From the NCBI RefSeq assembly GCF_002941025.1, contig NZ_PTJS01000001.1:3348001-3412000 (forward strand): a stretch of DNA of 64,000 nucleotides. The letters are read 5' to 3'. Source of the stretch: Streptomyces sp. QL37. GTDB taxonomy: Bacteria > Actinomycetota > Actinomycetes > Streptomycetales > Streptomycetaceae. Shown here one piece after another: positions 1 to 64,000 of the stretch. The notes beneath the pieces are model-generated. The model saw only the letters and a program-made list of their open reading frames with translations. It searched no databases and was not told the DNA's origin. Each line of letters starts with the position of its first letter. The stretch's first letter is position 1. The translations under genes and the position numbers were made by a program.

Positions 1-488
1 CAGTACGTCGCGAACGGCTGGTCCACCGGCTCCACTTCGCGTGGACCGGCGGCCGCGAGAGAGGCGTACGTCGGGGCTCCCACGGTGGAGCCGTCCAGAT
101 GGACGGTGAGCACGTCGTCACCGCCGAGGTCGGGTACGCCCGCGCTCTCCAGGAGCGGCCGGCACCTGCTGGTGCTGATCAGCACGGTGGGCCGCAGTTG
201 CTCCAGGGCGCGCGCCGTGGCCTCGGGGGAAGCGGTGTGGTCGAGACCGACGCAGGGGATGCCCAGACTGGCGCAGGCGGCCATGACGACGACCAGCTGC
301 CAGCTGTTCTCGGCGACGAACGCCGCCCGGGCGGGGCGCCCCGGAGGCAGGACCGCGTGCAGTCCGGCCGTCACGCGGGCCGTCCGGTCCTCGAACTGCT
401 GCCAGGTCAGCCGGTCCGGGCCGTCGACGATCGCTGTGCCGTCGGGGCGCCGGGCGGCGTTCCTGCGAATGTCCGCGAGTTTGAGCAT
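1..488 (-). CDS. AMP-dependent synthetase/ligase, N-terminal part (cut by window edge)
   Basis: Only the first 162 or so residues are visible, starting MLKLADIRRNAARRPDGTAI. This is the usual opening of adenylate-forming enzymes (acyl-CoA synthetase / NRPS A-domain superfamily). A segment rich in Ala, Val and Gly follows, with AAFVAENSWQLVVVMAACAS around residues 55-75, matching the first Rossmann-like subdomain. The P-loop and the A3-A10 signature motifs lie beyond the window, so substrate and product class cannot be predicted. The start lies 4 bp downstream of the stop of the decarboxylase-like gene at 493-2028, so the two are almost certainly co-transcribed. It may activate a carboxylic acid for the same pathway. 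The family call is good; the function is open. Confidence 0.75.
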   Translation of the reverse strand, partial: MLKLADIRRNAARRPDGTAIVDGPDRLTWQQFEDRTARVTAGLHAVLPPGRPARAAFVAENSWQLVVVMAACASLGIPCVGLDHTASPEATARALEQLRPTVLISTSRCRPLLESAGVPDLGGDDVLTVHLDGSTVGAPTYASLAAAGPREVEPVDQPFATY

Positions 489-492
489 CTGT

Positions 493-2028
493 TCACTCCG
501 TATCCGCTGTGGCCGCCGTGTCCGCCGTTCCGCCGAGGGGGGCGACCGCCGCTGTGCGTCCCTGGCGCAACGTGTAGATCTCGACCCCGCTGGTGCGCAG
601 CGCGTCGAGCTCGCCGCGGGTCCGGTCCGAGAGCCTCTCGCCGGGCACGGTGATCGGGATGCCCGGCGGGTACGCGATGATGAAGTGCTCGGCGACATCT
701 CCCGCCAGGGCCTCGGAAGCGGCCCGGTAGGTGCGCTGGACGGTGCGCAGGGCGTCCAGCAGCCGCAGCAGTATTCCCTCGTCGACGCCGATGTGGACGT
801 GGAAGACGACGGCGTCGCCGCTCTCCCGCGCGACGTACAGGGCGTACTCGTCGAAGAGGATGCGGCGGAACTCCGCCGCGGTGATGCCCAGCGCGCCTAT
901 GTCCACCAGGACGCGGGTGGGGTCGTCGTGGACCAGCAGGCCCGGTTCGCCCAGGTGTCCCTCGGGTCCGAGCGTGCGGTAGGCGGAGAGCCGGGGGTCC
1001 GTCCGGATCTCGGTGCGCAGGGTCCTGGCCAGGTTCAGCGAGCGTTCCAGCAGCGCCTCGCCCTCCGCCTCGGCCTGCAGCCTGGCCAGGTCGAGGCTGG
1101 CCAGCACGGGCCAGCTCGGCGAGGTGGTGTGGAACTGGAACAGCGCCTGGGCGATCCGCTCCTGCATCTCGCCGTCGCCCATCAGATGCAGGTACGAGCC
1201 CTGCCGCAGCGCCGACATGGACTTGTGCGCGGAGTGGGTGACCGCGACCGTCATCGGCAGCCCGGGATCGGACTCGCGCAGTCGCCTCACCGCCTCCAGG
1301 GCGGTCAGCGGCTGGAGCCGCGGGTGGTAGCGGTGGACGGCGCCCCAGGCCTCGTCGACCAGGACGGACACGGCGGGGTGCAGTTCGGCCAGGGCGGCGA
1401 GCAGCGCCGGCATGTCGTAGCGGACACCGTCGTAGGAGACGGCGGACAGCACGACCGTGTCGTACGGCACGCCTTCGGCGACGGCGAGGGCGAACATGTC
1501 GAGCAGTTGCCGCAGATCGGCGAAGGTCCGCGGGCAGTCGGCGCAGCAGCGGCGCATCGGCGCGTACTCCGTGGTGGCGTTCATGTCGCCGAGCGCGAAG
1601 TGCACGGACTGGTGGCAGCTGCGGTCCGCGAGCACCCGGCCGCCGGGCGGGACCAGGGCGCCCAGCGCGACCCGGTTGGCGGTGCTCGTCCCCGCGGACA
1701 GGAAGACGGTGGAGTCGGCGCCGAAGCTCGCCGCCGCGAGCTGCTGCGCGACGCGCAGCGGTCCGCGCGGACGGAAGAACGAGTCGAGCATCGTGCCGCT
1801 GTACGACACCTCCGATGCGAGTTGCGCCTGCCCGAACAGCGCTTCGTAGACATCACGGATCTTCGAGTTCCTGATGGAACCACCGTGCGACAGGGGAAGG
1901 GCGTGGAACGAGGCGATGTCCCGGCGGGCGACGGAGAGCAGCGCCTCGGCGAGCGGTGCACCGCTCGCCGAGGCGGGCAGGGCCCCGGGCCCCGGACGTA
2001 CAGCGGTACCGCTGCCGGCTTCTGGCAT
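493..2028 (-). CDS. Orn/Lys/Arg decarboxylase-family PLP enzyme (fold type I)
   Basis: A 511-residue protein. The core reads as an Orn/Lys/Arg decarboxylase major domain (aspartate aminotransferase fold): FLSAGTSTANRVALGALVPP for cofactor phosphate binding, LVDEAWGAVHRYHP for the conserved Asp, and THSAHKSMSALRQGSYLHL with the likely Schiff-base Lys at about residue 269. The C-terminal domain includes HFIIAYPPGIPITVPGE, typical of this family. The ATG at 2028 is preferred over longer readings because TGGAG lies 9 bases upstream and the protein homology begins after it. It lacks the N-terminal wing domain of inducible enterobacterial enzymes, as in the shorter Gram-positive forms. Co-directional with the AMP-ligase at 1-488. 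It may supply a diamine or act on an unusual amino acid; the substrate cannot be read from sequence. Confidence 0.8.
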   Translation of the reverse strand: MPEAGSGTAVRPGPGALPASASGAPLAEALLSVARRDIASFHALPLSHGGSIRNSKIRDVYEALFGQAQLASEVSYSGTMLDSFFRPRGPLRVAQQLAAASFGADSTVFLSAGTSTANRVALGALVPPGGRVLADRSCHQSVHFALGDMNATTEYAPMRRCCADCPRTFADLRQLLDMFALAVAEGVPYDTVVLSAVSYDGVRYDMPALLAALAELHPAVSVLVDEAWGAVHRYHPRLQPLTALEAVRRLRESDPGLPMTVAVTHSAHKSMSALRQGSYLHLMGDGEMQERIAQALFQFHTTSPSWPVLASLDLARLQAEAEGEALLERSLNLARTLRTEIRTDPRLSAYRTLGPEGHLGEPGLLVHDDPTRVLVDIGALGITAAEFRRILFDEYALYVARESGDAVVFHVHIGVDEGILLRLLDALRTVQRTYRAASEALAGDVAEHFIIAYPPGIPITVPGERLSDRTRGELDALRTSGVEIYTLRQGRTAAVAPLGGTADTAATADTE

Positions 2029-2336
2029 GGCAGTGCTCCAGGAGGTGAGGGAACACCCGCGAGGGTGCCGTGGACCCACTCTGCGTACCCGGGCACGGGT
2101 ACGACAGGGCCGCCGCCCGGCCCCGTCAGTTGCGGGTGACTTCGTCAGGTGTTCCGTCACTTGCTCCGTCACCTCGGCAGCGGGAGTGGTGGTCCCGCCA
2201 CACCCCGCCGGACCGCACACCGGGGGTCCGGGGCCGCGGAAAGCCGGGGCGGTGGTGGTCCGCCCACCATCACCGGGAGCGATCTGGTGCCCGGCGCACC
2301 TCGTCCACCACCCCCCGCGGGGGCCACCGTTGACGT
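2029..2336. promoter_or_regulatory. Divergent intergenic region with heptamer array
   Basis: This 308-bp region separates the minus-strand decarboxylase gene from the plus-strand IS701-like gene and must hold both promoters. It carries three tandem heptamers, TTCGTCA (2141-2147), TCCGTCA (2153-2159) and TCCGTCA (2165-2171), at an exact 12-bp period. The same heptamer recurs in the divergent region at 6806-6850, which suggests a shared operator. No convincing -10/-35 pair was found by eye. Confidence 0.35.
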
Positions 2337-3707
2337 ATGAGTGGAGACCTGGAACAGACCAAGGATGTGTTCGCCGGATTCCCGGACGGCGCCGAGCCGT
2401 CCGATGTGGTCTCCGAACTCGCCGCCGCGGTGTTCTCCGCCTCGCTGCGGAGGAGGGACCAGCGCGCGAAGGGGGAGCAGTACCTGCGCGGGCTGCTGAC
2501 CGTGGGCGGACGCAAGACCATGCGGAACATCGCCTCGCTCGTGGGCGGTTCGGCCGCCGAGCAGAGCCTCCAGCACTTCATCTCCAGCTCCACCTGGGAC
2601 TGGGCGCCGGTCCGGGAGGCGCTGGCAGGCTATGTGCAGCGGACCGTGCCGCCCCAGGCGTGGGTGCTGCAGCAGATGTCCATCCCCAAGGCGGGTGACC
2701 AGTCGGTGGGGGTGACCGCGGGGCCGGCGGCGAGCGGGGAGGCGCCCGGCCAGCGGGCCTACGGCCTGTGGTTCGCCTCGGAGGAGATGAGCGTCCCCGT
2801 CAACTGGCGGCTGCACCTGCCGGAGTGCTGGTTGCAGGACGGCTCGCGGCGGCGGCGCGCGGACATTCCGCCGGAGACCGTCGCGGAGTCGCCGGACGAG
2901 TGCGCGGTCGCGACGGTTCTGGAGACGATGAACCGCTGGCCGGTGCCGCGCAGGCCACTGGTACTGAACGCCTGCGGACACGACCTCCCCATGCTGATGC
3001 GGGAGTTCGGCGACTCCGGTGTCCCCGTGCTGGCCAGGATCGGGCCGTCGAGCCGGCTGGCCGTGGCCGATCCGGCACTCCCCGGCTACGGTGCCGGCGC
3101 GGTGTCCGCCCAGCAGATCGTCGAGGCGGTCAAGGGCCTGCGCCACGCGGTGCGCCGGGACGGGACAGGCGCGCTGGTCGTCGCCGTGCCGGTGGCGTTC
3201 GCGCAGCGGGCGCCGTTCGCCCGGACCGTCGTGCCGGGGCGGGGGCAGCGCAGCCTGCTGCTGCTCGGGGTGTGGAACGATCCGCTGCGGCCGGCCGGGG
3301 AGCTGCTGCTCACCGACATGACGCAGGCCCCCGTGCCCGCGCTCCTGCGGATGGGCAGGCTCGCCCGCCGCGTCTCGCGGGACTTCACCGAGGTCGGGGA
3401 GCGGGTCGGGCTGCGGGACTTCGAGGGCCGGTCCTTCCGCGGCTGGCACCGGCACATCACCCTGGCCTCGGTCGCCCACGCGGCGGCGCTGCTGGGCGGA
3501 ACGGGCTGGGGCGAGAACACGCCGCGGGCGCCCTTCCCGGTCGCCGCGCACCCCCCGGTCACGATGGTCCACCAGGCCCGGTCGTGGGACCGTCCGCACT
3601 CCTCGGGGCCCTCGCTGGTGTCCTCCGTCTCCCCCGTGCCGGGGCAGGTCCGCACGGCCCGGCCGGACCGCGTGCCCAGTTCCTACGTCGCGGGCGCCTC
3701 GGCGTGA
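2337..3707 (+). CDS. IS701-family transposase-like protein lacking the DDE triad (probably domesticated)
   Basis: A 456-residue protein with the overall layout of IS701-type DDE transposases: an N-terminal domain with YLRGLLTVGGRKTMRNIASL, a middle with IPKAGDQSVGV, and a C-terminal GWHRHITLA block. The catalytic positions look replaced. The usual Asp-Asp-Thr before the Pro-Lys-x-Gly motif is Gln-Gln-Met-Ser, the second Asp block reads LVLNACGHDLPML, and the Glu before the GLxxxExRSxxGW block is missing by my alignment. No terminal inverted repeats or target duplications were seen flanking it. An intact reading frame with a lost active site argues for a retained DNA-binding or regulatory role. 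It stands alone on the plus strand, with its 3' end overlapping the convergent PucR-type gene by 25 bp. The weak point is the alignment from memory. Confidence 0.65.
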   Translation: MSGDLEQTKDVFAGFPDGAEPSDVVSELAAAVFSASLRRRDQRAKGEQYLRGLLTVGGRKTMRNIASLVGGSAAEQSLQHFISSSTWDWAPVREALAGYVQRTVPPQAWVLQQMSIPKAGDQSVGVTAGPAASGEAPGQRAYGLWFASEEMSVPVNWRLHLPECWLQDGSRRRRADIPPETVAESPDECAVATVLETMNRWPVPRRPLVLNACGHDLPMLMREFGDSGVPVLARIGPSSRLAVADPALPGYGAGAVSAQQIVEAVKGLRHAVRRDGTGALVVAVPVAFAQRAPFARTVVPGRGQRSLLLLGVWNDPLRPAGELLLTDMTQAPVPALLRMGRLARRVSRDFTEVGERVGLRDFEGRSFRGWHRHITLASVAHAAALLGGTGWGENTPRAPFPVAAHPPVTMVHQARSWDRPHSSGPSLVSSVSPVPGQVRTARPDRVPSSYVAGASA

Positions 3708-5632
3708 GGCGGCACGGCGCTGCCCTTGCGGAGCGTGTGCCGGGCGCGGTGCAGCCGTAGGGCGAGCTGGACCTCCAGGGCGCGCACGGGCTCCTGCCAG
3801 CCCGCGCCCAGGAGATCGGTGATGCGCTCCAGCCGCCGCGAGACGGTGTTGGGGTGGACGTGCAGACTCTCGGCCGCGCGGGTGGGGCTGCTCCCGGCGG
3901 CGAAGTAGGCCTCGAGGGTGCGCACCAGCTCGGTGCACTGCTGGGTGTCGTAGTCCAGCACGGGCCCGATGGTGAACGCGATGAAGGCGACGGTGTCCGG
4001 TTGCTCGGACAGGAGCATGCCGAGAAAACCCAGCTCACGCGGTGACGCGGTGGCCCCGTCACCCCCCAGCGCGGTCAGGGCGTCCAGGCAGCGCCGCGCC
4101 TCCTGGTACGTCTGGACGATCGTCACGGCACTGGTGATCGGCCCGGCCGCACCCGCCGTCACCGGATGGCCGAGAACCGAGGACAGCTCGCCCGACACCG
4201 CGCGCGCCGCCGCCCCGGGGTCGGTGCCCGGCAGCAGCAGGACGATGCAGCCGCCGTCCGTGGTCTTCAGACCCGAGAGCCGGTAGGCGTACGAGGACGC
4301 CCACACGACGGCCTTGCCCTGCGCCCCGCCCTCCGGGCGTGCCACCACGGCGACATGTGGCTCCGTGAGGTCGACGGCGAGTCTCCGGGCCCGCTCGGCG
4401 AGCTGTTCCGGCGTGTAGCGCGAGGAGCTGAGCAGCTCGTGGAAGAGCTGGTCGCGCATGTGCCCTTCGGCGGCCGCCGCGCTGCGCTGCACCTGCAGCT
4501 GTACGGCGGTGGCCTGGGCGACGATCCTCAGCAGCTGGGCGGTGATGTCGGTGGCCGCCTCCCGTGGCTGGAAGACGAGGGTGGCGAGGATCTCGTCCCC
4601 CGCGGCCGCGGGGCAGCACCAGAGGCCCTCGGCCGACCGGATCGGGGCCCGCTCGGTGTGCGCGTCGAGGACCGTCCTGAGCAGCTCGTCCTCGTCGAGG
4701 GCGGTGACCACGCCGGTGGCCGCCAGATCGCGGCCGGCCACGTCGCGTACGAGCAGGGTGCCGTCGAGCGCCCCGGCCGCGGCGGTGGTGAGCTCGTGCA
4801 GGTCACGGCCGCGCAGCACGAGGTCGATCAAGCGGCTCTGCGTCTCGCGGAGGTGCCGGGCCGCGGAGAAGAAGTCCATGGCGCGGGAGGAGTCGAGCTC
4901 CAGCTCGGATATCTCGTCCCTGGCCTGGGCGAGCAGCCGGGCCTTCTTGATCGCGACGGAGACCAGGTCGCCCAGCGAGGACATCTGGGTGATCTCGTCG
5001 GGCGCGAAGTGGCGCACCTTCCGGTCGGCGACGTACAGCGCCCCGAAGACGTGGTCACCGTCGTGCAGCGGCACCGACATCAGGGCCCGCAGCCCCTCGG
5101 CACGCACCACGTCGTCGATCGCCCCGGAGTGCGGGAGGCCGTCGTCGTCCAGGTAGTCGGGTGACCAGAAGGGGGTGGACTGCGACCTGGACCGGTTGCC
5201 GGGACCGCCGGTCCCCGGGATCCGGAAGCCCACGGTGATCGCGGACGCGTGCCCGTCGGCGGCCCGGACGTACGAACAGTCCTCGGCCGGATCGTGGAAG
5301 CTGATCCACGACATGTCGAGGTTGAGCAGCAGCCGGGCACGGCGGGTGATGACCTTGAGCAGCACGTCCAGCTCGTAGGGCAGGGTCAGTTCCCTCGCGG
5401 TGTCGACCAGGGCGGCGAGCCCGGCCTCGCGCTGGTGCCGGCGCGCGAAAAGACTGTGGATGTCCAGGGCGAGGCCCCTCGCCCGTTCGAGCAGCGCGGC
5501 CGATCCGGTGTCCGCGGGGTCGGGCAGCGCGGTGCGGATCACTTCCTCGAAGCGCTCCGGGGGTGCTTCCGTCGCCAGTAACTCGAACAGCCTGAACAGA
5601 GCCTCACGTACTGAATGGTCCTCGCTCGGCAA
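3683..5632 (-). CDS. GAF-domain PucR/CdaR-type transcriptional regulator
   Basis: About 649 residues. Residues 50-230 form a GAF sensor domain (VLLKVITRRARLLLNLDMSW ... LRALMSVPLHDGDHVFGALY). A middle region resembles the PucR-family linker. The last 60 residues contain the PucR helix-turn-helix, PTRAAESLHVHPNTVSRRL, followed by ITDLLG and LEVQLALRLHRA. I prefer the TTG at 5632, which has GGGAGGG about 8 bases upstream, over the in-frame ATG at 5689, whose purine run sits only 2 bases away; the longer form cannot be excluded. The gene lies between the IS701-like gene and the carrier-protein operon and is the only classical DNA-binding regulator of the island. It is therefore the best candidate for controlling it, with a small-molecule ligand in the GAF domain. 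Confidence 0.8.
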   Translation of the reverse strand: MPSEDHSVREALFRLFELLATEAPPERFEEVIRTALPDPADTGSAALLERARGLALDIHSLFARRHQREAGLAALVDTARELTLPYELDVLLKVITRRARLLLNLDMSWISFHDPAEDCSYVRAADGHASAITVGFRIPGTGGPGNRSRSQSTPFWSPDYLDDDGLPHSGAIDDVVRAEGLRALMSVPLHDGDHVFGALYVADRKVRHFAPDEITQMSSLGDLVSVAIKKARLLAQARDEISELELDSSRAMDFFSAARHLRETQSRLIDLVLRGRDLHELTTAAAGALDGTLLVRDVAGRDLAATGVVTALDEDELLRTVLDAHTERAPIRSAEGLWCCPAAAGDEILATLVFQPREAATDITAQLLRIVAQATAVQLQVQRSAAAAEGHMRDQLFHELLSSSRYTPEQLAERARRLAVDLTEPHVAVVARPEGGAQGKAVVWASSYAYRLSGLKTTDGGCIVLLLPGTDPGAAARAVSGELSSVLGHPVTAGAAGPITSAVTIVQTYQEARRCLDALTALGGDGATASPRELGFLGMLLSEQPDTVAFIAFTIGPVLDYDTQQCTELVRTLEAYFAAGSSPTRAAESLHVHPNTVSRRLERITDLLGAGWQEPVRALEVQLALRLHRARHTLRKGSAVPPHAEAPAT

Positions 5633-5825
5633 TGGTCGTCCCTCCCCCAGGGCCGCCCCAGGGTCTCCGGGACGCAGGACCGCGCACATCCTTCCGTGAA
5701 CCTAAAACCTGCGAGCTGGATCGGTCAACCACCCCAGGGTGGAAGTCAAGCCCCTGGTCAGAGCGGGTCGAAGGCTCCCCTCACGTGACACGATCCGCGA
5801 CCCGGTCCGAGGCACAAGTCCGGTG

Positions 5826-6752
5826 CTACGCGCGATCGTTGCGGTGCGGCCGGGCATCGCCCTCCTGACTCGTGCCGCCGGGCGCCCGGAACACCTCCGT
5901 CATGTCGATGCCGACCTCGCAGAGGGCCGCGAGGGCGGCCCGCCCCGCCCCGTCGGCCTTCAGCAGCGTGTCCCCGCTCGGCACCCCGTGGGAGACGGCC
6001 TGTTCCAGCACTTCCACGGACACCGCCTGCGCGGTCCGCCAGCCCACCAGCGCGGTCAGCCGGTGCGGCAGGGGCGCCGTCCACACGAGGCGGGGCGGCC
6101 GCGCACCGGCGGCGCGGAGCACCCGCCACCACTCGTCGCCCAGCCGCTCCTCACGGGTCCGGAACGCCAGCCTGGCGACCGCCAGGGCGGCTGTGCCCCG
6201 ATGCCGCAGGGCCTCCGGCGACGCGAGGCGGGCCAGCCGGGCGTCGACCTCCGCGTCGATCTCCCCGACCGGCACCGAGATGACGGCGGCCAGTCTGCGC
6301 AGGCTCAGCCCCGCGGCGAGCGCCAGCTCCAGTCCGCTGAAGTACGCGTCCATGGCCTCGACACAGCCGTCCAGCGACCGGACGGGCGAGACGTCCACGC
6401 CGAGCCCGGCGGCGACCGTCGCGGTGACCGTCCGGAGGCCGGGGCCGTCGGGCGCGATACGCACCAGCAGGTTGGGCCTGTCCACCGCGCGGCTCGTGTC
6501 GCGGTCCACGGCAGCGGAGACCAGGCCCGCGTCGCCGTCCGCCGCCTCGTACACCCACAGGAGCGCGTCGCAGGCGTCGCGTACGGCGTCGGCGGTCCCC
6601 GAGGCGGAGAGAAGACCGCTGAAGTTCCCGTCCGCGGCGAACCTGCGCAGCCGGGCCGGTGCGAGGGGCGCCGACGCGTCTTCCGCCAGCCAGCCGGCCA
6701 CGCCTTCGGCGGCCAGTTGCCGCAACAGCGCGGCTGCCAATGGGCTGATCAT
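5826..6752 (-). CDS. Transaldolase-like protein without catalytic lysine (probable pseudoenzyme)
   Basis: A 308-residue protein starting MISPLAAALLRQLAAEGVAG, like the beginning of actinobacterial transaldolases. Recognisable blocks are ALLWVYEAADGDAGLVSAAV, DRPNLLVRIAPDGPGLRTV, VEAMDAYFSGLE and SVPVGEIDAEVDARL. In active transaldolases the strand corresponding to NLLVRIAPDG carries the Schiff-base Lys (IKIPAT or IKLAST). Here that position is Arg, about residue 98. The GVTSNPTIF-like and TLIFS-like segments are also degraded. The ATG at 6752 fits the family start better than the GTG at 6803. It is divergent from the carrier-protein operon. The class I aldol reaction should be impossible. It may be a relic, a regulator or a binding partner of the neighbouring transketolase; none of these is shown. 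Confidence 0.7.
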   Translation of the reverse strand: MISPLAAALLRQLAAEGVAGWLAEDASAPLAPARLRRFAADGNFSGLLSASGTADAVRDACDALLWVYEAADGDAGLVSAAVDRDTSRAVDRPNLLVRIAPDGPGLRTVTATVAAGLGVDVSPVRSLDGCVEAMDAYFSGLELALAAGLSLRRLAAVISVPVGEIDAEVDARLARLASPEALRHRGTAALAVARLAFRTREERLGDEWWRVLRAAGARPPRLVWTAPLPHRLTALVGWRTAQAVSVEVLEQAVSHGVPSGDTLLKADGAGRAALAALCEVGIDMTEVFRAPGGTSQEGDARPHRNDRA

Positions 6753-6983
6753 GGGAGCCGAGATTAGAGGAGCCCGCGCACCGCGCGACAGGATCGCCCT
6801 CACTCTCCGTCAAGTCTCCGCTCTTCCGTCAGGTCCGCCGTTCTCCGTCATTCCCGGGGCGCACAGGTGACTTATTCCGGGGCAGTTGACGGAATTCCGC
6901 CTCGCCCTTTGCCGCCCCCGCCGCCGGGACGGGATGTTCGTTGCGGTCACCGGCCCGGTGCCCGACGAGACGAGAGGACCGCG
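6753..6983. promoter_or_regulatory. Divergent region upstream of carrier-protein operon with three TCCGTCA heptamers
   Basis: The 231-bp region between the transaldolase-like gene and the operon holds three TCCGTCA heptamers at 6806-6812, 6825-6831 and 6844-6850, an exact 19-bp period. This is the same heptamer as in the 2141-2171 array. TTGACG at 6886-6891 could be a -35 box, but no good -10 follows. The operon's first ribosome binding site is GAGAGG just upstream of 6984. Confidence 0.35.
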
Positions 6984-7172
6984 ATGCCTGCAACCATTTC
7001 CGTACCGCAGTGTCTGGTGTGCGACACGGACTTCGACATCCAGGACGACTGGGAGCGGGGCGAGATAACCGAGTGCGGTGCCTGCGGGCAGGAGCACGAG
7101 ATCGTCGAGAAGGACGACGCCGTCGTACGCGTCGCCCTGGCCCCCGAGGTCGAAGAGGACTGGGGCGAGTGA
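6984..7172 (+). CDS. Amino-group carrier protein (LysW-like AmCP)
   Basis: A 62-residue acidic protein. Two CxxC pairs (C10/C13 and C31/C34) form the zinc knuckle of LysW proteins. The C-terminus is EEDWGE, the invariant tail whose terminal Glu gamma-carboxylate takes up the amino group of the substrate by an isopeptide bond. In thermophiles LysW carries alpha-aminoadipate or glutamate for lysine or arginine synthesis. Streptomyces makes lysine by the diaminopimelate route, and stand-alone LysW homologues in this genus serve secondary metabolism (the vazabitide A paradigm, where glutamate is loaded). It is the first gene of the operon, with a GAGAGG site 7 bases before the ATG, and its stop overlaps the GTG of the ligase gene (GTGA). 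The identification is secure from size, zinc site and tail. Confidence 0.93.
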   Translation: MPATISVPQCLVCDTDFDIQDDWERGEITECGACGQEHEIVEKDDAVVRVALAPEVEEDWGE

Positions 7173-8050
7173 CCGACGCCCCCGAGGTACTGCTCTCGGT
7201 CACCATGCTGCGGCCGGACGAGAAGCTCCTCCTCCACGCACTGCGCGAAGAGGGACTGAACGTCCGGCCGCTGCTGGCGGAGGACCTCGCCGAGGTGGTG
7301 TCGGGGGTGACGCCCCCGCCCGCCTTCGCGGTGATCCGCAACCTGTCCCACCGCGAGGCGGTCGGGGTCGCCCGACGACTCGAATTCACCGGCGTGACGG
7401 CCCTCAACCGTGCCACCACCATCGAGACCTGCAACGACAAGGGCCTGCAGGCCCTGCTGTTCGCCCGGCACGGCATTCCGCACCCGTTGTCCCGTCACGC
7501 CTTCAGCTACGACCAGGTGCGCGAGACCGTCGCGGAACTCGGAACGCCGGCCGTCGTCAAGCCCGTCAGCGGTTCCTGGGGGCGCGGTGTCACCAAGGTG
7601 ACCGGCACCGACTCGCTCGAAGCGTGGGTGGGCGGCCGTGAATCGGCGGACGCCGCCGGCAAGCTGTTCCCCGTCCTGGTGCAGCGTTACGTCGACAAGC
7701 CCGGCCACGACCTCCGGGTCGTGGTGGTGGGGCGCACCCCCGTGGTCGCCATCCAGCGGGTCTCGGACAACTGGCGCACCAACACGCACCTGGGCGCCCG
7801 GATCGAACGCCTGGACATCACCGGCCCGATCGAGAAGCTCTGTGCGCAGGTCGTCGACGCACTGGGCGAGGGCTTCTACGGAATCGATCTCATCGAGGAC
7901 CTCTCCACCGGCGAGCTCCTGGTCCTGGAAGTGAACGCGAATCCCGACTTCGCCCGTTCCTCCGCCGTACACGGCGTGAACGTGGCAGGCCATCTGGCCG
8001 CGTACATCGCGGAGCTGTGCAGCGACACCACGCTTCCCGCGGCCGCGTGA
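7169..8050 (+). CDS. LysX-type ATP-grasp ligase loading the amino-group carrier protein
   Basis: A 293-residue RimK-like ATP-grasp protein. It opens LLSVTMLRPDEKLLLHALRE, has the ATP-binding strand TPAVVKPVSGSWGRGVTKV, and ends with the metal-binding block LLVLEVNANPDFARSSAVHG. LysX/ArgX enzymes join the alpha-amino group of their substrate to the terminal Glu of LysW using ATP. Here the expected substrate is glutamate, because a C5 unit plus the C2 unit from the downstream transketolase gives a C7 product. The GTG start at 7169 overlaps the stop of the carrier gene by 4 bases, implying coupled translation of enzyme and partner. The length matches LysX (about 280 residues). Substrate choice is inferred from the pathway, not from a specificity motif. 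Confidence 0.9.
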   Translation: MTDAPEVLLSVTMLRPDEKLLLHALREEGLNVRPLLAEDLAEVVSGVTPPPAFAVIRNLSHREAVGVARRLEFTGVTALNRATTIETCNDKGLQALLFARHGIPHPLSRHAFSYDQVRETVAELGTPAVVKPVSGSWGRGVTKVTGTDSLEAWVGGRESADAAGKLFPVLVQRYVDKPGHDLRVVVVGRTPVVAIQRVSDNWRTNTHLGARIERLDITGPIEKLCAQVVDALGEGFYGIDLIEDLSTGELLVLEVNANPDFARSSAVHGVNVAGHLAAYIAELCSDTTLPAAA

Positions 8051-8070
8051 CACGAAGGAAGACAGATCTC

Positions 8071-8700
8071 ATGGAACTGTTCGACACAGCCACCGTGCTC
8101 ACCCGGGTGATGACCTCCGGTGTGGTCATGAGCATCGAGAAGAGCGATCGCGAACTGCCCGGCCTGGACCGCCTGCTGACCAAGCGGACCGGGCGCGCCC
8201 ACGCGGTGCTCGTGAACAGCCGCAGCGCGGCCGTGCACGCGGCGCTCGCCGGTCAGGGCATCGGACACGGAGACACCGTCCACGTGCCCGAACTGTCCCC
8301 CAAGGACGCGGCCTTCCTGCACTGGCTCGGGGTCGGCGTGGCGGAGGACCCGGGTCCGGCCGTCTTCGAGCACATCGCGCTGGACGCCGGCCGGGCACAC
8401 CTGCTCGACGAGCAGGCACGGGCCCTGCGGGCACCGGCTCTGGTCGTCGACCTCACCGGTCTCGGCTTCGGCCCCGCCGCCGCCGTACTGACCGACGACC
8501 GCACCGTCTGGGCACGCGCCGAGCGGCTCAAGATCTTCGGCGCCTACGACCTGCGCACGATGTGGACGCAGGAGGAGGCCGAGGCGGACCTGATCCCCGG
8601 CGTGCAGTTCAACTACCGGCTGAGCCCGCTCGTAGCGGCCTGCGCCCGCATGGCCCTCAGCCAGGCCGTGCGTCCCCTCACCACCGGAGCCCCGTCATGA
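8071..8700 (+). CDS. Shortened DegT/DnrJ-like protein lacking the PLP lysine
   Basis: A 209-residue protein. Its N-terminal half resembles the cofactor-domain start of DegT/DnrJ/EryC1 aminotransferases (AHAVLVNSRSAAVHAALAGQ, then GIGHGDTVHVPELSPKDAAF). A C-terminal stretch, PGVQFNYRLSPLVAACARMA, matches the GYNYRMxxxQAAxG region of that family. The segment between, which should carry the PLP-binding Lys (xxKN/SxxxxGEGG), is missing; the protein is about half normal length. A GAAGGAAG site precedes the ATG at 8071, and the stop overlaps the start of the full aminotransferase (ATGA). An intact frame, a good ribosome site and coupling to the full-length paralogue suggest a real non-catalytic partner subunit rather than a decaying copy, but that is inference. 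Confidence 0.65.
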   Translation: MELFDTATVLTRVMTSGVVMSIEKSDRELPGLDRLLTKRTGRAHAVLVNSRSAAVHAALAGQGIGHGDTVHVPELSPKDAAFLHWLGVGVAEDPGPAVFEHIALDAGRAHLLDEQARALRAPALVVDLTGLGFGPAAAVLTDDRTVWARAERLKIFGAYDLRTMWTQEEAEADLIPGVQFNYRLSPLVAACARMALSQAVRPLTTGAPS

Positions 8701-10016
8701 TCACCGACTTTCCCTCCGCCCCGCTTCCGCTGCCCTCCGCCGAGGAGCTCACATCGGAGCTGGCCGCCCTCGGCGGCGAGGCGCTGATCCCCAAGGAGCT
8801 GCGCCGCACGCTCTTCCCGGTCATCACCAAGGAGGACGTCTTCAACCTGATGCTCTCCCAGCGGAGAGCGCCCGAGAAGGTCGTCGCCGACTTCGCCGAG
8901 GCCTACCGCTCCTACGTGGGCGCCGAGTACGCGCTGCCCACCGCGAGCGGCACCTCCAGCCTGCACCTGGCCCTCGTCGGCGCCGGCGTGCGGCCCGGCG
9001 ACGAGGTCATCGTCCCGGCGTTCACCTTCATCGCCACCGCGCAGGCCGTCGTCGCCGCCCACGCCGTCCCGGTGTTCGTCGACATCGACCCGCGGACCTA
9101 CTGCATGGACCCCGCGGCGGCGGCGGCAGCGGTCACGGACCGGACCCGCGCCATCATGCCCGTACACGTGCACGGCCTTCCGGCCGACGTGCCCGCGCTG
9201 CGCGCCCTCGCCGACAAGCACGGCATCGCGCTCGTCGAGGACGCCTCGCACGCCCACTCGGCCGGCATCGGCGGCCGCGTCGCCGGTTCGTTCGGCGACG
9301 CCGCCGGACAGAGCCTGATGGCCGACAAGAACTTCCCGCTCGGCGGCGAGGGCGGTATCGCCTTCTTCGCGACCGAGGAGGCCCACCGGCGCGCGTCCGA
9401 CTACACCCTGCGCCACGGCATCGACTACGAGATGTCGTGGGTCGCCGCCGCGTTCGGACACAGCCAGCTGGAGCGCCTGCCGTACTACGACGAGGTGCGG
9501 GCCCGTAACGCACGCCTGATCGCGGACACGATCGACGCCACCGGATTCTTCCGGGCGCCGTACGTCCCCGAGGGCCACGTCCACGCCTACAACATGTACC
9601 GGATCACCCTGCTGCCGGAGGCCATCGGCCTCGACGACCTCCCGGTGTGGGCGGTCAAGGAGGCGGTGCACGAACTGCTCGTCGCCGAGGGCGTACCCGC
9701 GCGCGAGTGGCAGAACACCCCGATCCCCTGCCACCTGCCGTTCGTGCACCGTACGGGCTTCGGCAACGGCTATCCCTTCACGCTCAACCCGGGTGCGGTG
9801 CGCGACCACAGGCCCGAGGACTTCCCGGCGACCCTCGCCATGCTCGACTCGACCCTGGTCCTCTGCCGCGAGCTGCGCTCACCGGTCGAGTACGAGCGGG
9901 CGCTGCGCTACGCGGACGCCTTCACCAAGGTCGCCCGGCGCCCGGACGCCATCCGCAAGCTCGTCGAGGCCGGCGACTACCGCCGTCCCTATGAGAAGGC
10001 GGCCCGCCTTGGCTGA
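8697..10016 (+). CDS. DegT/DnrJ/EryC1/StrS-type PLP aminotransferase
   Basis: A 439-residue fold-type I aminotransferase. Family signatures are ALPTASGTSSLHLALVGAGV, DEVIVPAFTFIATAQAVVAA, IMPVHVHGLPADVPALRALA, VEDASHAHSAG and SLMADKNFPLGGEGGIAFFA, with the internal-aldimine Lys at about residue 211. In the vazabitide-type pathway an aminotransferase of this kind converts the ketol made by transketolase into the 6-amino compound while it is still bound to the carrier protein. That is the proposed role here. The ATG overlaps the stop of the shortened paralogue by ATGA, and the 3' end overlaps the TTG of the reductase gene. The residues around the acceptor site were not assessed, so regiochemistry is assumed from context. 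Confidence 0.88.
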   Translation: MITDFPSAPLPLPSAEELTSELAALGGEALIPKELRRTLFPVITKEDVFNLMLSQRRAPEKVVADFAEAYRSYVGAEYALPTASGTSSLHLALVGAGVRPGDEVIVPAFTFIATAQAVVAAHAVPVFVDIDPRTYCMDPAAAAAAVTDRTRAIMPVHVHGLPADVPALRALADKHGIALVEDASHAHSAGIGGRVAGSFGDAAGQSLMADKNFPLGGEGGIAFFATEEAHRRASDYTLRHGIDYEMSWVAAAFGHSQLERLPYYDEVRARNARLIADTIDATGFFRAPYVPEGHVHAYNMYRITLLPEAIGLDDLPVWAVKEAVHELLVAEGVPAREWQNTPIPCHLPFVHRTGFGNGYPFTLNPGAVRDHRPEDFPATLAMLDSTLVLCRELRSPVEYERALRYADAFTKVARRPDAIRKLVEAGDYRRPYEKAARLG

Positions 10017-11082
10017 GCAGGCGACCTTCCAGAGCACGTTCTCCGACGGGAAGATCCGCGTCGCCGTCATCGGCGCGAGCGGCTACACCGGCGGCGAAGT
10101 CATCCGGCTGCTCCTCAACCACCCCCACGTGGAGCTCGCCTTCCTGTCCGCCGAGCGCGGTGCGGGCAAGCAGGTGGGCGCCGTCCACCCGTGGCTGCGC
10201 AACCATCCTCGGCTCGCCGGAATCAAGCTGCGCCCGCTGGACCAGCTGGGCGAGGTCGACGTGGCGATCACCTGCCTGCCCACCGGCGCCCTGCCCGAGC
10301 GGCTCCCGCAGATCGCGGACCGCGCGAAATACGTCCTCAACCTGGCCGGGGACTTCCGGCTGGACAACCCGCAGGAGCTGGCGAAGCACTACCCGGCGTC
10401 GGTGGCCCACCCGCCGGCCGACACCTTCGACTACTTCGTACCGGACCTGTCGGAGACCCTGCCGGAGGGCAGGTTCATCAACCTGCCCGGCTGCATGGCC
10501 GTCGCGACGGTCTACGCGCTGTACCCCCTCTTCGCCGAGGGCCTCGCCGAACAGGACGTGGTGGTCGACGCGAAGACCGGCTCCACCGGCGGCGGCCGCG
10601 GCGGCTCCGAGCAGCCGGCCGAGCGCTCCGGGAACTTCCGGGTCCACAAGCTGCACGGGCACCGCCATCTGCCTGAGATCACCCAGGCGTTGAAGCACTT
10701 CACGGGCACGGCACCCGAGCTGCGCTTCTCCACGCACAGCCTGGACGTGCCGCGCGGCATCCTGATCTCGGCGTACAGCCGGCTCAAGGACGGTGTCAGC
10801 CCGCTCGACGTCAAGCGCGCCTACGCCAAGGCGTACACGGGCAAGGCGTTCGTGCGGGTGCGGCCGTCGCCGAAGGCCCCGCAGGACTTCCCGATGCTCA
10901 AGGCCGTCGTCGGCTCGAACATCGCCGAGGTCGCGGTCTCCGTCGAGGGCGACCAGTGCGTGTCCATCTCCGCCATCGACAATCTCATCAAGGGCGCGGC
11001 CGGCCAGGCCGTCCAGGCCATGAACCTGGCCCTCGGCTACACCGAGTGGACCGGTCTCAGCTGTGCGGCGGTGGCGCCGTGA
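10009..11082 (+). CDS. LysY/ArgC-type acyl-phosphate reductase for carrier-bound glutamate
   Basis: A 357-residue homologue of N-acetyl-gamma-glutamyl-phosphate reductase (ArgC) and LysY. The NADP-binding motif is VAVIGASGYTGGEVIRLLL. The catalytic Cys is at about residue 162 in NLPGCMAVAT. VHKLHGHRHLPEITQALKHF contains the conserved His region. It should reduce the carrier-bound glutamyl-5-phosphate to the semialdehyde that transketolase then extends. The start is the TTG at 10009, supported by GAAGG 9 bases upstream and by the family N-terminus beginning shortly after; it overlaps the aminotransferase stop by 8 bases. Streptomyces has a separate arginine-cluster argC, and the gene partners here argue for the secondary-metabolic role. 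Confidence 0.9.
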   Translation: MAEQATFQSTFSDGKIRVAVIGASGYTGGEVIRLLLNHPHVELAFLSAERGAGKQVGAVHPWLRNHPRLAGIKLRPLDQLGEVDVAITCLPTGALPERLPQIADRAKYVLNLAGDFRLDNPQELAKHYPASVAHPPADTFDYFVPDLSETLPEGRFINLPGCMAVATVYALYPLFAEGLAEQDVVVDAKTGSTGGGRGGSEQPAERSGNFRVHKLHGHRHLPEITQALKHFTGTAPELRFSTHSLDVPRGILISAYSRLKDGVSPLDVKRAYAKAYTGKAFVRVRPSPKAPQDFPMLKAVVGSNIAEVAVSVEGDQCVSISAIDNLIKGAAGQAVQAMNLALGYTEWTGLSCAAVAP

Positions 11083-12932
11083 CCCGCCCCCTGTACGTGG
11101 TCAAGGTCGGCAGCGCCACCCTCGACCGCGGCACCGTCCACACCGAACTGGCGGCGCTCGTCGCCCGCGGCGCCCGTCTGCTGCTGGTCGCGGGAGGCGC
11201 CGTCGGCATCGAGCGGCACTACGCCGCCATCGGCCGGCCGATGCCCGAACTGCGGCTCGCCAACGGCGACGCGGTGCGCTACTGCCCGCCCGCCGAGATG
11301 ACGCACCTGGTCGACGCCTACGAGCGCGTCACCCTGCCCGCCGTCGAGGACGGCCTGCGCGCACTCGGTCTCGACGTGTTCACCGCGGTCGCCGCACGCG
11401 GCGGCCTGGTCACCGGCCGCGCCAACCGGCCGCTGAAGACGGTGGGTCCCGAGGGCCGCACCCGGGTGGTCCGCGACCACCGGGCGGGCGTACCGGTCGA
11501 GGCGGACACCGCCCGGCTGACGGCGCTGCTGGAGGCGTACGACGTGGTGTGCCTCTCCGCACCGGTACGTGACCGGGACGGCGGCGCCCCGCTGAACGTG
11601 GACGCCGACGTGCTCGCCGCGGCCCTGTCCAACGCGCTCGGCGCCGACCACCTGCGCCTGGTCACCGGCACCGCGGGACTGCTCACCGACCCCTCGGACC
11701 CGGCCTCGACGCTGCCCCACGCGCACCAGGGCGAAGCGGCCCGGTACGCGGGCGGCAGGATGCGCCAGAAGGTGCGCGCCGCGGAGATGGCGCTGGAGGG
11801 CGGCAGCGCCGACATCGCCGTCACCGGCCCGCACACGCTGGCCGACCCGGCCGGCTGGACCCGCTTCTGGCGCGGCAGCGCCCCGGAGACGGACCTGACG
11901 CTGCTCGGCCGTGCGGTGGGGGTCCCCTCGGTCTCCGGGGACGAGCACGAACTGGCCGCCTACCTCGTCGAGTGGTGCACCGAGCGGGGCATCGACGCCA
12001 AGATCGACGCCGCCGGGAACCTGGTGGCCACCAAGGGCGCCGGGGACCGGGGCCTGCTGCTGCTCGGCCACCTGGACACCGTCCCGCACCACTGGCCCGC
12101 CGAGTGGCGCGGGGGCGAACTGCACGGCCGGGGCAGCGTGGACGCCAAGGGCAGCCTGGCGGCCTTCCTGGAGGTGCTGGCCACCGCCGAGGTCCCCGCC
12201 GACGGCAGGCTGCGGGTGGTGGGCGCGGTCGAGGAGGAGATCTCCTCCTCGAAGGGCGCCTTCCACGCCCGCGACCACTATCCGGCCGACGCCGTCGTCA
12301 TCGGCGAGCCCAGTGGCAGCGACAAGCTGACGCTCGGCTACTACGGCCTGTTCAAGCTGCGGGTCACGGCCCGGGTCGACAGCGGTCACTCGGCCGGCAT
12401 GGACGCCGTCTCCGCGCCCGACACGCTGATCCGTGCCGTCGAGTCCATCAGGGCCTCGGTGCTGGAGCAGGCTCCGGACGCCCTCAGCGCCCTCATCGAC
12501 GTCCGCAACGAGACCGGCCGGGAGCGCCACCGTGCCGTCGGCATCCTCAACTTCCGGGTACCGCCGGGCGCCGACCTCGACGCCCTGCGCACGGCCGCCC
12601 TCTCGCACGGCGACGACGCCGTCGAGATCACGGTGGAGCGGGCCACCCCCGGCCACAGCGGGGGCCGCACGAGCTCCCTGGTGAAGGTCTTCACCCGCGC
12701 CTTCGGCCGGGCCGGCATCCGGCCGAGGTTCGTGGTCAAGAAGGGCACCTCCGACATGAACACCCTCGCCACCACCTGGCGCGGGGTGCCGATGGTCGCG
12801 TACGGCCCCGGCGACTCCGCGCTCGACCACACCGACGAGGAGCGCATCGGCGCCGAGGAGTACCGCGCCGCGCGGGCGCTCCTGGCCGACGCTGTGGCCC
12901 GCTGGTTCGCCCTGCCGGAAGGGAGCCGGTGA
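11079..12932 (+). CDS. LysZ-LysK fusion: carrier-protein amino-acid kinase plus M20-type releasing peptidase
   Basis: A 617-residue fusion. Residues 1 to about 265 are an amino-acid kinase like LysZ/ArgB: VVKVGSATL at the start, LLLVAGGAVGIERHY for phosphate binding, GRANRPLKTV, LNVDADVLAAALSNAL, and the family end motif GGRMRQKVRAAEMALEGG. Residues 270-617 are an M20 metallopeptidase like LysK: LLLLGHLDTVP (His about 330), GRGSVDAKG (Asp about 352), VVGAVEEEISSS (Glu-Glu about 385), KKGTSDMNTL and LDHTDEE. The first half phosphorylates carrier-bound glutamate; the second half cleaves the finished amino acid from the carrier. These steps are usually separate proteins. The GTG at 11079 overlaps the reductase stop (GTGA) and the stop overlaps the next ATG. 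Confidence 0.9.
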   Translation: MTRPLYVVKVGSATLDRGTVHTELAALVARGARLLLVAGGAVGIERHYAAIGRPMPELRLANGDAVRYCPPAEMTHLVDAYERVTLPAVEDGLRALGLDVFTAVAARGGLVTGRANRPLKTVGPEGRTRVVRDHRAGVPVEADTARLTALLEAYDVVCLSAPVRDRDGGAPLNVDADVLAAALSNALGADHLRLVTGTAGLLTDPSDPASTLPHAHQGEAARYAGGRMRQKVRAAEMALEGGSADIAVTGPHTLADPAGWTRFWRGSAPETDLTLLGRAVGVPSVSGDEHELAAYLVEWCTERGIDAKIDAAGNLVATKGAGDRGLLLLGHLDTVPHHWPAEWRGGELHGRGSVDAKGSLAAFLEVLATAEVPADGRLRVVGAVEEEISSSKGAFHARDHYPADAVVIGEPSGSDKLTLGYYGLFKLRVTARVDSGHSAGMDAVSAPDTLIRAVESIRASVLEQAPDALSALIDVRNETGRERHRAVGILNFRVPPGADLDALRTAALSHGDDAVEITVERATPGHSGGRTSSLVKVFTRAFGRAGIRPRFVVKKGTSDMNTLATTWRGVPMVAYGPGDSALDHTDEERIGAEEYRAARALLADAVARWFALPEGSR

Positions 12933-13762
12933 TGACCGTGCTGACCGATGTCCTGGAACCCGTCGACGGCGCCCTCGCCGCCGAACGGACCCTGCTGGCC
13001 GGCCGGGCACTGGAGGCCCGCAGGCTCGTCGTCGACATGGCGGCGAGTCCGCGTGGCTGCCATCTCGGCGGCAGCCTGTCCGTGCTGGACATCCTGATCG
13101 CGGCGCTGCACCGCGCCTCGTCCGGGGACGGCACCGAGGTGGTCCTCAGCAAGGGCCACGCCGCCGCGGGGCTGTACGCGGCGCTGTACGTGAACGGCAC
13201 CCTGCCCGAGAACCCGGCGCCGCTGTACGGCATGGCCGGGCATCCGTACACGGGCCATCCCGGCCCCAAGGTCCCCGGTGTGCGGTTCCCGACCGGGAGC
13301 CTCGGACACGGTGTGCCGTACGCCGCCGGCTGGGCGATGTCCCGCAGGCTCGGCCGGAAGCCGGGTCTCGGCATCGCCGTGACGGGCGACGGCGAGTTGC
13401 AGGAAGGCCTCGTCTGGGAGACCTGCCAGGTGGCGGCCGCACAGCGGCTGGGCAACTTCGTGCTGGTCGTGGACCGCAACGGCGGCCAGAACGACGGCAT
13501 GGTCGCGGACGTCTCGCCCCTGCCGCGGCTCGCCGAGCGCTTCGCCGCCTTCGGATTCGAGACGGCCGAGGTGGACGGGCACGATCTCACCGCCCTCACC
13601 GAGGCGCTGTCCGGCGACCGTTCGGGCGCCACCCGGCCGCTCGCGGTCGTCGCCGACACGGTGAAGGGCAAGGGCGTGCCCGCCGTGGAGGGCAAGGCGG
13701 CCTCCCACTACGTCACCATCGACGCGGCCCGCGCCGCCAAGTGGAAGCGAGCGATCCGATGA
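12932..13762 (+). CDS. Transketolase, N-terminal (TPP-binding) subunit
   Basis: A 276-residue protein corresponding to the thiamin-diphosphate domain of transketolase: GCHLGGSLSVLDILIAAL, VVLSKGHAAAGLYAALYVNG, RFPTGSLGHGVPYAAGWAMS, and the metal/TPP motif VTGDGELQEGLVWET continuing to VDRNGG. Split two-gene transketolases are common in actinobacteria and in natural-product clusters. In the vazabitide-type route such a pair moves a two-carbon ketol unit onto the carrier-bound glutamate semialdehyde, giving a C7 skeleton. The start overlaps the fusion-gene stop (TGATG) and is preceded by GGAAGGGAG. It must pair with the next gene for activity. Confidence 0.92.
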   Translation: MTVLTDVLEPVDGALAAERTLLAGRALEARRLVVDMAASPRGCHLGGSLSVLDILIAALHRASSGDGTEVVLSKGHAAAGLYAALYVNGTLPENPAPLYGMAGHPYTGHPGPKVPGVRFPTGSLGHGVPYAAGWAMSRRLGRKPGLGIAVTGDGELQEGLVWETCQVAAAQRLGNFVLVVDRNGGQNDGMVADVSPLPRLAERFAAFGFETAEVDGHDLTALTEALSGDRSGATRPLAVVADTVKGKGVPAVEGKAASHYVTIDAARAAKWKRAIR

Positions 13763-14706
13763 CGGCGGCGATCACGGAGCCCCGCCCGGCACTCCCGGGC
13801 CGGGACGCCTACCGCGACGAGCTCACCAGGATCGCCGAGGAGGACCCCTGGGTGGTCTGCCTGGAGGCGGACCTCGGCGGCAAGAACCATCCTTTCCAAC
13901 GGTCCCATCCCGACCGGTTCTTCAACCTGGGCATCGCCGAGGGCGCCATGGTCGACATGGCCGCCGGGCTGGCGGTGGGCGGCTACCGGCCGTTCCTCTC
14001 CACCTTCGCGCCGTTCGCGGCGCTCAGGGCGGCTGAGAGCCTCAAGCTGACACTGGGCTACCTGAACGCCGGGGTCACCGTCGTCGCACCGTACGCCGGT
14101 GTCTCCGGGGCCTGGTTCGGGACGACGCACCACTGCCTGGAGGACCTGGCCGTCCTGCGCAGCGTGCCCGGCGTGACCATCGCGGCGCCGTACGGCGAGG
14201 CCGAGATGCGGGCGGTCGTACGGGCCGCGGCCCGGTCGGGGAAGCCGCACTACATCCGCACCGGCCGCAACGCGGCATACACCTCGCTGCCCGGCCAGGA
14301 CGGCGAACTCCCCCTGGTGGCATGGGACTCCACCGGTACGAGCGGTGAACCCTGCCTGGTCTCCGTGGGCGAGGAGGGCACCCGCCTCGCTCTCGAAGCA
14401 CGGGAGCGGCACCCGGAGCTCGCCCACGCCCACCTCGTGTACCTGGACCACGACAACCTGACCCGGGTGGCCGCCGAACTGGCCGGGAGCCACAGCCGGT
14501 TCGTGGTCGTCGAGGAGCACCGGCGCGAGGGCGGTGTCGCCGAGGCCCTGGCGCTGCTGATGCCCCGGTGCGAGGTCGTGGGTGTGAACGCGGGCCATTC
14601 CTGGCCGGCCGAGGGCGGCGACCACCACGAGGTGCTGGCCCGGCTCGGATTCGATCTGCCCGCCGTCCTCTCCGCCGCCGCCGAACTGCGCGGGCCTGAT
14701 CACTAG
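13759..14706 (+). CDS. Transketolase, C-terminal (pyrimidine-binding) subunit
   Basis: A 315-residue protein with the transketolase pyrimidine-binding and C-terminal domains. FFNLGIAEGAMVDMAAGLAV holds the Glu that activates TPP, followed by YRPFLSTFAPFAALRAAESL, GTTHHCLEDLAVLRSVPG and KPHYIRTGR. The C-terminal domain follows with FVVVEEHRREGG. The ATG overlaps the stop of the N-terminal subunit (ATGA), as expected for a 1:1 heteromer. A 46-bp gap separates it from the ATP-grasp gene, the largest internal gap in the operon, but no terminator-like hairpin was seen there, so read-through is likely. Confidence 0.92.
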   Translation: MTAAITEPRPALPGRDAYRDELTRIAEEDPWVVCLEADLGGKNHPFQRSHPDRFFNLGIAEGAMVDMAAGLAVGGYRPFLSTFAPFAALRAAESLKLTLGYLNAGVTVVAPYAGVSGAWFGTTHHCLEDLAVLRSVPGVTIAAPYGEAEMRAVVRAAARSGKPHYIRTGRNAAYTSLPGQDGELPLVAWDSTGTSGEPCLVSVGEEGTRLALEARERHPELAHAHLVYLDHDNLTRVAAELAGSHSRFVVVEEHRREGGVAEALALLMPRCEVVGVNAGHSWPAEGGDHHEVLARLGFDLPAVLSAAAELRGPDH

Positions 14707-14752
14707 GCCGCCCCCGAACTCTCCGAACCCCCTTCGAAACCAAGGACTTCTC

Positions 14753-16006
14753 ATGCACATCCTCATGGTCGAATGCAACCCGAACGGCATCGCCGGCATC
14801 GCCAACGCCCTGGAGCTCGGCCACGACGTCACCTTCGTCTCCGCCGACCCCGACTTCTACCTCGGTGCCTCGCCGCTGGCCGAGGCGGCCTTCGCACACG
14901 ACAAGTGCGACGTCGTCAAGAGCACCGAGGCCTTCTCCATCGACGAGCTGGAGCGGCTCGCCAAGGAGATCAACGCGCGGAAGCCCGTCCACGGCGTCAT
15001 GACCTACAGCGAGTACCACACGGTGCACGCCGCTTCGGTGGCCCGCTCGCTCGGCCTGCCCGGGATGAGTGTCGAGGGCGCCCTCAACGCCCGCCACAAG
15101 CACCGCACCCGCCTCACGCTGGAGAACACCGACGTACGCCAGCCGCGCTTCGTCTCCGTCTCGGACCCGAAGGACATGGCGGCCGCGGTCCACGAGATCG
15201 GCTTCCCCTGCGTGGTGAAGCCGTCGGACGGCACCGCCAGCCTGCACGTCCTCCTCCTCCGCGACGACCAGGAGCTCACCGACTACCTGGCCGAGCTGGC
15301 GAAGGTGGACGACTACGGCCGCGGCGTCACCCGCATCCCGGAGATCGTCGTCGAGGAGTTCATCGAGGGCGAGCTCGTCTCGGTCGAGGCATGCGTGCTG
15401 CAGAGCGGCGAGATCGTCAACCTGGGGATCACCGACCGCAACCTGAGCGGCTTCCCGTACTTCATCGAGATGGGTCTCACCTACTTCAGCGGCCACCCCC
15501 TCCAGGACGAGCTGTTCGCGATGAACGAGCAGGTGCTCAAGGGGCTGGGCGTCGACTTCGGCTTCATCCACGCCGAGTACTTCCTCGCGGCCGACGGCCC
15601 CGTCCTCTGCGAGGTGAACGGCCGGCTCACCGGTGGCATCGTGCCGCAGCTGATGGAGCTCTCCAGCGGCGTCAACCCCTACCTGGAGGTCATCCGCCAG
15701 GCCCTCGGCGAGACGCCCGAACTGCCCATCCCCGGTGATGTCATCGCGGGCGGCCACTGGTTCGGCTCGCCCGTCGACGGGGAGCTCGTCGCCATCGGCT
15801 TCGACAAGCTCAAGGGGACCCCGGGCTTCGAGGAGGCGCTGGCCTACGCCAAGCCCGGCCGCACCGTGTCCCGGCTCTCCAAGAGCAACTTCGACTGGCT
15901 CGGCCACCTCATCTACACCGGCAAGGACCGCGACGAGGCCACCGGCCGCGTCCGGGCCGCGCTCGACGACATCGACTTCACCATCAAGGTCCAGGTGGCC
16001 CGCTGA
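14753..16006 (+). CDS. ATP-grasp carboxylate-amine ligase (candidate dipeptide-forming enzyme)
   Basis: A 417-residue ATP-grasp enzyme of the L-amino-acid ligase / carbamoyl-phosphate-synthase-like group. It begins MHILMVECNPNGIAGIANAL, has the ATP-binding strand FPCVVKPSDGTASLHVLLL, and a metal site in HAEYFLAADGPVLCEVNGRL. Such stand-alone enzymes join an amino acid to a second amino acid or an amine through an acyl phosphate. In a cluster without NRPS genes, it is the natural candidate for coupling the released diamino-dihydroxy acid to another residue. The start overlaps nothing upstream, and its stop overlaps the amidohydrolase ATG (TGATG). Substrates cannot be predicted. It is clearly distinct from the LysX-type gene at 7169. 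Confidence 0.82.
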   Translation: MHILMVECNPNGIAGIANALELGHDVTFVSADPDFYLGASPLAEAAFAHDKCDVVKSTEAFSIDELERLAKEINARKPVHGVMTYSEYHTVHAASVARSLGLPGMSVEGALNARHKHRTRLTLENTDVRQPRFVSVSDPKDMAAAVHEIGFPCVVKPSDGTASLHVLLLRDDQELTDYLAELAKVDDYGRGVTRIPEIVVEEFIEGELVSVEACVLQSGEIVNLGITDRNLSGFPYFIEMGLTYFSGHPLQDELFAMNEQVLKGLGVDFGFIHAEYFLAADGPVLCEVNGRLTGGIVPQLMELSSGVNPYLEVIRQALGETPELPIPGDVIAGGHWFGSPVDGELVAIGFDKLKGTPGFEEALAYAKPGRTVSRLSKSNFDWLGHLIYTGKDRDEATGRVRAALDDIDFTIKVQVAR

Positions 16007-17316
16007 TGCGCGTCGCGATTCCGGAACTCGATCCGGCCACCCTGTACGACGTCACCGTCGACGACGGTCACTTCTCCACCGTCCGGGCCGTCGCCGAACG
16101 CGACGTGAACGACGCGGAGACCCCGGAGCTGTGGCCCGGCTTCACCGAGGCCCACGCCCACCTGGCGCTCCCGGCCAACTTCGACGACTCGCTCGACGAT
16201 CCGCGCATCTCCGCGATGCAGTACCTCTACCACGGGGTCACGCACGTCGTGGACCTGTTCGGCTTCCCGCTGGTCAAGGAGGGCTGGGAGCAGGGCAAGC
16301 GGGAGCTGGGCCTGCCCTGGCCCGAGGTGGCCCACTGCGGTTACGCCGCCACCGCGACCAAGGACATCGACGGCCACTACGGCCACGGCGTCGAGTTCCC
16401 CGCGCCGGTCTTCATGCTGAGCGTGCAGGAGGACCTCGCCACGGTGCTCGCGGCGAACAAGGCCCGTGGCGCGACCTTCCTGAAGGTCATGTACACCGAG
16501 GGCGCCGAACAGCCGGAGAGCAGCAAGCGCTTCTCCCGGCTCCCGGGCAATCTCCTCGCCCACGTACCGCGGGTGGCAGCCGAGCACGGTCTGAAGGCGG
16601 TCATCGACTGCAACACCCGCGACGAGGTGATGCAGGCCTACGCCTTCGGCTTCCGCATCTTCGCCCACCCGGTACGGGACGTCGGGCTGTCGGCGGCGGA
16701 CTGGCAGGCGCTCGAAGGCGCCCGGTTCGTGTCCACGCTCAGCGGTCTGCGCCCCATGATCATGGAGCGCGAGGACTTCCTGCGCGAGTACCAGAGGCCA
16801 GGGTTCCGTGAGACCCAGGACCTGGCCAACCTCGACTTCGTATCGAAGATCGAGGAACCGTTCGGCATCCAGTACGAGGTCCAGGACACCAGGACCGCAG
16901 CGCTGGTCAACATGCGCGACAACAGCCTGGCCGCGCTGGAGCGCGGGGCGCTGCTGATCGGCACGGACTGCGGCAACACCGGTGCGTTCCACGGCGACGC
17001 GCTCAAGGGCGAGCTGGACCTGCTGGCCGGGGACGATCTGGGCAAGCCCGGTCTGCGTGAGGCCCTGCTGCGTACGGCGACGACCACGGCCCGTGGCTTC
17101 TTCGACGAACTGTCCGGCCGCGAGCCCGGCACGGATCTCATCGCGGAGGGCAGCCCGGCCACGTTCAACCTGATCGACCCGGCCGCGGCCGGCCGGCCCC
17201 TGTCGCAGCTTCCCAGGGCCACGTACGTGCGGGGCGTGGCCGTGGACCGTACGGCGGTCGTGGCGGCCATCCAGGAACTGCGCGCCACCCCCACCCGAGG
17301 AAAGGTCACCGCATGA
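16006..17316 (+). CDS. Metal-dependent amidohydrolase-superfamily protein
   Basis: A 436-residue member of the amidohydrolase superfamily (imidazolonepropionase/prolidase-like branch). Metal and catalytic landmarks in order are WPGFTEAHAHLALP (HxH, residues about 45), a Lys in ATFLKVMYTEG (about 160, possible carboxylated Lys), KAVIDCNTRD, RIFAHPVRD (His about 220), and LLIGTDCGNTGAFHGDAL with the terminal Asp near residue 320. Such enzymes hydrolyse amide or cyclic amide bonds. Placed between a peptide-type ligase and an exporter, it could trim or mature the product or deactivate it for self-protection. One-base overlap with the ligase (TGATG) and four-base overlap with the exporter (ATGA) place it firmly in the operon. 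The exact reaction is unknown. Confidence 0.8.
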   Translation: MRVAIPELDPATLYDVTVDDGHFSTVRAVAERDVNDAETPELWPGFTEAHAHLALPANFDDSLDDPRISAMQYLYHGVTHVVDLFGFPLVKEGWEQGKRELGLPWPEVAHCGYAATATKDIDGHYGHGVEFPAPVFMLSVQEDLATVLAANKARGATFLKVMYTEGAEQPESSKRFSRLPGNLLAHVPRVAAEHGLKAVIDCNTRDEVMQAYAFGFRIFAHPVRDVGLSAADWQALEGARFVSTLSGLRPMIMEREDFLREYQRPGFRETQDLANLDFVSKIEEPFGIQYEVQDTRTAALVNMRDNSLAALERGALLIGTDCGNTGAFHGDALKGELDLLAGDDLGKPGLREALLRTATTTARGFFDELSGREPGTDLIAEGSPATFNLIDPAAAGRPLSQLPRATYVRGVAVDRTAVVAAIQELRATPTRGKVTA

Positions 17317-18599
17317 GCAGCCAGGAACGCCATGTCCTGAGCCCGCAGACCCGCAAGGTGCTGCTGGGCGTCAACTCCGGCATCGCGCTCGCCCACATCG
17401 GCAACTACATCTGGTTCCCCCACCTGATCTCGACGCTCGGCGTGGAGTACAGCGGCTTCTGGGCCGGGTTCGTGATGTTCCTGACGTACGTCGGACGGCT
17501 CAGCGCGACCTTCTTCTACGAGGGTGTCGCCGCCCGGTTCGGGACCCGCGCGAGCATCATCGCGGGCATCGCCGTGGAGGCCGTCGCGCTCGGCGGGATG
17601 GGCTTCGCGGACGGGGTGCCGTTCTACAGCCTGCTGGCCTTCTTCGTCGGCTTCGGCTCGGGGATCTCCTTCCCGGGGCTGAAGAACATCCTCGGCACGC
17701 TGCCGGAGGCGGACCGGCCCAAGGCCTTCTCCTCGTTCCAGATGTCCTGCCAGCTCGGTGTCATCGCGGGCGCCGTGATCGGCGGTCTCTTCCTCGGCTC
17801 CTCGATGACGGTCCTGTTCCTGGTGGTGTTCGTCCTGTTCGCCGGCTACTGCGCGGCGGCGGCCTCGTTCATCCCGGCCGACGCGGGCGGGCAGGCCGCC
17901 CCGGCGGCCAAGGACACCCCGCTGGTCAACGTGGCCATCCTCAAGGGCCTGCAGCTCGGCGGTGGCGGCAGCTACTTCCTGCTCTCCAGCGTCTTCTGGA
18001 TCCTGTCGATCAGCTTCCTGGTCGGCATGCCGCTGCACATGGAGGAGTTCGCCGCGGACCTGCCGGTCTCCACCCCGTTCTGGATCACCGGCCTGGCGCT
18101 CCTGGTGCTTCAGTACCCGGCCTTCCGCTACATGTCGAAGCACCTGCGGCCCGGTCAGGTCATGGGCGTCGCGTTCCTCGCGATGGCGGCGGCGTACGCC
18201 CTGTTCGGCGCCGGGCAGACCTCGGTGTGGGTGGTCGTGGGCTGCCTGGTCGTGGTCTTCGGCGACATCCTGTTCACGCCGTCCTTCGACCTCTGGGTCG
18301 CCAACCGGATGCCGGCGGACCGCCTCGCGCGGGCGATGGGCGCCATGCACTTCTTCCGCAGCTTCGGCAACATGGTCGGCACCCTCGCCGCCGGCGCGCT
18401 CTACGACCTCTCGCGCTCCACCGACATCCCGGGCCTCAACTGGTACGTCGTCGGTGCGATCGCGGTGGTCTGCGCCGCCGTCAGCTTCTCCTCCGCGAAG
18501 AAGGAGAGCGCCTCGGCAGAGAGCACACCGGCGTTCGCGAAGGCCGAGGAGCCGCCCGCCGCCGCGGAGACCCGTCAGGCGGCCGACACCACGGCCTGA
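17313..18599 (+). CDS. Major facilitator superfamily transporter (probable product exporter)
   Basis: A 428-residue membrane protein with about 12 hydrophobic helices arranged as two six-helix halves. The loop after helix 2 carries VGRLSATFFYEGVAARFGTR, a variant of the MFS Gly-x-x-x-Asp-Arg/Lys motif, and the second half shows YPAFRYMSKHLRPGQ in the matching place. The tail after residue 390 is hydrophilic and Ala/Glu-rich. It is the last gene of the operon (ATGA overlap with the amidohydrolase) and is followed by a strong hairpin at 18631-18681. Its position suggests export of, and so resistance to, the operon's product. Transport direction cannot be proven from sequence. Confidence 0.85.
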   Translation: MSSQERHVLSPQTRKVLLGVNSGIALAHIGNYIWFPHLISTLGVEYSGFWAGFVMFLTYVGRLSATFFYEGVAARFGTRASIIAGIAVEAVALGGMGFADGVPFYSLLAFFVGFGSGISFPGLKNILGTLPEADRPKAFSSFQMSCQLGVIAGAVIGGLFLGSSMTVLFLVVFVLFAGYCAAAASFIPADAGGQAAPAAKDTPLVNVAILKGLQLGGGGSYFLLSSVFWILSISFLVGMPLHMEEFAADLPVSTPFWITGLALLVLQYPAFRYMSKHLRPGQVMGVAFLAMAAAYALFGAGQTSVWVVVGCLVVVFGDILFTPSFDLWVANRMPADRLARAMGAMHFFRSFGNMVGTLAAGALYDLSRSTDIPGLNWYVVGAIAVVCAAVSFSSAKKESASAESTPAFAKAEEPPAAAETRQAADTTA

Positions 18600-18630
18600 C
18601 GGTTCGTGCCATCCCCCCACACGCCCCCCA

Positions 18631-18681
18631 CACGCAGAGGGACCCGGCCCGCGAAAGCGGACCGGGCCCTCTGTGTGCGTG
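18631..18681. terminator. Bidirectional hairpin terminator between operon end and LAETG gene
   Basis: A long imperfect inverted repeat: the arm from CACGCAGAGGG through CCCGC, a GAAA loop, then GCGG through CCTCTGTGTGCGTG. It lies between the stops of the convergent MFS gene (18599) and the LAETG protein gene (18701), and so can serve both strands. Confidence 0.8.
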
Positions 18682-18700
18682 TGCGTCTACCGCGGCCTGA

Positions 18701-19354
18701 CTAGGCGGCGGTACGACCGCCGCCCGCCAGACGCGGCAGGACGCGGAAGCCGATGCCACCGGCGATCATCGTCGCGGCACCGATCAGCAGGAACGTGGTC
18801 TCGGCCGCACCGGTCTCGGCGAGCTCGTCCTTGCCCTTGCCCTGTTCGACCGGCTGGTTGCCGATGCTGTCGGTGTCGGTGTTGTCACCGGCGTCCGGGT
18901 AGGACGGGTCGGACGGGGCGGTGGTGACCCCGTCGCTGGGCCCGTCGGTCGGGGTGTCCGTCGGGGTGTCCGTCGGGCCGTCGGTGGGCTCGTCGGTCGG
19001 CTCCTCGGTCGGAGGCTCCTCCGTGGGCGGCTCCTCCGTCGGCGGCTCCTCGGTCGGAGGCTCCTCCGTCGGCGGCTCCTCGGTCGGAGGCTCCTCCGTC
19101 GGCGGCTCCTCCGTGGGGGGCTCCTCCCCGCCCGGGTTGGTGGGGTCTTCCCCGCCCGGGTTCGTCGGGTCTTCCCCGCCCGGGTTGGTCGGGTCTTCCC
19201 CGCCCGGGTTCGTCGGGTCGGTCACGTCGACGACACCGAAAATGTCGCCGATAACCGACGCCTGAGCGGCACCTGCGGCGCAGAGCGAGGCACCCGCAGC
19301 GATAACCGCACCAGCGGCTATCCGCGCGACGCGGATTCGCGTCTTCTTGGTCAT
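18701..19354 (-). CDS. Sortase-anchored surface protein with Pro-rich repeats and LAETG motif
   Basis: A 217-residue exported protein. Residues 1-32 form a signal peptide (MTKKTRIRVARIAAGAVIAA, then an Ala-rich end AAGAAQA). Next come four exact DPTNPGGE octads, eight PPTEE pentads, and a PTD-rich stretch. The C-terminus has the sorting signal LAETG (about residue 180), a hydrophobic helix and the Arg-containing tail RVLPRLAGGG. LAxTG is the motif used by class E sortases in Streptomyces, so the protein is expected to be covalently anchored in the wall. The repeats should form an extended spacer; there is no obvious folded ligand-binding domain. The ATG at 19354 has GGGGG 9 bases upstream. 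A stalk or spacer role is inferred; a binding partner is unknown. Confidence 0.85.
   Translation of the reverse strand: MTKKTRIRVARIAAGAVIAAGASLCAAGAAQASVIGDIFGVVDVTDPTNPGGEDPTNPGGEDPTNPGGEDPTNPGGEEPPTEEPPTEEPPTEEPPTEEPPTEEPPTEEPPTEEPPTEEPTDEPTDGPTDTPTDTPTDGPSDGVTTAPSDPSYPDAGDNTDTDSIGNQPVEQGKGKDELAETGAAETTFLLIGAATMIAGGIGFRVLPRLAGGGRTAA
19001..19120 (-). repeat. Eight 15-bp tandem repeats coding PPTEE
   Basis: Eight consecutive 15-bp units (consensus CTCCTCSGTSGGMGG on the plus strand) encode PPTEE pentads in the LAETG surface protein. Units alternate at the synonymous positions, giving a higher-order 30-bp pattern typical of expansion by unequal exchange. Copy number changes would keep frame. 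Confidence 0.9.
19124..19219 (-). repeat. Four 24-bp tandem repeats coding DPTNPGGE
   Basis: Four 24-bp units that are nearly identical at DNA level encode four DPTNPGGE octads directly after the signal-peptide region of the LAETG protein. The 24-bp period preserves frame, so length variation between strains is expected. Confidence 0.9.
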
Positions 19355-19663
19355 CTGTTGCTACCCCCAGTAGCTGATCTTGTCGATGGAGCAGCCATAT
19401 GCGGTCCACGGCCCTGCGGGGTCACACTCTCTGCAGGGCCACGCCGTACCGTGGTCATCCCGCCCGCCCCCGATCACACCTGTCCCAGACATACGCGTGC
19501 TGCTCTAGCACCCTGTCCAGAGTTAAGGACTACGTCAAGGCCGTTCCGGGGCATACGGGCCACTATGGGGGTTCTTGACGGGTATTCGGAATCACGACTG
19601 TGACTCATTCGCCACAGCTCCCCCTCAACTCCCCTGCGCTCCCGACGGGGTGAGAACACGGAA
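19355..19663. promoter_or_regulatory. Intergenic region upstream of LAETG gene
   Basis: A roughly 310-bp region between the LAETG gene start and the prfB terminator. It must hold the LAETG promoter on the minus strand. It is less GC-rich than its surroundings around 19500-19610, and I see no conserved small gene or hairpin within it. Confidence 0.3.
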
Positions 19664-19693
19664 GGGCCCGGACAGGAAAGCCTGTCCGGGCCC
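19664..19693 (-). terminator. prfB: Terminator of prfB
   Basis: A perfect 13-bp stem (GGGCCCGGACAGG / CCTGTCCGGGCCC) with an AAAG loop, 19 bp beyond the prfB stop on the minus strand. Confidence 0.85.
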
Positions 19694-19712
19694 AACAGCC
19701 GTACGGCCGCCG

Positions 19713-20819
19713 CTACTTCTCACTCTGCTTACGCCAGCGGATGCCCGCCTCGATGAAGCCGTCGATCTCGCCGTTGAAGACCGCTTCCGGGTTGCCGATC
19801 TCGAACTCCGTACGCAGGTCCTTGACCATCTGGTACGGATGGATGACGTAGGAACGCATCTGGTTGCCCCAGGAGTTGCCGCCGTCACCCTTGAGCGCGT
19901 TCATCTTCGCCTGCTCCTCCTGGCGGCGGCGCTCGAGGAGCTTCGCCTGGAGGACGTTCATCGCGGACGCCTTGTTCTGGATCTGCGAGCGCTCGTTCTG
20001 GCAGGAGACCACGATGCCGGTGGGCAGGTGGGTCAGGCGCACCGCGGAGTCCGTGGTGTTGACGCCCTGGCCGCCGGGGCCCGAGGAGCGGTACACGTCG
20101 ACGCGGAGCTCGGACTCGTCGATCTCGACGTGGTCCGTCTGCTCGACCACGGGCAGCACCTCGACACCCGCGAAGGACGTCTGGCGGCGGCCCTGGTTGT
20201 CGAACGGCGAGATCCGCACGAGCCGGTGGGTGCCCTGCTCGACGGAGAGCGTGCCGTAGGCGTACGGGACCTCCACCGAGAAGGTGGTCGACTTGATGCC
20301 GGCCTCCTCGGCGTAGGCCGTCTCGTAGACCTCGGTCTTGTAGTTGTGCCGCTCCGCCCAGCGGAGGTACATGCGCTGGAGCTTCTCGGCGAAGTCCGCG
20401 GCGTCGACGCCACCGGCCTCGGCCCGGATGGTGACCAGGGCCTCGCGCGCGTCGTACTCGCCGGAGAGGAGGGTGCGGACCTCCATCTCGTCCAGCGCCT
20501 TGCGCACGGACTCCAGCTCGGCCTCCGCCTCGCTGAGGGCATCGGCGTCACCCTCGTCCTCAGCGAGCTCGAACATGATGCCGAGATCGTCGATCCGGCC
20601 ACGGAGCGCCTCGGTCTTGCGAACCTCGGCCTGGAGGTGCGAAAGCTTGCTGGTGATCTTCTGCGCCGCCTCCGGGTCGTCCCAGAGGGACGGCACCGCC
20701 GCCTGCTCCTCGAGCGCGGCGATATCAGCCCTCATCGCATCGAGGTCCAGGACGGCCTCGATCGACCCCATGGTCGAGGAGAGGGACTTCAGCTCTTCGG
20801 AAATATCGACGACTGCCAC
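19713..20819 (-). CDS. prfB: Peptide chain release factor 2
   Basis: A 368-residue class I release factor. The peptidyl-transferase motif [10 protein letters not shown] contains GGQ, the stop-codon tripeptide region is [12 protein letters not shown] (SPF, reading UGA and UAA), and the C-terminus has [11 protein letters not shown]. The N-terminus [20 protein letters not shown] fits actinobacterial RF2, so the GTG at 20819 is chosen. The longer reading to 20885 adds residues not typical of the family. There is no internal frameshift site: the frame is continuous, unlike the autoregulated gene of E. coli. It is followed by a perfect hairpin and lies 69 bp beyond the stop of the kinase gene, on the same strand. 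Confidence 0.96.
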
Positions 20820-20888
20820 AGGACCAGCGTAACGGCTGGACGAGTGAACCAGCCCCTCCCCTGGGTTCCGGCCCTTCCGGGGCACCTC

Positions 20889-22127
20889 TCACGGCGCTGC
20901 GGGCGCCGAGTTCCGGGAGTCCTCGGGCGAACCCCCGGTGTCGTCGCCGCTCATGGCGAACCAGCCGCCCACCCCTATCGCCGCACACAGGGCGACAGCC
21001 GCGACACCCAGGGTGATCCTCCGTTTCCGGACGGCGGCCGACTTGTTCCGGGCCGAGCCGGGGCGCGGACGGCCGGGGGCGCGCGGCGCGCGGGCCGTGC
21101 CGAGGGGGCCGCCGGAGAGCTCGTCGGGGGCGGGGACGCGCATGCTCGTGTGGGTGTCCCGGTTGGAGTCCGGGGAGGAGCCCGGCACCAGCGGGACCGC
21201 GCCGCGGCGGCGGGGCTCCTCGGGGGCGGGCGTGTACTGCTGTTCGTCGTACGCCTGCGGCTCGGCCTCGTTGTCCGGCTCGTCGACGTCGAGCGGGGGT
21301 ATCCCGGCCAGCAGCGGGAGCAGCTCCCGCAGGCGGGTCGCCAGCTCGGAGGCGCGCAGCCGGGAGGCCGGGGCCTTGGCAAGGCACTGGACGAGGAGCT
21401 GCCAGAGCTCCTCCGGGATGCCCGGGAGCGGGACGACCGTCTCGGTCACATGGCGGCGCAGGACGGCCCCCGGGTGGCCGCCGCCGAAGGGGGTGAAACC
21501 GGCGAGGAGCTCGTAGAGCACGGTGGCGAGGGCGTAGATGTCCACCGCGGCGCGGGGCGGGAGGCCCTCGACGATCTCGGGGGCCAGATAGTCCGGCGTA
21601 CCGATGATCTTGGTGGCCTTGGTGCGGCGCGGGGTGTCGATCAGCTTGGCGACACCGAAGTCGGTGAGCAGCGCGGGGTGCGATCCGCCGGGGCCGAGCG
21701 GGCCCTCCATGTCGAGCAGGATGTTCTCCGGCTTGACGTCGCGGTGGACCACTCCCGCGCGGTGCGCGGCGGCGAGACCGTCGGCGACGTCCGCGATGAT
21801 CGCCGCGGCGGCCTCGGGCGCGAGGCGGCGCTCCCGGTCCAGGCGGGTGCGCAGATCGGTGCCCCGCACCAGGTCCATCACCAGCGCCAGGTCGGTGCCG
21901 TCCACCACGAGGTCGCGGACGGCGACGACGTGCGGATGCCCGAGCCCGAGCAGCGCGGTGCGCTCCTGCACGAAGCGGCCCACGAGCTCCTGGTCGGACG
22001 CGAGGTCCTCACGGAGCAGCTTGATGGCGACCGGGCCCTCCGGCCCCTCGCCGAGCCACACCGTGCCGGCGCTGCCGCGCCCCAGGATCTGGTGGGCGGT
22101 GTACCGGCTGCCGATATTCCGTGCCAA
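20889..22127 (-). CDS. pkaB: Membrane-anchored Ser/Thr protein kinase (PkaB-like)
   Basis: A 412-residue Hanks-type kinase. The kinase domain spans residues 1-270: ILGRGSAGTVWLGEG (P-loop), VAIKLLRED (Lys), VVHRDVKPENILLDM (catalytic loop), LLTDFGVAKL (DFG) and GTPDYLAPEIVEG. A Pro/Glu-rich juxtamembrane linker follows, then one transmembrane helix (ITLGVAAVALCAAIGVGGWF) and a 25-residue external tail with no PASTA or other sensor repeat. The start is the TTG at 22127 with GAGGGAG upstream; longer readings run into the neighbouring kinase gene. The symbol rests on synteny with the S. coelicolor prfB-pkaB-pkaA arrangement and near-identical length. Confidence 0.88.
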   Translation of the reverse strand: MARNIGSRYTAHQILGRGSAGTVWLGEGPEGPVAIKLLREDLASDQELVGRFVQERTALLGLGHPHVVAVRDLVVDGTDLALVMDLVRGTDLRTRLDRERRLAPEAAAAIIADVADGLAAAHRAGVVHRDVKPENILLDMEGPLGPGGSHPALLTDFGVAKLIDTPRRTKATKIIGTPDYLAPEIVEGLPPRAAVDIYALATVLYELLAGFTPFGGGHPGAVLRRHVTETVVPLPGIPEELWQLLVQCLAKAPASRLRASELATRLRELLPLLAGIPPLDVDEPDNEAEPQAYDEQQYTPAPEEPRRRGAVPLVPGSSPDSNRDTHTSMRVPAPDELSGGPLGTARAPRAPGRPRPGSARNKSAAVRKRRITLGVAAVALCAAIGVGGWFAMSGDDTGGSPEDSRNSAPAAP

Positions 22128-22273
22128 GACTGCTCCCTCAGCGGCTGGCGTTGACCCCCGGTCGACAAAGTTACGCGGCGATCGGGGTGTTGCGTGCCCT
22201 GGATGGCGCCAACCTTCACTTCTGCGGGCGAATTGGGCCCGCGGAAGTCGACAAAGACACAGAGTGGAGGCTG

Positions 22274-23923
22274 TTACTGACCGGTCGAGCCGCCGGAGCT
22301 GCTTCCGCCGAGGTCCTCGAACCAACCGGTGACCGTGCCGATGCCGTCCCCTATGGCGTCCCAGAAGCTCTTGCCCTGGGCGACCCAGTCCTGAAGCGGC
22401 GTCAGCTCCCAGATGAGCCAGGCGGCGACGACCAGCAGCACCACTGAGAACAGGCACCCCTTGAGGCAGCCGAGGCCGGGGATGCGCATCGGGTTGGCGC
22501 TGCGCTGCCTCGGCTGGCGCGGGGCCGGGGGCTGGGGCGCCGGCTGCTGCGGCGGCGCGTACTGCTGGCGCTGCGGCTGCTGCCGTTGCGGGGGCCGCTG
22601 CTGCTGGGGTTGCTGCTGCGGCTGGTAGCGCTGGGGCTGCTGCCGCGGGTACTGCTGGGCCTGCGGCGGCTGCTGGTGGCGGGGCTGCTGCTGCCCCTGC
22701 GGCGCCTGCTGGCGCTGAGGGCGGCGGCGCAGCGGGTCCTGGCTCGGGTCGAGGTACTGGACCTGCGTCTGCTCGTTGCGGTCCCGGGCGGCGCGGAGCT
22801 GGGACTGCCACGGGTGCGGCTCGTCGGGCCCCGGCGGGCCGTCGGGGCGCGGCGGCACGGGCGGCATCATCGCGGTCGGGTCCGCCTGGCCGCCCCCGCC
22901 CGGGGTCTGCCGCATCACGCTGGTGGCGGCCGACGGGTCGTACGAGCCCGCGTTGCTCGGCAGCACCTGGGTCGGGTCGGCCGCGCCCGGGGTCTCCGGG
23001 ACGGCGGCGGGCGCCGGGTCGGGCGCGAGCAGGGCGCCCACACCCTCGGCGGCCGCGATCTGCGCCGAGTTCGCGTGCACGCCGATGCCGGCGCCGACCG
23101 TACGCAGCGCACGGGCGAGGTTCACGGCGCTGGGCCGCTGGTCCGGGTCCTTGCGCAGACAGCGCTCGATGACCGTCCACAGGGGCTCCGGGACGGTGCT
23201 GGGCCGCCGCGGCTCCTCGCTGAGGTGGCGGTGAAGGACCTCCAGCGCGGTGCCGCCCGCGAACGGGGGACGGCCGGTGACCAGCTCGTACAGCAGGATC
23301 CCCGCGCCGTAGACGTCCACGGCCGAGGTCTGCGGGCGGCCCTCGGCGGACTCGGGCGCCACATAGGCGGGCGTGCCGACGAACTCATGGGTCCGGGTCA
23401 GCCCCGGGGAGTCCGCGAGGCGCGCGATGCCGAAGTCGGTGAGCATCGGGTGCATCTCGCCGTCGCGCTCGTCGAGCAGCACGTTGGCGGGCTTCAGGTC
23501 GCGGTGCACGACGCCGTCGGCGTGGCTCGCGGCCAGCGCGTCCGCGATCTGGGCCGTGAGCAGCGAGGCGGCGACCGGGGTGAGCGGGCCGTTCTCGCGG
23601 AGGTACCGATGCAGGTCGGGGCCGTCGACCAGGTCCATCACCAGGGCGAGGAGATCGCCCTCGACGACGAGGTCCCTGGTGCGCACGATGTTCGCGTGGG
23701 TGAGCCGCAGCAGCACGGAGCGCTCGCGCAGGAACCGCATCACGACGTCCGCGTCGTTGGCGAGCTCCTCCTTGAGCACCTTGATCGCAACGGTCTCGCC
23801 GGGCTGCCCGGCGACGGCCGCCTCGGCGCCCGCGGTCTCCCGCTGGCGGGCTCGCCAGACGGTGCCCGTGGCGCCGCGTCCGAGCGGCTCCTCGAGCAGG
23901 TACTTGCTGCCTACCGGCCGCAC
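22274..23923 (-). CDS. pkaA: Membrane-anchored Ser/Thr protein kinase with Gln/Pro-rich linker (PkaA-like)
   Basis: A 549-residue Hanks-type kinase. The kinase domain spans residues 1-285: PLGRGATGTVWRAR, VAIKVLKEELAND, VVHRDLKPANVLLDE, MLTDFGIARLA and GTPAYVAPESAEG. Residues about 380-480 are an extreme Gln/Pro/Arg-rich low-complexity linker (QQPQRYQPQQQPQQQRPPQR). A transmembrane helix follows (GCLFSVVLLVVAAWLIWEL) with a short external Gly/Ser tail. The GTG at 23923 is chosen because the kinase homology starts five residues later and GGGAG lies about 10 bases upstream. It is tandem with the PkaB-like gene (146-bp gap) and divergent from the FHA-domain gene. FHA domains bind phosphothreonine, so that protein may be a substrate. 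Confidence 0.88.
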   Translation of the reverse strand: MRPVGSKYLLEEPLGRGATGTVWRARQRETAGAEAAVAGQPGETVAIKVLKEELANDADVVMRFLRERSVLLRLTHANIVRTRDLVVEGDLLALVMDLVDGPDLHRYLRENGPLTPVAASLLTAQIADALAASHADGVVHRDLKPANVLLDERDGEMHPMLTDFGIARLADSPGLTRTHEFVGTPAYVAPESAEGRPQTSAVDVYGAGILLYELVTGRPPFAGGTALEVLHRHLSEEPRRPSTVPEPLWTVIERCLRKDPDQRPSAVNLARALRTVGAGIGVHANSAQIAAAEGVGALLAPDPAPAAVPETPGAADPTQVLPSNAGSYDPSAATSVMRQTPGGGGQADPTAMMPPVPPRPDGPPGPDEPHPWQSQLRAARDRNEQTQVQYLDPSQDPLRRRPQRQQAPQGQQQPRHQQPPQAQQYPRQQPQRYQPQQQPQQQRPPQRQQPQRQQYAPPQQPAPQPPAPRQPRQRSANPMRIPGLGCLKGCLFSVVLLVVAAWLIWELTPLQDWVAQGKSFWDAIGDGIGTVTGWFEDLGGSSSGGSTGQ

Positions 23924-24377
23924 GTCATGCGCTCCCTGCTGATCGTTGTGCTTGCGGTCCCCCGGGGCCCGCCGGATGTTCCGGCCCACTCTAATGCCGC
24001 CGTACGGGGCACCGGCCTGTCGTCCTCGATGCCGCCGTGCGGGGCACCGGTCTGTCGTCCTCCGGCCGTGTCGCCGCTGTGTCCACGGGAAGACGCCCAC
24101 ACGGAAGAGTTGGTTGCCGAACGAGTGTGCAGCACGTCCTCGGCAGGACCAAGCAGGCACTTTTGCACCCACACTCGGCCATTCAAGATCACTTAGCGGC
24201 CACCCCCGGGCGTGTTGTCAGTGGCAGGTGCGAGGATGCCTGCAGCACAGAACTGTGGGGTCGGGAGCCTCATGTTCCGTGACGACCTGTACCGGACGAC
24301 GCGTCCGTGCCGGGTGGGGGGAATCACAGGGCATTTCCCCTGCCGGGCACCCCGCGCAGAAGGGACCGCTGACGGCG
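23924..24377. promoter_or_regulatory. Divergent region between kinase and FHA/EccC-like gene
   Basis: A 454-bp region without a supportable gene. It includes a 35-bp tandem duplication (23994-24063) and must hold promoters for both directions. GAAGGGA about 11 bases before the ATG at 24378 is the likely ribosome site of the FHA gene. No promoter hexamers stand out. Confidence 0.35.
23994..24063. repeat. Two-copy 35-bp tandem direct repeat
   Basis: Positions 23994-24028 and 24029-24063 are adjacent copies of a 35-bp unit beginning ATGCCGCCGT, with three mismatches. They sit about 70 bp upstream of the kinase start at 23923 and could affect its promoter. Confidence 0.85.
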
Positions 24378-25347
24378 ATGCAGATCCGGCTGACCGTCCT
24401 CGCGCCGCGCAGCGGCCAGACCCCGGCGCGCGCCTGCGACGTGCTCGTGACCGCCCCCGCGGGGACGGCTCTCGCGGCCGTCGCCTCCGCCCTGGCCACG
24501 GCGGTGTCCGGCCCGGAGAACAGCCTCGGCGGCGGCGCCACCGTGCTGTTCGCCGGGCGCGAGCGGCTCGACCCGCAGCGCTGCGCCCTCGGCGAGCCGC
24601 CCCTGGTGGACGGCACGGTGCTCTCGCTCCAGGTGCCCGGCGAGGACGAGGCGGCGGACGACGCCGTCCCGGCCCGGCTGCACGTGATCGCGGGACCGGA
24701 TGCCGGCGGGGTCCACCTGCTGCACGGCGGGCAGATCCGCATCGGCCGCTCCGCCGACGCGGACGTCCCGCTCGACGACCCCGACGTGTCACGGCTGCAC
24801 TGCGCGGTGACGGTCTCGGACGACGGCCGCGTCTCCGTCGCCGACCTGGGCTCCACCAACGGCACCTCGCTGGACGGCACCGACGTCCACGACCGCCCGG
24901 TCCGGCTCGCCCCGGGCGCCCTGCTGCGGCTCGGTGAGTCGACGCTCCGGCTCACCCCCGGCGACCGCACACCCACGCTGACGACCACGCCCGACGGCGA
25001 GGGACATCTGCGGGTTGCCCGCCCGGACGCGGGCGGCGCCCCGGGAGCGGCGGGGGAGCCCGGCACGGGTCCGGCCGGAACCGGCGGACACGGCCACGCC
25101 TACGGCTCCGCCCCCACCGGGCACGAGGCGTACGACGACGCCCCGTCCGGCCACGACACCGACCGGCGCGAGCCCTCCGTGCAGATCACCCACGGCCGCG
25201 GCTCCGCGCTCGCCCCCGGGGAGGCCCCAAGGCGGGGCATAGGCGCCTGGGCCCGTCGGCTCACGAGCGGCAAGGGCGATCAGCCGCCCGGCACGCCGTC
25301 CGGTGGCTCGCCGGCGACCGGCCCGGAGCCCGCGTCCGCCCCGGGAC
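24378..25347 (+). pseudogene. FHA-domain / EccC-like FtsK-family protein, 5' part (interrupted)
   Basis: The frame starts with MQIRLTVLAPRSGQTPARAC. Residues 1-95 are a ubiquitin-like/EccC N-terminal region. An FHA domain at about 95-195 has IRIGRSADADVPLDDPDVSR, LHCAVTVSDDGRVSVADLGS and NGTSLDGT, with the phosphothreonine-binding Arg, Ser-Arg-x-His and Asn all present. A disordered Gly/His/Asp-rich stretch ends at RRGIGAWARRLTSGKGDQPP. The reading frame then runs into an inverted copy of its own FHA region and stops at 25554-25556. The membrane-spanning section expected before the EccC-type ATPase module is absent. The gene as given cannot encode a full protein; the 3' half continues at 27002 in another frame. 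It is either broken in the cell or misassembled. Confidence 0.7.
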
Positions 25348-27001
25348 GCCGGACCGGGCGGTCGTGGACGTCGGTGCCGTCCAGCGAGGTGCCGTTGGTG
25401 GAGCCCAGGTCGGCGACGGAGACGCGGCCGTCGTCCGAGACCGTCACCGCGCAGTGCAGCCGTGACACGTCGGGGTCGTCGAGCGGGCCAGTCCGGACAG
25501 CCTGGCCCGGGGGCCCGCGAGCCCGAGGGAGCCGGCCTCCCGCAGTCCGACGGTGACGGGCACGGCGGGCAGATCGGCCCGGTCCGTCGTCCCGAGCCGT
25601 ACGACCAGGGCCTCGGGGTGCGCCGTGTCGCGCTCCCACAGACGAGGGCCTGGGCCGAGCGCCGTCAGGAGCACGGTCGCGGGGTCCGGCCAGGTCCCGG
25701 CGGGGGCCGCGGGCCCGGGGCGGGGCCCCCCCGCCGCTCCCGGGGCGCCGCCCGCGTCCGGGCGGGCAACCCGCAGATGTCCCTCGCCGTCGGGCGTGGT
25801 CGTCAGCGTGGGTGTGCGGTCGCCGGGGGGGGGCCGTTCTCCCCGCCGTGCCCGTCACCGTCGGACTGCGGGAGGCCGGCTCCCTCGGGCTCGCGGGCCC
25901 CCGGGCCAGGCTGTCCGGACTGGCCCGCTCGACGGTGGCGCAGCTCGCCGCGCTGCACTCCCCCTTCGACCTGGAGATCGTGCTGATCAGCACGGACCGG
26001 GCCGATCTGCCCGCCGTGCGCAGGAGCCGCAGCGCGGTCGCCACATCGCCGCTGAGCATGGCCACCGCACCGCACTCACGGAAGGCGATCGAGGCCCGGC
26101 ACGCCGTCCGGTGGCTCGCCGGCGACCGGCCCGGAGCCTGGAGGAGGGGCCGCTCGGCCCCGGCTGGGCGAGCGCCGACCGGGCCTCCGTGGCCGAGGCG
26201 GCGCGGCTCCACACCGGGCCGTACACCGTGGTGATCGTGGACGGCGACCCCGGCTCCGCGGCCCTGCGCGAGACCACAGCCGCTCTGGCCGGTGCCGGAG
26301 CCGCCGCCGGTATCCATCTGATCTGCCTGGCCGAGACCCCGGCGGCCTCCCCGACGTCCCCGGTCGCCGCGACCTACGACACCGCGTGCCGGGCGGCTGA
26401 TCGCCCTTGCCGCTCGTGAGCCGACGGGCCCAGGCGCCTATGCCCCGCCTTGGGGCCTCCCCGGGGGCGAGCGCGGAGCCGCGGCCGTGGGTGATCTGCA
26501 CGGAGGGCTCGCGCCGGTCGGTGTCGTGGCCGGACGGGGCGTCGTCGTACGCCTCGTGCCCGGTGGGGGCGGAGCCGTAGGCGTGGCCGTGTCCGCCGGT
26601 TCCGGCCGGACCCCGCGACCGTGCTCCTGACGGCGCTCGGCCCAGGCCCTCGTCTGTGGGAGCGCGACACGGCGCACCCCGAGGCCCTGGTCGTACGGCT
26701 CGGGACGACGGCCGCGTCTCCGTCGCCGACCTGGGCTCCACCAACGGCACCTCGCTGGACGGCACCGCCGTCCACGATCACCACGGTGTACGGCCCGGTG
26801 TGGAGCCGCGCCGCCTCGGCCACGGAGGCCCGGTCGGCGCTCGCCCAGCCGGGGCCGAGCGGCCCCTCCTCCAGGCGGCGCGCCAGCTCCGCCGCGCGGG
26901 CGCCCGCCGGGGTCTCGGCCAGGCAGATCAGATGGATACCGGCGGCGGCTCCGGCACCGGCCAGAGCGGCTGTGGTCTCGCGCAGGGCCGCGGAGCCGGG
27001 G
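25348..27001. repeat. Mosaic of thirteen exact direct and inverted copies of flanking gene segments
   Basis: Read by hand, the segment resolves as follows (rc = reverse complement). 25348-25487 = rc 24767-24906. 25478-25727 = rc 27041-27290. 25728-25829 = rc 24955-25056. 25842-26003 = 27199-27360. 26004-26018 = 27193-27207. 26009-26104 = rc 27751-27846. 26095-26138 = 25287-25330. 26136-26394 = 27503-27761. 26386-26613 = rc 25067-25294. 26604-26711 = 27077-27184. 26703-26767 = 24818-24882. 26766-26908 = rc 27471-27613. 26904-27001 = rc 27615-27712. Most neighbours overlap by 2-12 bp of shared sequence. Only 25830-25841 was not assigned. All sources lie within about 3 kb in the same gene, and no recombinase gene is near. 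Confidence 0.85.
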
Positions 27002-29394
27002 GCGCCGTCCCCGACCACCACGGCGGACGGCCCCGCGCGGGGCCCCGCCCCGGGCCCGCGGCCCCCGCCGGGACCTGGCCGGACCCCGCGACCGTGCTCC
27101 TGACGGCGCTCGGCCCAGGCCCTCGTCTGTGGGAGCGCGACACGGCGCACCCCGAGGCCCTGGTCGTACGGCTCGGGACGACGGACCGGGCCGATCTGCC
27201 CGCCGTGCCCGTCACCGTCGGACTGCGGGAGGCCGGCTCCCTCGGGCTCGCGGGCCCCCGGGCCAGGCTGTCCGGACTGGCCCGCTCGACGGTGGCGCAG
27301 CTCGCCGCGCTGCACTCCCCCTTCGACCTGGAGATCGTGCTGATCAGCACGGACCGGGCCCGGAGCCTGGAGGAGCGGCGACGCGAGTGGTCCTGGCTCG
27401 GCTGGCTGCCCCATCTGCGCCCCATGCACGGCCAGGACTGCCGCCTCCTCCTCGCCTACGACCGCGAGCAGGCGGGCGCCCGCGCGGCGGAGCTGGCGCG
27501 CCGCCTGGAGGAGGGGCCGCTCGGCCCCGGCTGGGCGAGCGCCGACCGGGCCTCCGTGGCCGAGGCGGCGCGGCTCCACACCGGGCCGTACACCGTGGTG
27601 ATCGTGGACGGCGACCCCGGCTCCGCGGCCCTGCGCGAGACCACAGCCGCTCTGGCCGGTGCCGGAGCCGCCGCCGGTATCCATCTGATCTGCCTGGCCG
27701 AGACCCCGGCGGCCTCCCCGACGTCCCCGGTCGCCGCGACCTACGACACCGCGTGCCGGGCCTCGATCGCCTTCCGTGAGTGCGGTGCGGTGGCCATGCT
27801 CAGCGGCGATGTGGCGACCGCGCTGCGGCTCCTGCGCACGGCGGGCGGCCAGGCCGCCGGCCACGGCACGGTCGCCGCGGTGGACGCCGTGTCGGCGGCC
27901 TGGGCCGAGCGGTTCGGGCGCGCCCTGGCCCCGCTGCGGGACGAGGGCGCGGCTGCCCTGCCCGGCCGGCCGATAGCGGCGGCCCTGCCGCCCTCGGCCC
28001 GGCTGCTGGACGAGCTGGGCCTCGCCAGAGCCACCCCGGCCTCCCTGATGGCGCGCTGGGCCTCCACGGCCGAGAACCAGCCCGGCGCGACGGTGCGTAC
28101 CCCCGCGCCGGACTCCGCGGACCTGGACACGACGAGCTCGGGCCGCACCCTCAGCACCGGGCCGCGGGTGGGCGCGCAGCGCGAGTCCCCCGACTCCGGG
28201 CACACTCCGTTCCGGAGCAGCGGGCCGACCAGTTCGGGCTCGGGCCGCTCCGCCTACACGCCCGCCGGGGGAGGCTCCTCCACCCGCATCGGCGCGCAGC
28301 GACGCGACAGCGGCTCCGCGGAGACAGGCGCCGCGGCAGCGTCCTACGGTTACGCGGGACGGCCCGTGATCGTCCTCGGCGCCGGCCCCAGGGGTCCGCT
28401 CTCCGTCGACCTGGCCGACGAGGGGCCGCATCTGCTGATCGAGGGCCCCACGGGCAGCGGCCGTACGGAGCTGCTGCGCGCCGCCGCCGCCTCCCTGGCC
28501 TCCGCCGCCCGCCCCGACCGGCTCGGCATCCTCCTCATCGACGGGGCGGGCGGCGAGCGCGGGGAGCGGAGCGAGGGACTGCGCCCCTGCACGGAGCTCC
28601 CGCACGTCTTCACACACCTGGTGGCCTCCGACCCCGTACGGATGCGGGAGTTCGCCCAGGCGCTGGGCGGCGAGCTGAAGCGCCGGGCGGAGCTGCTCGG
28701 CACGCTGGACTTCGCCGAATGGCATGCGCGGTACGAGGAATCGCAGGGACTCACCGGCCGTCGCGCCGCCGGCTCCGCCGAACAGCGCGGGGACCTGGAC
28801 CCGCCTGCCAGCGGCACCCTCCGGCTGCGGCCCGCCGCGGCCCGGCCGGTGGACCCCGGGCCCTCGCCCCTTCCCCGGCTGGTCGTCCTGGCCGACGACT
28901 TCGACGCCCTGGTGGCCCCGGCGCTGGGGAGCCCCGGCCGACCCTCCGCCGGGTCCGTCGTCCGGGTGCTGGAGGCCGTGGCCAGGGACGGCGGGCGGCT
29001 CGGCGTCCATCTGGTCGCCACCTCCGCCCGCCCGGACCGCACCGAGGACACGGAGCTGGCCCGGGGCGCCCGGCTGCGGATCGTGCTCGACCCGCCCGTG
29101 GTCCCCCCGTCCCCGGACGAGGCCTCGCCGGGCCGTGGGCGGCTGGGGCATCCGGACGGCCGGGTGACGCCGTTCCAGGGCGGCCGGGTCACCGGCCGCA
29201 TCCCGCGCACGGCGACCCTGCGCCCCACCGTCGTACCGCTGGAGTGGGAGCGGATGGGAGATCCGCCGACCCGCCGGCCGGTCCGCGAGCTGGGCAACGG
29301 CCCCACCGACCTGGCCCTGCTGGCCAGCGCCCTGGAGAGGGCGGCCCGTTCGGTGAACGCGGTGCCCCTCCCTCCGCTGATCCCTGATCCCTGA
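27002..29394 (+). pseudogene. EccC-like FtsK/SpoIIIE-family ATPase, 3' part
   Basis: The frame is open from 26656, but native sequence starts near 27002-27041. The block WPDPATVLLTALGPGPRLWE, then VTVGLREAGSLGLAGPRARL, LARSTVAQLAALHSPFDLEI and EWSWLGWLPHLRPM, is the conserved pre-ATPase region of EccC proteins of type VII secretion. A later ATPase-like domain has the P-loop GPTGSGRTELLRAA, where the usual Lys is Arg, and a Walker B strand PRLVVLADDFDALV. The C-terminus ends LIPDP inside a 7-bp repeat. Together with the 24378 fragment it would be one long FHA-EccC-like protein. The missing Lys suggests a non-hydrolysing ATPase module. No esx or other secretion genes are nearby. Confidence 0.65.
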
Positions 29395-29442
29395 ACCCTG
29401 AACCCTGATCCCTGATCCCTGATCCCTGATCCCTGGTCCCTA
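29382..29442 (+). repeat. 7-bp tandem repeat (CCCTGAT)n over the stop codon
   Basis: About nine heptamers: CCCTGAT, two CCCTGAA, four CCCTGAT, CCCTGGT and a partial CCCTA. The stop codon of the EccC-like frame (29392-29394) lies inside the array. Because 7 is not a multiple of 3, slippage would alter the last few residues and the stop position. Confidence 0.92.
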
Positions 29443-29651
29443 GGAGCCTCGCCCGCGTCCCGCACGACGTCACGAGCCCATCACGATCACGGAGTTGGCC
29501 CAGGCGGCGGTATTGCGGCCCCGTGGTGCCGGGCATAGGACTGTGCGCACGGACGACGTGAACCGCACGATGTGAGACGCGAACGGCACCGCAAAGTCCC
29601 ACCGTTGGTGCCGGTCGGCGCTCATGCGCGCGCAGGAGAGACGGGGCAGGG

Positions 29652-31016
29652 ATGCGCACAACCCTTCGAATGCGTAGGGCCGCAATGGTGTTCACCGCGA
29701 TCGGGGCGCTGGCCCTCGCCGGATGCAGCGGCGACAGCGACGGCGAGGACAAGGCGGACAAGAGCTCGGGCAAGAGCGAGGACAGCCCGTCGACCGTCAG
29801 TCTGCCGAAGCTGGACGGCGAGAAGATATCGGTCGCCGCGGTCTGGACCGGGCCCGAGCAGGCCAACTTCACCAAGGTCCTGGACGAGTTCGAGAAGCGG
29901 ACGGGTGCCACGGTCACCTTCGTCCCGGCACAGGACCCGATCGTCAACTTCCTCGGTACGAAGATCGCGGGCGGCCAGCCCCCGGACGTCGCGATGATCC
30001 CGCAGGTGGGCGCGATCCAGCAGGCGGTGGCCAAGAAGTGGGCCAAGCCGGTCGGCAACGAGGCGCGGGCCCAGCTGGGCCAGAACTACTCGCAGGTCTG
30101 GCAGGACCTCGGCGCGGTCGACGGCACCCAGTACGGCGTCTACTTCAAGGCCGCCAACAAGTCCCTGGTCTGGTACAACACCAAGGCGTTCGAGAACGCG
30201 GGCGCGAGCGAGCCGAAGACCTGGAAGGACTTCATGGCCACGGCCGAGACGGTCTCCGCCTCCGGTGTCACCCCGGTCTCGGTCGGCGGCGCGGACGGCT
30301 GGACGCTCACCGACTGGTTCGAGAACGTCTACCTCTCCCAGGCCGGCCCGGAGAAGTACGACCAGCTGGCCAAGCACGAGATCAAGTGGACGGACCCGTC
30401 CGTCAAGGACGCCCTGACCACGCTCGCCGAGCTCTTCGGCAAGCCGAGCCTGATCGCCGGCGGCGCGGACGGCGCGCTTCAGACCGAGTTCCCGGCGTCC
30501 GTCACACAGACGTTCACCGGCGGCGACCAGCCCAAGGGCGCCATGGTCTTCGAGGGCGACTTCGTCTCCATCAACATCGCGCAGACCGAGGCGAAGATCG
30601 GCACGGACGCCAAGGTGTTCCCGTTCCCGGCGGTCGGCGCGGACTCCCCCGTCGTGACGGGCGGCGACGCCGCGGTGGCCCTCAAGGACAGCAAGGGCGC
30701 CCAGGCCCTGCTGACCTGGCTCGCCTCCAAGGACTCGGCGAAGATCTGGGCCGAGGCCGGCGGGTTCATCTCGCCCAACAAGTCGCTGGACACGGCCGCG
30801 TACCCGAACGACGTGCAGCGCACGATGGCCGAGGCGCTGATCGACGCCGGTGACGACGTCCGGTTCGACATGTCCGACCAGGCCCCCCAGTCGTTCGGCG
30901 GGACGCCCGGGAAGGGTGAGTGGAAGACGCTCCAGGACTTCCTGAAGAACCCGAAGGACATCGCGGGGACCCAGGCGAAACTGGAGTCCGACGCGGCCAA
31001 GGCGTACACGAGCTGA
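29652..31016 (+). CDS. ABC transporter extracellular solute-binding lipoprotein (sugar type)
   Basis: A 454-residue family 1 solute-binding protein. The signal peptide ends with lipobox LALAGC, so the mature lipoprotein begins at Cys25. A charged linker of about 25 residues follows. The ligand-binding body starts ISVAAVWTGPEQANFTKVLD, with the family hinge block DVAMIPQVGAIQQAVAKKWA and YGVYFKAANKSLVWYNTKAF. The ATG at 29652 has a GGGGCAGGG purine run just upstream. Two permease genes follow at once and no ATPase gene is present, so energy presumably comes from a shared MsiK-type ATPase, as for other Streptomyces sugar importers. The substrate is probably a mono- or oligosaccharide; it cannot be named. 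No LacI-type regulator is adjacent. Confidence 0.9.
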   Translation: MRTTLRMRRAAMVFTAIGALALAGCSGDSDGEDKADKSSGKSEDSPSTVSLPKLDGEKISVAAVWTGPEQANFTKVLDEFEKRTGATVTFVPAQDPIVNFLGTKIAGGQPPDVAMIPQVGAIQQAVAKKWAKPVGNEARAQLGQNYSQVWQDLGAVDGTQYGVYFKAANKSLVWYNTKAFENAGASEPKTWKDFMATAETVSASGVTPVSVGGADGWTLTDWFENVYLSQAGPEKYDQLAKHEIKWTDPSVKDALTTLAELFGKPSLIAGGADGALQTEFPASVTQTFTGGDQPKGAMVFEGDFVSINIAQTEAKIGTDAKVFPFPAVGADSPVVTGGDAAVALKDSKGAQALLTWLASKDSAKIWAEAGGFISPNKSLDTAAYPNDVQRTMAEALIDAGDDVRFDMSDQAPQSFGGTPGKGEWKTLQDFLKNPKDIAGTQAKLESDAAKAYTS

Positions 31017-31020
31017 CGGG

Positions 31021-32394
31021 ATGACCACAGCGACAGCGGGGGGCGGCGGAAGCGCGCCCCCCGCCGACAAGCGTCCTGGCACGAGCACGGGCAAGCGTCC
31101 ACGCGGAAGCGTGACCGGCACCCGGAGGGCCGTCGCGGCCGCCTTCCTGCTGCCGGCACTGGTGCTGCTCGGCGCACTCGTCGTCTATCCGATCGTGTAC
31201 TCCGTCTACCGGTCGTTCCTCGACCAGTCCGGCACCGGCTTCGCGGGCCTGGACAACTACAAGGCGCTGTTCACGGACGACACCATCCGGACGGCGGTCA
31301 AGAACAACGCCATCTGGGTCGTGTTCGCGCCGACGGTGGCCACCGTGCTGGGGCTGATCTTCGCGGTGCTCACCGAGCGGATCCGGTGGGGTACGGCGTT
31401 CAAGCTGATCGTCTTCATGCCGATGGCGATCTCCATGCTGGCCGCCGGCATCATCTTCCGCCTGGTGTACGAGCAGGCGCCGGAGCGCGGGGTCGCCAAC
31501 GCCGTGGCGGTGGGGGTCCACGACACGTTCGCGCAGTCCTCGGGCTTCCCGAAGGCTCATCCGCTGCCCGTCCATCCGCTGAAGGCGGGGGGCGGCGGTT
31601 CCTTCGTCACCAAGGAACCGGTGCGGGCCGGAGAGCCGGTGAGCCTGCCGCTGGTCGGTGTGGTGCCGGCGAAGATGCCGGGCGACGCGAAGCCCGCGAA
31701 GGCGGCCGCGGCGTCGGGTGAGGACATCACCGGAACGGCGTGGCTCGACTTCACCAAGGGCGGCGGCGGCAAACCCAACGTCGTCGATCCGAAGGAGCTC
31801 GGCCTCAAGGGCATCACCGTCGAGGCGGTGAAGGACGGCAAGGTCGTCGCCTCGGCGACGGCCGGCGCGGACGGGGTGTTCACCCTGCCCGCCTCGGCCG
31901 ACGGGTCCCTGCTCCGGCTGCCGGCGGACAACTTCCGGGAGCCCTACAACGGGGTCGACTGGCTCGGACCGTCGCTCGTGACACCGGGGATCATCGGCAG
32001 CTACGTCTGGATGTGGGCCGGATTCGCGATGGTGCTGATCGCCGCCGGCCTGGCGGGACTGCCGCGCGAACTCCTCGAAGCCGCACGGGTGGACGGCGCC
32101 AACGAGTGGCAGGTCTTCCGCCGGATCACGGTGCCGATGCTGGCGCCCGTGCTCGCGGTGGTCCTGGTCACCCTGATGATCAACGTCCTGAAGATCTTCG
32201 ACCTGGTCTTCATCATCGCGCCGGGTTCCTCCCAGGACGACGCGAACGTCCTGGCCCTCCAGCTGTACCGCTCCTCGTTCGGCACGGACGCGGATCTCGG
32301 GGTCGGCAGCGCCATCGCCGTCCTCCTCCTGCTGCTGGTGATCCCGGTGATGCTGTTCAACATCCGCCGCATGCGGAAGGAGGGGCGCCGGTGA
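31021..32394 (+). CDS. Sugar ABC transporter permease 1 with large extracellular insert
   Basis: A 457-residue MalF-type permease. Helix 1 is AFLLPALVLLGALVVYPIVY, helix 2 VVFAPTVATVLGLIFAVL, helix 3 IVFMPMAISMLAAGIIFRLV. Between helices 3 and 4 there is an extra hydrophilic domain of about 150 residues (154-305) with GGGGSFVTKEPVRAGEPVSL and a beta-rich stretch, TVEAVKDGKVVASATAGADG, like carboxypeptidase-regulatory or Ig-like folds. Helices 4-6 follow, with the EAA loop LEAARVDGANEWQVFRRITV. By topology the insert is outside the cell, the same place as the P2 loop of MalF, which contacts the binding protein. The gene starts 5 bp after the lipoprotein stop and ends in a GTGA overlap with permease 2. 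Confidence 0.88.
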   Translation: MTTATAGGGGSAPPADKRPGTSTGKRPRGSVTGTRRAVAAAFLLPALVLLGALVVYPIVYSVYRSFLDQSGTGFAGLDNYKALFTDDTIRTAVKNNAIWVVFAPTVATVLGLIFAVLTERIRWGTAFKLIVFMPMAISMLAAGIIFRLVYEQAPERGVANAVAVGVHDTFAQSSGFPKAHPLPVHPLKAGGGGSFVTKEPVRAGEPVSLPLVGVVPAKMPGDAKPAKAAAASGEDITGTAWLDFTKGGGGKPNVVDPKELGLKGITVEAVKDGKVVASATAGADGVFTLPASADGSLLRLPADNFREPYNGVDWLGPSLVTPGIIGSYVWMWAGFAMVLIAAGLAGLPRELLEAARVDGANEWQVFRRITVPMLAPVLAVVLVTLMINVLKIFDLVFIIAPGSSQDDANVLALQLYRSSFGTDADLGVGSAIAVLLLLLVIPVMLFNIRRMRKEGRR

Positions 32395-33305
32395 CGACGA
32401 CCGAGGCGGTACAGGCCAAGAAGGTCTCCCGGACCGGGCCGGCCGCGAAGACCGAGCAGTCCCTCGGGGCCCGGATCGCCGCCCGGGCGGGCGGTGGCGC
32501 CATGCGCGTCTTCCTCGTCCTGGTGGCCCTGTTCTGGCTGATGCCGACGATCGGGCTGCTGCTCTCCTCGCTGCGCGGGCCCGAGGACATCGCGGCGAGC
32601 GGCTGGTGGAAGGTCCTCACCGCACCCTCCGAGCTCACCTTCGACAACTACCAGCGGCTGCTGGACAACTCGACCATCACCGATTCCCTCTTCAGCACGG
32701 TCATGATCACCGTCCCGTCCACCTTCCTGGTGGTCGTCGTCGGATCGCTCGCCGGATACGCCTTCGCCTGGATGGAGTTCCCCGGCCGCGACTGGTGGTT
32801 CCTGCTGGTCGTGGGCTTGCTGGTGGTCCCGGTGCAGGTCGCCCTGATCCCGGTCTCCGAGCTCTTCGGCACCATCGGGATCTTCGAGACGACCTTCGGC
32901 GTGATCATGTTCCACACGGCGTTCGGCCTGCCGTTCGCCATCTTCCTGCTGCGGAACTTCTTCGCCGAGATCCCGCGTGAACTGCTGGAGGCCGCGCGGC
33001 TCGACGGCGCGGGCGAGATCCGGCTCTTCACCCGGGTCGTGATGCCGCTCGGCGGCCCCGCGATCGCCTCGCTCGGGATCTTCCAGTTCCTCTGGGTGTG
33101 GAACGACATGCTGGTCGCGCTGATCTTCGCGGACTCCGAGTCCCCGCCGATCACCGTGGCCCTCCAGCAGCAGGTCCGGCAGTTCGGCAACAACATCGAC
33201 GTGCTGGCGCCCGGCGCCTTCGTGTCCATGGTGATCCCGCTGGCGGTGTTCTTCGCCTTCCAGCGGCAGTTCGTCTCCGGGGTGATGGCGGGCGCCGTCA
33301 AGTAG
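32391..33305 (+). CDS. Sugar ABC transporter permease 2 (MalG type)
   Basis: A 304-residue permease with six transmembrane helices (helix 1 FLVLVALFWLMPTIGLLLSS) after a 30-residue cytoplasmic N-terminus. The EAA loop that docks the ATPase is ELLEAARLDGAGEIRLFTRV. The C-terminus SGVMAGAVK is typical of the MalG-type partner. The GTG at 32391 overlaps the stop of permease 1. A strong hairpin at 33352-33385 closes the three-gene transport operon. Confidence 0.92.
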   Translation: MTTTEAVQAKKVSRTGPAAKTEQSLGARIAARAGGGAMRVFLVLVALFWLMPTIGLLLSSLRGPEDIAASGWWKVLTAPSELTFDNYQRLLDNSTITDSLFSTVMITVPSTFLVVVVGSLAGYAFAWMEFPGRDWWFLLVVGLLVVPVQVALIPVSELFGTIGIFETTFGVIMFHTAFGLPFAIFLLRNFFAEIPRELLEAARLDGAGEIRLFTRVVMPLGGPAIASLGIFQFLWVWNDMLVALIFADSESPPITVALQQQVRQFGNNIDVLAPGAFVSMVIPLAVFFAFQRQFVSGVMAGAVK

Positions 33306-33351
33306 CGCACCACCACGAAACGACACTTCAGTACATACGTTCGTCAACACC

Positions 33352-33385
33352 AGGGCGGCCCGTTCACTCGCGAACGGGCCGCCCT
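33352..33385 (+). terminator. Terminator of the ABC transport operon
   Basis: A perfect 14-bp stem, AGGGCGGCCCGTTC / GAACGGGCCGCCCT, with a short ACTCGC loop, 46 bp after the permease 2 stop. Confidence 0.88.
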
Positions 33386-33485
33386 ACCTCGCACTTCCCC
33401 CGAATGCCATATTCCACGTAACCACGTCACCCCATCGGCCGTTTGCGGGCCACCTGCCCTCCCGCGAGCGACCCCTGGATGTGTT

Positions 33486-35720
33486 GTGCCCCGGTTCAGT
33501 GTCATCGTGCCCGCGTACCGGGTCCAGGCGTATCTGCACGCGTGTCTCGACTCCGTGCTGAACCAGTCCTTCAAGGACTGCGAGATCATCGTGGTCGACG
33601 ACTGTTCGCCGGACGCCTGCGGCCCGATCGCCGATGAGTACGCCGTACGCGACCCCCGGGTCAGCGCCGTCCACCTGCCGCGCAACTCCGGCCTCGGGCC
33701 GGCCCGTAACGCCGGGGTTGCCAGGGCGACCGGGGACTACCTGCTCTTCCTCGACGGCGACGACACCTTCGCCCCCGAGGCGCTCCAGGCCATCGCCGAC
33801 CGCCTGGAGGCCACCGGCGGCCCCGACGTCCTGGTCTACGACTACGCCCGTACGTACTGGTCGGGCGAGAGCGTGCGCAACACCTTCGCCCAGCACCTCG
33901 CCGAGACGGGCCCTGCCTCCTTCCGGCTCACGGAGCGGCCGGAGCTGCTGAAGGTCCTGATGGTCGTCTGGAACAAGGCGTACCGCCGCGAGTTCGTCGA
34001 GGCCGAGGGCTTCACCTTCCCGCCGGGCTACTACGAGGACACCCCCTGGACCTACCCGGTGCTGATGGCCGCCGGGTCGATCGCCGTGCTGGACAGCGTC
34101 TGTGTGCGGTACCGCCAGAGGCGCCGGGGCAACATCCTCTCCACCACCACCCACCGGCACTTCGACGTCTTCGACCAGTACGACCGGGTCTTCGCCTTCA
34201 TCGACGCCCGCCCCGAGCTCGCCGTGTGGCGCCCGGTGATGTTCCGCCGGATGCTCGACCACTTCTCGACCCTCTACACCTCCCGCGGCAGGCTGCCGCG
34301 CGGCAGCAGGGCCCGGTTCTTCCGCCGCGCCCGCGCCCACTGCCGCCGCTACCGCACCCCCGGCGCCCCCGTGTCCCGCCGCACCCGGCTGCGGCACGCG
34401 CTGTTCCGGCTGGGGGCCCACCGCACGTACCGCGCCCTGTGGGCCGCACAGCGGCTGCACGGCAGGCTCGGGCGCGCGGCCTCGGCGACCCGCCGGACGG
34501 TGCGCGCGGCGGTGCTCCAGCTGCACTACCGCGTCCAGCTGCGGCTGCCCGTCCGGAGCGGGGACGCCGTGTTCGCCGCCTACTGGCACCGCGGCTACAC
34601 CTGTAGCCCCGCCGCGCTGGAGGCCACCGCCAGGGCCCTCGTGCCCGGGCTGCGCACATCCTGGATCTGCCGCCCGGAGGACGCCCACTCCGTGCCGGAG
34701 GCGACGCGCGTGCTGCACCCGGGGACGGCGGCGTACTGGACGGCGCTGGCGCGCTCCAAGTACCTCGTGAACAACGTCAACTTCGACCGCCGGCTCGTGA
34801 AGAGACGCGGCCAGGTGCTGCTGCAGACCCATCACGGGACGCCGCTGAAGACCATGGGCACCGACCTCGTGCACCGCCCCGCGGCGGCCGGCTCCATGGA
34901 CTTCGACCAGTTGCTGCGCAACGTCGACAAGTGGGACTACTCGCTCTCGGCCAACCAGCACTCCACCCTTGTCTGGGAGCGCACCTACCCGTCCGGCTAC
35001 ACGACGCTGGAGTACGGCAGCCCACGCAACGACGTCTTCCGCCGGACGAGCCCCGAGGAGGCCGCGCGGCTGCGCGAGCGCCTGGGCGTCCCGGAGGGCA
35101 GCACCGCCCTGCTGTACGCGCCGACCCACCGGGACTACCGGCGCGAGCAGCGGCACTCCCTGGACCTGGAACAGCTGGTCCGCGTCCTGGGCCCGCACTT
35201 CGTGATCCTGGCCCGCTCCCACTACCTGGACGCGACGGCCCGGGCCACCGCCGGTCACATCCGTCATCCGCGGATCATCGATGTCAGCGCCCACCCGTCC
35301 GTCGAGGAGCTCTGCCTCGCCTCCGACGGGCTGATCACGGACTACTCGTCGCTGATGTTCGACTACGTCAACCTGGACCGCCCGGTCGTCCTGCATCTGG
35401 AGGACGCACAGGCGTACGAGGCGGCCCGTGGCACGTACTTCGACCCGGCGTCCTTCCCGCCCGGAGCGGTCGCCCGTGACCAGGAGGAGCTGCACGAGAT
35501 CTTCGCCACGGACCACTGGCGCGGGCCGCGCTCCGCGCAGCGCCGGGCGGCGTTCCGGGCCCGGTTCTGCCCGTACGACGACGGGCACGCGGCGGAGCGG
35601 GTGGTGCGCCGGGTCTTCCTGGACGACACCTCGGGCCTGCCGCTGCCCGCCCCTCAGCCGAGCTGCGGGCCCGCGGGGGTCCCCCGGCAGGTGACCGTCC
35701 GGGAGTACAGCAACGGTTGA
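33486..35720 (+). CDS. Bifunctional GT2 glycosyltransferase / CDP-polyol phosphotransferase (TagF-like)
   Basis: A 744-residue two-domain enzyme. Residues 1-240 are a GT-A family 2 glycosyltransferase: FSVIVPAYRVQAYLHACLDS, CEIIVVDDCS and YLLFLDGDDTF with its Asp-rich metal site. Residues about 340-715 match the CDP-glycerol:poly(glycerophosphate) transferase family: VLLQTHHGTPLKTMG (catalytic His about 449), LLYAPTHRDYRREQRHSLDL and LITDYSSLMFDYVNLDRPVV. The enzyme probably adds both a sugar and a polyol phosphate to a wall teichoic-acid-like polymer on the cytoplasmic face. The GTG at 33486 gives the natural GT2 N-terminus. It is monocistronic after the transport-operon terminator and convergent with the GT4 gene. 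Similar fusions occur at 36985, 39828, 45089 and 47199. Confidence 0.88.
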   Translation: MPRFSVIVPAYRVQAYLHACLDSVLNQSFKDCEIIVVDDCSPDACGPIADEYAVRDPRVSAVHLPRNSGLGPARNAGVARATGDYLLFLDGDDTFAPEALQAIADRLEATGGPDVLVYDYARTYWSGESVRNTFAQHLAETGPASFRLTERPELLKVLMVVWNKAYRREFVEAEGFTFPPGYYEDTPWTYPVLMAAGSIAVLDSVCVRYRQRRRGNILSTTTHRHFDVFDQYDRVFAFIDARPELAVWRPVMFRRMLDHFSTLYTSRGRLPRGSRARFFRRARAHCRRYRTPGAPVSRRTRLRHALFRLGAHRTYRALWAAQRLHGRLGRAASATRRTVRAAVLQLHYRVQLRLPVRSGDAVFAAYWHRGYTCSPAALEATARALVPGLRTSWICRPEDAHSVPEATRVLHPGTAAYWTALARSKYLVNNVNFDRRLVKRRGQVLLQTHHGTPLKTMGTDLVHRPAAAGSMDFDQLLRNVDKWDYSLSANQHSTLVWERTYPSGYTTLEYGSPRNDVFRRTSPEEAARLRERLGVPEGSTALLYAPTHRDYRREQRHSLDLEQLVRVLGPHFVILARSHYLDATARATAGHIRHPRIIDVSAHPSVEELCLASDGLITDYSSLMFDYVNLDRPVVLHLEDAQAYEAARGTYFDPASFPPGAVARDQEELHEIFATDHWRGPRSAQRRAAFRARFCPYDDGHAAERVVRRVFLDDTSGLPLPAPQPSCGPAGVPRQVTVREYSNG

Positions 35721-35728
35721 GGCCCCTG

Positions 35729-35838
35729 CCCCGGGGATGCCGGGCTCCCGGGGCGCCACGGACCTCCTGGGGCGCCCGAACACCCCGGGGCGTCGGACAC
35801 CCCCCGGGGCGTCGGACATCCCCGGGGTTCCTCGGGGC
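35729..35838. repeat. CCCCGGGG palindrome cluster in convergent spacer (possible terminator)
   Basis: The 119-bp spacer between two convergent genes holds CCCCGGGG palindromes at 35729, 35783, 35802 and 35820, and a related site at 35747. Positions 35783-35820 are two direct 19-bp units (CCCCGGGGCGTCGGACAYC). It can form several alternative hairpins and probably ends transcription from both sides. Confidence 0.6.
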
Positions 35839-35839
35839 T

Positions 35840-36988
35840 TCAGCGCTCCAGGAACGCGAAAAGCTCTTCCCAGCGGCCCATGATCTCCGCCTCGGAGAAC
35901 CGCTGGACGTTGGTCCGCGCCCGGTCCCCCATCGCATCCCGCATCCGGGGATTGCCGGTGAGCCGCAGCAGCCGGTCGGCGAGCGCCCCGATGTCCCCCG
36001 CGGGCGCGAGCAGCCCGTCCTCGCCGTCGCGCACGATCTCCCGTACGCCCGGCGCGCAGTCGAACGCCGCGCACGGCACCCCGCTCGCCATGGCCTCCAG
36101 CAGCGCCAGGGGGAAGCCCTCGCCGCGTGAGGACTGCACGAAGACGGAGGAACCGGCGAGAGCCCCGGGAACGTCGTCGGTGCGCCCCCGCCACTCGACC
36201 GAGGAATCGAGCCCCAGCCCGGTGCACCGCGCCCTGAGGTCCGCCTCGTCCTCACCGGTCCCGTACACGTCCAGCCGCCAGTCCGGGCGCTTCGGAGCCA
36301 CCAGCGCCCAGGCGTCCAGGAGCATGTCGATGCCCTTCTGGTCGGTGAGCCGGCCGATGCTCGCGACCGACTTCTCCCGGCGCGGGGAGGGCACCGGGGG
36401 CAGGGCGGCCAGGGCGTTGGGCATGAAGCCCACGTTGTTCATCCCGTCGCCCGCCCACTTGTCGGCGTCCTCCTCCGTGAGGACGAGCCAACGGTCGAGC
36501 AGCGGGTAGTGGTTCCTGATCCAGCGGTAGCGATGACTCGCGCGCGAGTAGTCGTAGGACTCGTGGCTCATCCCGATGACCCGCATACCGCAGGTGTCCG
36601 CCTCGCCGACCCACTCCATCGCCCAGACCTGGCTGACGATCACCACTCCCCCGGGCCCGGCCGCCCGGAAGATCTCCGAGAGCTGGTCGACCGCCAGCCG
36701 CTTCCGGGCCGCCCGGCCGGCCTCCGCGCGCCGGGCGGCGAACCGGAAGCGGTCCCGGACACCCTTGGGCGCCCAGGGTGTCGGCGGGTGCGCCGGGTAC
36801 AGGGCGGTCACCGGGTAGCCCAAGGGCTCGGGCAGGGCCATCTTCCGTTCGGAGGCATAAATACCGATGGTGTGCACCCGGTGGCCGGCCTCCTGGAACA
36901 GCTGGGCGGTCCGGTGCATCCAGCCGGTCACACCCCCGAGTTCGTCGGTGCTGTTGGAGACGATGAAGACATCACGGCTGCGGTTCAT
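35840..36988 (-). CDS. GT4-family (GT-B fold) glycosyltransferase
   Basis: A 382-residue retaining-type glycosyltransferase. The N-terminal domain starts VFIVSNSTDELGGVTGWMHR, the Gly-rich acceptor-side loop. The C-terminal GT4 domain has KSVASIGRLTDQKGIDMLLD, WRLDVYGTGEDEADLRARC and the nucleotide-sugar EX7E block SSRGEGFPLALLEAMASG, continuing to CAPGVREIV. It likely transfers a sugar in wall-polymer assembly. The ATG at 36988 overlaps the stop of the upstream GT2-TagF gene (ATGA), so it is the last gene of a coupled three-gene minus-strand unit (43280 to 35840). The donor sugar is not predictable. Confidence 0.9.
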   Translation of the reverse strand: MNRSRDVFIVSNSTDELGGVTGWMHRTAQLFQEAGHRVHTIGIYASERKMALPEPLGYPVTALYPAHPPTPWAPKGVRDRFRFAARRAEAGRAARKRLAVDQLSEIFRAAGPGGVVIVSQVWAMEWVGEADTCGMRVIGMSHESYDYSRASHRYRWIRNHYPLLDRWLVLTEEDADKWAGDGMNNVGFMPNALAALPPVPSPRREKSVASIGRLTDQKGIDMLLDAWALVAPKRPDWRLDVYGTGEDEADLRARCTGLGLDSSVEWRGRTDDVPGALAGSSVFVQSSRGEGFPLALLEAMASGVPCAAFDCAPGVREIVRDGEDGLLAPAGDIGALADRLLRLTGNPRMRDAMGDRARTNVQRFSEAEIMGRWEELFAFLER

Positions 36989-39831
36989 CGACGGGGCTCC
37001 CCGGTGCGAGCGGTACGGGACGGGACGAGATGCCGGGCGAAGACCGTGTCGACGACCGCCCGGGCCGCGTCCCCCCGGTCGTAGGCTCCGAACTCCCGAG
37101 CGAAGGCCGAGCGTTGCTCCTGGAAGCCGGTGTCCGCGGTCTTCAGCCGCGCCAGCACGGCGAACAGCTCCTCCTCGGTCGCCGTCACCGGGCCCGGTGC
37201 CTTCTCCCGCAGGTCGAAGTAGCTGCCCCGCTCGGCGGCGTAGGCGTCGAGATCGGGGGCGAAGAGGACGATCGGACGGTCCAGGAGGGCGTAGTCGAAC
37301 ATGATCGACGAGTAGTCCGTGACCAGGACGTCCGCGAGCGCGAGGAGTTCGCTGACGTCGTGGTGGCGCGAGACGTCCACGACCGTCCCGGGCGGACAGG
37401 CGGGCAGGCTCGCCGCCTCCAGGTAGTGCGCCCGCACCAGCAGCGTGTACGTGTCGCCGAAGCGCTCCGCGAAGCGCGCCGCGTCCAGGAGCAGCCGCTG
37501 CCGCTTGCGCTTGCCCGGCCCGCCCCGGAAGGTCGGCGCGTACAGCACGACCTTGCGGTGGTCGGGCAGCCCGAGTTCGGCCGCGAGCGCCGGGCGGGGC
37601 AGCCTTCCCTGGGCCTCGTCCCGGGCCCTCGCCGCGAGCAGCGCGTCGTTGCGCGGGTAGCCGGTGCGCAGCAGCGTGCTCCCGGGCAGCCGGTAGGCAC
37701 GGGCCAGAGTGCGCTCGTCGTGCTCGGACCGTACGAGGAAGTGGTCGAACCGGTGCACGGCCTGTTGGAGCCGCTCACGCTGCGGGGCGTTCTGCATGCG
37801 CACCCGGGTCTCGTCGAACCCCATGCGCTTGTACGCCGATCCGTGCCAGGTCTGGAGATAGGTCGTGCCGGAGGGCTTGTCGAGGTGCTGCGGGAACCCC
37901 TGGTTGTCCACCCAGTACTCCGCCCGTGCCAGGGCCCACAGATAGCGCCAGGACCAGCGGCGGACGAGCCTGGCGTCCGCCGGGAACCCCGCCGGGGAGT
38001 CGGCGTACGACCAGACGCAGCGCAGCGGGAGCCCCCGGGCGCGCACCTCCTCGTGGACGGCCCGGGGGCTGTCGCCGTAGCAGGTGCCCATGTGGCTCTC
38101 GAAGACCACGGATCCCTTGCGCACGGGCAGCCGGAGCAGCCAGGAGCGGTAGACGGAGACCTTGAAGCCCCTGGCGTGCAGCCTGTCCCGGCGCTTGCGC
38201 AGAGCCCGCAGCAGGAGTCTGGCCCGCCGGGCGGGGCGGAAGTGGGTGGCGTAGTGGACCAGGCGCCGGGCCGTACGGGCGGGCCGGTTGCGGGCTTCGA
38301 GCCGCAGCGCCAGATGGTCCCGGAGTGTGATGTACGGCTGCCAGGTGTCCCCGGTCGTCCTGCCCAGCCGGGGCGACGCGGGGGAACGGTCCGACGGGCC
38401 GACGAGGTCGTGGGCGGCGAAGAGGTCGCTCACCGAGCGGCTCCGGCCGTCCTCCACGACCATCCGCGCGTCCCACACCGTGTTCCGGGGGCCGAAGGGG
38501 CGCAGCAGGCGCGTGAGGTCGGCCCGGACGGACCAGCTGATGCCGGTGGTGTCCGGCCGCAGCTCGGCGACCGGGGCCCGGAAGGCGCGCGAGCCGTCGC
38601 GTACGCGGAACTCCAGATGGGCCGTGAGGGGGCCCTCCGGGTCGGGCCCGGCGTGCGCGGGCAGCACGAGCCGGCCCTCGATCAGGACCCGGCGGCCGTC
38701 GGCCTCGTAGCGGGTGAGCCTGTTCATCAGCTTCAGCTCGCCGAACGCCCGGTACTGGTGGCCGAGTTCGGTGACGTCCAGCACGGGGTCGGGGCCGCCC
38801 GGCCAGTACACCCGCCCGTCGTCCGCCATGGTGAGGGGCGCGGCCACGACGCCCCTCCTGCGCAGCGCGTACGCCGCGGTGAGCACCCCTTCCCCGTCCC
38901 CCCGCTCCAGCAGCCGGACGCCGACGCGCTCGACGGGCGGGAGGGTGAGCAGGACGGGCTCGGGGACGGAGCCGGGCAGCACCCGGGCCGCCGTCGCCGC
39001 GACCCGTTCGCGTGTGGCGGCCGACAGTTCGGGGAAGCCGCGCACCAGCGGCACGAGGTGGTCCAGCAGGAAGGCGCGGTCCCGCTGCTCACGGAGCTCC
39101 GCAAGCCCCTGGGCCACCAGCACGTGGCAGACACGCCGGTGCGCCTCGACGAGCCCGGCGAGATCCCGGCCTGCGTCGGGCACGGCCCGCCCGGAGACGA
39201 TCCGGCGGCGTACCAGTGCGATCCGGCCGACCGCGGAGGCCGCCAGGGGGCCGAAGAGGATCCCGCTGTGGGTGAGGTCCTCGTCGTAGCGCAGCGCGTG
39301 CCGCTCCAGTGCCGCGCGCCGCACGCAGAACCCGGTCACCAGGGCGTCGCGCACGACCAGTTCCGGGGCCTCGGAGAAGCGGACGACCGTACGGGAGCGG
39401 AGGAACAGCGGATGCTGCCAGGAGGGCTCCCGTTCCTTCGTCCCCTCCCCGGTGAGCCCGGCCCAGCGCCCGGCCACCAGATCGGCGTGCGTCCGCGCCC
39501 CGGCCTCCCACAGGTTGCGGCAGGCGTGCCGCTGGAGCCGCTCCCCGACGTCGAGCACGAGGACGTACGTGCCACGCGCCGCGTCCAGGCCGGCGTTGCG
39601 CAGCGAGGCGACGGAGTCCGTGCCGGGGTCGAGCACGCTGACGCGGTCCGGGGAGCGCCCGGCGAGCGAACCGGCCGCGCTCCGCAGGGCGGCGGGGGCT
39701 CCTGCGGGCAGGACGACGAGCGCCTCGACGGCGCGCAGGCTCTGGTCGAGCACGGACTCGACGGACGCCGTCAGTGCCTCCTCCCCGCCCTCCGCGGCGG
39801 TGATCACACAGCTGAAGTCGGGCGTACTCAT
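36985..39831 (-). CDS. GT2-like / TagF-like fusion protein with degenerate GT2 metal site
   Basis: A 948-residue protein. Residues 1-230 have the outline of a GT2 domain (FSCVITAAEGGEEALTASVE, ASLRNAGLDAARGTYVLVLD), but the metal-binding Asp-x-Asp is replaced: the segment reads VLVLDVGERL rather than FLDGDDTF as in its paralogues. A middle beta-rich region (about 330-500) resembles the linker of the 39828 and 47199 proteins. The C-terminal 400 residues are a TagF-like transferase with YLQTWHGSAYKRMG (His present), KVVLYAPTFRGGPGKRKRQR, and VTDYSSIMFDYALLDRPIVL. The C-terminal domain looks active; the N-terminal one probably is not. The ATG at 39831 overlaps the upstream stop and the stop overlaps the GT4 start, both by four bases. 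Confidence 0.85.
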   Translation of the reverse strand: MSTPDFSCVITAAEGGEEALTASVESVLDQSLRAVEALVVLPAGAPAALRSAAGSLAGRSPDRVSVLDPGTDSVASLRNAGLDAARGTYVLVLDVGERLQRHACRNLWEAGARTHADLVAGRWAGLTGEGTKEREPSWQHPLFLRSRTVVRFSEAPELVVRDALVTGFCVRRAALERHALRYDEDLTHSGILFGPLAASAVGRIALVRRRIVSGRAVPDAGRDLAGLVEAHRRVCHVLVAQGLAELREQRDRAFLLDHLVPLVRGFPELSAATRERVAATAARVLPGSVPEPVLLTLPPVERVGVRLLERGDGEGVLTAAYALRRRGVVAAPLTMADDGRVYWPGGPDPVLDVTELGHQYRAFGELKLMNRLTRYEADGRRVLIEGRLVLPAHAGPDPEGPLTAHLEFRVRDGSRAFRAPVAELRPDTTGISWSVRADLTRLLRPFGPRNTVWDARMVVEDGRSRSVSDLFAAHDLVGPSDRSPASPRLGRTTGDTWQPYITLRDHLALRLEARNRPARTARRLVHYATHFRPARRARLLLRALRKRRDRLHARGFKVSVYRSWLLRLPVRKGSVVFESHMGTCYGDSPRAVHEEVRARGLPLRCVWSYADSPAGFPADARLVRRWSWRYLWALARAEYWVDNQGFPQHLDKPSGTTYLQTWHGSAYKRMGFDETRVRMQNAPQRERLQQAVHRFDHFLVRSEHDERTLARAYRLPGSTLLRTGYPRNDALLAARARDEAQGRLPRPALAAELGLPDHRKVVLYAPTFRGGPGKRKRQRLLLDAARFAERFGDTYTLLVRAHYLEAASLPACPPGTVVDVSRHHDVSELLALADVLVTDYSSIMFDYALLDRPIVLFAPDLDAYAAERGSYFDLREKAPGPVTATEEELFAVLARLKTADTGFQEQRSAFAREFGAYDRGDAARAVVDTVFARHLVPSRTARTGEPRR

Positions 39832-42800
39832 GCCTGTGCCCCCTTCAGCATCCGGTCCGCCACCCGGGCGGCCGCCGTCCCGTCGTCCAGATCGCAGAAC
39901 GACTCGCGGAAGCCGGCGTACGCCTCGCGGTGGCCCGCCGTCGCGGCCTCCGGGTCGCGGAGCGCCTCGATGACGGCGGCCGAGTCGGTGAGCAGCGGGC
40001 CGGGCGCCCGGTTCTCGAAGTCGAAGCAGAAGCCGCGCAGGGTGTCGCGGTAGTGCTGCAGGTCGTAGGTGTGGAACAGCATCGGGCGCCCCGTCTGCGC
40101 GAAGTCGAACATCAGGGACGAGTAGTCGGTGACCAGCACATCGCTGATCAGCATCAGCTCCGCGACATCGGGATGGCGCGACACGTCGCGCACGAAGTCG
40201 CTCGAAGGGACGCTCCCGCCGACCAGGTAGTGACGGCGCACCAGCAGGACGTGGTCGTCCCCGAGCGCCTTCCGCGCCTGTTCCAGGTCCAGTTGGAGAT
40301 CGAGCCCGTACAGTCCGCTCTGCTTCGGCCGGTCCTCGCGCCAGGTCGGGGCGTACAGGACGACGCGCTTGCCCTCGGGGACGGCGAGCGACTGCCGGAC
40401 CGCGGCGGCGACCTTCGCACGGTCGGAGGCGTACAGCAGGTCGTTGCGCGGGTAGCCGCACTCCAGCACCTCGCCCGTGTGTCCGAACGCGCGGCGCAGG
40501 ACGGGTGTGGAGAAGCGGTTCGGCGAGACGAGGACGCTCCACTGGGCGGCCCGCCGGGGCATGGACTCCATGTACGCGGTGTCCGCGAAGGCGGTGCCCG
40601 CCAGGTCGCGGCCGATGCGCTTGAGGGGGGTGCCGTGCCAGGTCTGGACGACGAACTGTCCCTCCGCCCGTTCGAACCAATCGGGCAGCTGGGTGTTGGT
40701 GACGATCCACCGGCTGCGGGCGAGGGCCTCGTGCCACTCGGCGCTGTGCAGGGCCACCGCGCGCACCCCCGCGGGGACCACGGCCTGCTGGTCCCGCACC
40801 ACCCAGAGGTGCTCGACGCCCGTGCCGCGCCGGACCAGCTCCTCGTGGACGGCGCGGGGCGAGTCCGAGTACTGGCGCCCGTCGAAGCTGGAGTACAGCA
40901 CGGCGTCCCGGAGCTCCCCGCCGCGCGCGCCCACGTAACGCTCACGCAGCCGGCGCTGCCCGTACGCCCCCCGGTCCGCCGGCGGCAGGGCGCTGCCCGA
41001 CCGCAGGGAGAGCCGGTCGTGGAAGCGCCGCTCCAGGGTGAAGAGGCGTCCTCCCGACGGGCGCCCGAGCGGCAGTTCCGCGTGCAGCTGGTGCACCGCA
41101 CGCAGCGGCAGGTAGAGCCCCGGGTCTGTCTCGCCCCGCTCCCGCAGGAACGGGTACCACCGGCCCTCGGCGAGCGGCAGGGCCCCGCCCGCCCCTTCGA
41201 CCGCCCCGGGAGTAAGCACCGTACGGAAAGCGGCACCCGTCCACTCCACGGCGAAGGTGTGCTCCTCCTGGTGGCCGCTGTGACGCAGGACGAGCTCGAC
41301 CGGGTCGTAGCGCACCGCCGGGAAGGTCCCCTCCAGTACCGGGCCGGCGTCGTCCGTCCAGGACACACGCGTGACGACGGGCCGCACGTCCCGGTCGGTG
41401 AGCACCAGGTCCCCGGAGGGGTTGGCGGCGGCGTAGAGCTCACGGCCGCCGGGCAGCGGATACCGCCCGGCGTCGGTCTCCGGGCGGGCCGCGACCGTGA
41501 GCCGTCGCGCCCCGCAGGTCAGCTGGACACCCCAGTCGCCGTCGGCGCCCCCGAACCCCGTCAGCGGCACCTCGGCGAGGACGGTACGGCCGTCGGTGTC
41601 CTCGCCGGGCACCAGCGGGAACTCGCGGGTCTTCTTCGTGCGCCACTCCTGGATCCGCAGAGCCGTCGGCGCGTCCCGGCCCAGCAGCCGCACCGCGATC
41701 CGGATCCCGCTCCCGTCCTCCGTCGGCGCGTGTCCGGCGAGCACGGCGTCCACCCGCTCGGCGCGCAGCTCCAGCTTGTTCCCGGAGAGCAGCGGGACGA
41801 CCCGGGTGCGCTCGTCGACGTAACGCACGGCGGGCGCTGCCGGGTTGCCGAGCAGCCGCATCGGGCCGCGGCGCGGGCGCCCCGCGCCGACGACGACGGA
41901 TTCCAGCTTCCAGAGCGTGCGGGCGCCGCCCGCCGTGCCCCGGGTGACGAGCCGGCGCGGGTCGACGACGGTCTCGAAGCCGGACCGCTCGTAGCGGTGC
42001 AGCGAGCGGCCCGATGCGGCCGCCGCCTCGTCCGTCGCCGTCCTGCGCAGCCGCAGGGGGATCACCCGGCGGCCCGACCTCAGCCAGCCCGCCCCGGCCG
42101 ACCTCCCCGGGGCGTTACGGACGTACGCGTACCCCTTGAGGTGCAGCAGCCCGTCCCGCCACACGGCCTCGGTGAGATGCGCGTGCACGGGGAGGTCCTC
42201 GGCGGACAGCGCGGTGACCTTGCGTGGGAGAGGGGCGTCGACTCCCGGGTACTGCGCCCTGGGCCGCAGCCGCCCCCGGACGTGGAAGGTGTCACGGTCG
42301 GTGGACTCGTGGGCCAGGAGCGCGATCAGCTCCGCCGTCCTGCGCTCCCGGATGAGCTGCCACTTGACCCGCAGATGCAGCGGCAGCGCGTCGAGGACCG
42401 CGGGGTCGACCGTCGAGGCGAAGGCGTTGGCGTGGGTGAGGAAGGCCTCGTGGAAGCTCTCGTCACCGTCCGGGAGCGCCTCGATGAACAGCCACAGGTC
42501 ACCGGAGAGCGCGTGCTCGTCGTAGCGCCGCTTCGCCTCCGTCATGCCGCGGTCACCGAGGAACCGGCTGACCGTGGAGACCGCCGTGACCCGGTCGCGG
42601 ATTCCCCGGGCCACCGCGCGCCGGGTGGTGATCGAGCCGTCGCGGTCCCGCCAGTGGTAGACCGGCTCCTCCACGACGTCGACGCTCCGGGCCAGGAAGT
42701 GGGCCGGCAGCACCACGGCGATGTCCTCGTACAGGACCCCGGTCGGGAAGGCGAAGGCGTGCTGGTCCCAGAAGGACCTGCGGAACACCTTGTTGCACGC

Positions 42801-43280
42801 GATGCGGTCGCCGAGCAGGATCCAGTCCCGGGTGACATGGGTGGCCCGGCGCGGCTTCTCCATCGGCCTGCGGAACATGGGGGACTGTTCGAGCACCCCG
42901 TTCGCCCTGAGCCTGAGTACGTTGCCCGTCGCGAAGTCCGAGCCCGAGGCGTCCAGTTCACCGAGCATCCTGGCGAAGGCGCCCGGCGGCACGACGTCGT
43001 CGCTGTCGACGAACGTCAGGAACTCCGCGTCCGGGTGGGCCTGTCCGGCACCCGCGTTGCGCGCGGCCCCCAGCCCGGCGTTCTTCTGCCGGACCAGCCG
43101 GAAGCGGGGGTCCTGCCGGGCGAACCGCAGCGCCACGTCGGCGCTCCCGTCCGTCGAACCGTCGTCGACCATGACGACTTCCAGGTCGGTCATGGTCTGC
43201 CCGGCGAGCGACTCCAGGCAGGCTCCGAGGTACTCCTCGACGTTGAAGAGCGGGACGACGACGGTGAGACGGGGTGCCAT
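39828..43280 (-). CDS. Large GT2 / TagF-like bifunctional wall-polymer transferase
   Basis: A 1150-residue protein. Residues 1-250 are a complete GT2 domain (LTVVVPLFNVEEYLGACLES, LEVVMVDDGSTDGSADVAL, FVDSDDVVPPG). A central region of about 500 residues is beta-rich with no family I recognise. The C-terminal 400 residues are a TagF-like domain with FVVQTWHGTPLKRIG, VVLYAPTWREDRPKQSGLYG, and VTDYSSLMFDFAQTGRPMLF. Both catalytic sites look complete. It is a full-length paralogue of the plus-strand gene at 47199. The ATG at 43280 matches the GT2 N-terminus; a GTG four codons upstream sits too close to GGAAGG to be clearly better. It heads the coupled unit with the 36985 and 35840 genes. Confidence 0.87.
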   Translation of the reverse strand: MAPRLTVVVPLFNVEEYLGACLESLAGQTMTDLEVVMVDDGSTDGSADVALRFARQDPRFRLVRQKNAGLGAARNAGAGQAHPDAEFLTFVDSDDVVPPGAFARMLGELDASGSDFATGNVLRLRANGVLEQSPMFRRPMEKPRRATHVTRDWILLGDRIACNKVFRRSFWDQHAFAFPTGVLYEDIAVVLPAHFLARSVDVVEEPVYHWRDRDGSITTRRAVARGIRDRVTAVSTVSRFLGDRGMTEAKRRYDEHALSGDLWLFIEALPDGDESFHEAFLTHANAFASTVDPAVLDALPLHLRVKWQLIRERRTAELIALLAHESTDRDTFHVRGRLRPRAQYPGVDAPLPRKVTALSAEDLPVHAHLTEAVWRDGLLHLKGYAYVRNAPGRSAGAGWLRSGRRVIPLRLRRTATDEAAAASGRSLHRYERSGFETVVDPRRLVTRGTAGGARTLWKLESVVVGAGRPRRGPMRLLGNPAAPAVRYVDERTRVVPLLSGNKLELRAERVDAVLAGHAPTEDGSGIRIAVRLLGRDAPTALRIQEWRTKKTREFPLVPGEDTDGRTVLAEVPLTGFGGADGDWGVQLTCGARRLTVAARPETDAGRYPLPGGRELYAAANPSGDLVLTDRDVRPVVTRVSWTDDAGPVLEGTFPAVRYDPVELVLRHSGHQEEHTFAVEWTGAAFRTVLTPGAVEGAGGALPLAEGRWYPFLRERGETDPGLYLPLRAVHQLHAELPLGRPSGGRLFTLERRFHDRLSLRSGSALPPADRGAYGQRRLRERYVGARGGELRDAVLYSSFDGRQYSDSPRAVHEELVRRGTGVEHLWVVRDQQAVVPAGVRAVALHSAEWHEALARSRWIVTNTQLPDWFERAEGQFVVQTWHGTPLKRIGRDLAGTAFADTAYMESMPRRAAQWSVLVSPNRFSTPVLRRAFGHTGEVLECGYPRNDLLYASDRAKVAAAVRQSLAVPEGKRVVLYAPTWREDRPKQSGLYGLDLQLDLEQARKALGDDHVLLVRRHYLVGGSVPSSDFVRDVSRHPDVAELMLISDVLVTDYSSLMFDFAQTGRPMLFHTYDLQHYRDTLRGFCFDFENRAPGPLLTDSAAVIEALRDPEAATAGHREAYAGFRESFCDLDDGTAAARVADRMLKGAQA

Positions 43281-43331
43281 GACGCTGCGCACGATCCTTC
43301 CGGACGGACGACGGACTTCCTCTGTATGGAA

Positions 43332-43362
43332 CGAGCCCCGTGCCGGGGAGGCACGGGGCTCG
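43332..43362 (-). terminator. Terminator after the TylF-like methyltransferase gene
   Basis: A perfect 13-bp stem, CGAGCCCCGTGCC / GGCACGGGGCTCG, with a GGGGA loop, 17 bp beyond the stop at 43379 and before the start at 43280. It separates the two methyltransferase genes from the next minus-strand unit. Confidence 0.88.
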
Positions 43363-43378
43363 CAACGGGGCACCGCGC

Positions 43379-44251
43379 CTAGGGTTTGACGGCGATGCGC
43401 CCCTCGTCCATGCGCAGCAGCAGAAGCTGTTCCCCGGTCTCCTCCAGGAACTCGTCCACCGCCTGGCGTGATCCCTGCCAGTAGCCGTAGTCGTCGATCA
43501 GCAGTACCCCGCCGCTCACCAGACGCCCGTACAGGTGTGTGAGCTCGTGCTTCGTCGACGCGTACCAGTCGGTGTCCAGGCGGAGGATGGAGATCTTCTC
43601 CGGCGCCTGCCCGGGGACGGTGTCCTCGACCTTGCCCTGCACGTAGTGGACGCGGTCCTTCGGGTACGGGACCTGCTCGAACCCGGCCTGTACGTCCTCC
43701 AGGGAGGCCACGGCCCAGATGGGCCGGTCCTTGCCCTGCGCGTCCAGCAGCTCCTGGGCCGGCCTGCCGTCCCGCCGCAGGTCCTCCGCGGTGGGCGGGG
43801 TCATGCCCTCGTACGTGTCGAAGAGGTAGAGGTCGCGCTCCGTCTCCCCGAGCGACAGCAGCGTCCTGGCGCAGGCCTGCATGGAACCGCCGCGCCACAC
43901 ACCGCACTCGACGATGTCACCCGGGATGCCGTGCTTGACGACGTGCCGCGTCGCGAGGACGAAGGCGTTGAGCCGCTCCGGGGAGGTCATCGTGTACGGC
44001 TTGACCGCGCGGATGACGTCCTTCGCCTCGTCGTCGTAGTCCGCGGGGAACTGCGGTGGCTTCTTGGCCGCCGCCTTCCCGGCGGCCGGGGCGGGCGGCT
44101 TCGGCACCACAGCCGGGGAGCCGGTGGGGGCGGAGCGGGGAGCGGGCAGGGTCGCGCGCCTGAGCTGGTATCCGGTGAGTTGCTGAAGGACGCCGTTGAC
44201 GGCGTTGCGCCAAGCCATGGGGCCGGACAGTACGCGCGCTTTGCGGCTCAT
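43379..44251 (-). CDS. TylF/MycF-family class I SAM-dependent methyltransferase
   Basis: A 290-residue protein. After an Ala/Pro/Lys-rich N-terminal 80 residues, the methyltransferase core shows GDIVECGVWRGGSMQACART (SAM site), DLYLFDTYEGMTPP, and ISILRLDTDWYASTKHELTH with metal-binding acidic residues, then GGVLLIDDYGYW. TylF/MycF enzymes are metal-dependent O-methyltransferases of sugars; here the acceptor is probably a sugar or polyol of the wall polymer. The ATG at 44251 has AAAGGTG 4 bases upstream. It lies 11 bp downstream of the stop of the second methyltransferase gene. Confidence 0.87.
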   Translation of the reverse strand: MSRKARVLSGPMAWRNAVNGVLQQLTGYQLRRATLPAPRSAPTGSPAVVPKPPAPAAGKAAAKKPPQFPADYDDEAKDVIRAVKPYTMTSPERLNAFVLATRHVVKHGIPGDIVECGVWRGGSMQACARTLLSLGETERDLYLFDTYEGMTPPTAEDLRRDGRPAQELLDAQGKDRPIWAVASLEDVQAGFEQVPYPKDRVHYVQGKVEDTVPGQAPEKISILRLDTDWYASTKHELTHLYGRLVSGGVLLIDDYGYWQGSRQAVDEFLEETGEQLLLLRMDEGRIAVKP

Positions 44252-44262
44252 GTCACCTTTCG

Positions 44263-45039
44263 TCAACCTGTGGTTGATGGGACCGTACGGGTGTCCGGGC
44301 GCCCGCACCGGTCCCGTCCGTCCAGGGGGCGCGGCAGCGGCACCCGGTCCACCCCACCGGCCCGGTTGGCCCACCACACGGCCGTCTCCCGCACGGCGAG
44401 GTCCGCCAGGCTGTTCTTGAGCCGGGTGACCGGCCGGCGGTGGGGCAGCGGCCGGCGGAAGACACCCACGGAGTCACCCCAGTAGGCGGCCTTGGTGTCG
44501 ATGGAGGCGTAGTCGTGCCAGATGCCGTTGGCGGGCGGGAAGTCCGTGTACGCCTCGCAGAGTTCGAGGCGCGAGTGGGCGGCCATCGCACGGAAGCCGT
44601 CGGGGTAGTAGCGCCAGCAGTCCTGGGCGTCGTGGGCATGGCCGCGCGAGGGTGCCGTGATGAAGGCGTAGCCACCGGGCCTGAGCACCCGGGCGATCTC
44701 CATCATCGACACCCAGAAGAAGGGGATGTGCTCGAACGCCTGGCCCGACAGCACCACATCGGCGCTGCGCGACTTCGCGGGGATCCGGTAGGGCCGCTCC
44801 ATGACCGCGTCGACGTTGGGGCCGTCGAGGACATCGACCCCGAAGTAGTCGATGTCGTGGTCGGCCAGGAGCCCGCGGTGGGTCCGGGTCTGCTTTCCGG
44901 AGACCCGGGAGCCGAGGTCCACGACGCGGTGCCTGCGGGTCCTGGGCAGATACTCCTCGATGCAGAGCTGCATCTGCTCGTAGGCGGACCGGTGCATGAG
45001 CTTCTCCCAACGTTGCCGTGTGCGCGCGCTGTTGAGCAC
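44263..45039 (-). CDS. Methyltransferase type 11-like protein
   Basis: A 258-residue class I methyltransferase. The SAM-binding Gly motif is somewhat atypical (RHRVVDLGSRVSGKQTRTHR) but is followed by YFGVDVLDGPNVDAVM (acidic end of strand 2), ADVVLSGQAFEHIPFFWVSM and ARVLRPGGYAFITAPS, all usual for the family. The last 60 residues are basic and rich in Arg/Pro. The start at 45039 is the longest; an in-frame Met at 44997 (MHRSAYEQMQ) is a possible alternative. It is co-transcribed with the TylF-like gene, so both probably modify the glycopolymer made by the surrounding transferases. The acceptor is unknown. Confidence 0.82.
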   Translation of the reverse strand: MLNSARTRQRWEKLMHRSAYEQMQLCIEEYLPRTRRHRVVDLGSRVSGKQTRTHRGLLADHDIDYFGVDVLDGPNVDAVMERPYRIPAKSRSADVVLSGQAFEHIPFFWVSMMEIARVLRPGGYAFITAPSRGHAHDAQDCWRYYPDGFRAMAAHSRLELCEAYTDFPPANGIWHDYASIDTKAAYWGDSVGVFRRPLPHRRPVTRLKNSLADLAVRETAVWWANRAGGVDRVPLPRPLDGRDRCGRPDTRTVPSTTG

Positions 45040-45088
45040 AACGACGGTGGCGTACGGAGGGAGCGCCCCGTACGGGTGATGCCGGTGT

Positions 45089-47098
45089 TCAGTTCGAACC
45101 CACGGGGAAGACCCTGCGCACCACGCGTTCGGCCGCGTGCCCGTCGTCGTACGGGCAGAAGCGGCGGCGGAACGCGGCGCGCAGCGCGTCGGCGTCCCGG
45201 GACCTCCAGGCTCCGCTCACCAGCACCTCGCGCAGCTCGTCCTCCGTGGTGGCGACCGCCCCGGGAGTGTCTCCCCGGCGGCCGGACAGCAGGTCGACGT
45301 AGGTGCCGCGGGCGGCCCGGTAGGCCTCCCAGTCGGGCACGTAGGTGATGATCGGGCGGTCCAGGCAGGCGTAGTCGAACATCAGGGACGAGTAGTCCGT
45401 GATCAACGCGTCGGCGGCGAGGAAGAGTTCCTCGACGACGCGATGGCCGGTGACGTCGACGACCCGGCCCCCCTCCGCCGTCCCTGCCGACCGCCCGTAG
45501 AAGTAGTGGGCGCGCACCAGCAGCACCCAGCCGGGCCCCAGATCACGCGCGAGCCGCTCCAGGTCGAGCAGCGGCAGGAAGCCCTCCCGGTAGTCGCGGT
45601 GGGTCGGCGCGTACAGCAGCACGGTCGCTCCGGGGGTGATGCCGAGCTCCGCACGGATCTTGCCGGTCTGCTCGTCCGTGGCGTCGCACAGGATGTCGTT
45701 GCGCGGGTACCCGTACGGCAGTTGTTCGTACGAGGACGGGTAGACCCGGTCCCAGATCTCGGTGCTGTGCGGGTTGGCGGAGAGGCTGAAGTCCCACTGG
45801 TCGGCGTGGGCGACGATCCGTTCGAAGCTGACGCCCTTGGTGAGTGCGGGGTACGGGAGCTGGTCCAGGCCCATCGTCTTCAGCGGGGTCCCGTGGTGGG
45901 TCTGGAGGTAGACCTGGCCGGGCCGTTTGGTGAAGCCGCCGGGGAAGCTGGAGTTGTTGACCAGGTACGTCGCGGTGGCCATCGTCCGCCAGTAGGCACG
46001 GGACCCCTCGATGACGTACGGCACACCGGGCGGCATCCGGTCGCGGTGGCGGGAGGAGACGACCCAGACACCGCGGATGTGCGGGACCAGTTCGCGGGCC
46101 TTGGCGTAGACGGCGGCCGGATTGCAGGCGACGCCCCTGTTCCAGTAGGCGCCGTAGACGGCGAGGCGGGGGTCCAGCGGGCGGCGCAGGTCCGCCCGGT
46201 AGAGAGCCCTCATCACCCGGGCACGCAGCGACTTCCTGCCCGCGCGCGCGGAGGCCCGTACCCGGGCGCGCACGGCGCGGACCGCCCCCCTGCCCCGGTG
46301 GGCGGCGTACCGGCCGGGGAGCCCCGCCGCCCGGAAGAAGGCGGCGCGGTCACCCGGGGCGATCCGGCCCGGGTCGTCGAGCACGGCCGTCAGGTGCGCG
46401 GTGCGCGCGGCCGGGATCCGCGGGTCGCCCCCGGTCTCGGCGGTCAGCCGCTCGTAGGCGTCGATGACCGCGAAGTGCGCGCGGCCCGGTGTCGTGGCGA
46501 ACGTGCCGGTACGGCGCACCCGGTGGCGCACGCAGACCCGGTCGAGCGAGGCGAGGGAGCCCGCGTCGCAGGCGAGGAGGTGCGCGCGGTGGACGGGCAC
46601 GACGTCGTCGTACGGGCCCTCGGTGAAGCGGAGCCGGTGGGCGTCCCGGAAGGCGCGGCGGACGATCTGGTTGCGGGCGGCCGGGAGGGCGTCACCCGGC
46701 TCCGCCCTGCCCCACCAGTCGACCCGGTCGTGGCCCAGGCACAGCACGTCGGGCCGGGTCGCCGTCAACCGTGCGGCGATCTCCGCCACCGCCCCGGGGA
46801 GAAGCAGGTCGTCACCGTCGAGGAAGAGCAGATAGGTCCCGCGCGCCGCGTCCGCACCGGCGTTGCGGGCCGCGCCCGTGTCCCAGGGGCCGCCGGGGAC
46901 GAGCACGCGCACCCGGGGGTCCAGCCCGGCGAACTCCCGTGCGATGGCGAGTTCCAGCTCGCCGTCGGGCGCGCAGACCACGACCAGCTCCAGGTCCGCC
47001 CGCCCGCTCTCCGCCGGCGGCTGCCCGGTCACGGACTCCAGGGCCGCCCTCAGGTATCCCTGAACGCGGTGGGCGGACACGACGACGGTGAGCAGCAT
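45089..47098 (-). CDS. Bifunctional GT2 glycosyltransferase / TagF-like phosphotransferase
   Basis: A 669-residue fusion with the same layout as the 33486 gene. The GT2 domain has LLTVVVSAHRVQGYLRAALE, LELVVVCAPDG and YLLFLDGDDLLLPG. The C-terminal domain has VYLQTHHGTPLKTMG, LLYAPTHRDYREGFLPLLDL, and ITDYSSLMFDYACLDRPIIT. Both sites look complete. The ATG at 47098 gives the natural GT2 start. It is divergent from the 47199 gene, with only 100 bp between the starts, so their promoters must be close or overlapping. Together with 33486 it forms the shorter class of these fusions. Confidence 0.88.
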   Translation of the reverse strand: MLLTVVVSAHRVQGYLRAALESVTGQPPAESGRADLELVVVCAPDGELELAIAREFAGLDPRVRVLVPGGPWDTGAARNAGADAARGTYLLFLDGDDLLLPGAVAEIAARLTATRPDVLCLGHDRVDWWGRAEPGDALPAARNQIVRRAFRDAHRLRFTEGPYDDVVPVHRAHLLACDAGSLASLDRVCVRHRVRRTGTFATTPGRAHFAVIDAYERLTAETGGDPRIPAARTAHLTAVLDDPGRIAPGDRAAFFRAAGLPGRYAAHRGRGAVRAVRARVRASARAGRKSLRARVMRALYRADLRRPLDPRLAVYGAYWNRGVACNPAAVYAKARELVPHIRGVWVVSSRHRDRMPPGVPYVIEGSRAYWRTMATATYLVNNSSFPGGFTKRPGQVYLQTHHGTPLKTMGLDQLPYPALTKGVSFERIVAHADQWDFSLSANPHSTEIWDRVYPSSYEQLPYGYPRNDILCDATDEQTGKIRAELGITPGATVLLYAPTHRDYREGFLPLLDLERLARDLGPGWVLLVRAHYFYGRSAGTAEGGRVVDVTGHRVVEELFLAADALITDYSSLMFDYACLDRPIITYVPDWEAYRAARGTYVDLLSGRRGDTPGAVATTEDELREVLVSGAWRSRDADALRAAFRRRFCPYDDGHAAERVVRRVFPVGSN

Positions 47099-47198
47099 GG
47101 CAGCCGAGCGTAATGGTGACCGCACGCCCGGCCCCAGGGCGCGTCACCCGTTCGGGTCAGTGGCGTGACCCGGGGAGCTCCCCCGGGTTGAGCCGTTC

Positions 47199-50100
47199 AT
47201 GAAGCCACTCCTCAGCGTCGTCGTCCCGGTGCACAACGTCGAGGACTATCTGGAGGAGTGCCTTCTCTCGCTGGCCGGGCAGTCCCTGAAGGACATCGAG
47301 GTGGTGCTCGTCGACGACGGCTCGACGGACGGGAGCCGCCGGATCGCGGAGGGCTTCGCCGCCCGGGACGACCGCTTCCGCTGCGTCCACCAGCCCAACG
47401 CGGGCCTGAGCGCCGCCCGCAACACGGGGATCTCCCGGACCACCGGCGGAGTGCCCTACCTGGCGTTCGCCGACAGCGACGACGTCCTCGTCCCCGACGC
47501 GTACGAACGGATGCTGGCGTCCCTGGAGTCGACCGGCTCGGATCTGGCGACGGGCAACGTGTGGCGGCTCAACGAGCAAGGAAGGCAGCAGGCCTGGCAG
47601 TACCGCTGGCTGACCGCCGACCGCCTCCGCACCCACATCACCCGCGACGCCCGGCTGCTGGCCGACCGCGTCGCCTGGAACAAGGTCTTCCGGCGCTCCT
47701 TCTGGGACCGGCACGCGTTCTCCTTCCCGGTCGGCAAGCTCTACGAGGACACCCCGGTGATGATCCCGGCGCACTACCTCGCCGGGGCGGTGGACGTGCT
47801 GCGCGAGCACGTCTACTACTGGCGCGTGCGGGAGGGTTCGATCACCCGGCGGCGTACGGACGTCCGGGGCGTCCGGGACCGGATCGCCGCCTGTGAGCAG
47901 GTCAGTGCCTTCCTCGCGGACCGCGACGCGGCACAGCGGCTGCGCTACGACGCCTCGTGCCTGCGCGACGACTTCGTCTACTTCCTGGAGGGGCTGCCGA
48001 TGGGCGGGCCCGCCTACCGCTCCGCGTTCATGGCCGACGCGGGCGCCTTCCTCGACCGGGCGGGCGACGCGGCCCTGGCCGGGCTGCCCGCCGAGGCGCG
48101 TATCCGCTGGCAGCTGGTGCGTGAGCGCCGCCTCGACGAACTGCTGGCGGTCCTGGAGTCCGAACGGGCCAACGGGACGGGCACGTTCGCGGTCGCGGGC
48201 CTGCCGGGAAGGCGACGCGCCGTGCACCCGGGGACCGACGGCAGCGTCTCGGCGCGCCTCGGCAGGGGCGATCTGCCCGCCGTGGCACGGCTGGTGGAGT
48301 CGTCGTGGGGTGAGGACGGCAGGCTGCGGCTGCGCGGATACGCGTACATCCGCAACCTCCCTGCCCGGGTGGCCCGGCACTCGCTGAAGGCGGGCCTGGT
48401 GCGGGAGGCGGGTGGCGGACGGCCGCGGCCCGTCCAGGTGCGCACGGTCCGGACGGACCGTGCGACCGCCGACTCCGGTCAGGAGCTGCACCGCTACGAC
48501 TACGCGGGCTTCGAGATGGTCCTCGACCCCGGGCGGCTGGGGCCTGGCAACTGGCTGGTGGGCGTGGTGGTGGCCGGCCACGGCGTCGTACGGCGGGCGG
48601 CGGTGCGGGCCGTGGAGGCGGCGGCCGCGCAGCCGCTGGTCCACGACCTGGGCGGCGGACGGCGCGCGGTGCTCGGCTACCGGGACGGCCGGCTGGAGCT
48701 GGCCGTGTCCCGGCTGCCCGCGGTGGCCACCGGCCACGACGGCGGACCGGACGCCCTGGAGCTGAGCGGCAGGCTGTACGGGGACGCCCGGCCGACGGCC
48801 CTCGTCCTGACCCGCGAGGGGGGCACGGAGCACGTCTGCCCGGTGCGGCGCGGCGACGGGCACGGCTTCAGCGCCCTGATCCCGCTCGGGGCGCTCGCCG
48901 CGGAGGCGGCACCGGCCCCCGGAGGGCCCCATGAGCCCGCCCCGGGGCCCGGGGAGCGGTGGCGGGTGTCCCTCCTGACCGACGGCGTGCGTGTGCCGCT
49001 CGCCGCCGCCCCGGACCTGCCGCCGCCCGCCTTCGCGGACGCGGCGGGCCACCTGGTGGTGGACGTGTCCGGGGCACCGCGTGTGGACCGCGCCGGATCC
49101 GCTCCGGACGGTGGGCTGCGCGTCGACGGGACCGGGACCGGCGCACTCGAACTGCGGCACAGCGCCCTCGGGGAGACGGTTGCCGTCCCCGCCGAAAGGG
49201 ACGAGGACCGCTTCGCCGCCGTGTTCGCGACGCCGCCCCGCGAGGGCGTCTGGGAGGTGTACCTGGACGGCCGGCCCGTGCGCGTGGGGGCGGCGCTCGC
49301 CCCTCTTCTCCCGGTGAACGCCCCGGGTGACCGCTTCCGTCTCGACCGCCGTCACGGTGACCGGCTGACCGTGCACTGCGCGCCGGCGCTCGACGACGCG
49401 GAGCGGAGCGCGTACAGCCAGGGGCTTCTGCGGACGGCGCACCACCCGGCGCAGCGCCGGCTGCCGCTCCGGGACGTCGTGCTCTACTCCGGGGAGGGCT
49501 CCCCGCGCGCCGTGCACGCCGAGCTCGTGCGCCGGGGCACCGATGCCGAGCACCTGTGGGTCACCGACGGCTCCCCGGAGGCCGCGGCCCGCGTCCCGGC
49601 CACGGCGACCCCTGTCGTGGCGCACAGCACCGCCTGGTACGAGGCACTGGCGCGGGCCCGCCGGATCGTGGCGTCAGGTCAGCTGCCCGTCTGGTTCGAG
49701 CGCCGCCCGGACCAGACGGTCGTACAGACCTGGCCCAACTCCCCGCTCGGCCGGTTCGGCCTGGACCTCACCGGCACCCTGTACGCCGACCACCAGCATC
49801 TCGCCACGCTGGAGCACCGCTCCGCCCAGTGGTCGGTCCTGGTCTCCCCCAGCGCCTTCGCCACCCCGCATCTCCGCCGCGCCCTGGCCTACAGGGGCGA
49901 GGTGCTGGAGGCGGGCTCCCCGGCCGACGACCTGCTGTTCGCGCCCGGCCGGGACAGGGCGGCCGAGCGGGTACGCCGGCGGCTGGGCATTCCGGAGGGC
50001 CACCGTGTGGTGCTGTACGCGCCGACGTACCGCGACCACCTCGCCCATCCGGCGGCCGTCGTCCCCACCGGCTCCTCCCCCCTGTACCGCTGGGATCCGG

Positions 50101-50618
50101 CGCTCGACCTGCCCGCACTGGCGGGGTCGCTGGACGGCGGCACCACCGTGCTGGTCCGCAGGCACCCCCGGGTGACGGGCGGCGTCCCGGCGCACCCCGC
50201 CCTGCGTGATGTGTCCACGCACCCGGACTCCACCGAGCTCCTGCTGATCGCCGATGTGCTGGTCACCGACTACTCGGGGCTGGCGTTCGGCTTCGCGCAC
50301 ACCGGCCGTCCGATGCTCTTCCACACGTACGACCTCGATCATTACCGGGACACCGTGCGCGGCTTCTGCCTGGACTTCGAGACCCGGGCCCCGGGGCCGC
50401 TGCTCGCCACCACCCAGGAGGTGGCTCGGGCGCTGCGCGCCGCGCCGGCTCCGGCGGGCGTCCACGCGGAGGCGTACGAGAGCTTCCGGCGCGACTACTG
50501 CGGGCCCGCCGACGGCGCCGCCGCCCGCCGTGTCGCGGACCGGCTGCTCGGAGAGGGCCCCGGGTCACCGCGCCTCGTCGGGCCGCGTGACGCCGGAGCG
50601 CGCCCCGTCAGGCCCTGA
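47199..50618 (+). CDS. Large GT2 / TagF-like protein with altered transferase active site
   Basis: A 1139-residue paralogue of the 39828 protein. The GT2 domain is intact (LLSVVVPVHNVEDYLEECLL, VVLVDDGSTDGSRRIA, FADSDDVLVPDA). The central beta-rich region is followed by a TagF-like domain in which key residues differ. The catalytic His motif (TWHGTPLKR in paralogues) reads TWPNSPLGR at about residue 846, so the His is Pro. The TDYSSLMFD motif reads TDYSGLAFGF. Other blocks are kept: VVLYAPTYRDHLAHPAAV, VRRHPRVTGG and GRPMLFHTYDLDHYRDTVRG. The sugar-transfer half should work, while the phosphotransferase half is probably inactive or has a new role. The 3' end lies in a 15-bp repeat array shared with the convergent TetR gene. 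Confidence 0.87.
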   Translation: MKPLLSVVVPVHNVEDYLEECLLSLAGQSLKDIEVVLVDDGSTDGSRRIAEGFAARDDRFRCVHQPNAGLSAARNTGISRTTGGVPYLAFADSDDVLVPDAYERMLASLESTGSDLATGNVWRLNEQGRQQAWQYRWLTADRLRTHITRDARLLADRVAWNKVFRRSFWDRHAFSFPVGKLYEDTPVMIPAHYLAGAVDVLREHVYYWRVREGSITRRRTDVRGVRDRIAACEQVSAFLADRDAAQRLRYDASCLRDDFVYFLEGLPMGGPAYRSAFMADAGAFLDRAGDAALAGLPAEARIRWQLVRERRLDELLAVLESERANGTGTFAVAGLPGRRRAVHPGTDGSVSARLGRGDLPAVARLVESSWGEDGRLRLRGYAYIRNLPARVARHSLKAGLVREAGGGRPRPVQVRTVRTDRATADSGQELHRYDYAGFEMVLDPGRLGPGNWLVGVVVAGHGVVRRAAVRAVEAAAAQPLVHDLGGGRRAVLGYRDGRLELAVSRLPAVATGHDGGPDALELSGRLYGDARPTALVLTREGGTEHVCPVRRGDGHGFSALIPLGALAAEAAPAPGGPHEPAPGPGERWRVSLLTDGVRVPLAAAPDLPPPAFADAAGHLVVDVSGAPRVDRAGSAPDGGLRVDGTGTGALELRHSALGETVAVPAERDEDRFAAVFATPPREGVWEVYLDGRPVRVGAALAPLLPVNAPGDRFRLDRRHGDRLTVHCAPALDDAERSAYSQGLLRTAHHPAQRRLPLRDVVLYSGEGSPRAVHAELVRRGTDAEHLWVTDGSPEAAARVPATATPVVAHSTAWYEALARARRIVASGQLPVWFERRPDQTVVQTWPNSPLGRFGLDLTGTLYADHQHLATLEHRSAQWSVLVSPSAFATPHLRRALAYRGEVLEAGSPADDLLFAPGRDRAAERVRRRLGIPEGHRVVLYAPTYRDHLAHPAAVVPTGSSPLYRWDPALDLPALAGSLDGGTTVLVRRHPRVTGGVPAHPALRDVSTHPDSTELLLIADVLVTDYSGLAFGFAHTGRPMLFHTYDLDHYRDTVRGFCLDFETRAPGPLLATTQEVARALRAAPAPAGVHAEAYESFRRDYCGPADGAAARRVADRLLGEGPGSPRLVGPRDAGARPVRP

Positions 50619-50683
50619 GCCGTCAGGGCATGAGCGCTGTCAGTGCCTGAGCTGTCAGGGCTTGAACGGTCAGGCCTTGAGTG
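50607..50683. repeat. Five-copy 15-17-bp repeat spanning two convergent stop codons
   Basis: Five degenerate units beginning GTCAG (50607, 50622, 50639, 50654, 50669; consensus GTCAGGSCYTGAGC) cover the last codons and stop of the 47199 gene and the stop of the TetR gene. The stop codons of both genes are built from the repeat (TGA on one strand, TCA on the other). Confidence 0.85.
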
Positions 50684-51275
50684 CCCGGACCGCCGAGGCC
50701 GCGAGGTCGTCCAGGTATCCCTTGGGCAGGTCCCCCCGGACCACGACGAGGCGCCAGTACAGCGGGCCGACGATGAGGTCCAGCGCCCGGTCGGGATCGC
50801 TGCCCTCGGGCAGCTCGCCGCGTGCCACCGCCGCCCGTACGACCACGGCGGCCACCCCCTGCTGCTGGTCCAGCAGGGCCGCCTTGATGGCGTCGGAGAT
50901 CTCCGGGTTGCGGGCCGCCTCGACCAGCAGGTCGGGGATCACCTGCGAGGCGACGGGGTGGCGCAGGGCGTACGCGGCCAGTTCCAGCACGGCGCGCACG
51001 TCCCCGTACAGCGAACCCGTGGCGGGCGCCGGCATGCCCTGCGCGGCGACGGCCGCGACCAGGTCGAGGACGAGGTGCAGCTTGGACTTCCAGCGGCGGT
51101 ACACGGCGGTCTTGCCCACCCCCGCGCGCCGGGCGATGCCCTCGATCGACATCCGTGCGAATCCCACGGCGGCCAGCTCCTCGAAGACGGCGCCGCGGAT
51201 CGCGTCGGTCACGTCCTCCCGCAGCACCGCGGCACCTGCCGGGGTGCGGCGCCCGGTTCGCCGTTGGGTGGTCAT
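50670..51275 (-). CDS. TetR-family transcriptional regulator
   Basis: A 201-residue regulator. The N-terminal helix-turn-helix is IRGAVFEELAAVGFARMSIE followed by GIARRAGVGKTAVYRRWKSK, close to the TetR consensus. The C-terminal domain (about 80-200) has the TetR_C-like segment found in actinobacterial exporters' regulators, ending in LYWRLVVVRGDLPKGY. The ATG at 51275 is the natural start. It is divergent from the TagGH-type exporter genes with a 141-bp shared promoter region, so regulation of the exporter (and of itself) is the simplest reading. The ligand is unknown. Confidence 0.9.
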   Translation of the reverse strand: MTTQRRTGRRTPAGAAVLREDVTDAIRGAVFEELAAVGFARMSIEGIARRAGVGKTAVYRRWKSKLHLVLDLVAAVAAQGMPAPATGSLYGDVRAVLELAAYALRHPVASQVIPDLLVEAARNPEISDAIKAALLDQQQGVAAVVVRAAVARGELPEGSDPDRALDLIVGPLYWRLVVVRGDLPKGYLDDLAASAVRALKA

Positions 51276-51416
51276 GGCCCGAATGATAGACCGTAACGAC
51301 GAAACGGTTGCGTTGCGACGTACAAACGTCCTACTCTCAGCGTTGCGACGATACGGTCCCGTCCCATCGAGCCGGATCTGTCCGCCCCGATCCCCCGCCC
51401 CCCGTCGAAAGCGACC
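51276..51416. promoter_or_regulatory. TetR/exporter divergent promoter with operator-like repeats
   Basis: ACCGT (51290-51294) and ACGGT (51304-51308) form an inverted repeat with a 9-bp spacer. GTTGCGAC occurs at 51312 and again at 51342. TTGCGT (51308-51313) and TACTCT (51332-51337), 18 bp apart, could be the plus-strand -35/-10 boxes. The inverted repeat would then overlap the -35, as expected for repression. Confidence 0.4.
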
Positions 51417-52361
51417 GTGGTGAGCCAGACAGCAGCCCCGCCGGCCCCGGTGGACACCGCATCTCCAGCCCCCCTCCTCCCCGTGTACGAACCCGGCGAG
51501 CTGGCCGCCCTCGCGGCCCGGCACGGGCTGACCGTCAGCGGGGCGCGGCCCACGCTCGGCGCGTACGTCCGGCAGCTCTGGGGGCGGAGGCACTTCATCA
51601 CGGCCTTCGCCACGGCCAAGCTGACCGCGCAGTACAGCCAGGCGAAGCTCGGCCAGATCTGGCAGATCATGACCCCGCTGCTCAACGCGACGGTCTACTA
51701 CTTCATCTTCGGCGTCCTGATGAACACCAAGCACGGGGTCCCCGACTACGTGCCGTTCCTCGTCACCGGCGTCTTCATCTGGACCTTCACCGCCAGCTCG
51801 ATCACGGCCGGCACCCGGGCGATCAGCGGCAACACCGGACTCGTCCGGGCCCTGCACTTCCCGCGCGCCTCCCTGCCGATCGCCCTGGCCATCCAGCAGC
51901 TCCAGCAACTGCTCTTCTCGCTGGGCGCGCTCTTCCTGATCCTCCTCGTGTTCGGCCAGTACCCGCGGCCGTCCTGGCTGCTCGCGGTCCCCGCGCTCGC
52001 CCTTCAGGCCCTGTTCAACACCGGCATCTCGATGGTCATGGCCAGGCTGGCCGCCAAGACCCCCGACATCGCCCAGCTGACGCCCTTCATCCTGCGCACC
52101 TGGATGTACGCCTCGGGCGTCATGTGGAGCCTCGACACCCTGCTCACCGCCGACCGGGTGCCGCGGCTCGTCCTGCTGGCACTGGAGTGCAACCCGGCGG
52201 CCATCTACATCGACCTGATGCGCTACGCCCTGATCGACAGCTTCACCGGCGCGCAGCTGCCCCCGCACGTGTGGGCCCTCGCGACGGCCTGGGCGCTCGT
52301 CTGCGGCATCGGCGGTTTCGTGTACTTCTGGAAGGCCGAGGAGAGGTACGGACGTGGCTGA
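51417..52361 (+). CDS. ABC-2-type permease of polysaccharide/teichoic-acid exporter (TagG-like)
   Basis: A 314-residue membrane protein. After a 65-residue cytoplasmic N-terminus there are six hydrophobic helices. The amphipathic entry and first helix contain FATAKLTAQYSQAKLGQIWQ and LLNATVYYFIFGVLM, the TagG/KpsM/RfbA signature. NPAAIYIDLMRYALID is the conserved loop before the last helices. It should form the channel that moves undecaprenyl-linked polymer across the membrane with the ATPase encoded next. GTG at 51417 or 51420 are both possible starts. It overlaps the ATPase gene by 8 bases and follows the TetR operator region. Confidence 0.92.
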   Translation: MVSQTAAPPAPVDTASPAPLLPVYEPGELAALAARHGLTVSGARPTLGAYVRQLWGRRHFITAFATAKLTAQYSQAKLGQIWQIMTPLLNATVYYFIFGVLMNTKHGVPDYVPFLVTGVFIWTFTASSITAGTRAISGNTGLVRALHFPRASLPIALAIQQLQQLLFSLGALFLILLVFGQYPRPSWLLAVPALALQALFNTGISMVMARLAAKTPDIAQLTPFILRTWMYASGVMWSLDTLLTADRVPRLVLLALECNPAAIYIDLMRYALIDSFTGAQLPPHVWALATAWALVCGIGGFVYFWKAEERYGRG

Positions 52362-53154
52362 CACCACCGACACCCGTGTGCCCACCGTCGTCGTCGACGA
52401 CGTCCACATCACCTACACGGTGAACGGCGCCCGCACCGGGAAGGGCAGCGCCACCTCCGCCCTCAACAGGATCGTGTCGCGCCGGCAGCCTCGGGGCGCC
52501 CGCCAGGTGCACGCGGTGAAGGGCGTGAGCTTCGCCGCGTACAAGGGTGAGGCCATCGGCCTGATCGGCTCCAACGGATCCGGGAAGTCGACGCTCCTCA
52601 AGGCGATCGCGGGGCTGCTGCCCGCGTCGAAGGGCCGGGTCCACACCCAGGGCCAGCCCTCGCTGCTCGGCGTGAACGCCGCCCTGATGAGCGATCTGAC
52701 CGGGGAGCGCAACGTCGTGCTCGGCGGTCTGGCCATGGGCATGACGCGTGAGCAGATCCGCGAGCGCTACCAGGACATCGTCGACTTCTCCGGCATCAAC
52801 GAGAAGGGCGACTTCATCACCCTGCCCATGCGGACCTACTCCTCCGGCATGGGCGCCAGGCTCCGCTTCTCCATCGCGGCCGCCAAGAGCCATGACGTGC
52901 TGCTGATCGACGAGGCCCTGTCCACCGGGGACGCGAAGTTCCAGCGGCGCAGCAAGGACCGGATCATGGAGCTCCGCGAGGAGGCCGGCACGGTCTTCCT
53001 GGTCAGCCACAGCAACAGGTCGATCACCGAGACCTGCGACCGGGCGATCTGGCTGGAGGCGGGCACCCTGCGGATGGACGGACCGGCCAAGGAGGTCGTG
53101 GCCGCCTACGAGGAGTTCACCGGACCCGCGAAGCCCAAGCAGGCCAGGAAGTGA
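52354..53154 (+). CDS. ABC transporter ATP-binding protein of polymer exporter (TagH-like)
   Basis: A 266-residue ATPase. Walker A is GLIGSNGSGKSTLLKAIAGL, the Q-loop region SLLGVNAALMSDLTGERNVV is typical of the TagH/Wzt group, the signature is YSSGMGARLRFSIAAA, Walker B DVLLIDEALSTGD, and the switch His lies in FLVSHSNRSI. An extra segment near residues 25-50 (RTGKGSATSALNRIVSRRQP) is common in actinobacterial TagH. There is no long C-terminal extracellular domain as in Bacillus TagH. It pairs with the permease (8-bp overlap), giving the export step of the wall-glycopolymer locus. A strong hairpin follows the stop. Confidence 0.94.
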   Translation: MADTTDTRVPTVVVDDVHITYTVNGARTGKGSATSALNRIVSRRQPRGARQVHAVKGVSFAAYKGEAIGLIGSNGSGKSTLLKAIAGLLPASKGRVHTQGQPSLLGVNAALMSDLTGERNVVLGGLAMGMTREQIRERYQDIVDFSGINEKGDFITLPMRTYSSGMGARLRFSIAAAKSHDVLLIDEALSTGDAKFQRRSKDRIMELREEAGTVFLVSHSNRSITETCDRAIWLEAGTLRMDGPAKEVVAAYEEFTGPAKPKQARK

Positions 53155-53156
53155 CG

Positions 53157-53195
53157 CGTCCGCCGGACGGGCCGCGCAGGCCCGTCCGGCGGACG
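53157..53195. terminator. Bidirectional terminator between exporter and glutamate dehydrogenase
   Basis: A perfect 17-bp stem, CGTCCGCCGGACGGGCC / GGCCCGTCCGGCGGACG, with a 5-base loop. It lies 2 bp after the TagH-like stop and 31 bp from the convergent glutamate dehydrogenase stop. Confidence 0.92.
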
Positions 53196-53226
53196 GTTGT
53201 GTCGCGGCCCCGTCGGCCGCTCCGGG

Positions 53227-56200
53227 TCAGGCGTGCGTGCGCAGCAGCGTCCGCATCGTCCGCATCGCCACCGACAGGTTCGCCAGGTCGAAGGACTCCG
53301 AGCTCCGGATCTCCTCCAGCGTGGCGCGCGAACGCGCCAGGATCGCCGCGTTCTTCTCCTCCCAGGCCTTGAACCGCTGCTCGGGCGACGACGTGCCGTT
53401 GCCGACGGACAGCACGTCCGACGTGAGCGCGGCGTGCGCGGCGTACAGGTCCTCACGGATGGAGGCGCGGGCCATGGACTGCCAGCGGTCGCCCCGCGGC
53501 AGCTCGATGATCCGGTCCATCAGCTGGGAGATCCCCAGACGGTCCGCGAGGTCGTAGTACACCTCGGCGACGGCCAGCGGGTCCTTGCCCGTGCGATCGG
53601 CGATCGCCACGATGTCCAGCGCCGGGAAGGCCGAGGAGAAGCCCGCCACCCGGCCCGCCAGCTCGGCCGGGACGCCCACGGCCGTGAGCTCGTCGAGGAT
53701 CGACTGGTACCACTCGATGTCGGCGCCCCTGAGGAGCTTGGGCAGCTCGCTCCAGACGCGTTCGACGCCGTCCCGGAAGAACTCGATGGTCTCCGCGATC
53801 GCGACCGGCTGCGGCCGGTTGCCGAGCAGCCAGCGGGAGCCGCGCTCGACGAGCCGGCGCGAGTGCAGCCGGATCCGGGTCTGCACATCGGCGGCCACCG
53901 TGTTGTCGAGCGCCTCCACGGCGTCCCACACCCCGGCGAGGCCGAAGATCTCGCGGGCGGCGGACTGCGCCCGCACGATCTCCTCCAGCGAGGCCCCGGT
54001 CTCCTCACGCAGCCGGTGCAGGAACGTCGAACCACCGCTGTTCACCGTGTCGTTGACCAGCACCGTCGTGATGATCTCGCGGCGCAGCGCATGCCCGTCG
54101 ACCGCCTCGGGGAACCGTTCGCTCAGCTGCTTCGGGAAGTAGGCGTGCACCAGCTTCTGCAGGTGCGCGTCGTCCGGAAGGCTGGTGGAGATCAGCTCCT
54201 CGGCCGCCGTGATCTTGGTGTAGGCGATCAGCACCGCCAACTCCGGCTGGCTGAGCCCCTTGCCGTGGTTCAGCAGCTCACGGATCTGACGGTCGTTCGG
54301 CAGGAACTCCAGGGCCCGGTCCAGGTGCCCGTCGCGGCCGAGCCTGCGCATGAAGCGCTGGTGGGCGTGGAGGAGCGACGGCGCCTGGGCGCAGGCGTTG
54401 GAGAGAGCGACGTTCTGCGCGTAGTTGTTGCGCAGCACGAGCTGTCCGACCTCGTCGGTCATCTCCGCGAGCAGCTTGTTGCGCTGCTTCACGGTCATGT
54501 CGCCCTCACGGACCAGACCGTTGAGCAGGATCTTGATGTTCACCTCGTGGTCGGAGGTGTCCACACCGGCGCTGTTGTCGATCGCGTCGGTGTTGATCCG
54601 GCCGCCGGCCCGGGCGAACTCGATCCGGCCGAGCTGGGTGGCCCCGAGGTTGCCGCCCTCGCCGACGACACGGGCCCGCAGCTCCGCGCCGTTGACCCGG
54701 ATCGCGTCGTTGGCCTTGTCGCCGACGTCGGCGTTCGACTCGGCCGTCGACTTGATGTACGTACCGATGCCGCCGTTCCACACGAGGTCGACCGACGCCT
54801 TGAGGATGTTCTGCATCAGCTCGGCGGGCGTCATCTTCGTGACCTTCGAGTCGATGCCGAGCGCCGCGCGGATGTGCGCGTTGACCGGGATCGACTTGGC
54901 GGAACGCGGGTGGATGCCGCCACCCGCGGAGAGCAGGTCCTTGTCGTAGTCCGCCCAGGAGCTGCGCGGCAGGTCGAACAGGCGGCGCCGCTCGGCGTAC
55001 GAGGTCGCGGCGTCCGGATCCGGGTCGATGAAGATGTGCCGGTGGTCGAAGGCCGCCACCAGCCGGATGTGCTCGGAGAGCAGCATCCCGTTGCCGAAGA
55101 CGTCGCCGGACATGTCGCCGACGCCGACGACGGTGAAGTCCTCGGTCTGGGTGTCGTGGCCCAGCTCGCGGAAGTGCCGCTTCACGGACTCCCAGGCACC
55201 ACGGGCGGTGATGCCCATGCCCTTGTGGTCGTAGCCGGCCGAGCCGCCGGACGCGAACGCGTCGCCGAGCCAGAAGCCGTACGCGACGGCGACGTCGTTG
55301 GCGATGTCGGAGAAGCTCGCGGTCCCCTTGTCGGCGGCGACGACGAGATAGGTGTCGTCCTCGTCGTGGCGGACGACCTCCGCCGGGTGCACGACCTCGC
55401 CCGTCACCATGTTGTCGGTGATGTCGAGCAGCGCCGAGATGAAGATCTTGTAGCAGGCGATGCCCTCGGCGAGCCAGGCGTCACGGTCCACGGCCGGGTC
55501 GGGCAGCTGCTTGGCGACGAAGCCGCCCTTGGCGCCCACCGGCACGATCACGGTGTTCTTGACCATCTGCGCCTTGACCAGGCCGAGGATCTCCGTACGG
55601 AAGTCCTCCCGCCGGTCGGACCAGCGCAGACCGCCGCGGGCGACCTTGCCGAAGCGCAGGTGGACGCCCTCGACGCGCGGGGAGTAGACCCAGATCTCGT
55701 ACGCCGGGCGCGGCGCCGGAAGATCCGGGATGGCCTGCGGATCGAACTTCATCGAGACGTAGTTGTGCGGCTCGTGGTCGTCGGCCAGCTGGAAGTAGTT
55801 GGTCCGCAGCGTGGCCTTGATGACCGTGAGGAAGGACCGCAGGATCCGGTCCTCGTCCAGCGAGGCCACCTGGTCGAGGGCCCCGTCCAGCTCCTCCAGC
55901 AGCCCGTCCGTCAGCTCCGTGCCGGCCTTCTGGCGGGCCGGGGACATCCGGGCCTCGAAGAGGGAGACCAGGAGCCGGGTGGTGTGGACGTTGTTGCGGA
56001 GGGTGTCCTCCATGTAGTCCTGGCTGAAGGTCGAACCCGCCTGGCGCAGGTACTTCGCGTAGGCGCGCAGCACCATGGCCTGACGCCAGTCGAGGCCGGC
56101 GCCCAGCACCAGTGAGTTGAAGCCGTCGTTCTCCGCCTCGCCGGTCCAGATGGCCGCGAAGGCCTCCTGGAAGCGGTCCCGGGCGTCGTCGGCGAGGTAA

Positions 56201-58260
56201 TCGCCGTTGCCCGTGGCCTTCCGGGGCAGGCGCAGCCCGAAGTCGTAGATCCAGGCGTGCGTACCGTCGGCGCAGCGCAGCTCGTACGGACGCTCGTCGA
56301 CGACCTCCACACCGAGCCGCTGGAGCGCGGGGAGGACCGCGGAGAGCGAGACCTGCTCACCCGTCCGGTAGATCTTGAACCTGCGCTCGCCGGGGGCGGC
56401 ACCGACCGGCTCGTACAGGCTGAGCGCGAAGTCCTGGCGCTCGCTCTTGAGCTCTTCGAGATGGACCAGGTCGGCCACGGCGGCACGCGGCGAGTGGTCG
56501 GCCTTGTAGCCCTCGGGGAACGAGTGCGCGTAACGGCGCAGCAGCTCGGCGGCGCGCTCCTCGCCGCACTCGGCCCCCAGCGCCTCCTGGAATCCGTCGG
56601 CCCAGGAGCGGGCGGCCTCGACGAGGCGCGTCTCGATGCGGTCCGCGTCCGCGTCGGTGAGGTGCGGGAGCTCGGTGCCCGGCGGGACCCGGACGACGAA
56701 GTGCAGCCGGGAGAGGATCGACTCCGTGTTCCAGGCCGTGAAGTCGACGCTGGTGCCGCCCAGTTCCTCCTTGAGGATGTCGATCAGGCGGAGCCGCACG
56801 CCGGTGGTGTAGCGGTCACGCGGCAGGTAGACCAGGGCGGAGTAGTAGCGCCCGTACTCGTCCTGGCGCAGGTACAGCCGCAGCCGGCGACGCTCCTGGA
56901 GGTACAGCACGGAGGTGACGATAGAGCGCAGCTGGTCGACGGGGGTCTGGAAAAGCTCGTCGCGCGGGTAGGTCTCCAGGATCTGGAGCAGGTCACGGCC
57001 GTCGTGGCTGTTGGGCGTGAAGCCCGCGCCCTCCAGCACCTCGGCGACCTTGCGGCGCACCACGGGCACCCGGCGCACGGACTCGGTGTACGCGGCGGAG
57101 GAGAACAGGCCGAGGAAGCGACGCTCACCGACGACATTGCCGTCGGCGTCGAACTTCTTCACCCCGACGTAGTCCAGGTAGCTGGGGCGGTGCACGGTCG
57201 CCCTGCTGTTCGCCTTCGTCAGGACGAGGAGCTTGTGCTCCCTGGCCTTGGCGCGGGCGTCCGCGGGCAGCCGGTCGAAGGACGGGCTCACCGGGTGCGC
57301 CTCGTCCTCGGTGTGCTTCGGGTCGGAGCGCAGAATTCCCAGGCCTGTGCCGGGGACGGCCGTCAGGGCGTCGGATTCACGGAGCTCGTACTCCCGGTAC
57401 CCGAGGAAGGTGAAGTGGTCGGCGGCGAGCCAGCGCAGCAGCTCCCGGGCCTCCTCGACCTCCTCGTCGTCCAGCTCGTCGAGCGGCTCGGAGGGGAGGT
57501 CGTCGGCGATCCGCAGGGCGGAGTCGCGCATCTTCTCCCAGTCCTCGACGGTCTCCCGCACGTCGGACAGGACGCGCAGCAGATCGGCGGTGATCTGCTT
57601 CAGGTCCGCGCGGTCCGTCTCCCGGTCGATCTCGACGTGGATCCATGACTCGACGAGCGCGTCGTGCGGCAGCTCGGCCCCGGGCTCCTTACGGCCGCCG
57701 GAACGCTTCGCCCCGTTGTTCCTGGCCGGGTCCGCGAACACCTCGATCAGCTTGCCGGCGACATCGCGCCGGACGACGACCTGGGGGTGGATCACGAGGT
57801 GGATGCCGCGGCCCTGCCGGGACAGCTCGTTGGTGACCGAGTCGACGAGGAAGGGCATGTCGTCGGTGACGACCTCGACGACGGAGTGGCTGTTCGTCCA
57901 GCCGTTCTCCTCGACGGTCGGGGTGTGCACCCGGACGTTCGCGGTGCCCTGCGGGCGGTTCTCGGCGAGCCGGTAGTGGGAGGAAGCGGCCCCGAAGATG
58001 TCGACCGGATCGCGGTCGCTGATGTCCTCCGGAGCGGTGTGCAGGTAGTAGCGCTGGAGATAGGCGAGCAGCGACCTGTGGCCCGAGCGCCCGTCCGGGC
58101 CGGCCTCGGTGGCTTCCTCCGCTTCGCCGTCGGTCCCTTCGGCAGGGTGCACCCGGAGGCCACCTCCCGGGCCGCCGACACCACCGCCCGGACTGTTGTC
58201 AGCTACCCGGGCCGCCCGTGCGAGCAGCTCGGCCTTGGCTTCGTCCAGCTTGGTCTGCAT
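53227..58260 (-). CDS. NAD-specific glutamate dehydrogenase (large, about 180 kDa type)
   Basis: A 1677-residue enzyme of the large GdhB-type family first known from Streptomyces and Pseudomonas; related proteins are 1600-1650 residues. The long N-terminal regulatory half includes LVDSVTNELSRQGRGIHLVI and YYSALVYLPRDRYTTGVRLR. The catalytic half has VHLRFGKVARGGLRWSDRRE (substrate Lys/Arg region), VIVPVGAKGGFVAKQLP and TVVGVGDMSGDVFGNGMLL (dinucleotide binding). It converts glutamate and NAD to 2-oxoglutarate and ammonium, mainly catabolic. The ATG at 58260 has AGGAG about 10 bases upstream. It is monocistronic, convergent with the exporter genes, and its activity is often under kinase or metabolite control in actinobacteria, which cannot be read here. 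Confidence 0.95.
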   Translation of the reverse strand: MQTKLDEAKAELLARAARVADNSPGGGVGGPGGGLRVHPAEGTDGEAEEATEAGPDGRSGHRSLLAYLQRYYLHTAPEDISDRDPVDIFGAASSHYRLAENRPQGTANVRVHTPTVEENGWTNSHSVVEVVTDDMPFLVDSVTNELSRQGRGIHLVIHPQVVVRRDVAGKLIEVFADPARNNGAKRSGGRKEPGAELPHDALVESWIHVEIDRETDRADLKQITADLLRVLSDVRETVEDWEKMRDSALRIADDLPSEPLDELDDEEVEEARELLRWLAADHFTFLGYREYELRESDALTAVPGTGLGILRSDPKHTEDEAHPVSPSFDRLPADARAKAREHKLLVLTKANSRATVHRPSYLDYVGVKKFDADGNVVGERRFLGLFSSAAYTESVRRVPVVRRKVAEVLEGAGFTPNSHDGRDLLQILETYPRDELFQTPVDQLRSIVTSVLYLQERRRLRLYLRQDEYGRYYSALVYLPRDRYTTGVRLRLIDILKEELGGTSVDFTAWNTESILSRLHFVVRVPPGTELPHLTDADADRIETRLVEAARSWADGFQEALGAECGEERAAELLRRYAHSFPEGYKADHSPRAAVADLVHLEELKSERQDFALSLYEPVGAAPGERRFKIYRTGEQVSLSAVLPALQRLGVEVVDERPYELRCADGTHAWIYDFGLRLPRKATGNGDYLADDARDRFQEAFAAIWTGEAENDGFNSLVLGAGLDWRQAMVLRAYAKYLRQAGSTFSQDYMEDTLRNNVHTTRLLVSLFEARMSPARQKAGTELTDGLLEELDGALDQVASLDEDRILRSFLTVIKATLRTNYFQLADDHEPHNYVSMKFDPQAIPDLPAPRPAYEIWVYSPRVEGVHLRFGKVARGGLRWSDRREDFRTEILGLVKAQMVKNTVIVPVGAKGGFVAKQLPDPAVDRDAWLAEGIACYKIFISALLDITDNMVTGEVVHPAEVVRHDEDDTYLVVAADKGTASFSDIANDVAVAYGFWLGDAFASGGSAGYDHKGMGITARGAWESVKRHFRELGHDTQTEDFTVVGVGDMSGDVFGNGMLLSEHIRLVAAFDHRHIFIDPDPDAATSYAERRRLFDLPRSSWADYDKDLLSAGGGIHPRSAKSIPVNAHIRAALGIDSKVTKMTPAELMQNILKASVDLVWNGGIGTYIKSTAESNADVGDKANDAIRVNGAELRARVVGEGGNLGATQLGRIEFARAGGRINTDAIDNSAGVDTSDHEVNIKILLNGLVREGDMTVKQRNKLLAEMTDEVGQLVLRNNYAQNVALSNACAQAPSLLHAHQRFMRRLGRDGHLDRALEFLPNDRQIRELLNHGKGLSQPELAVLIAYTKITAAEELISTSLPDDAHLQKLVHAYFPKQLSERFPEAVDGHALRREIITTVLVNDTVNSGGSTFLHRLREETGASLEEIVRAQSAAREIFGLAGVWDAVEALDNTVAADVQTRIRLHSRRLVERGSRWLLGNRPQPVAIAETIEFFRDGVERVWSELPKLLRGADIEWYQSILDELTAVGVPAELAGRVAGFSSAFPALDIVAIADRTGKDPLAVAEVYYDLADRLGISQLMDRIIELPRGDRWQSMARASIREDLYAAHAALTSDVLSVGNGTSSPEQRFKAWEEKNAAILARSRATLEEIRSSESFDLANLSVAMRTMRTLLRTHA

Positions 58261-58644
58261 GTCCTCTGGCTCCTGTCGCGCGCCGTTGCGTGACGTAGGT
58301 GGAAATGACGACGTACCGCCATGACGCGGGGTATCCGGTCTGACTCGACGCTATGCCGCCTGGGGAGATGTCCGGGACCATATCGGCCATTTTCGGCAGA
58401 GGGCCCGGGACGCGGAGATCACGCATCGCCCGGGTGCTGTGGCACTCCGGGCGCAGGCCGGGGGCTTCGCTGCCCCCGAGGCGTATCGCGCTGATCACCG
58501 CACCAGGCTATCCCTCCCGCACCCACAACCGTCATGAGCCGCTTATGTACAAAAGAAGACCCCGAACTTTGACACTCTGGACATCCCACGGAATCGTCAC
58601 TGCACGTACGGACACACAAAGGACACAGAGGCGAGCAGATCCGC
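58261..58644. promoter_or_regulatory. Upstream region of glutamate dehydrogenase
   Basis: A 384-bp gap. It must hold the minus-strand promoter of the dehydrogenase gene. It is slightly AT-richer near 58540-58620 and has a TTGACA at 58569 on the plus strand with no gene or good -10 behind it. No RNA gene or hairpin of note was seen. Confidence 0.3.
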
Positions 58645-59316
58645 TCAGTCCGCCATCAGCTCGGCCAGCGCGACCGCCTCGGCCAGGGTGTCCACCACGG
58701 GCACTCCCACCGCCTCCAGGCTGCTGCGGCTGTGCGAACCGCCGGTGTAGAGCACGGCGCGGGCACCGACGTGGGCCGCGGCCACGGCGTCGTCCACCGC
58801 GTCACCGATGACCACCGCGGACTCGGGGGCGATGCCCCCGAGCACCTGGAAGTGACGCTCCATGTGCTCGGCCTTGCTGCCGCCGGAAGGGCCCGTACGG
58901 CCGTCGACGCGCACGAAGTGGCGCTCGATGCCGTATCCCCGCACCACCGGGACCAGGTGCTCATGGCCGTACATGCTGAGCAGCGACTGACTGCGGCCCC
59001 CGGCCTGCCAGCGCGCGAGCAACTCCTCGACGCCCTCGGTCAGCCCGCAGGACACCCGCTGCTCGGTGTAGTGCCGGTGGAAGAGGCCGTCCATCCGCTC
59101 CCACTCGGCAGGCGTGGGGAGCCTGCCCATGAGCCGCTCGTAGAACTTGGGTATCGGCACGCAGTACGTCTCGCGGTACTGCTCCAGCGTGAGCGGGGCG
59201 AGGTCGATCTCGGCGAAGGCCGCGTTCGTCGCCCCGAGGACCGCGTGGATGTCGTCGAGCAGTGTGCCGTTCCAGTCCCAGACCAGATGTGTGCGGTGCT
59301 TCCCCGATGTCGCCAT
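58645..59316 (-). CDS. HAD-superfamily hydrolase (phosphoglycolate phosphatase-like)
   Basis: A 223-residue HAD phosphatase. Motif I is LVWDWNGTLLDD, with the nucleophilic Asp and a Trp-Asn variant of the usual DxDGT. Motif II lies in the SLLSMYGHEH region, motif III is the Lys in GGSKAEHMER, and motif IV is SAVVIGDAVDDAVAAAHVGA. The cap domain (residues about 20-90) is helical, as in the phosphoglycolate phosphatase/PpaX group. The ATG at 59316 (MATSGKHRTH) is chosen over a longer reading. Such proteins remove phosphate from small metabolites; the substrate is unknown. Confidence 0.88.
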   Translation of the reverse strand: MATSGKHRTHLVWDWNGTLLDDIHAVLGATNAAFAEIDLAPLTLEQYRETYCVPIPKFYERLMGRLPTPAEWERMDGLFHRHYTEQRVSCGLTEGVEELLARWQAGGRSQSLLSMYGHEHLVPVVRGYGIERHFVRVDGRTGPSGGSKAEHMERHFQVLGGIAPESAVVIGDAVDDAVAAAHVGARAVLYTGGSHSRSSLEAVGVPVVDTLAEAVALAELMAD

Positions 59317-59379
59317 GGGTAGAAAATACTCGCCCGGTACGACAGTCACCCGGGCACGGGCGGCCGCGCGCCCGGCAGG

Positions 59380-59886
59380 TCAGGCGATCAGGCCGGGGAT
59401 CTCCTGGATCCCGAACCACAGCAGCTCGTGGTCCTCCGCGCCGTCCACGGTGAACTGGGCGTCGTCGTCGCCGAGGTCCGCCGCCCCCAGCGCCGCGGCC
59501 GCCGCGGCGACGTCCTTCTCGGCGTCGTCGGCGTCCACGTGCACGGCGGCGGCCTTCGACAGCGCCACCGCCTGCGCGATCCGCACCTCGCCGAGCGATG
59601 TCGCGTCCAGACCGTGGTCCGGGTCGGCGACCGCCGCCCCGTCCGGCACGTCGAGGGCGACGACGACCCGGCGCCTGGTCTCCTCCGGCCGGGCCGCGAG
59701 CAGCCGCAGCGACGCGGAGGCGGCCCGGTTGAGCGCCGCGTACTCCAGCTCCTCGATGTCGTCGGAGACGTACCACTCGCGCAGACCGGGCGTCACGGCA
59801 TAAGCGGTGAGCGGCCCCGGACCGACCTCGCCCGCCCCGTGCACCGAGGCAAGACCGGAGAGGGTCAGGGGGACGTACACACGCAT
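59380..59886 (-). CDS. Conserved actinobacterial protein of unknown function (DUF6912-like)
   Basis: A 168-residue acidic, Ala-rich protein starting MRVYVPLTLSGLASVHGAGE and containing YAVTPGLREWYVSDDIEELE, as in a family found beside secA in Streptomyces. There is no signal peptide, membrane helix or catalytic motif. It lies 63 bp upstream of the HAD gene on the same strand and may be co-transcribed. Family membership is from memory; function is unknown. Confidence 0.75.
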   Translation of the reverse strand: MRVYVPLTLSGLASVHGAGEVGPGPLTAYAVTPGLREWYVSDDIEELEYAALNRAASASLRLLAARPEETRRRVVVALDVPDGAAVADPDHGLDATSLGEVRIAQAVALSKAAAVHVDADDAEKDVAAAAAALGAADLGDDDAQFTVDGAEDHELLWFGIQEIPGLIA

Positions 59887-60160
59887 GGCTGACCGCTTTC
59901 GTAGTCGATGACGCCCTCAGGATACGTGCGACGTCCCCCTTCGGGGCGACCGCTCCGCCCGCCGCTGTCCACCGCGCGACGACCGTCACCCCCGCCGTTC
60001 CCTTGCGGCCGGGGGGCCACCACCCGGATAGGTGATCCCGCCCGGCCCCCGACCGGCCCCCATCGCCGCTTGCGGGGCCGACGACCGGCCCCGTAGAAGA
60101 TCCCCAGCACAAGTTACCGCCCGGTACTCGCCCGGGCTCCGGACAGCAGCCACGGGGGCT

Positions 60161-60583
60161 ATGAGCATGAGCAAGGACAGGACGAGGCCGGCCGGACGAC
60201 GCGACGGCAGCAGGCCGGGCACGGTACCGGCGCAACGGCCCCGGCGGCCACTGCGCCCGCACCAGTGGTTCGCGGAACGCCTGCTCGCCGTCCTCAGCGG
60301 CCAGCGCCCGGTGCACTGGATGCTCGGCCACACCATCGGCGAGGCCTACGACCAGCTCGCCGACCTCGCCCCTGACGCCCCGCTCGGCGCGGGCTGCCGG
60401 CGTCCGGTCGTACGCACCTGCCACGGCACCCAGCCGGCCAACGGCGTGGTCGAGGCCTTCGCCAGCATCGCCACGGGCGAGCAGGTCCGCGCCATGGCCT
60501 TCCGTCTGGAGCAGGGCCCCGACCTCCGCTGGCGCTGCGCCGCGATCGACCTGGGCGGCGAACGGCTCCCGGCGGTGAGATGA
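60161..60583 (+). CDS. Rv3235-family small conserved protein
   Basis: A 140-residue protein. The N-terminal 35 residues are disordered and Arg/Pro-rich (GRRDGSRPGTVPAQRPRRPL). The folded part has QWFAERLLAVLSGQRPVHWM and a C-terminal beta-rich segment ending AIDLGGERLPAV, the pattern of actinobacterial Rv3235-like proteins, which are encoded near secA. ATG codons at 60161 and 60167 are both possible; GGGGG just upstream does not decide between them. The biochemical function is unknown to me. The family was recognised by sequence pattern and position. Confidence 0.75.
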   Translation: MSMSKDRTRPAGRRDGSRPGTVPAQRPRRPLRPHQWFAERLLAVLSGQRPVHWMLGHTIGEAYDQLADLAPDAPLGAGCRRPVVRTCHGTQPANGVVEAFASIATGEQVRAMAFRLEQGPDLRWRCAAIDLGGERLPAVR

Positions 60584-60601
60584 CGGGGCCCGGGCTCACC
60601 G

Positions 60602-60627
60602 AATCAAGCCCGTCCGGCGATTGAGGG
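60602..60627 (+). repeat. Streptomyces-type short intergenic repeat (GTCCGGCGATTGAGG)
   Basis: The sequence around GTCCGGCGATTGAGG, preceded by TCAAGCC, follows the Rv3235-like gene. I recognise this as a short element scattered between genes in many Streptomyces genomes. The rest of the 60584-60819 gap is GC-rich with no gene and leads to the secA terminator. Confidence 0.5.
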
Positions 60628-60771
60628 CACGGCGGCTGCGCCGGGCCCCACGCAGCGCCCCCCATAGGGCCGCGCAGGAGGCCTCTCCGCCCCGGGGGAG
60701 CCCGGGAAGGCCCCAGGGGCCTCTGGGGGCACCCCCACCCCGGAAAACCCCGCAGAAGCCCACCAAACGCA

Positions 60772-60806
60772 CCTGGCCCGGACACCCCAAGGGCATCCGG
60801 GCCAGG
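60772..60806 (-). terminator. secA: Terminator of secA
   Basis: An 11-bp stem, CCTGGCCCGGA / TCCGGGCCAGG, with a 13-base loop, 14 bp beyond the secA stop on the minus strand. Confidence 0.8.
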
Positions 60807-60819
60807 CCAGGCAGGACCG

Positions 60820-63642
<2,823 letters not shown>

Positions 63643-63883
63643 TGAGGCTGGTCTCCTTGCCGGTCGGGCCTGGCACTGGGTCGTGTGATGGACTCTGGCG
63701 CGGGCACGGCAGGTGGGCCCCACCGCAACGGCCATCGTAAGCGAGGACCCCGCCACGTCGGGAGGGCTGCCGCGGCGTTCTCCCCGCCGCACCCTTCCAG
63801 GACAACGGCCGGAGCGGACGGAAGGTGCCGGGAAGCACCGAAAAGTGCACGCGCCCCGTGCTCCCCGTCACCAGAATCCATGC
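63643..63883. promoter_or_regulatory. Divergent region between secA and GNAT gene
   Basis: A 241-bp region with the secA ribosome site (AAGGAG) at its left end and the start of a GNAT gene at its right. Promoters for both should be inside, but none can be assigned by eye. Confidence 0.3.
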
Positions 63884-64000
63884 ATGGAACCCACCACACT
63901 CACCACGGAACGCCTGCTCATGCGCCCCTTCGCGCCCGAGGACGCGGACGCGGTCCACACCGCGTGCCAGGACCCGGACATCCAGCGGTGGACAGTTGTC
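63884..64000 (+). CDS. GNAT-family N-acetyltransferase, N-terminal part (cut by window edge)
   Basis: Thirty-nine codons are visible: MEPTTLTTERLLMRPFAPED, then ADAVHTACQDPDIQRWTVV. The TxRLxLRPxxxxDxxAxxxxxxDPxIxRW pattern is the opening of RimJ/RimL-type acetyltransferases. The acetyl-CoA binding motif lies beyond the window, so the substrate is unknown. Confidence 0.85.
   Translation, partial: MEPTTLTTERLLMRPFAPEDADAVHTACQDPDIQRWTVV

Follow-up and report, generated by a model that had tools for sequence, protein, structure and literature searches.

To our knowledge, amino-group carrier protein (AmCP) chemistry has been described for a handful of Streptomyces secondary metabolites. In the accessible part of the published account (PMC9570651), the AmCP pathways of vazabitide A, azinomycin and ficellomycin are presented as a route through the diamino-dihydroxy acid DADH. 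The current study examines an operon of eleven closely packed genes in Streptomyces sp. QL37, located on the forward strand at 6984-18599 of the window, i.e. the whole 64,000-nucleotide stretch of DNA that was analyzed. Pfam and NCBIfam models recognize in it the feature set of a vazabitide-type DADH cluster (AmCP, LysX, kinase, reductase, split transketolase, DegT and release hydrolase), which the operon has in common with the vazabitide A, azinomycin and ficellomycin pathways. However, several features are distinct: the operon aminotransferase consists of two reciprocally degenerate subunits, its kinase and hydrolase are fused, and a ligase, an amidohydrolase-fold enzyme and a transporter stand where those pathways have NRPS and sulfotransferase. 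The LysX signature also differs from that of most of the 20 AmCP clusters used for contrast, which presumably belong with the named pathways. The genes are as follows:

6984..7172, + strand: AmCP, LysW-like carrier, 62 aa (PF21344; PDB 5k2m, 3vpb, 3wwl)
7169..8050, + strand: LysX-type ATP-grasp ligase, carrier loader (PF08443, PF22626; PDB 3vpd, 1uc8, 5k2m, 3vpb)
8071..8700, + strand: small DegT subunit, 209 aa (PLP lysine missing; Q-F-N181-Y-R183 kept)
8697..10016, + strand: large DegT subunit, 439 aa (PF01041, 217.8 bits; PDB 8y96 chain A, E 1.2e-158; motif counts below)
about 10009..11082, + strand: LysY/ArgC-type acyl-phosphate reductase (TIGR01850, 292.3 bits)
11079..12932, + strand: LysZ-LysK fusion, amino-acid kinase and M20 hydrolase (PF00696, PF01546; TIGR01902)
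12932..13762, + strand: transketolase N-terminal (ThDP-binding) subunit (PF00456)
13759..14706, + strand: transketolase C-terminal (pyrimidine-binding) subunit (PF02779)
14753..16006, + strand: L-amino-acid-ligase-type ATP-grasp enzyme, LAL (PF13535, PF18603, PF18130, all above cut-off; PDB 3vot)
16006..17316, + strand: amidohydrolase-fold enzyme, AHL (predicted fold; conserved residues)
17313..18599, + strand: MFS transporter, probable exporter (PF07690)

Every gene named in the sequence-only reading was found where that reading had placed it. Its description of overlapping starts and stops holds for eight of the ten gene joints, which overlap by 1-8 bases, whereas the other two are gaps of 20 and 46 bases; these figures depend upon the chosen start codons, including an inferred TTG start at 10009 for LysY. 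Pfam assigns 10 of the 11 proteins, with 16006-17316 as the exception. A promoter scan returned 0 promoters, terminators numbered 3 against 2.5 expected, and Rfam yielded no match.

It is well supported that 6984-18599 is an AmCP secondary-metabolite operon rather than a lysine or arginine pathway, as had been proposed. The genome carries one AmCP, and three other argC-type genes exceed the family cut-off elsewhere in the genome, so the operon LysY should not be required for arginine. The operon class is also patchily distributed (14/394 family genomes). Homology to LysW, LysX, LysY, LysZ and LysK would be compatible with a primary-metabolic reserve pathway for arginine or lysine. Nonetheless, we consider such a role extremely improbable and have rejected it on these observations, together with the carrier scores, which miss the NCBIfam LysW cut-offs (TIGR01206, 30 against 53.2; NF041070, 56.9 against 75 bits). 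Furthermore, neither the transketolase nor the LAL has a known place in lysine or arginine routes.

Some neighboring genes were also considered and set aside. A transaldolase-like gene at 5826-6803 scores below the transaldolase cut-offs and is seen in only two (L002 and L003) of the 25 loci recovered through AHL, in most of which the sequence before the carrier gene is only about 1 kb long. The left edge of the window encodes a free-standing AMP-forming ligase and an enzyme resembling lysine decarboxylase; the decarboxylase was found in three of the nine genomes tried, representing two strains (G283 and G807 gave the same match), and was not found in G195, G090, G167, G318, G792 or G808, and the pair was treated as lineage-specific neighbors rather than core partners.

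The paired DegT proteins

The DegT pair noted previously is present as two genes, a description that can now be refined, as the two proteins are best read from their sequences as a single heterooligomeric aminotransferase with a split active site. Both match the two chain kinds (A and C) of PDB 8y96 over nearly their whole length, and their motif losses are reciprocal. The large protein keeps the PLP lysine K211 and has lost the cross-subunit Asn (GIDYEM), while the small one has lost the PLP lysine and keeps the Asn-x-Arg loop. The same division is seen in 43/43 large rows (Lys kept, Asn missing) and 44/44 small rows (Lys missing, N-Y-R kept), counts in which overlapping loci enter more than once and from which the partial rows L014 (large) and L017 (small) were dropped. 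By comparison, the single DegT of other AmCP clusters keeps both Lys and Asn in 15/15 rows. We therefore rejected the presence of two independent aminotransferases, since the 8y96 chain matches and the reciprocal motif loss favor one two-subunit enzyme. The enzyme in question, a heterooligomeric aminotransferase of Serratia sp. ATCC 39006 (PDB 8y96, 8y97 and 8y98; released 2024-12-18), has both chain kinds homologous to the operon DegT proteins, despite belonging to a different phylum from Streptomyces. Among the matches listed from searches of the open-licence literature, there was no paper on 8y96, a heterooligomeric DegT pair or the present operon.

Carrier loading and the starter acid

The operon AmCP contains a CxxC..CxxC zinc ribbon, scores above the PF21344 cut-off (38.6 bits against 27) and terminates in EEDWGE, a tail found in 41/41 class carrier rows and 2/2 betaproteobacterial rows; one Bacillota plasmid locus (L067) has EESWGE instead. 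Its cognate LysX contains GSWGR, a motif absent from both betaproteobacterial LysX, from one class row and from both Bacillota LysX. The operon LysX signature reads A-R-S-S, and [AW]-[RK]-S-S occurs in 42/42 readable class rows, with overlapping loci counted more than once and the signature position mapped on HMMER alignments. Among the other AmCP clusters, 13/19 LysX carry Gly-Phe or Gly-Leu and 6 are unreadable by pattern; the operon LysX thus fails to match the glutamate-type Gly-Phe/Leu signature that these 13 suggest for vazabitide-type clusters. According to the accessible portion of one study (PMC10433800), the LysX signature governs the choice between glutamate and aminoadipate, and Gly-Phe occurs in the glutamate-preferring SaArgX. 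As the operon signature is unlike both the Gly-Phe and the Asn-Thr type, the loaded acid, and hence DADH, becomes uncertain. The same portion of PMC10433800 also describes a haloarchaeal ArgX with a third signature, Ala-Leu, that is still glutamate-specific, so an odd signature need not imply another substrate.

It is accordingly worth weighing whether LysX of this class takes a starter acid different from glutamate, e.g. aspartate or a substituted glutamate. With aspartate, the released amino acid would be the C6 homologue 2,5-diamino-4,6-dihydroxyhexanoic acid. The uniform class signature and its reported influence on substrate choice favor such a starter, as do the AKSS and ARSS signatures in two of the three plasmid loci. 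However, the Ala-Leu precedent argues against it, the operon LysY scores as argC-type above the cut-off (233.6 bits), the third plasmid locus (L067) carries S-N-S-W, and the location of the signature depends upon the HMMER mapping. We regard a different starter as rather unlikely, though deserving of consideration. An aminoadipate starter seems unlikely as well, given that the core is plasmid-borne in Staphylococcus and Pseudalkalibacillus and that the annotation shows no aminoadipate genes next to it there. Overall, glutamate loading by the operon LysX is uncertain as judged from its signature, and DADH is plausible as the carrier-built amino acid.

From carrier to product

Based upon the observed gene content, protein families, motifs, predicted fold and conserved gene order, it is fairly probable that the operon product is a small peptide-like metabolite, derived from a diamino-dihydroxy acid that is built on the carrier. 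The complete AmCP set, the EEDWGE tail and GSWGR in LysX speak for this reading; the LysX signature, the loss of GSWGR in some relatives and the EESWGE variant of L067 speak against it. By analogy with the known AmCP pathway, LysX would attach an acidic amino acid, most likely glutamate, through its alpha-amino group to the AmCP's C-terminal Glu. The side-chain carboxylate would then be phosphorylated by the LysZ domain and reduced to the aldehyde by LysY, after which the two-subunit transketolase would add a two-carbon ketol unit to yield, if glutamate is loaded, a 5,7-dihydroxy-6-oxo C7 chain. Amination of this ketone by the heterooligomeric aminotransferase, to which the large DegT would contribute PLP and K211 and the small DegT its Asn-x-Arg loop, would give carrier-bound DADH or a stereoisomer. 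The M20 hydrolase (LysK) domain, which matches TIGR01902 with 283.2 bits (cut-off 163.1), would then release the product from AmCP by hydrolysis. Family membership further suggests that LAL would spend ATP to link the released acid with another amino acid and that the MFS protein would export the product. Between these steps, the prolidase-fold AHL might trim, cyclize or otherwise process the LAL-made amide, although its reaction is a guess. The product is likely an exported dipeptide-like compound of the C7 (or C6) diamino-dihydroxy acid.

The operon LAL matches ATP-grasp_4 (59.6 bits) and LAL_C2 (40.7 bits), both above cut-off, as well as PDB 3vot (BL00235; E 1.8e-18). It has these two domains in common with the L-amino acid ligases BL00235, BacD and DdaF, but is only distantly related to them and, distinctively, lies in an AmCP operon. 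AHL had been called an amidohydrolase, which is correct from its predicted prolidase/carboxypeptidase-type fold only, as neither Pfam nor NCBIfam models match it. Prolidase/carboxypeptidase amidohydrolases possess a full metal set of HxH, Lys, His, His and Asp. In AHL, H50, H52, K160, H221 and D321 are invariant, whereas the beta-5 metal-ligand His of the group comprising prolidase, Zn-dependent arginine carboxypeptidase, ochratoxinase and bottromycin amidohydrolase is replaced by Asp201, invariant in 45/45 aligned members. Without this ligand, AHL may not hydrolyze amides.

An aziridine or azabicyclic product of the vazabitide-azinomycin-ficellomycin kind would require that the genes for ring formation and assembly lie at other sites of the genome. 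The AmCP, kinase, reductase and split transketolase that these pathways have in common with the operon speak for such a product, yet it is very unlikely: the operon aminotransferase is of another type, and LAL and MFS, not NRPS, flank AHL in 25/25 loci. In line with the sequence-only reading, no sulfotransferase or NRPS was seen among the called genes of the window (inspected by eye, with Pfam on part); no PKS was seen among them either, and the genome contains no PF00685 sulfotransferase, the only such family searched. The end product therefore probably differs from the azabicyclic ones, as had been suggested.

Another scenario is that the bare amino acid is the product, with the ligase and amidohydrolase serving self-protection by masking and unmasking rather than shaping the final structure. 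Consistent with this, the core recurs with mutually dissimilar ligases, and at L068 it is accompanied by an amino-acid permease, while the annotation of the displayed stretch includes no additional ATP-grasp gene. Against it, LAL accompanies AHL in 25/25 loci (albeit loci recovered through AHL), and the joint retention of two genes for masking alone is a heavier assumption. We consider a bare amino acid unlikely and favor the peptide-like metabolite.

Distribution of the core

Gene order is identical in all 25 loci recovered through AHL, two betaproteobacteria among them (the order in L012 was read from tblastn), indicating that the grouping is not due to chance. The nearly identical gene set across such distant bacteria also points to a small peptide product. 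In four loci (L005, L010, L018 and L021), a PKS-type gene lies directly downstream (identified by Pfam in two of the four), and their product may exceed the size of a dipeptide. In a near relative, the block of ~20 kb in which the operon lies is missing. Separately, a second M1 aminopeptidase occurs near the operon in L019, with cut copies in L037 and L038; it is a candidate for self-resistance.

An eight-gene core, consisting of the carrier, loader, two-subunit aminotransferase, reductase, kinase-hydrolase and two-subunit transketolase, occurs in Streptomyces and further actinobacteria, in two betaproteobacteria, and on plasmids from Staphylococcus epidermidis and Pseudalkalibacillus. The plasmids yielded no AHL. 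Homologues of the small DegT are listed for many Paenibacillus. Tentatively, these data could reflect a phylum-crossing family of AmCP-built amino-acid warheads, in which one conserved core of Actinomycetota, Pseudomonadota and Bacillota, plasmids included, is repeatedly paired with ATP-grasp ligases that are dissimilar and add different amino acids, so that masked antimetabolites of di- or tripeptide size are made and exported, for the most part with no assembly line involved. The PKS genes beside some relatives make this view slightly less likely. The acid that is loaded may itself be new, the LysX signature being of neither well-known kind.

The conserved phylum-crossing unit, its exchangeable ligases and the one-enzyme DegT pair are points that go beyond the sequence-only reading. 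The reciprocal decay of two enzyme copies into an apparent obligate pair provides a clean case of subunit specialization. With only eleven genes, the operon could be moved whole into a laboratory host, and retention of the core in several phyla suggests a useful small molecule. The operon defines a second class of AmCP systems, set apart by the architecture of its aminotransferase and by the use of ligases instead of NRPS.

Operon content and conservation

The forward-strand region 6984-18599 contains a complete operon of eleven tightly packed genes, in which eight of the ten joints are overlaps of 1-8 bases (the LysY start being inferred). Pfam and NCBIfam models match the amino-group carrier protein (AmCP), a LysX-type ligase, two DegT proteins, an ArgC/LysY-type reductase and an AA_kinase + M20 fusion (LysZ-LysK), as well as both transketolase halves, which complete an eight-gene core, followed by an ATP-grasp ligase with a LAL_C2 domain (LAL) and an MFS protein. 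These models bear out the gene assignments of the sequence-only reading for all except the amidohydrolase-fold protein at 16006-17316 (AHL), for which there was no match in Pfam or NCBIfam and whose assignment is borne out by its fold.

A scan for the AHL family, using one genome per species and two short peptide patterns, yielded 25 loci, which is consequently a lower bound. When searched by tblastn with the window genes, gene order was identical in 25/25 loci and all 11 genes were found in 23 of them. In the other two (L013 and L017), the carrier and LysX were undetected, with their expected position past or at the end of the retrieved stretch; the best large-DegT match of L014 and the best LysX match of L023 are partial in coverage. 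The hosts are members of the actinobacterial genera Streptomyces, Kitasatospora, Actinorhabdospora, Sphaerimonospora, Microtetraspora, and Glycomyces, together with the betaproteobacteria Chitinimonas prasina (L012) and Chromobacterium subtsugae (L025). That the operon represents a new class of AmCP secondary-metabolite operon is well supported. By analogy, its route to a free diamino-dihydroxy acid would follow the known steps of AmCP pathways, while protein family membership suggests coupling by LAL, processing by AHL and export by the MFS protein.

The role of the operon lies outside primary metabolism. Its AmCP is the sole copy in the genome and scores under the LysW model cut-offs of NCBIfam, and the same genome encodes three further argC-type genes above cut-off. 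Among 394 genomes of the family, AmCP was detected at E <= 0.001 in 52, with a best match of at least 82.7 bits in 14 and at most 41.9 bits in the other 38. A near-full-length small DegT of at least 299 bits occurs in the same 14 genomes, and 10 of these 14 encode AHL at 495 bits or more; in an eleventh genome the AHL match is weak (23.7 bits). G128, one of the 14, has an additional low-scoring AmCP (44.5 bits); a second AmCP cluster of this genome (L046) belongs to the other class, its fused LysZ-LysK being 57% identical to that of the window. Within a phylum sample of 396 genomes, small DegT at E <= 1e-20 was found in none besides the window's own genome.

Enzymes of the pathway and the loaded amino acid

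Both DegT proteins match the 'Crystal structure of a heterooligomeric aminotransferase from Serratia sp. ATCC 39006' (the title of PDB 8y96), with the large DegT matching one chain kind of 8y96/8y97/8y98 (E 1.2e-158) and the small DegT the other (E 2.1e-48). Counted as alignment rows of the collected copies rather than as independent genomes (several loci overlap), and with two partial rows removed by length (L014 large, L017 small), the PLP lysine is present in 43/43 large DegT rows and 0/44 small DegT rows. The Asn of what we take to be the loop entering the partner subunit's active site is retained in 44/44 small DegT rows (F-N-Y-R) and replaced by Asp in 43/43 large DegT rows. The single DegT of other AmCP clusters retains both residues (15/15). 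The simplest reading is that the pair derives from a duplicated homodimer, whose copies would have decayed reciprocally to leave one active site per pair.

For AHL, a search that scored 7,997 candidates sharing most words listed 76 proteins, which are 52-94% identical. Its structure model (45 sequences) is confident, with a mean pLDDT of 94.4, and fold neighbors identified by Foldseek and VIA-align are prolidases, Zn-dependent arginine and Lys/Arg carboxypeptidases, ochratoxinase, and the bottromycin amidohydrolase. H50, H52, K160, H221, and D321 are invariant across 45 rows; the metal-ligand roles we assign to AHL residues are presumed. Unlike 3feq and 3mkv, which have a beta-5 His, AHL has an invariant D201 at the position aligned in weak sequence alignments. 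AHL is probably a metal enzyme working on the amide formed by LAL, and any specific reaction would be a guess.

In PMC10433800, a LysX/ArgX signature distinguishes glutamate- from aminoadipate-preferring enzymes, being Gly-Phe in SaArgX, Asn-Thr in SaLysX and Ala-Leu in a haloarchaeal glutamate-specific ArgX, and a GSWGR motif is described as recognizing the EDWGE tail. With the signature position set by eye on PDB alignments, LysX of the window's class reads A-[RK]-S-S in 40/40 rows, the two betaproteobacterial loci A-R-S-S and W-R-S-S, and the plasmid loci AKSS, SNSW, and ARSS; other AmCP clusters have G-F or G-L in 13/19 (6/19 are unreadable by pattern). GSWGR occurs in 39/40 class rows and 16/19 rows of other AmCP clusters and is absent from both betaproteobacterial LysX and the two Bacillota LysX, an uneven presence that counts against a simple story for LysX loading. 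Given these patterns, the proposal of a carrier loaded with glutamate for a metabolite derived from (2S,6R)-diamino-(5R,7)-dihydroxyheptanoic acid (DADH) holds in part: general considerations make glutamate a likely but unproven substrate, as the signature is A-[RK]-S-S rather than G-F/G-L, and we only infer DADH as the product acid.

A genomic island and possible exchange of modules

In G782, a near relative with 95% identical release factor 2, synteny breaks off ~1.1 kb to the left of the window and resumes at window position 18701, and no LysZ-LysK match was found elsewhere in G782 at E <= 1e-80; it thus lacks the operon-bearing block. The operon sits in a genomic island, which also carries the following genes.

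Other genes of the block
Window left edge/left flank (L069), AMP-forming ligase
493-2220, lysine-decarboxylase-like PLP enzyme
2337-3707, DDE-type gene
3683-5689, PucR-type regulator
5826-6803 (-), transaldolase-like gene, scoring below family cut-offs

In the transaldolase-like protein, what is presumably the Schiff-base lysine position appears to be Arg. The same row of neighbors adjoins the operon in G283, and the decarboxylase of G806 (Streptomyces sp. RKAG290) maps ~7 kb past the retrieved locus, provided that contig C1 is the same record. Elsewhere in the window, a binding-protein-dependent permease-like gene at 31111-32394 (+) has a long insert between its membrane parts (seen in translation only), and 33486-53154 is a cell-wall-glycopolymer-like region with several glycosyltransferase/CDP-glycerol glycerophosphotransferase proteins and an ABC exporter.

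Trees cover 22 rows, one from the window and 21 from those of the 25 loci whose ten compared proteins all have sufficient length. In these trees, the two betaproteobacteria sit on a branch of 1.39 substitutions per site when seven core proteins are used and of 0.21 with LAL-AHL-MFS, and their joining point is weakly supported (bootstrap 79 and 80). This fits a LAL-AHL-MFS tailoring module that crossed phyla later than the core or replaced an older module; unequal rates are the alternative account. The S. lydicus LAL (L005, 8739-9990) is 85-86% identical to that of the window, compared with 68-74% in the remaining loci that do not belong to the lineage of the window, and this excess makes recombination of the S. 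lydicus gene likely.

Variants of the core and its ligases

By gene-family clustering over 29 loci plus Pfam (L012 being outside the clustering), the window type is the minimal form. An epimerase-family (PF01370) protein is added in 13 loci, most of these forms also having an ABM protein (10 loci); six epimerase-type loci contain a second ATP-grasp ligase and L025 a different second one. A double-length ABC transporter follows the operon in 5 loci (S. caniscabiei, S. europaeiscabiei, S. acidiscabies, and two further Streptomyces). In four loci (L037-L040), the core is accompanied by a ligase of a different type together with a family-5 solute-binding protein, and their four genomes gave no AHL match. 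In these loci and in L072, whose stretch ends at transketolase, a different ATP-grasp ligase lies upstream of the core AmCP genes; L037 and L038 also have a cut M1 aminopeptidase gene.

Just downstream of the operon extension, L005, L010, L018, and L021 encode a PKS-type ORF of ~2,400 residues, confirmed by Pfam in L005 and L021 and of the same sequence family as L005 in L010 and L018. These ORFs count against an assembly-line-free reading and suggest that the four products may be amino acid-polyketide hybrids. L012 has an NRPS-type ORF ~6 kb past the MFS gene.

The core also occurs on plasmids. Those of Staphylococcus epidermidis (L066, NZ_CP043848.1; eight genes) and Pseudalkalibacillus carry it with ATP-grasp, MFS, and NAD(P)H-oxidoreductase/flavodoxin genes of their own; that of Streptomyces camelliae carries it with an amino-acid permease and an SDR, the stretch examined having no annotated ATP-grasp besides LysX. 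As a protein query, the betaproteobacterial small DegT matched many Paenibacillus and other Bacillota proteins, seen without gene context. Ligase identity is at least 70% within the compared types, 44% between the two Bacillota and 21-35% across types. Given this dissimilarity across types, the core seems to have been joined to ATP-grasp ligases more than once.
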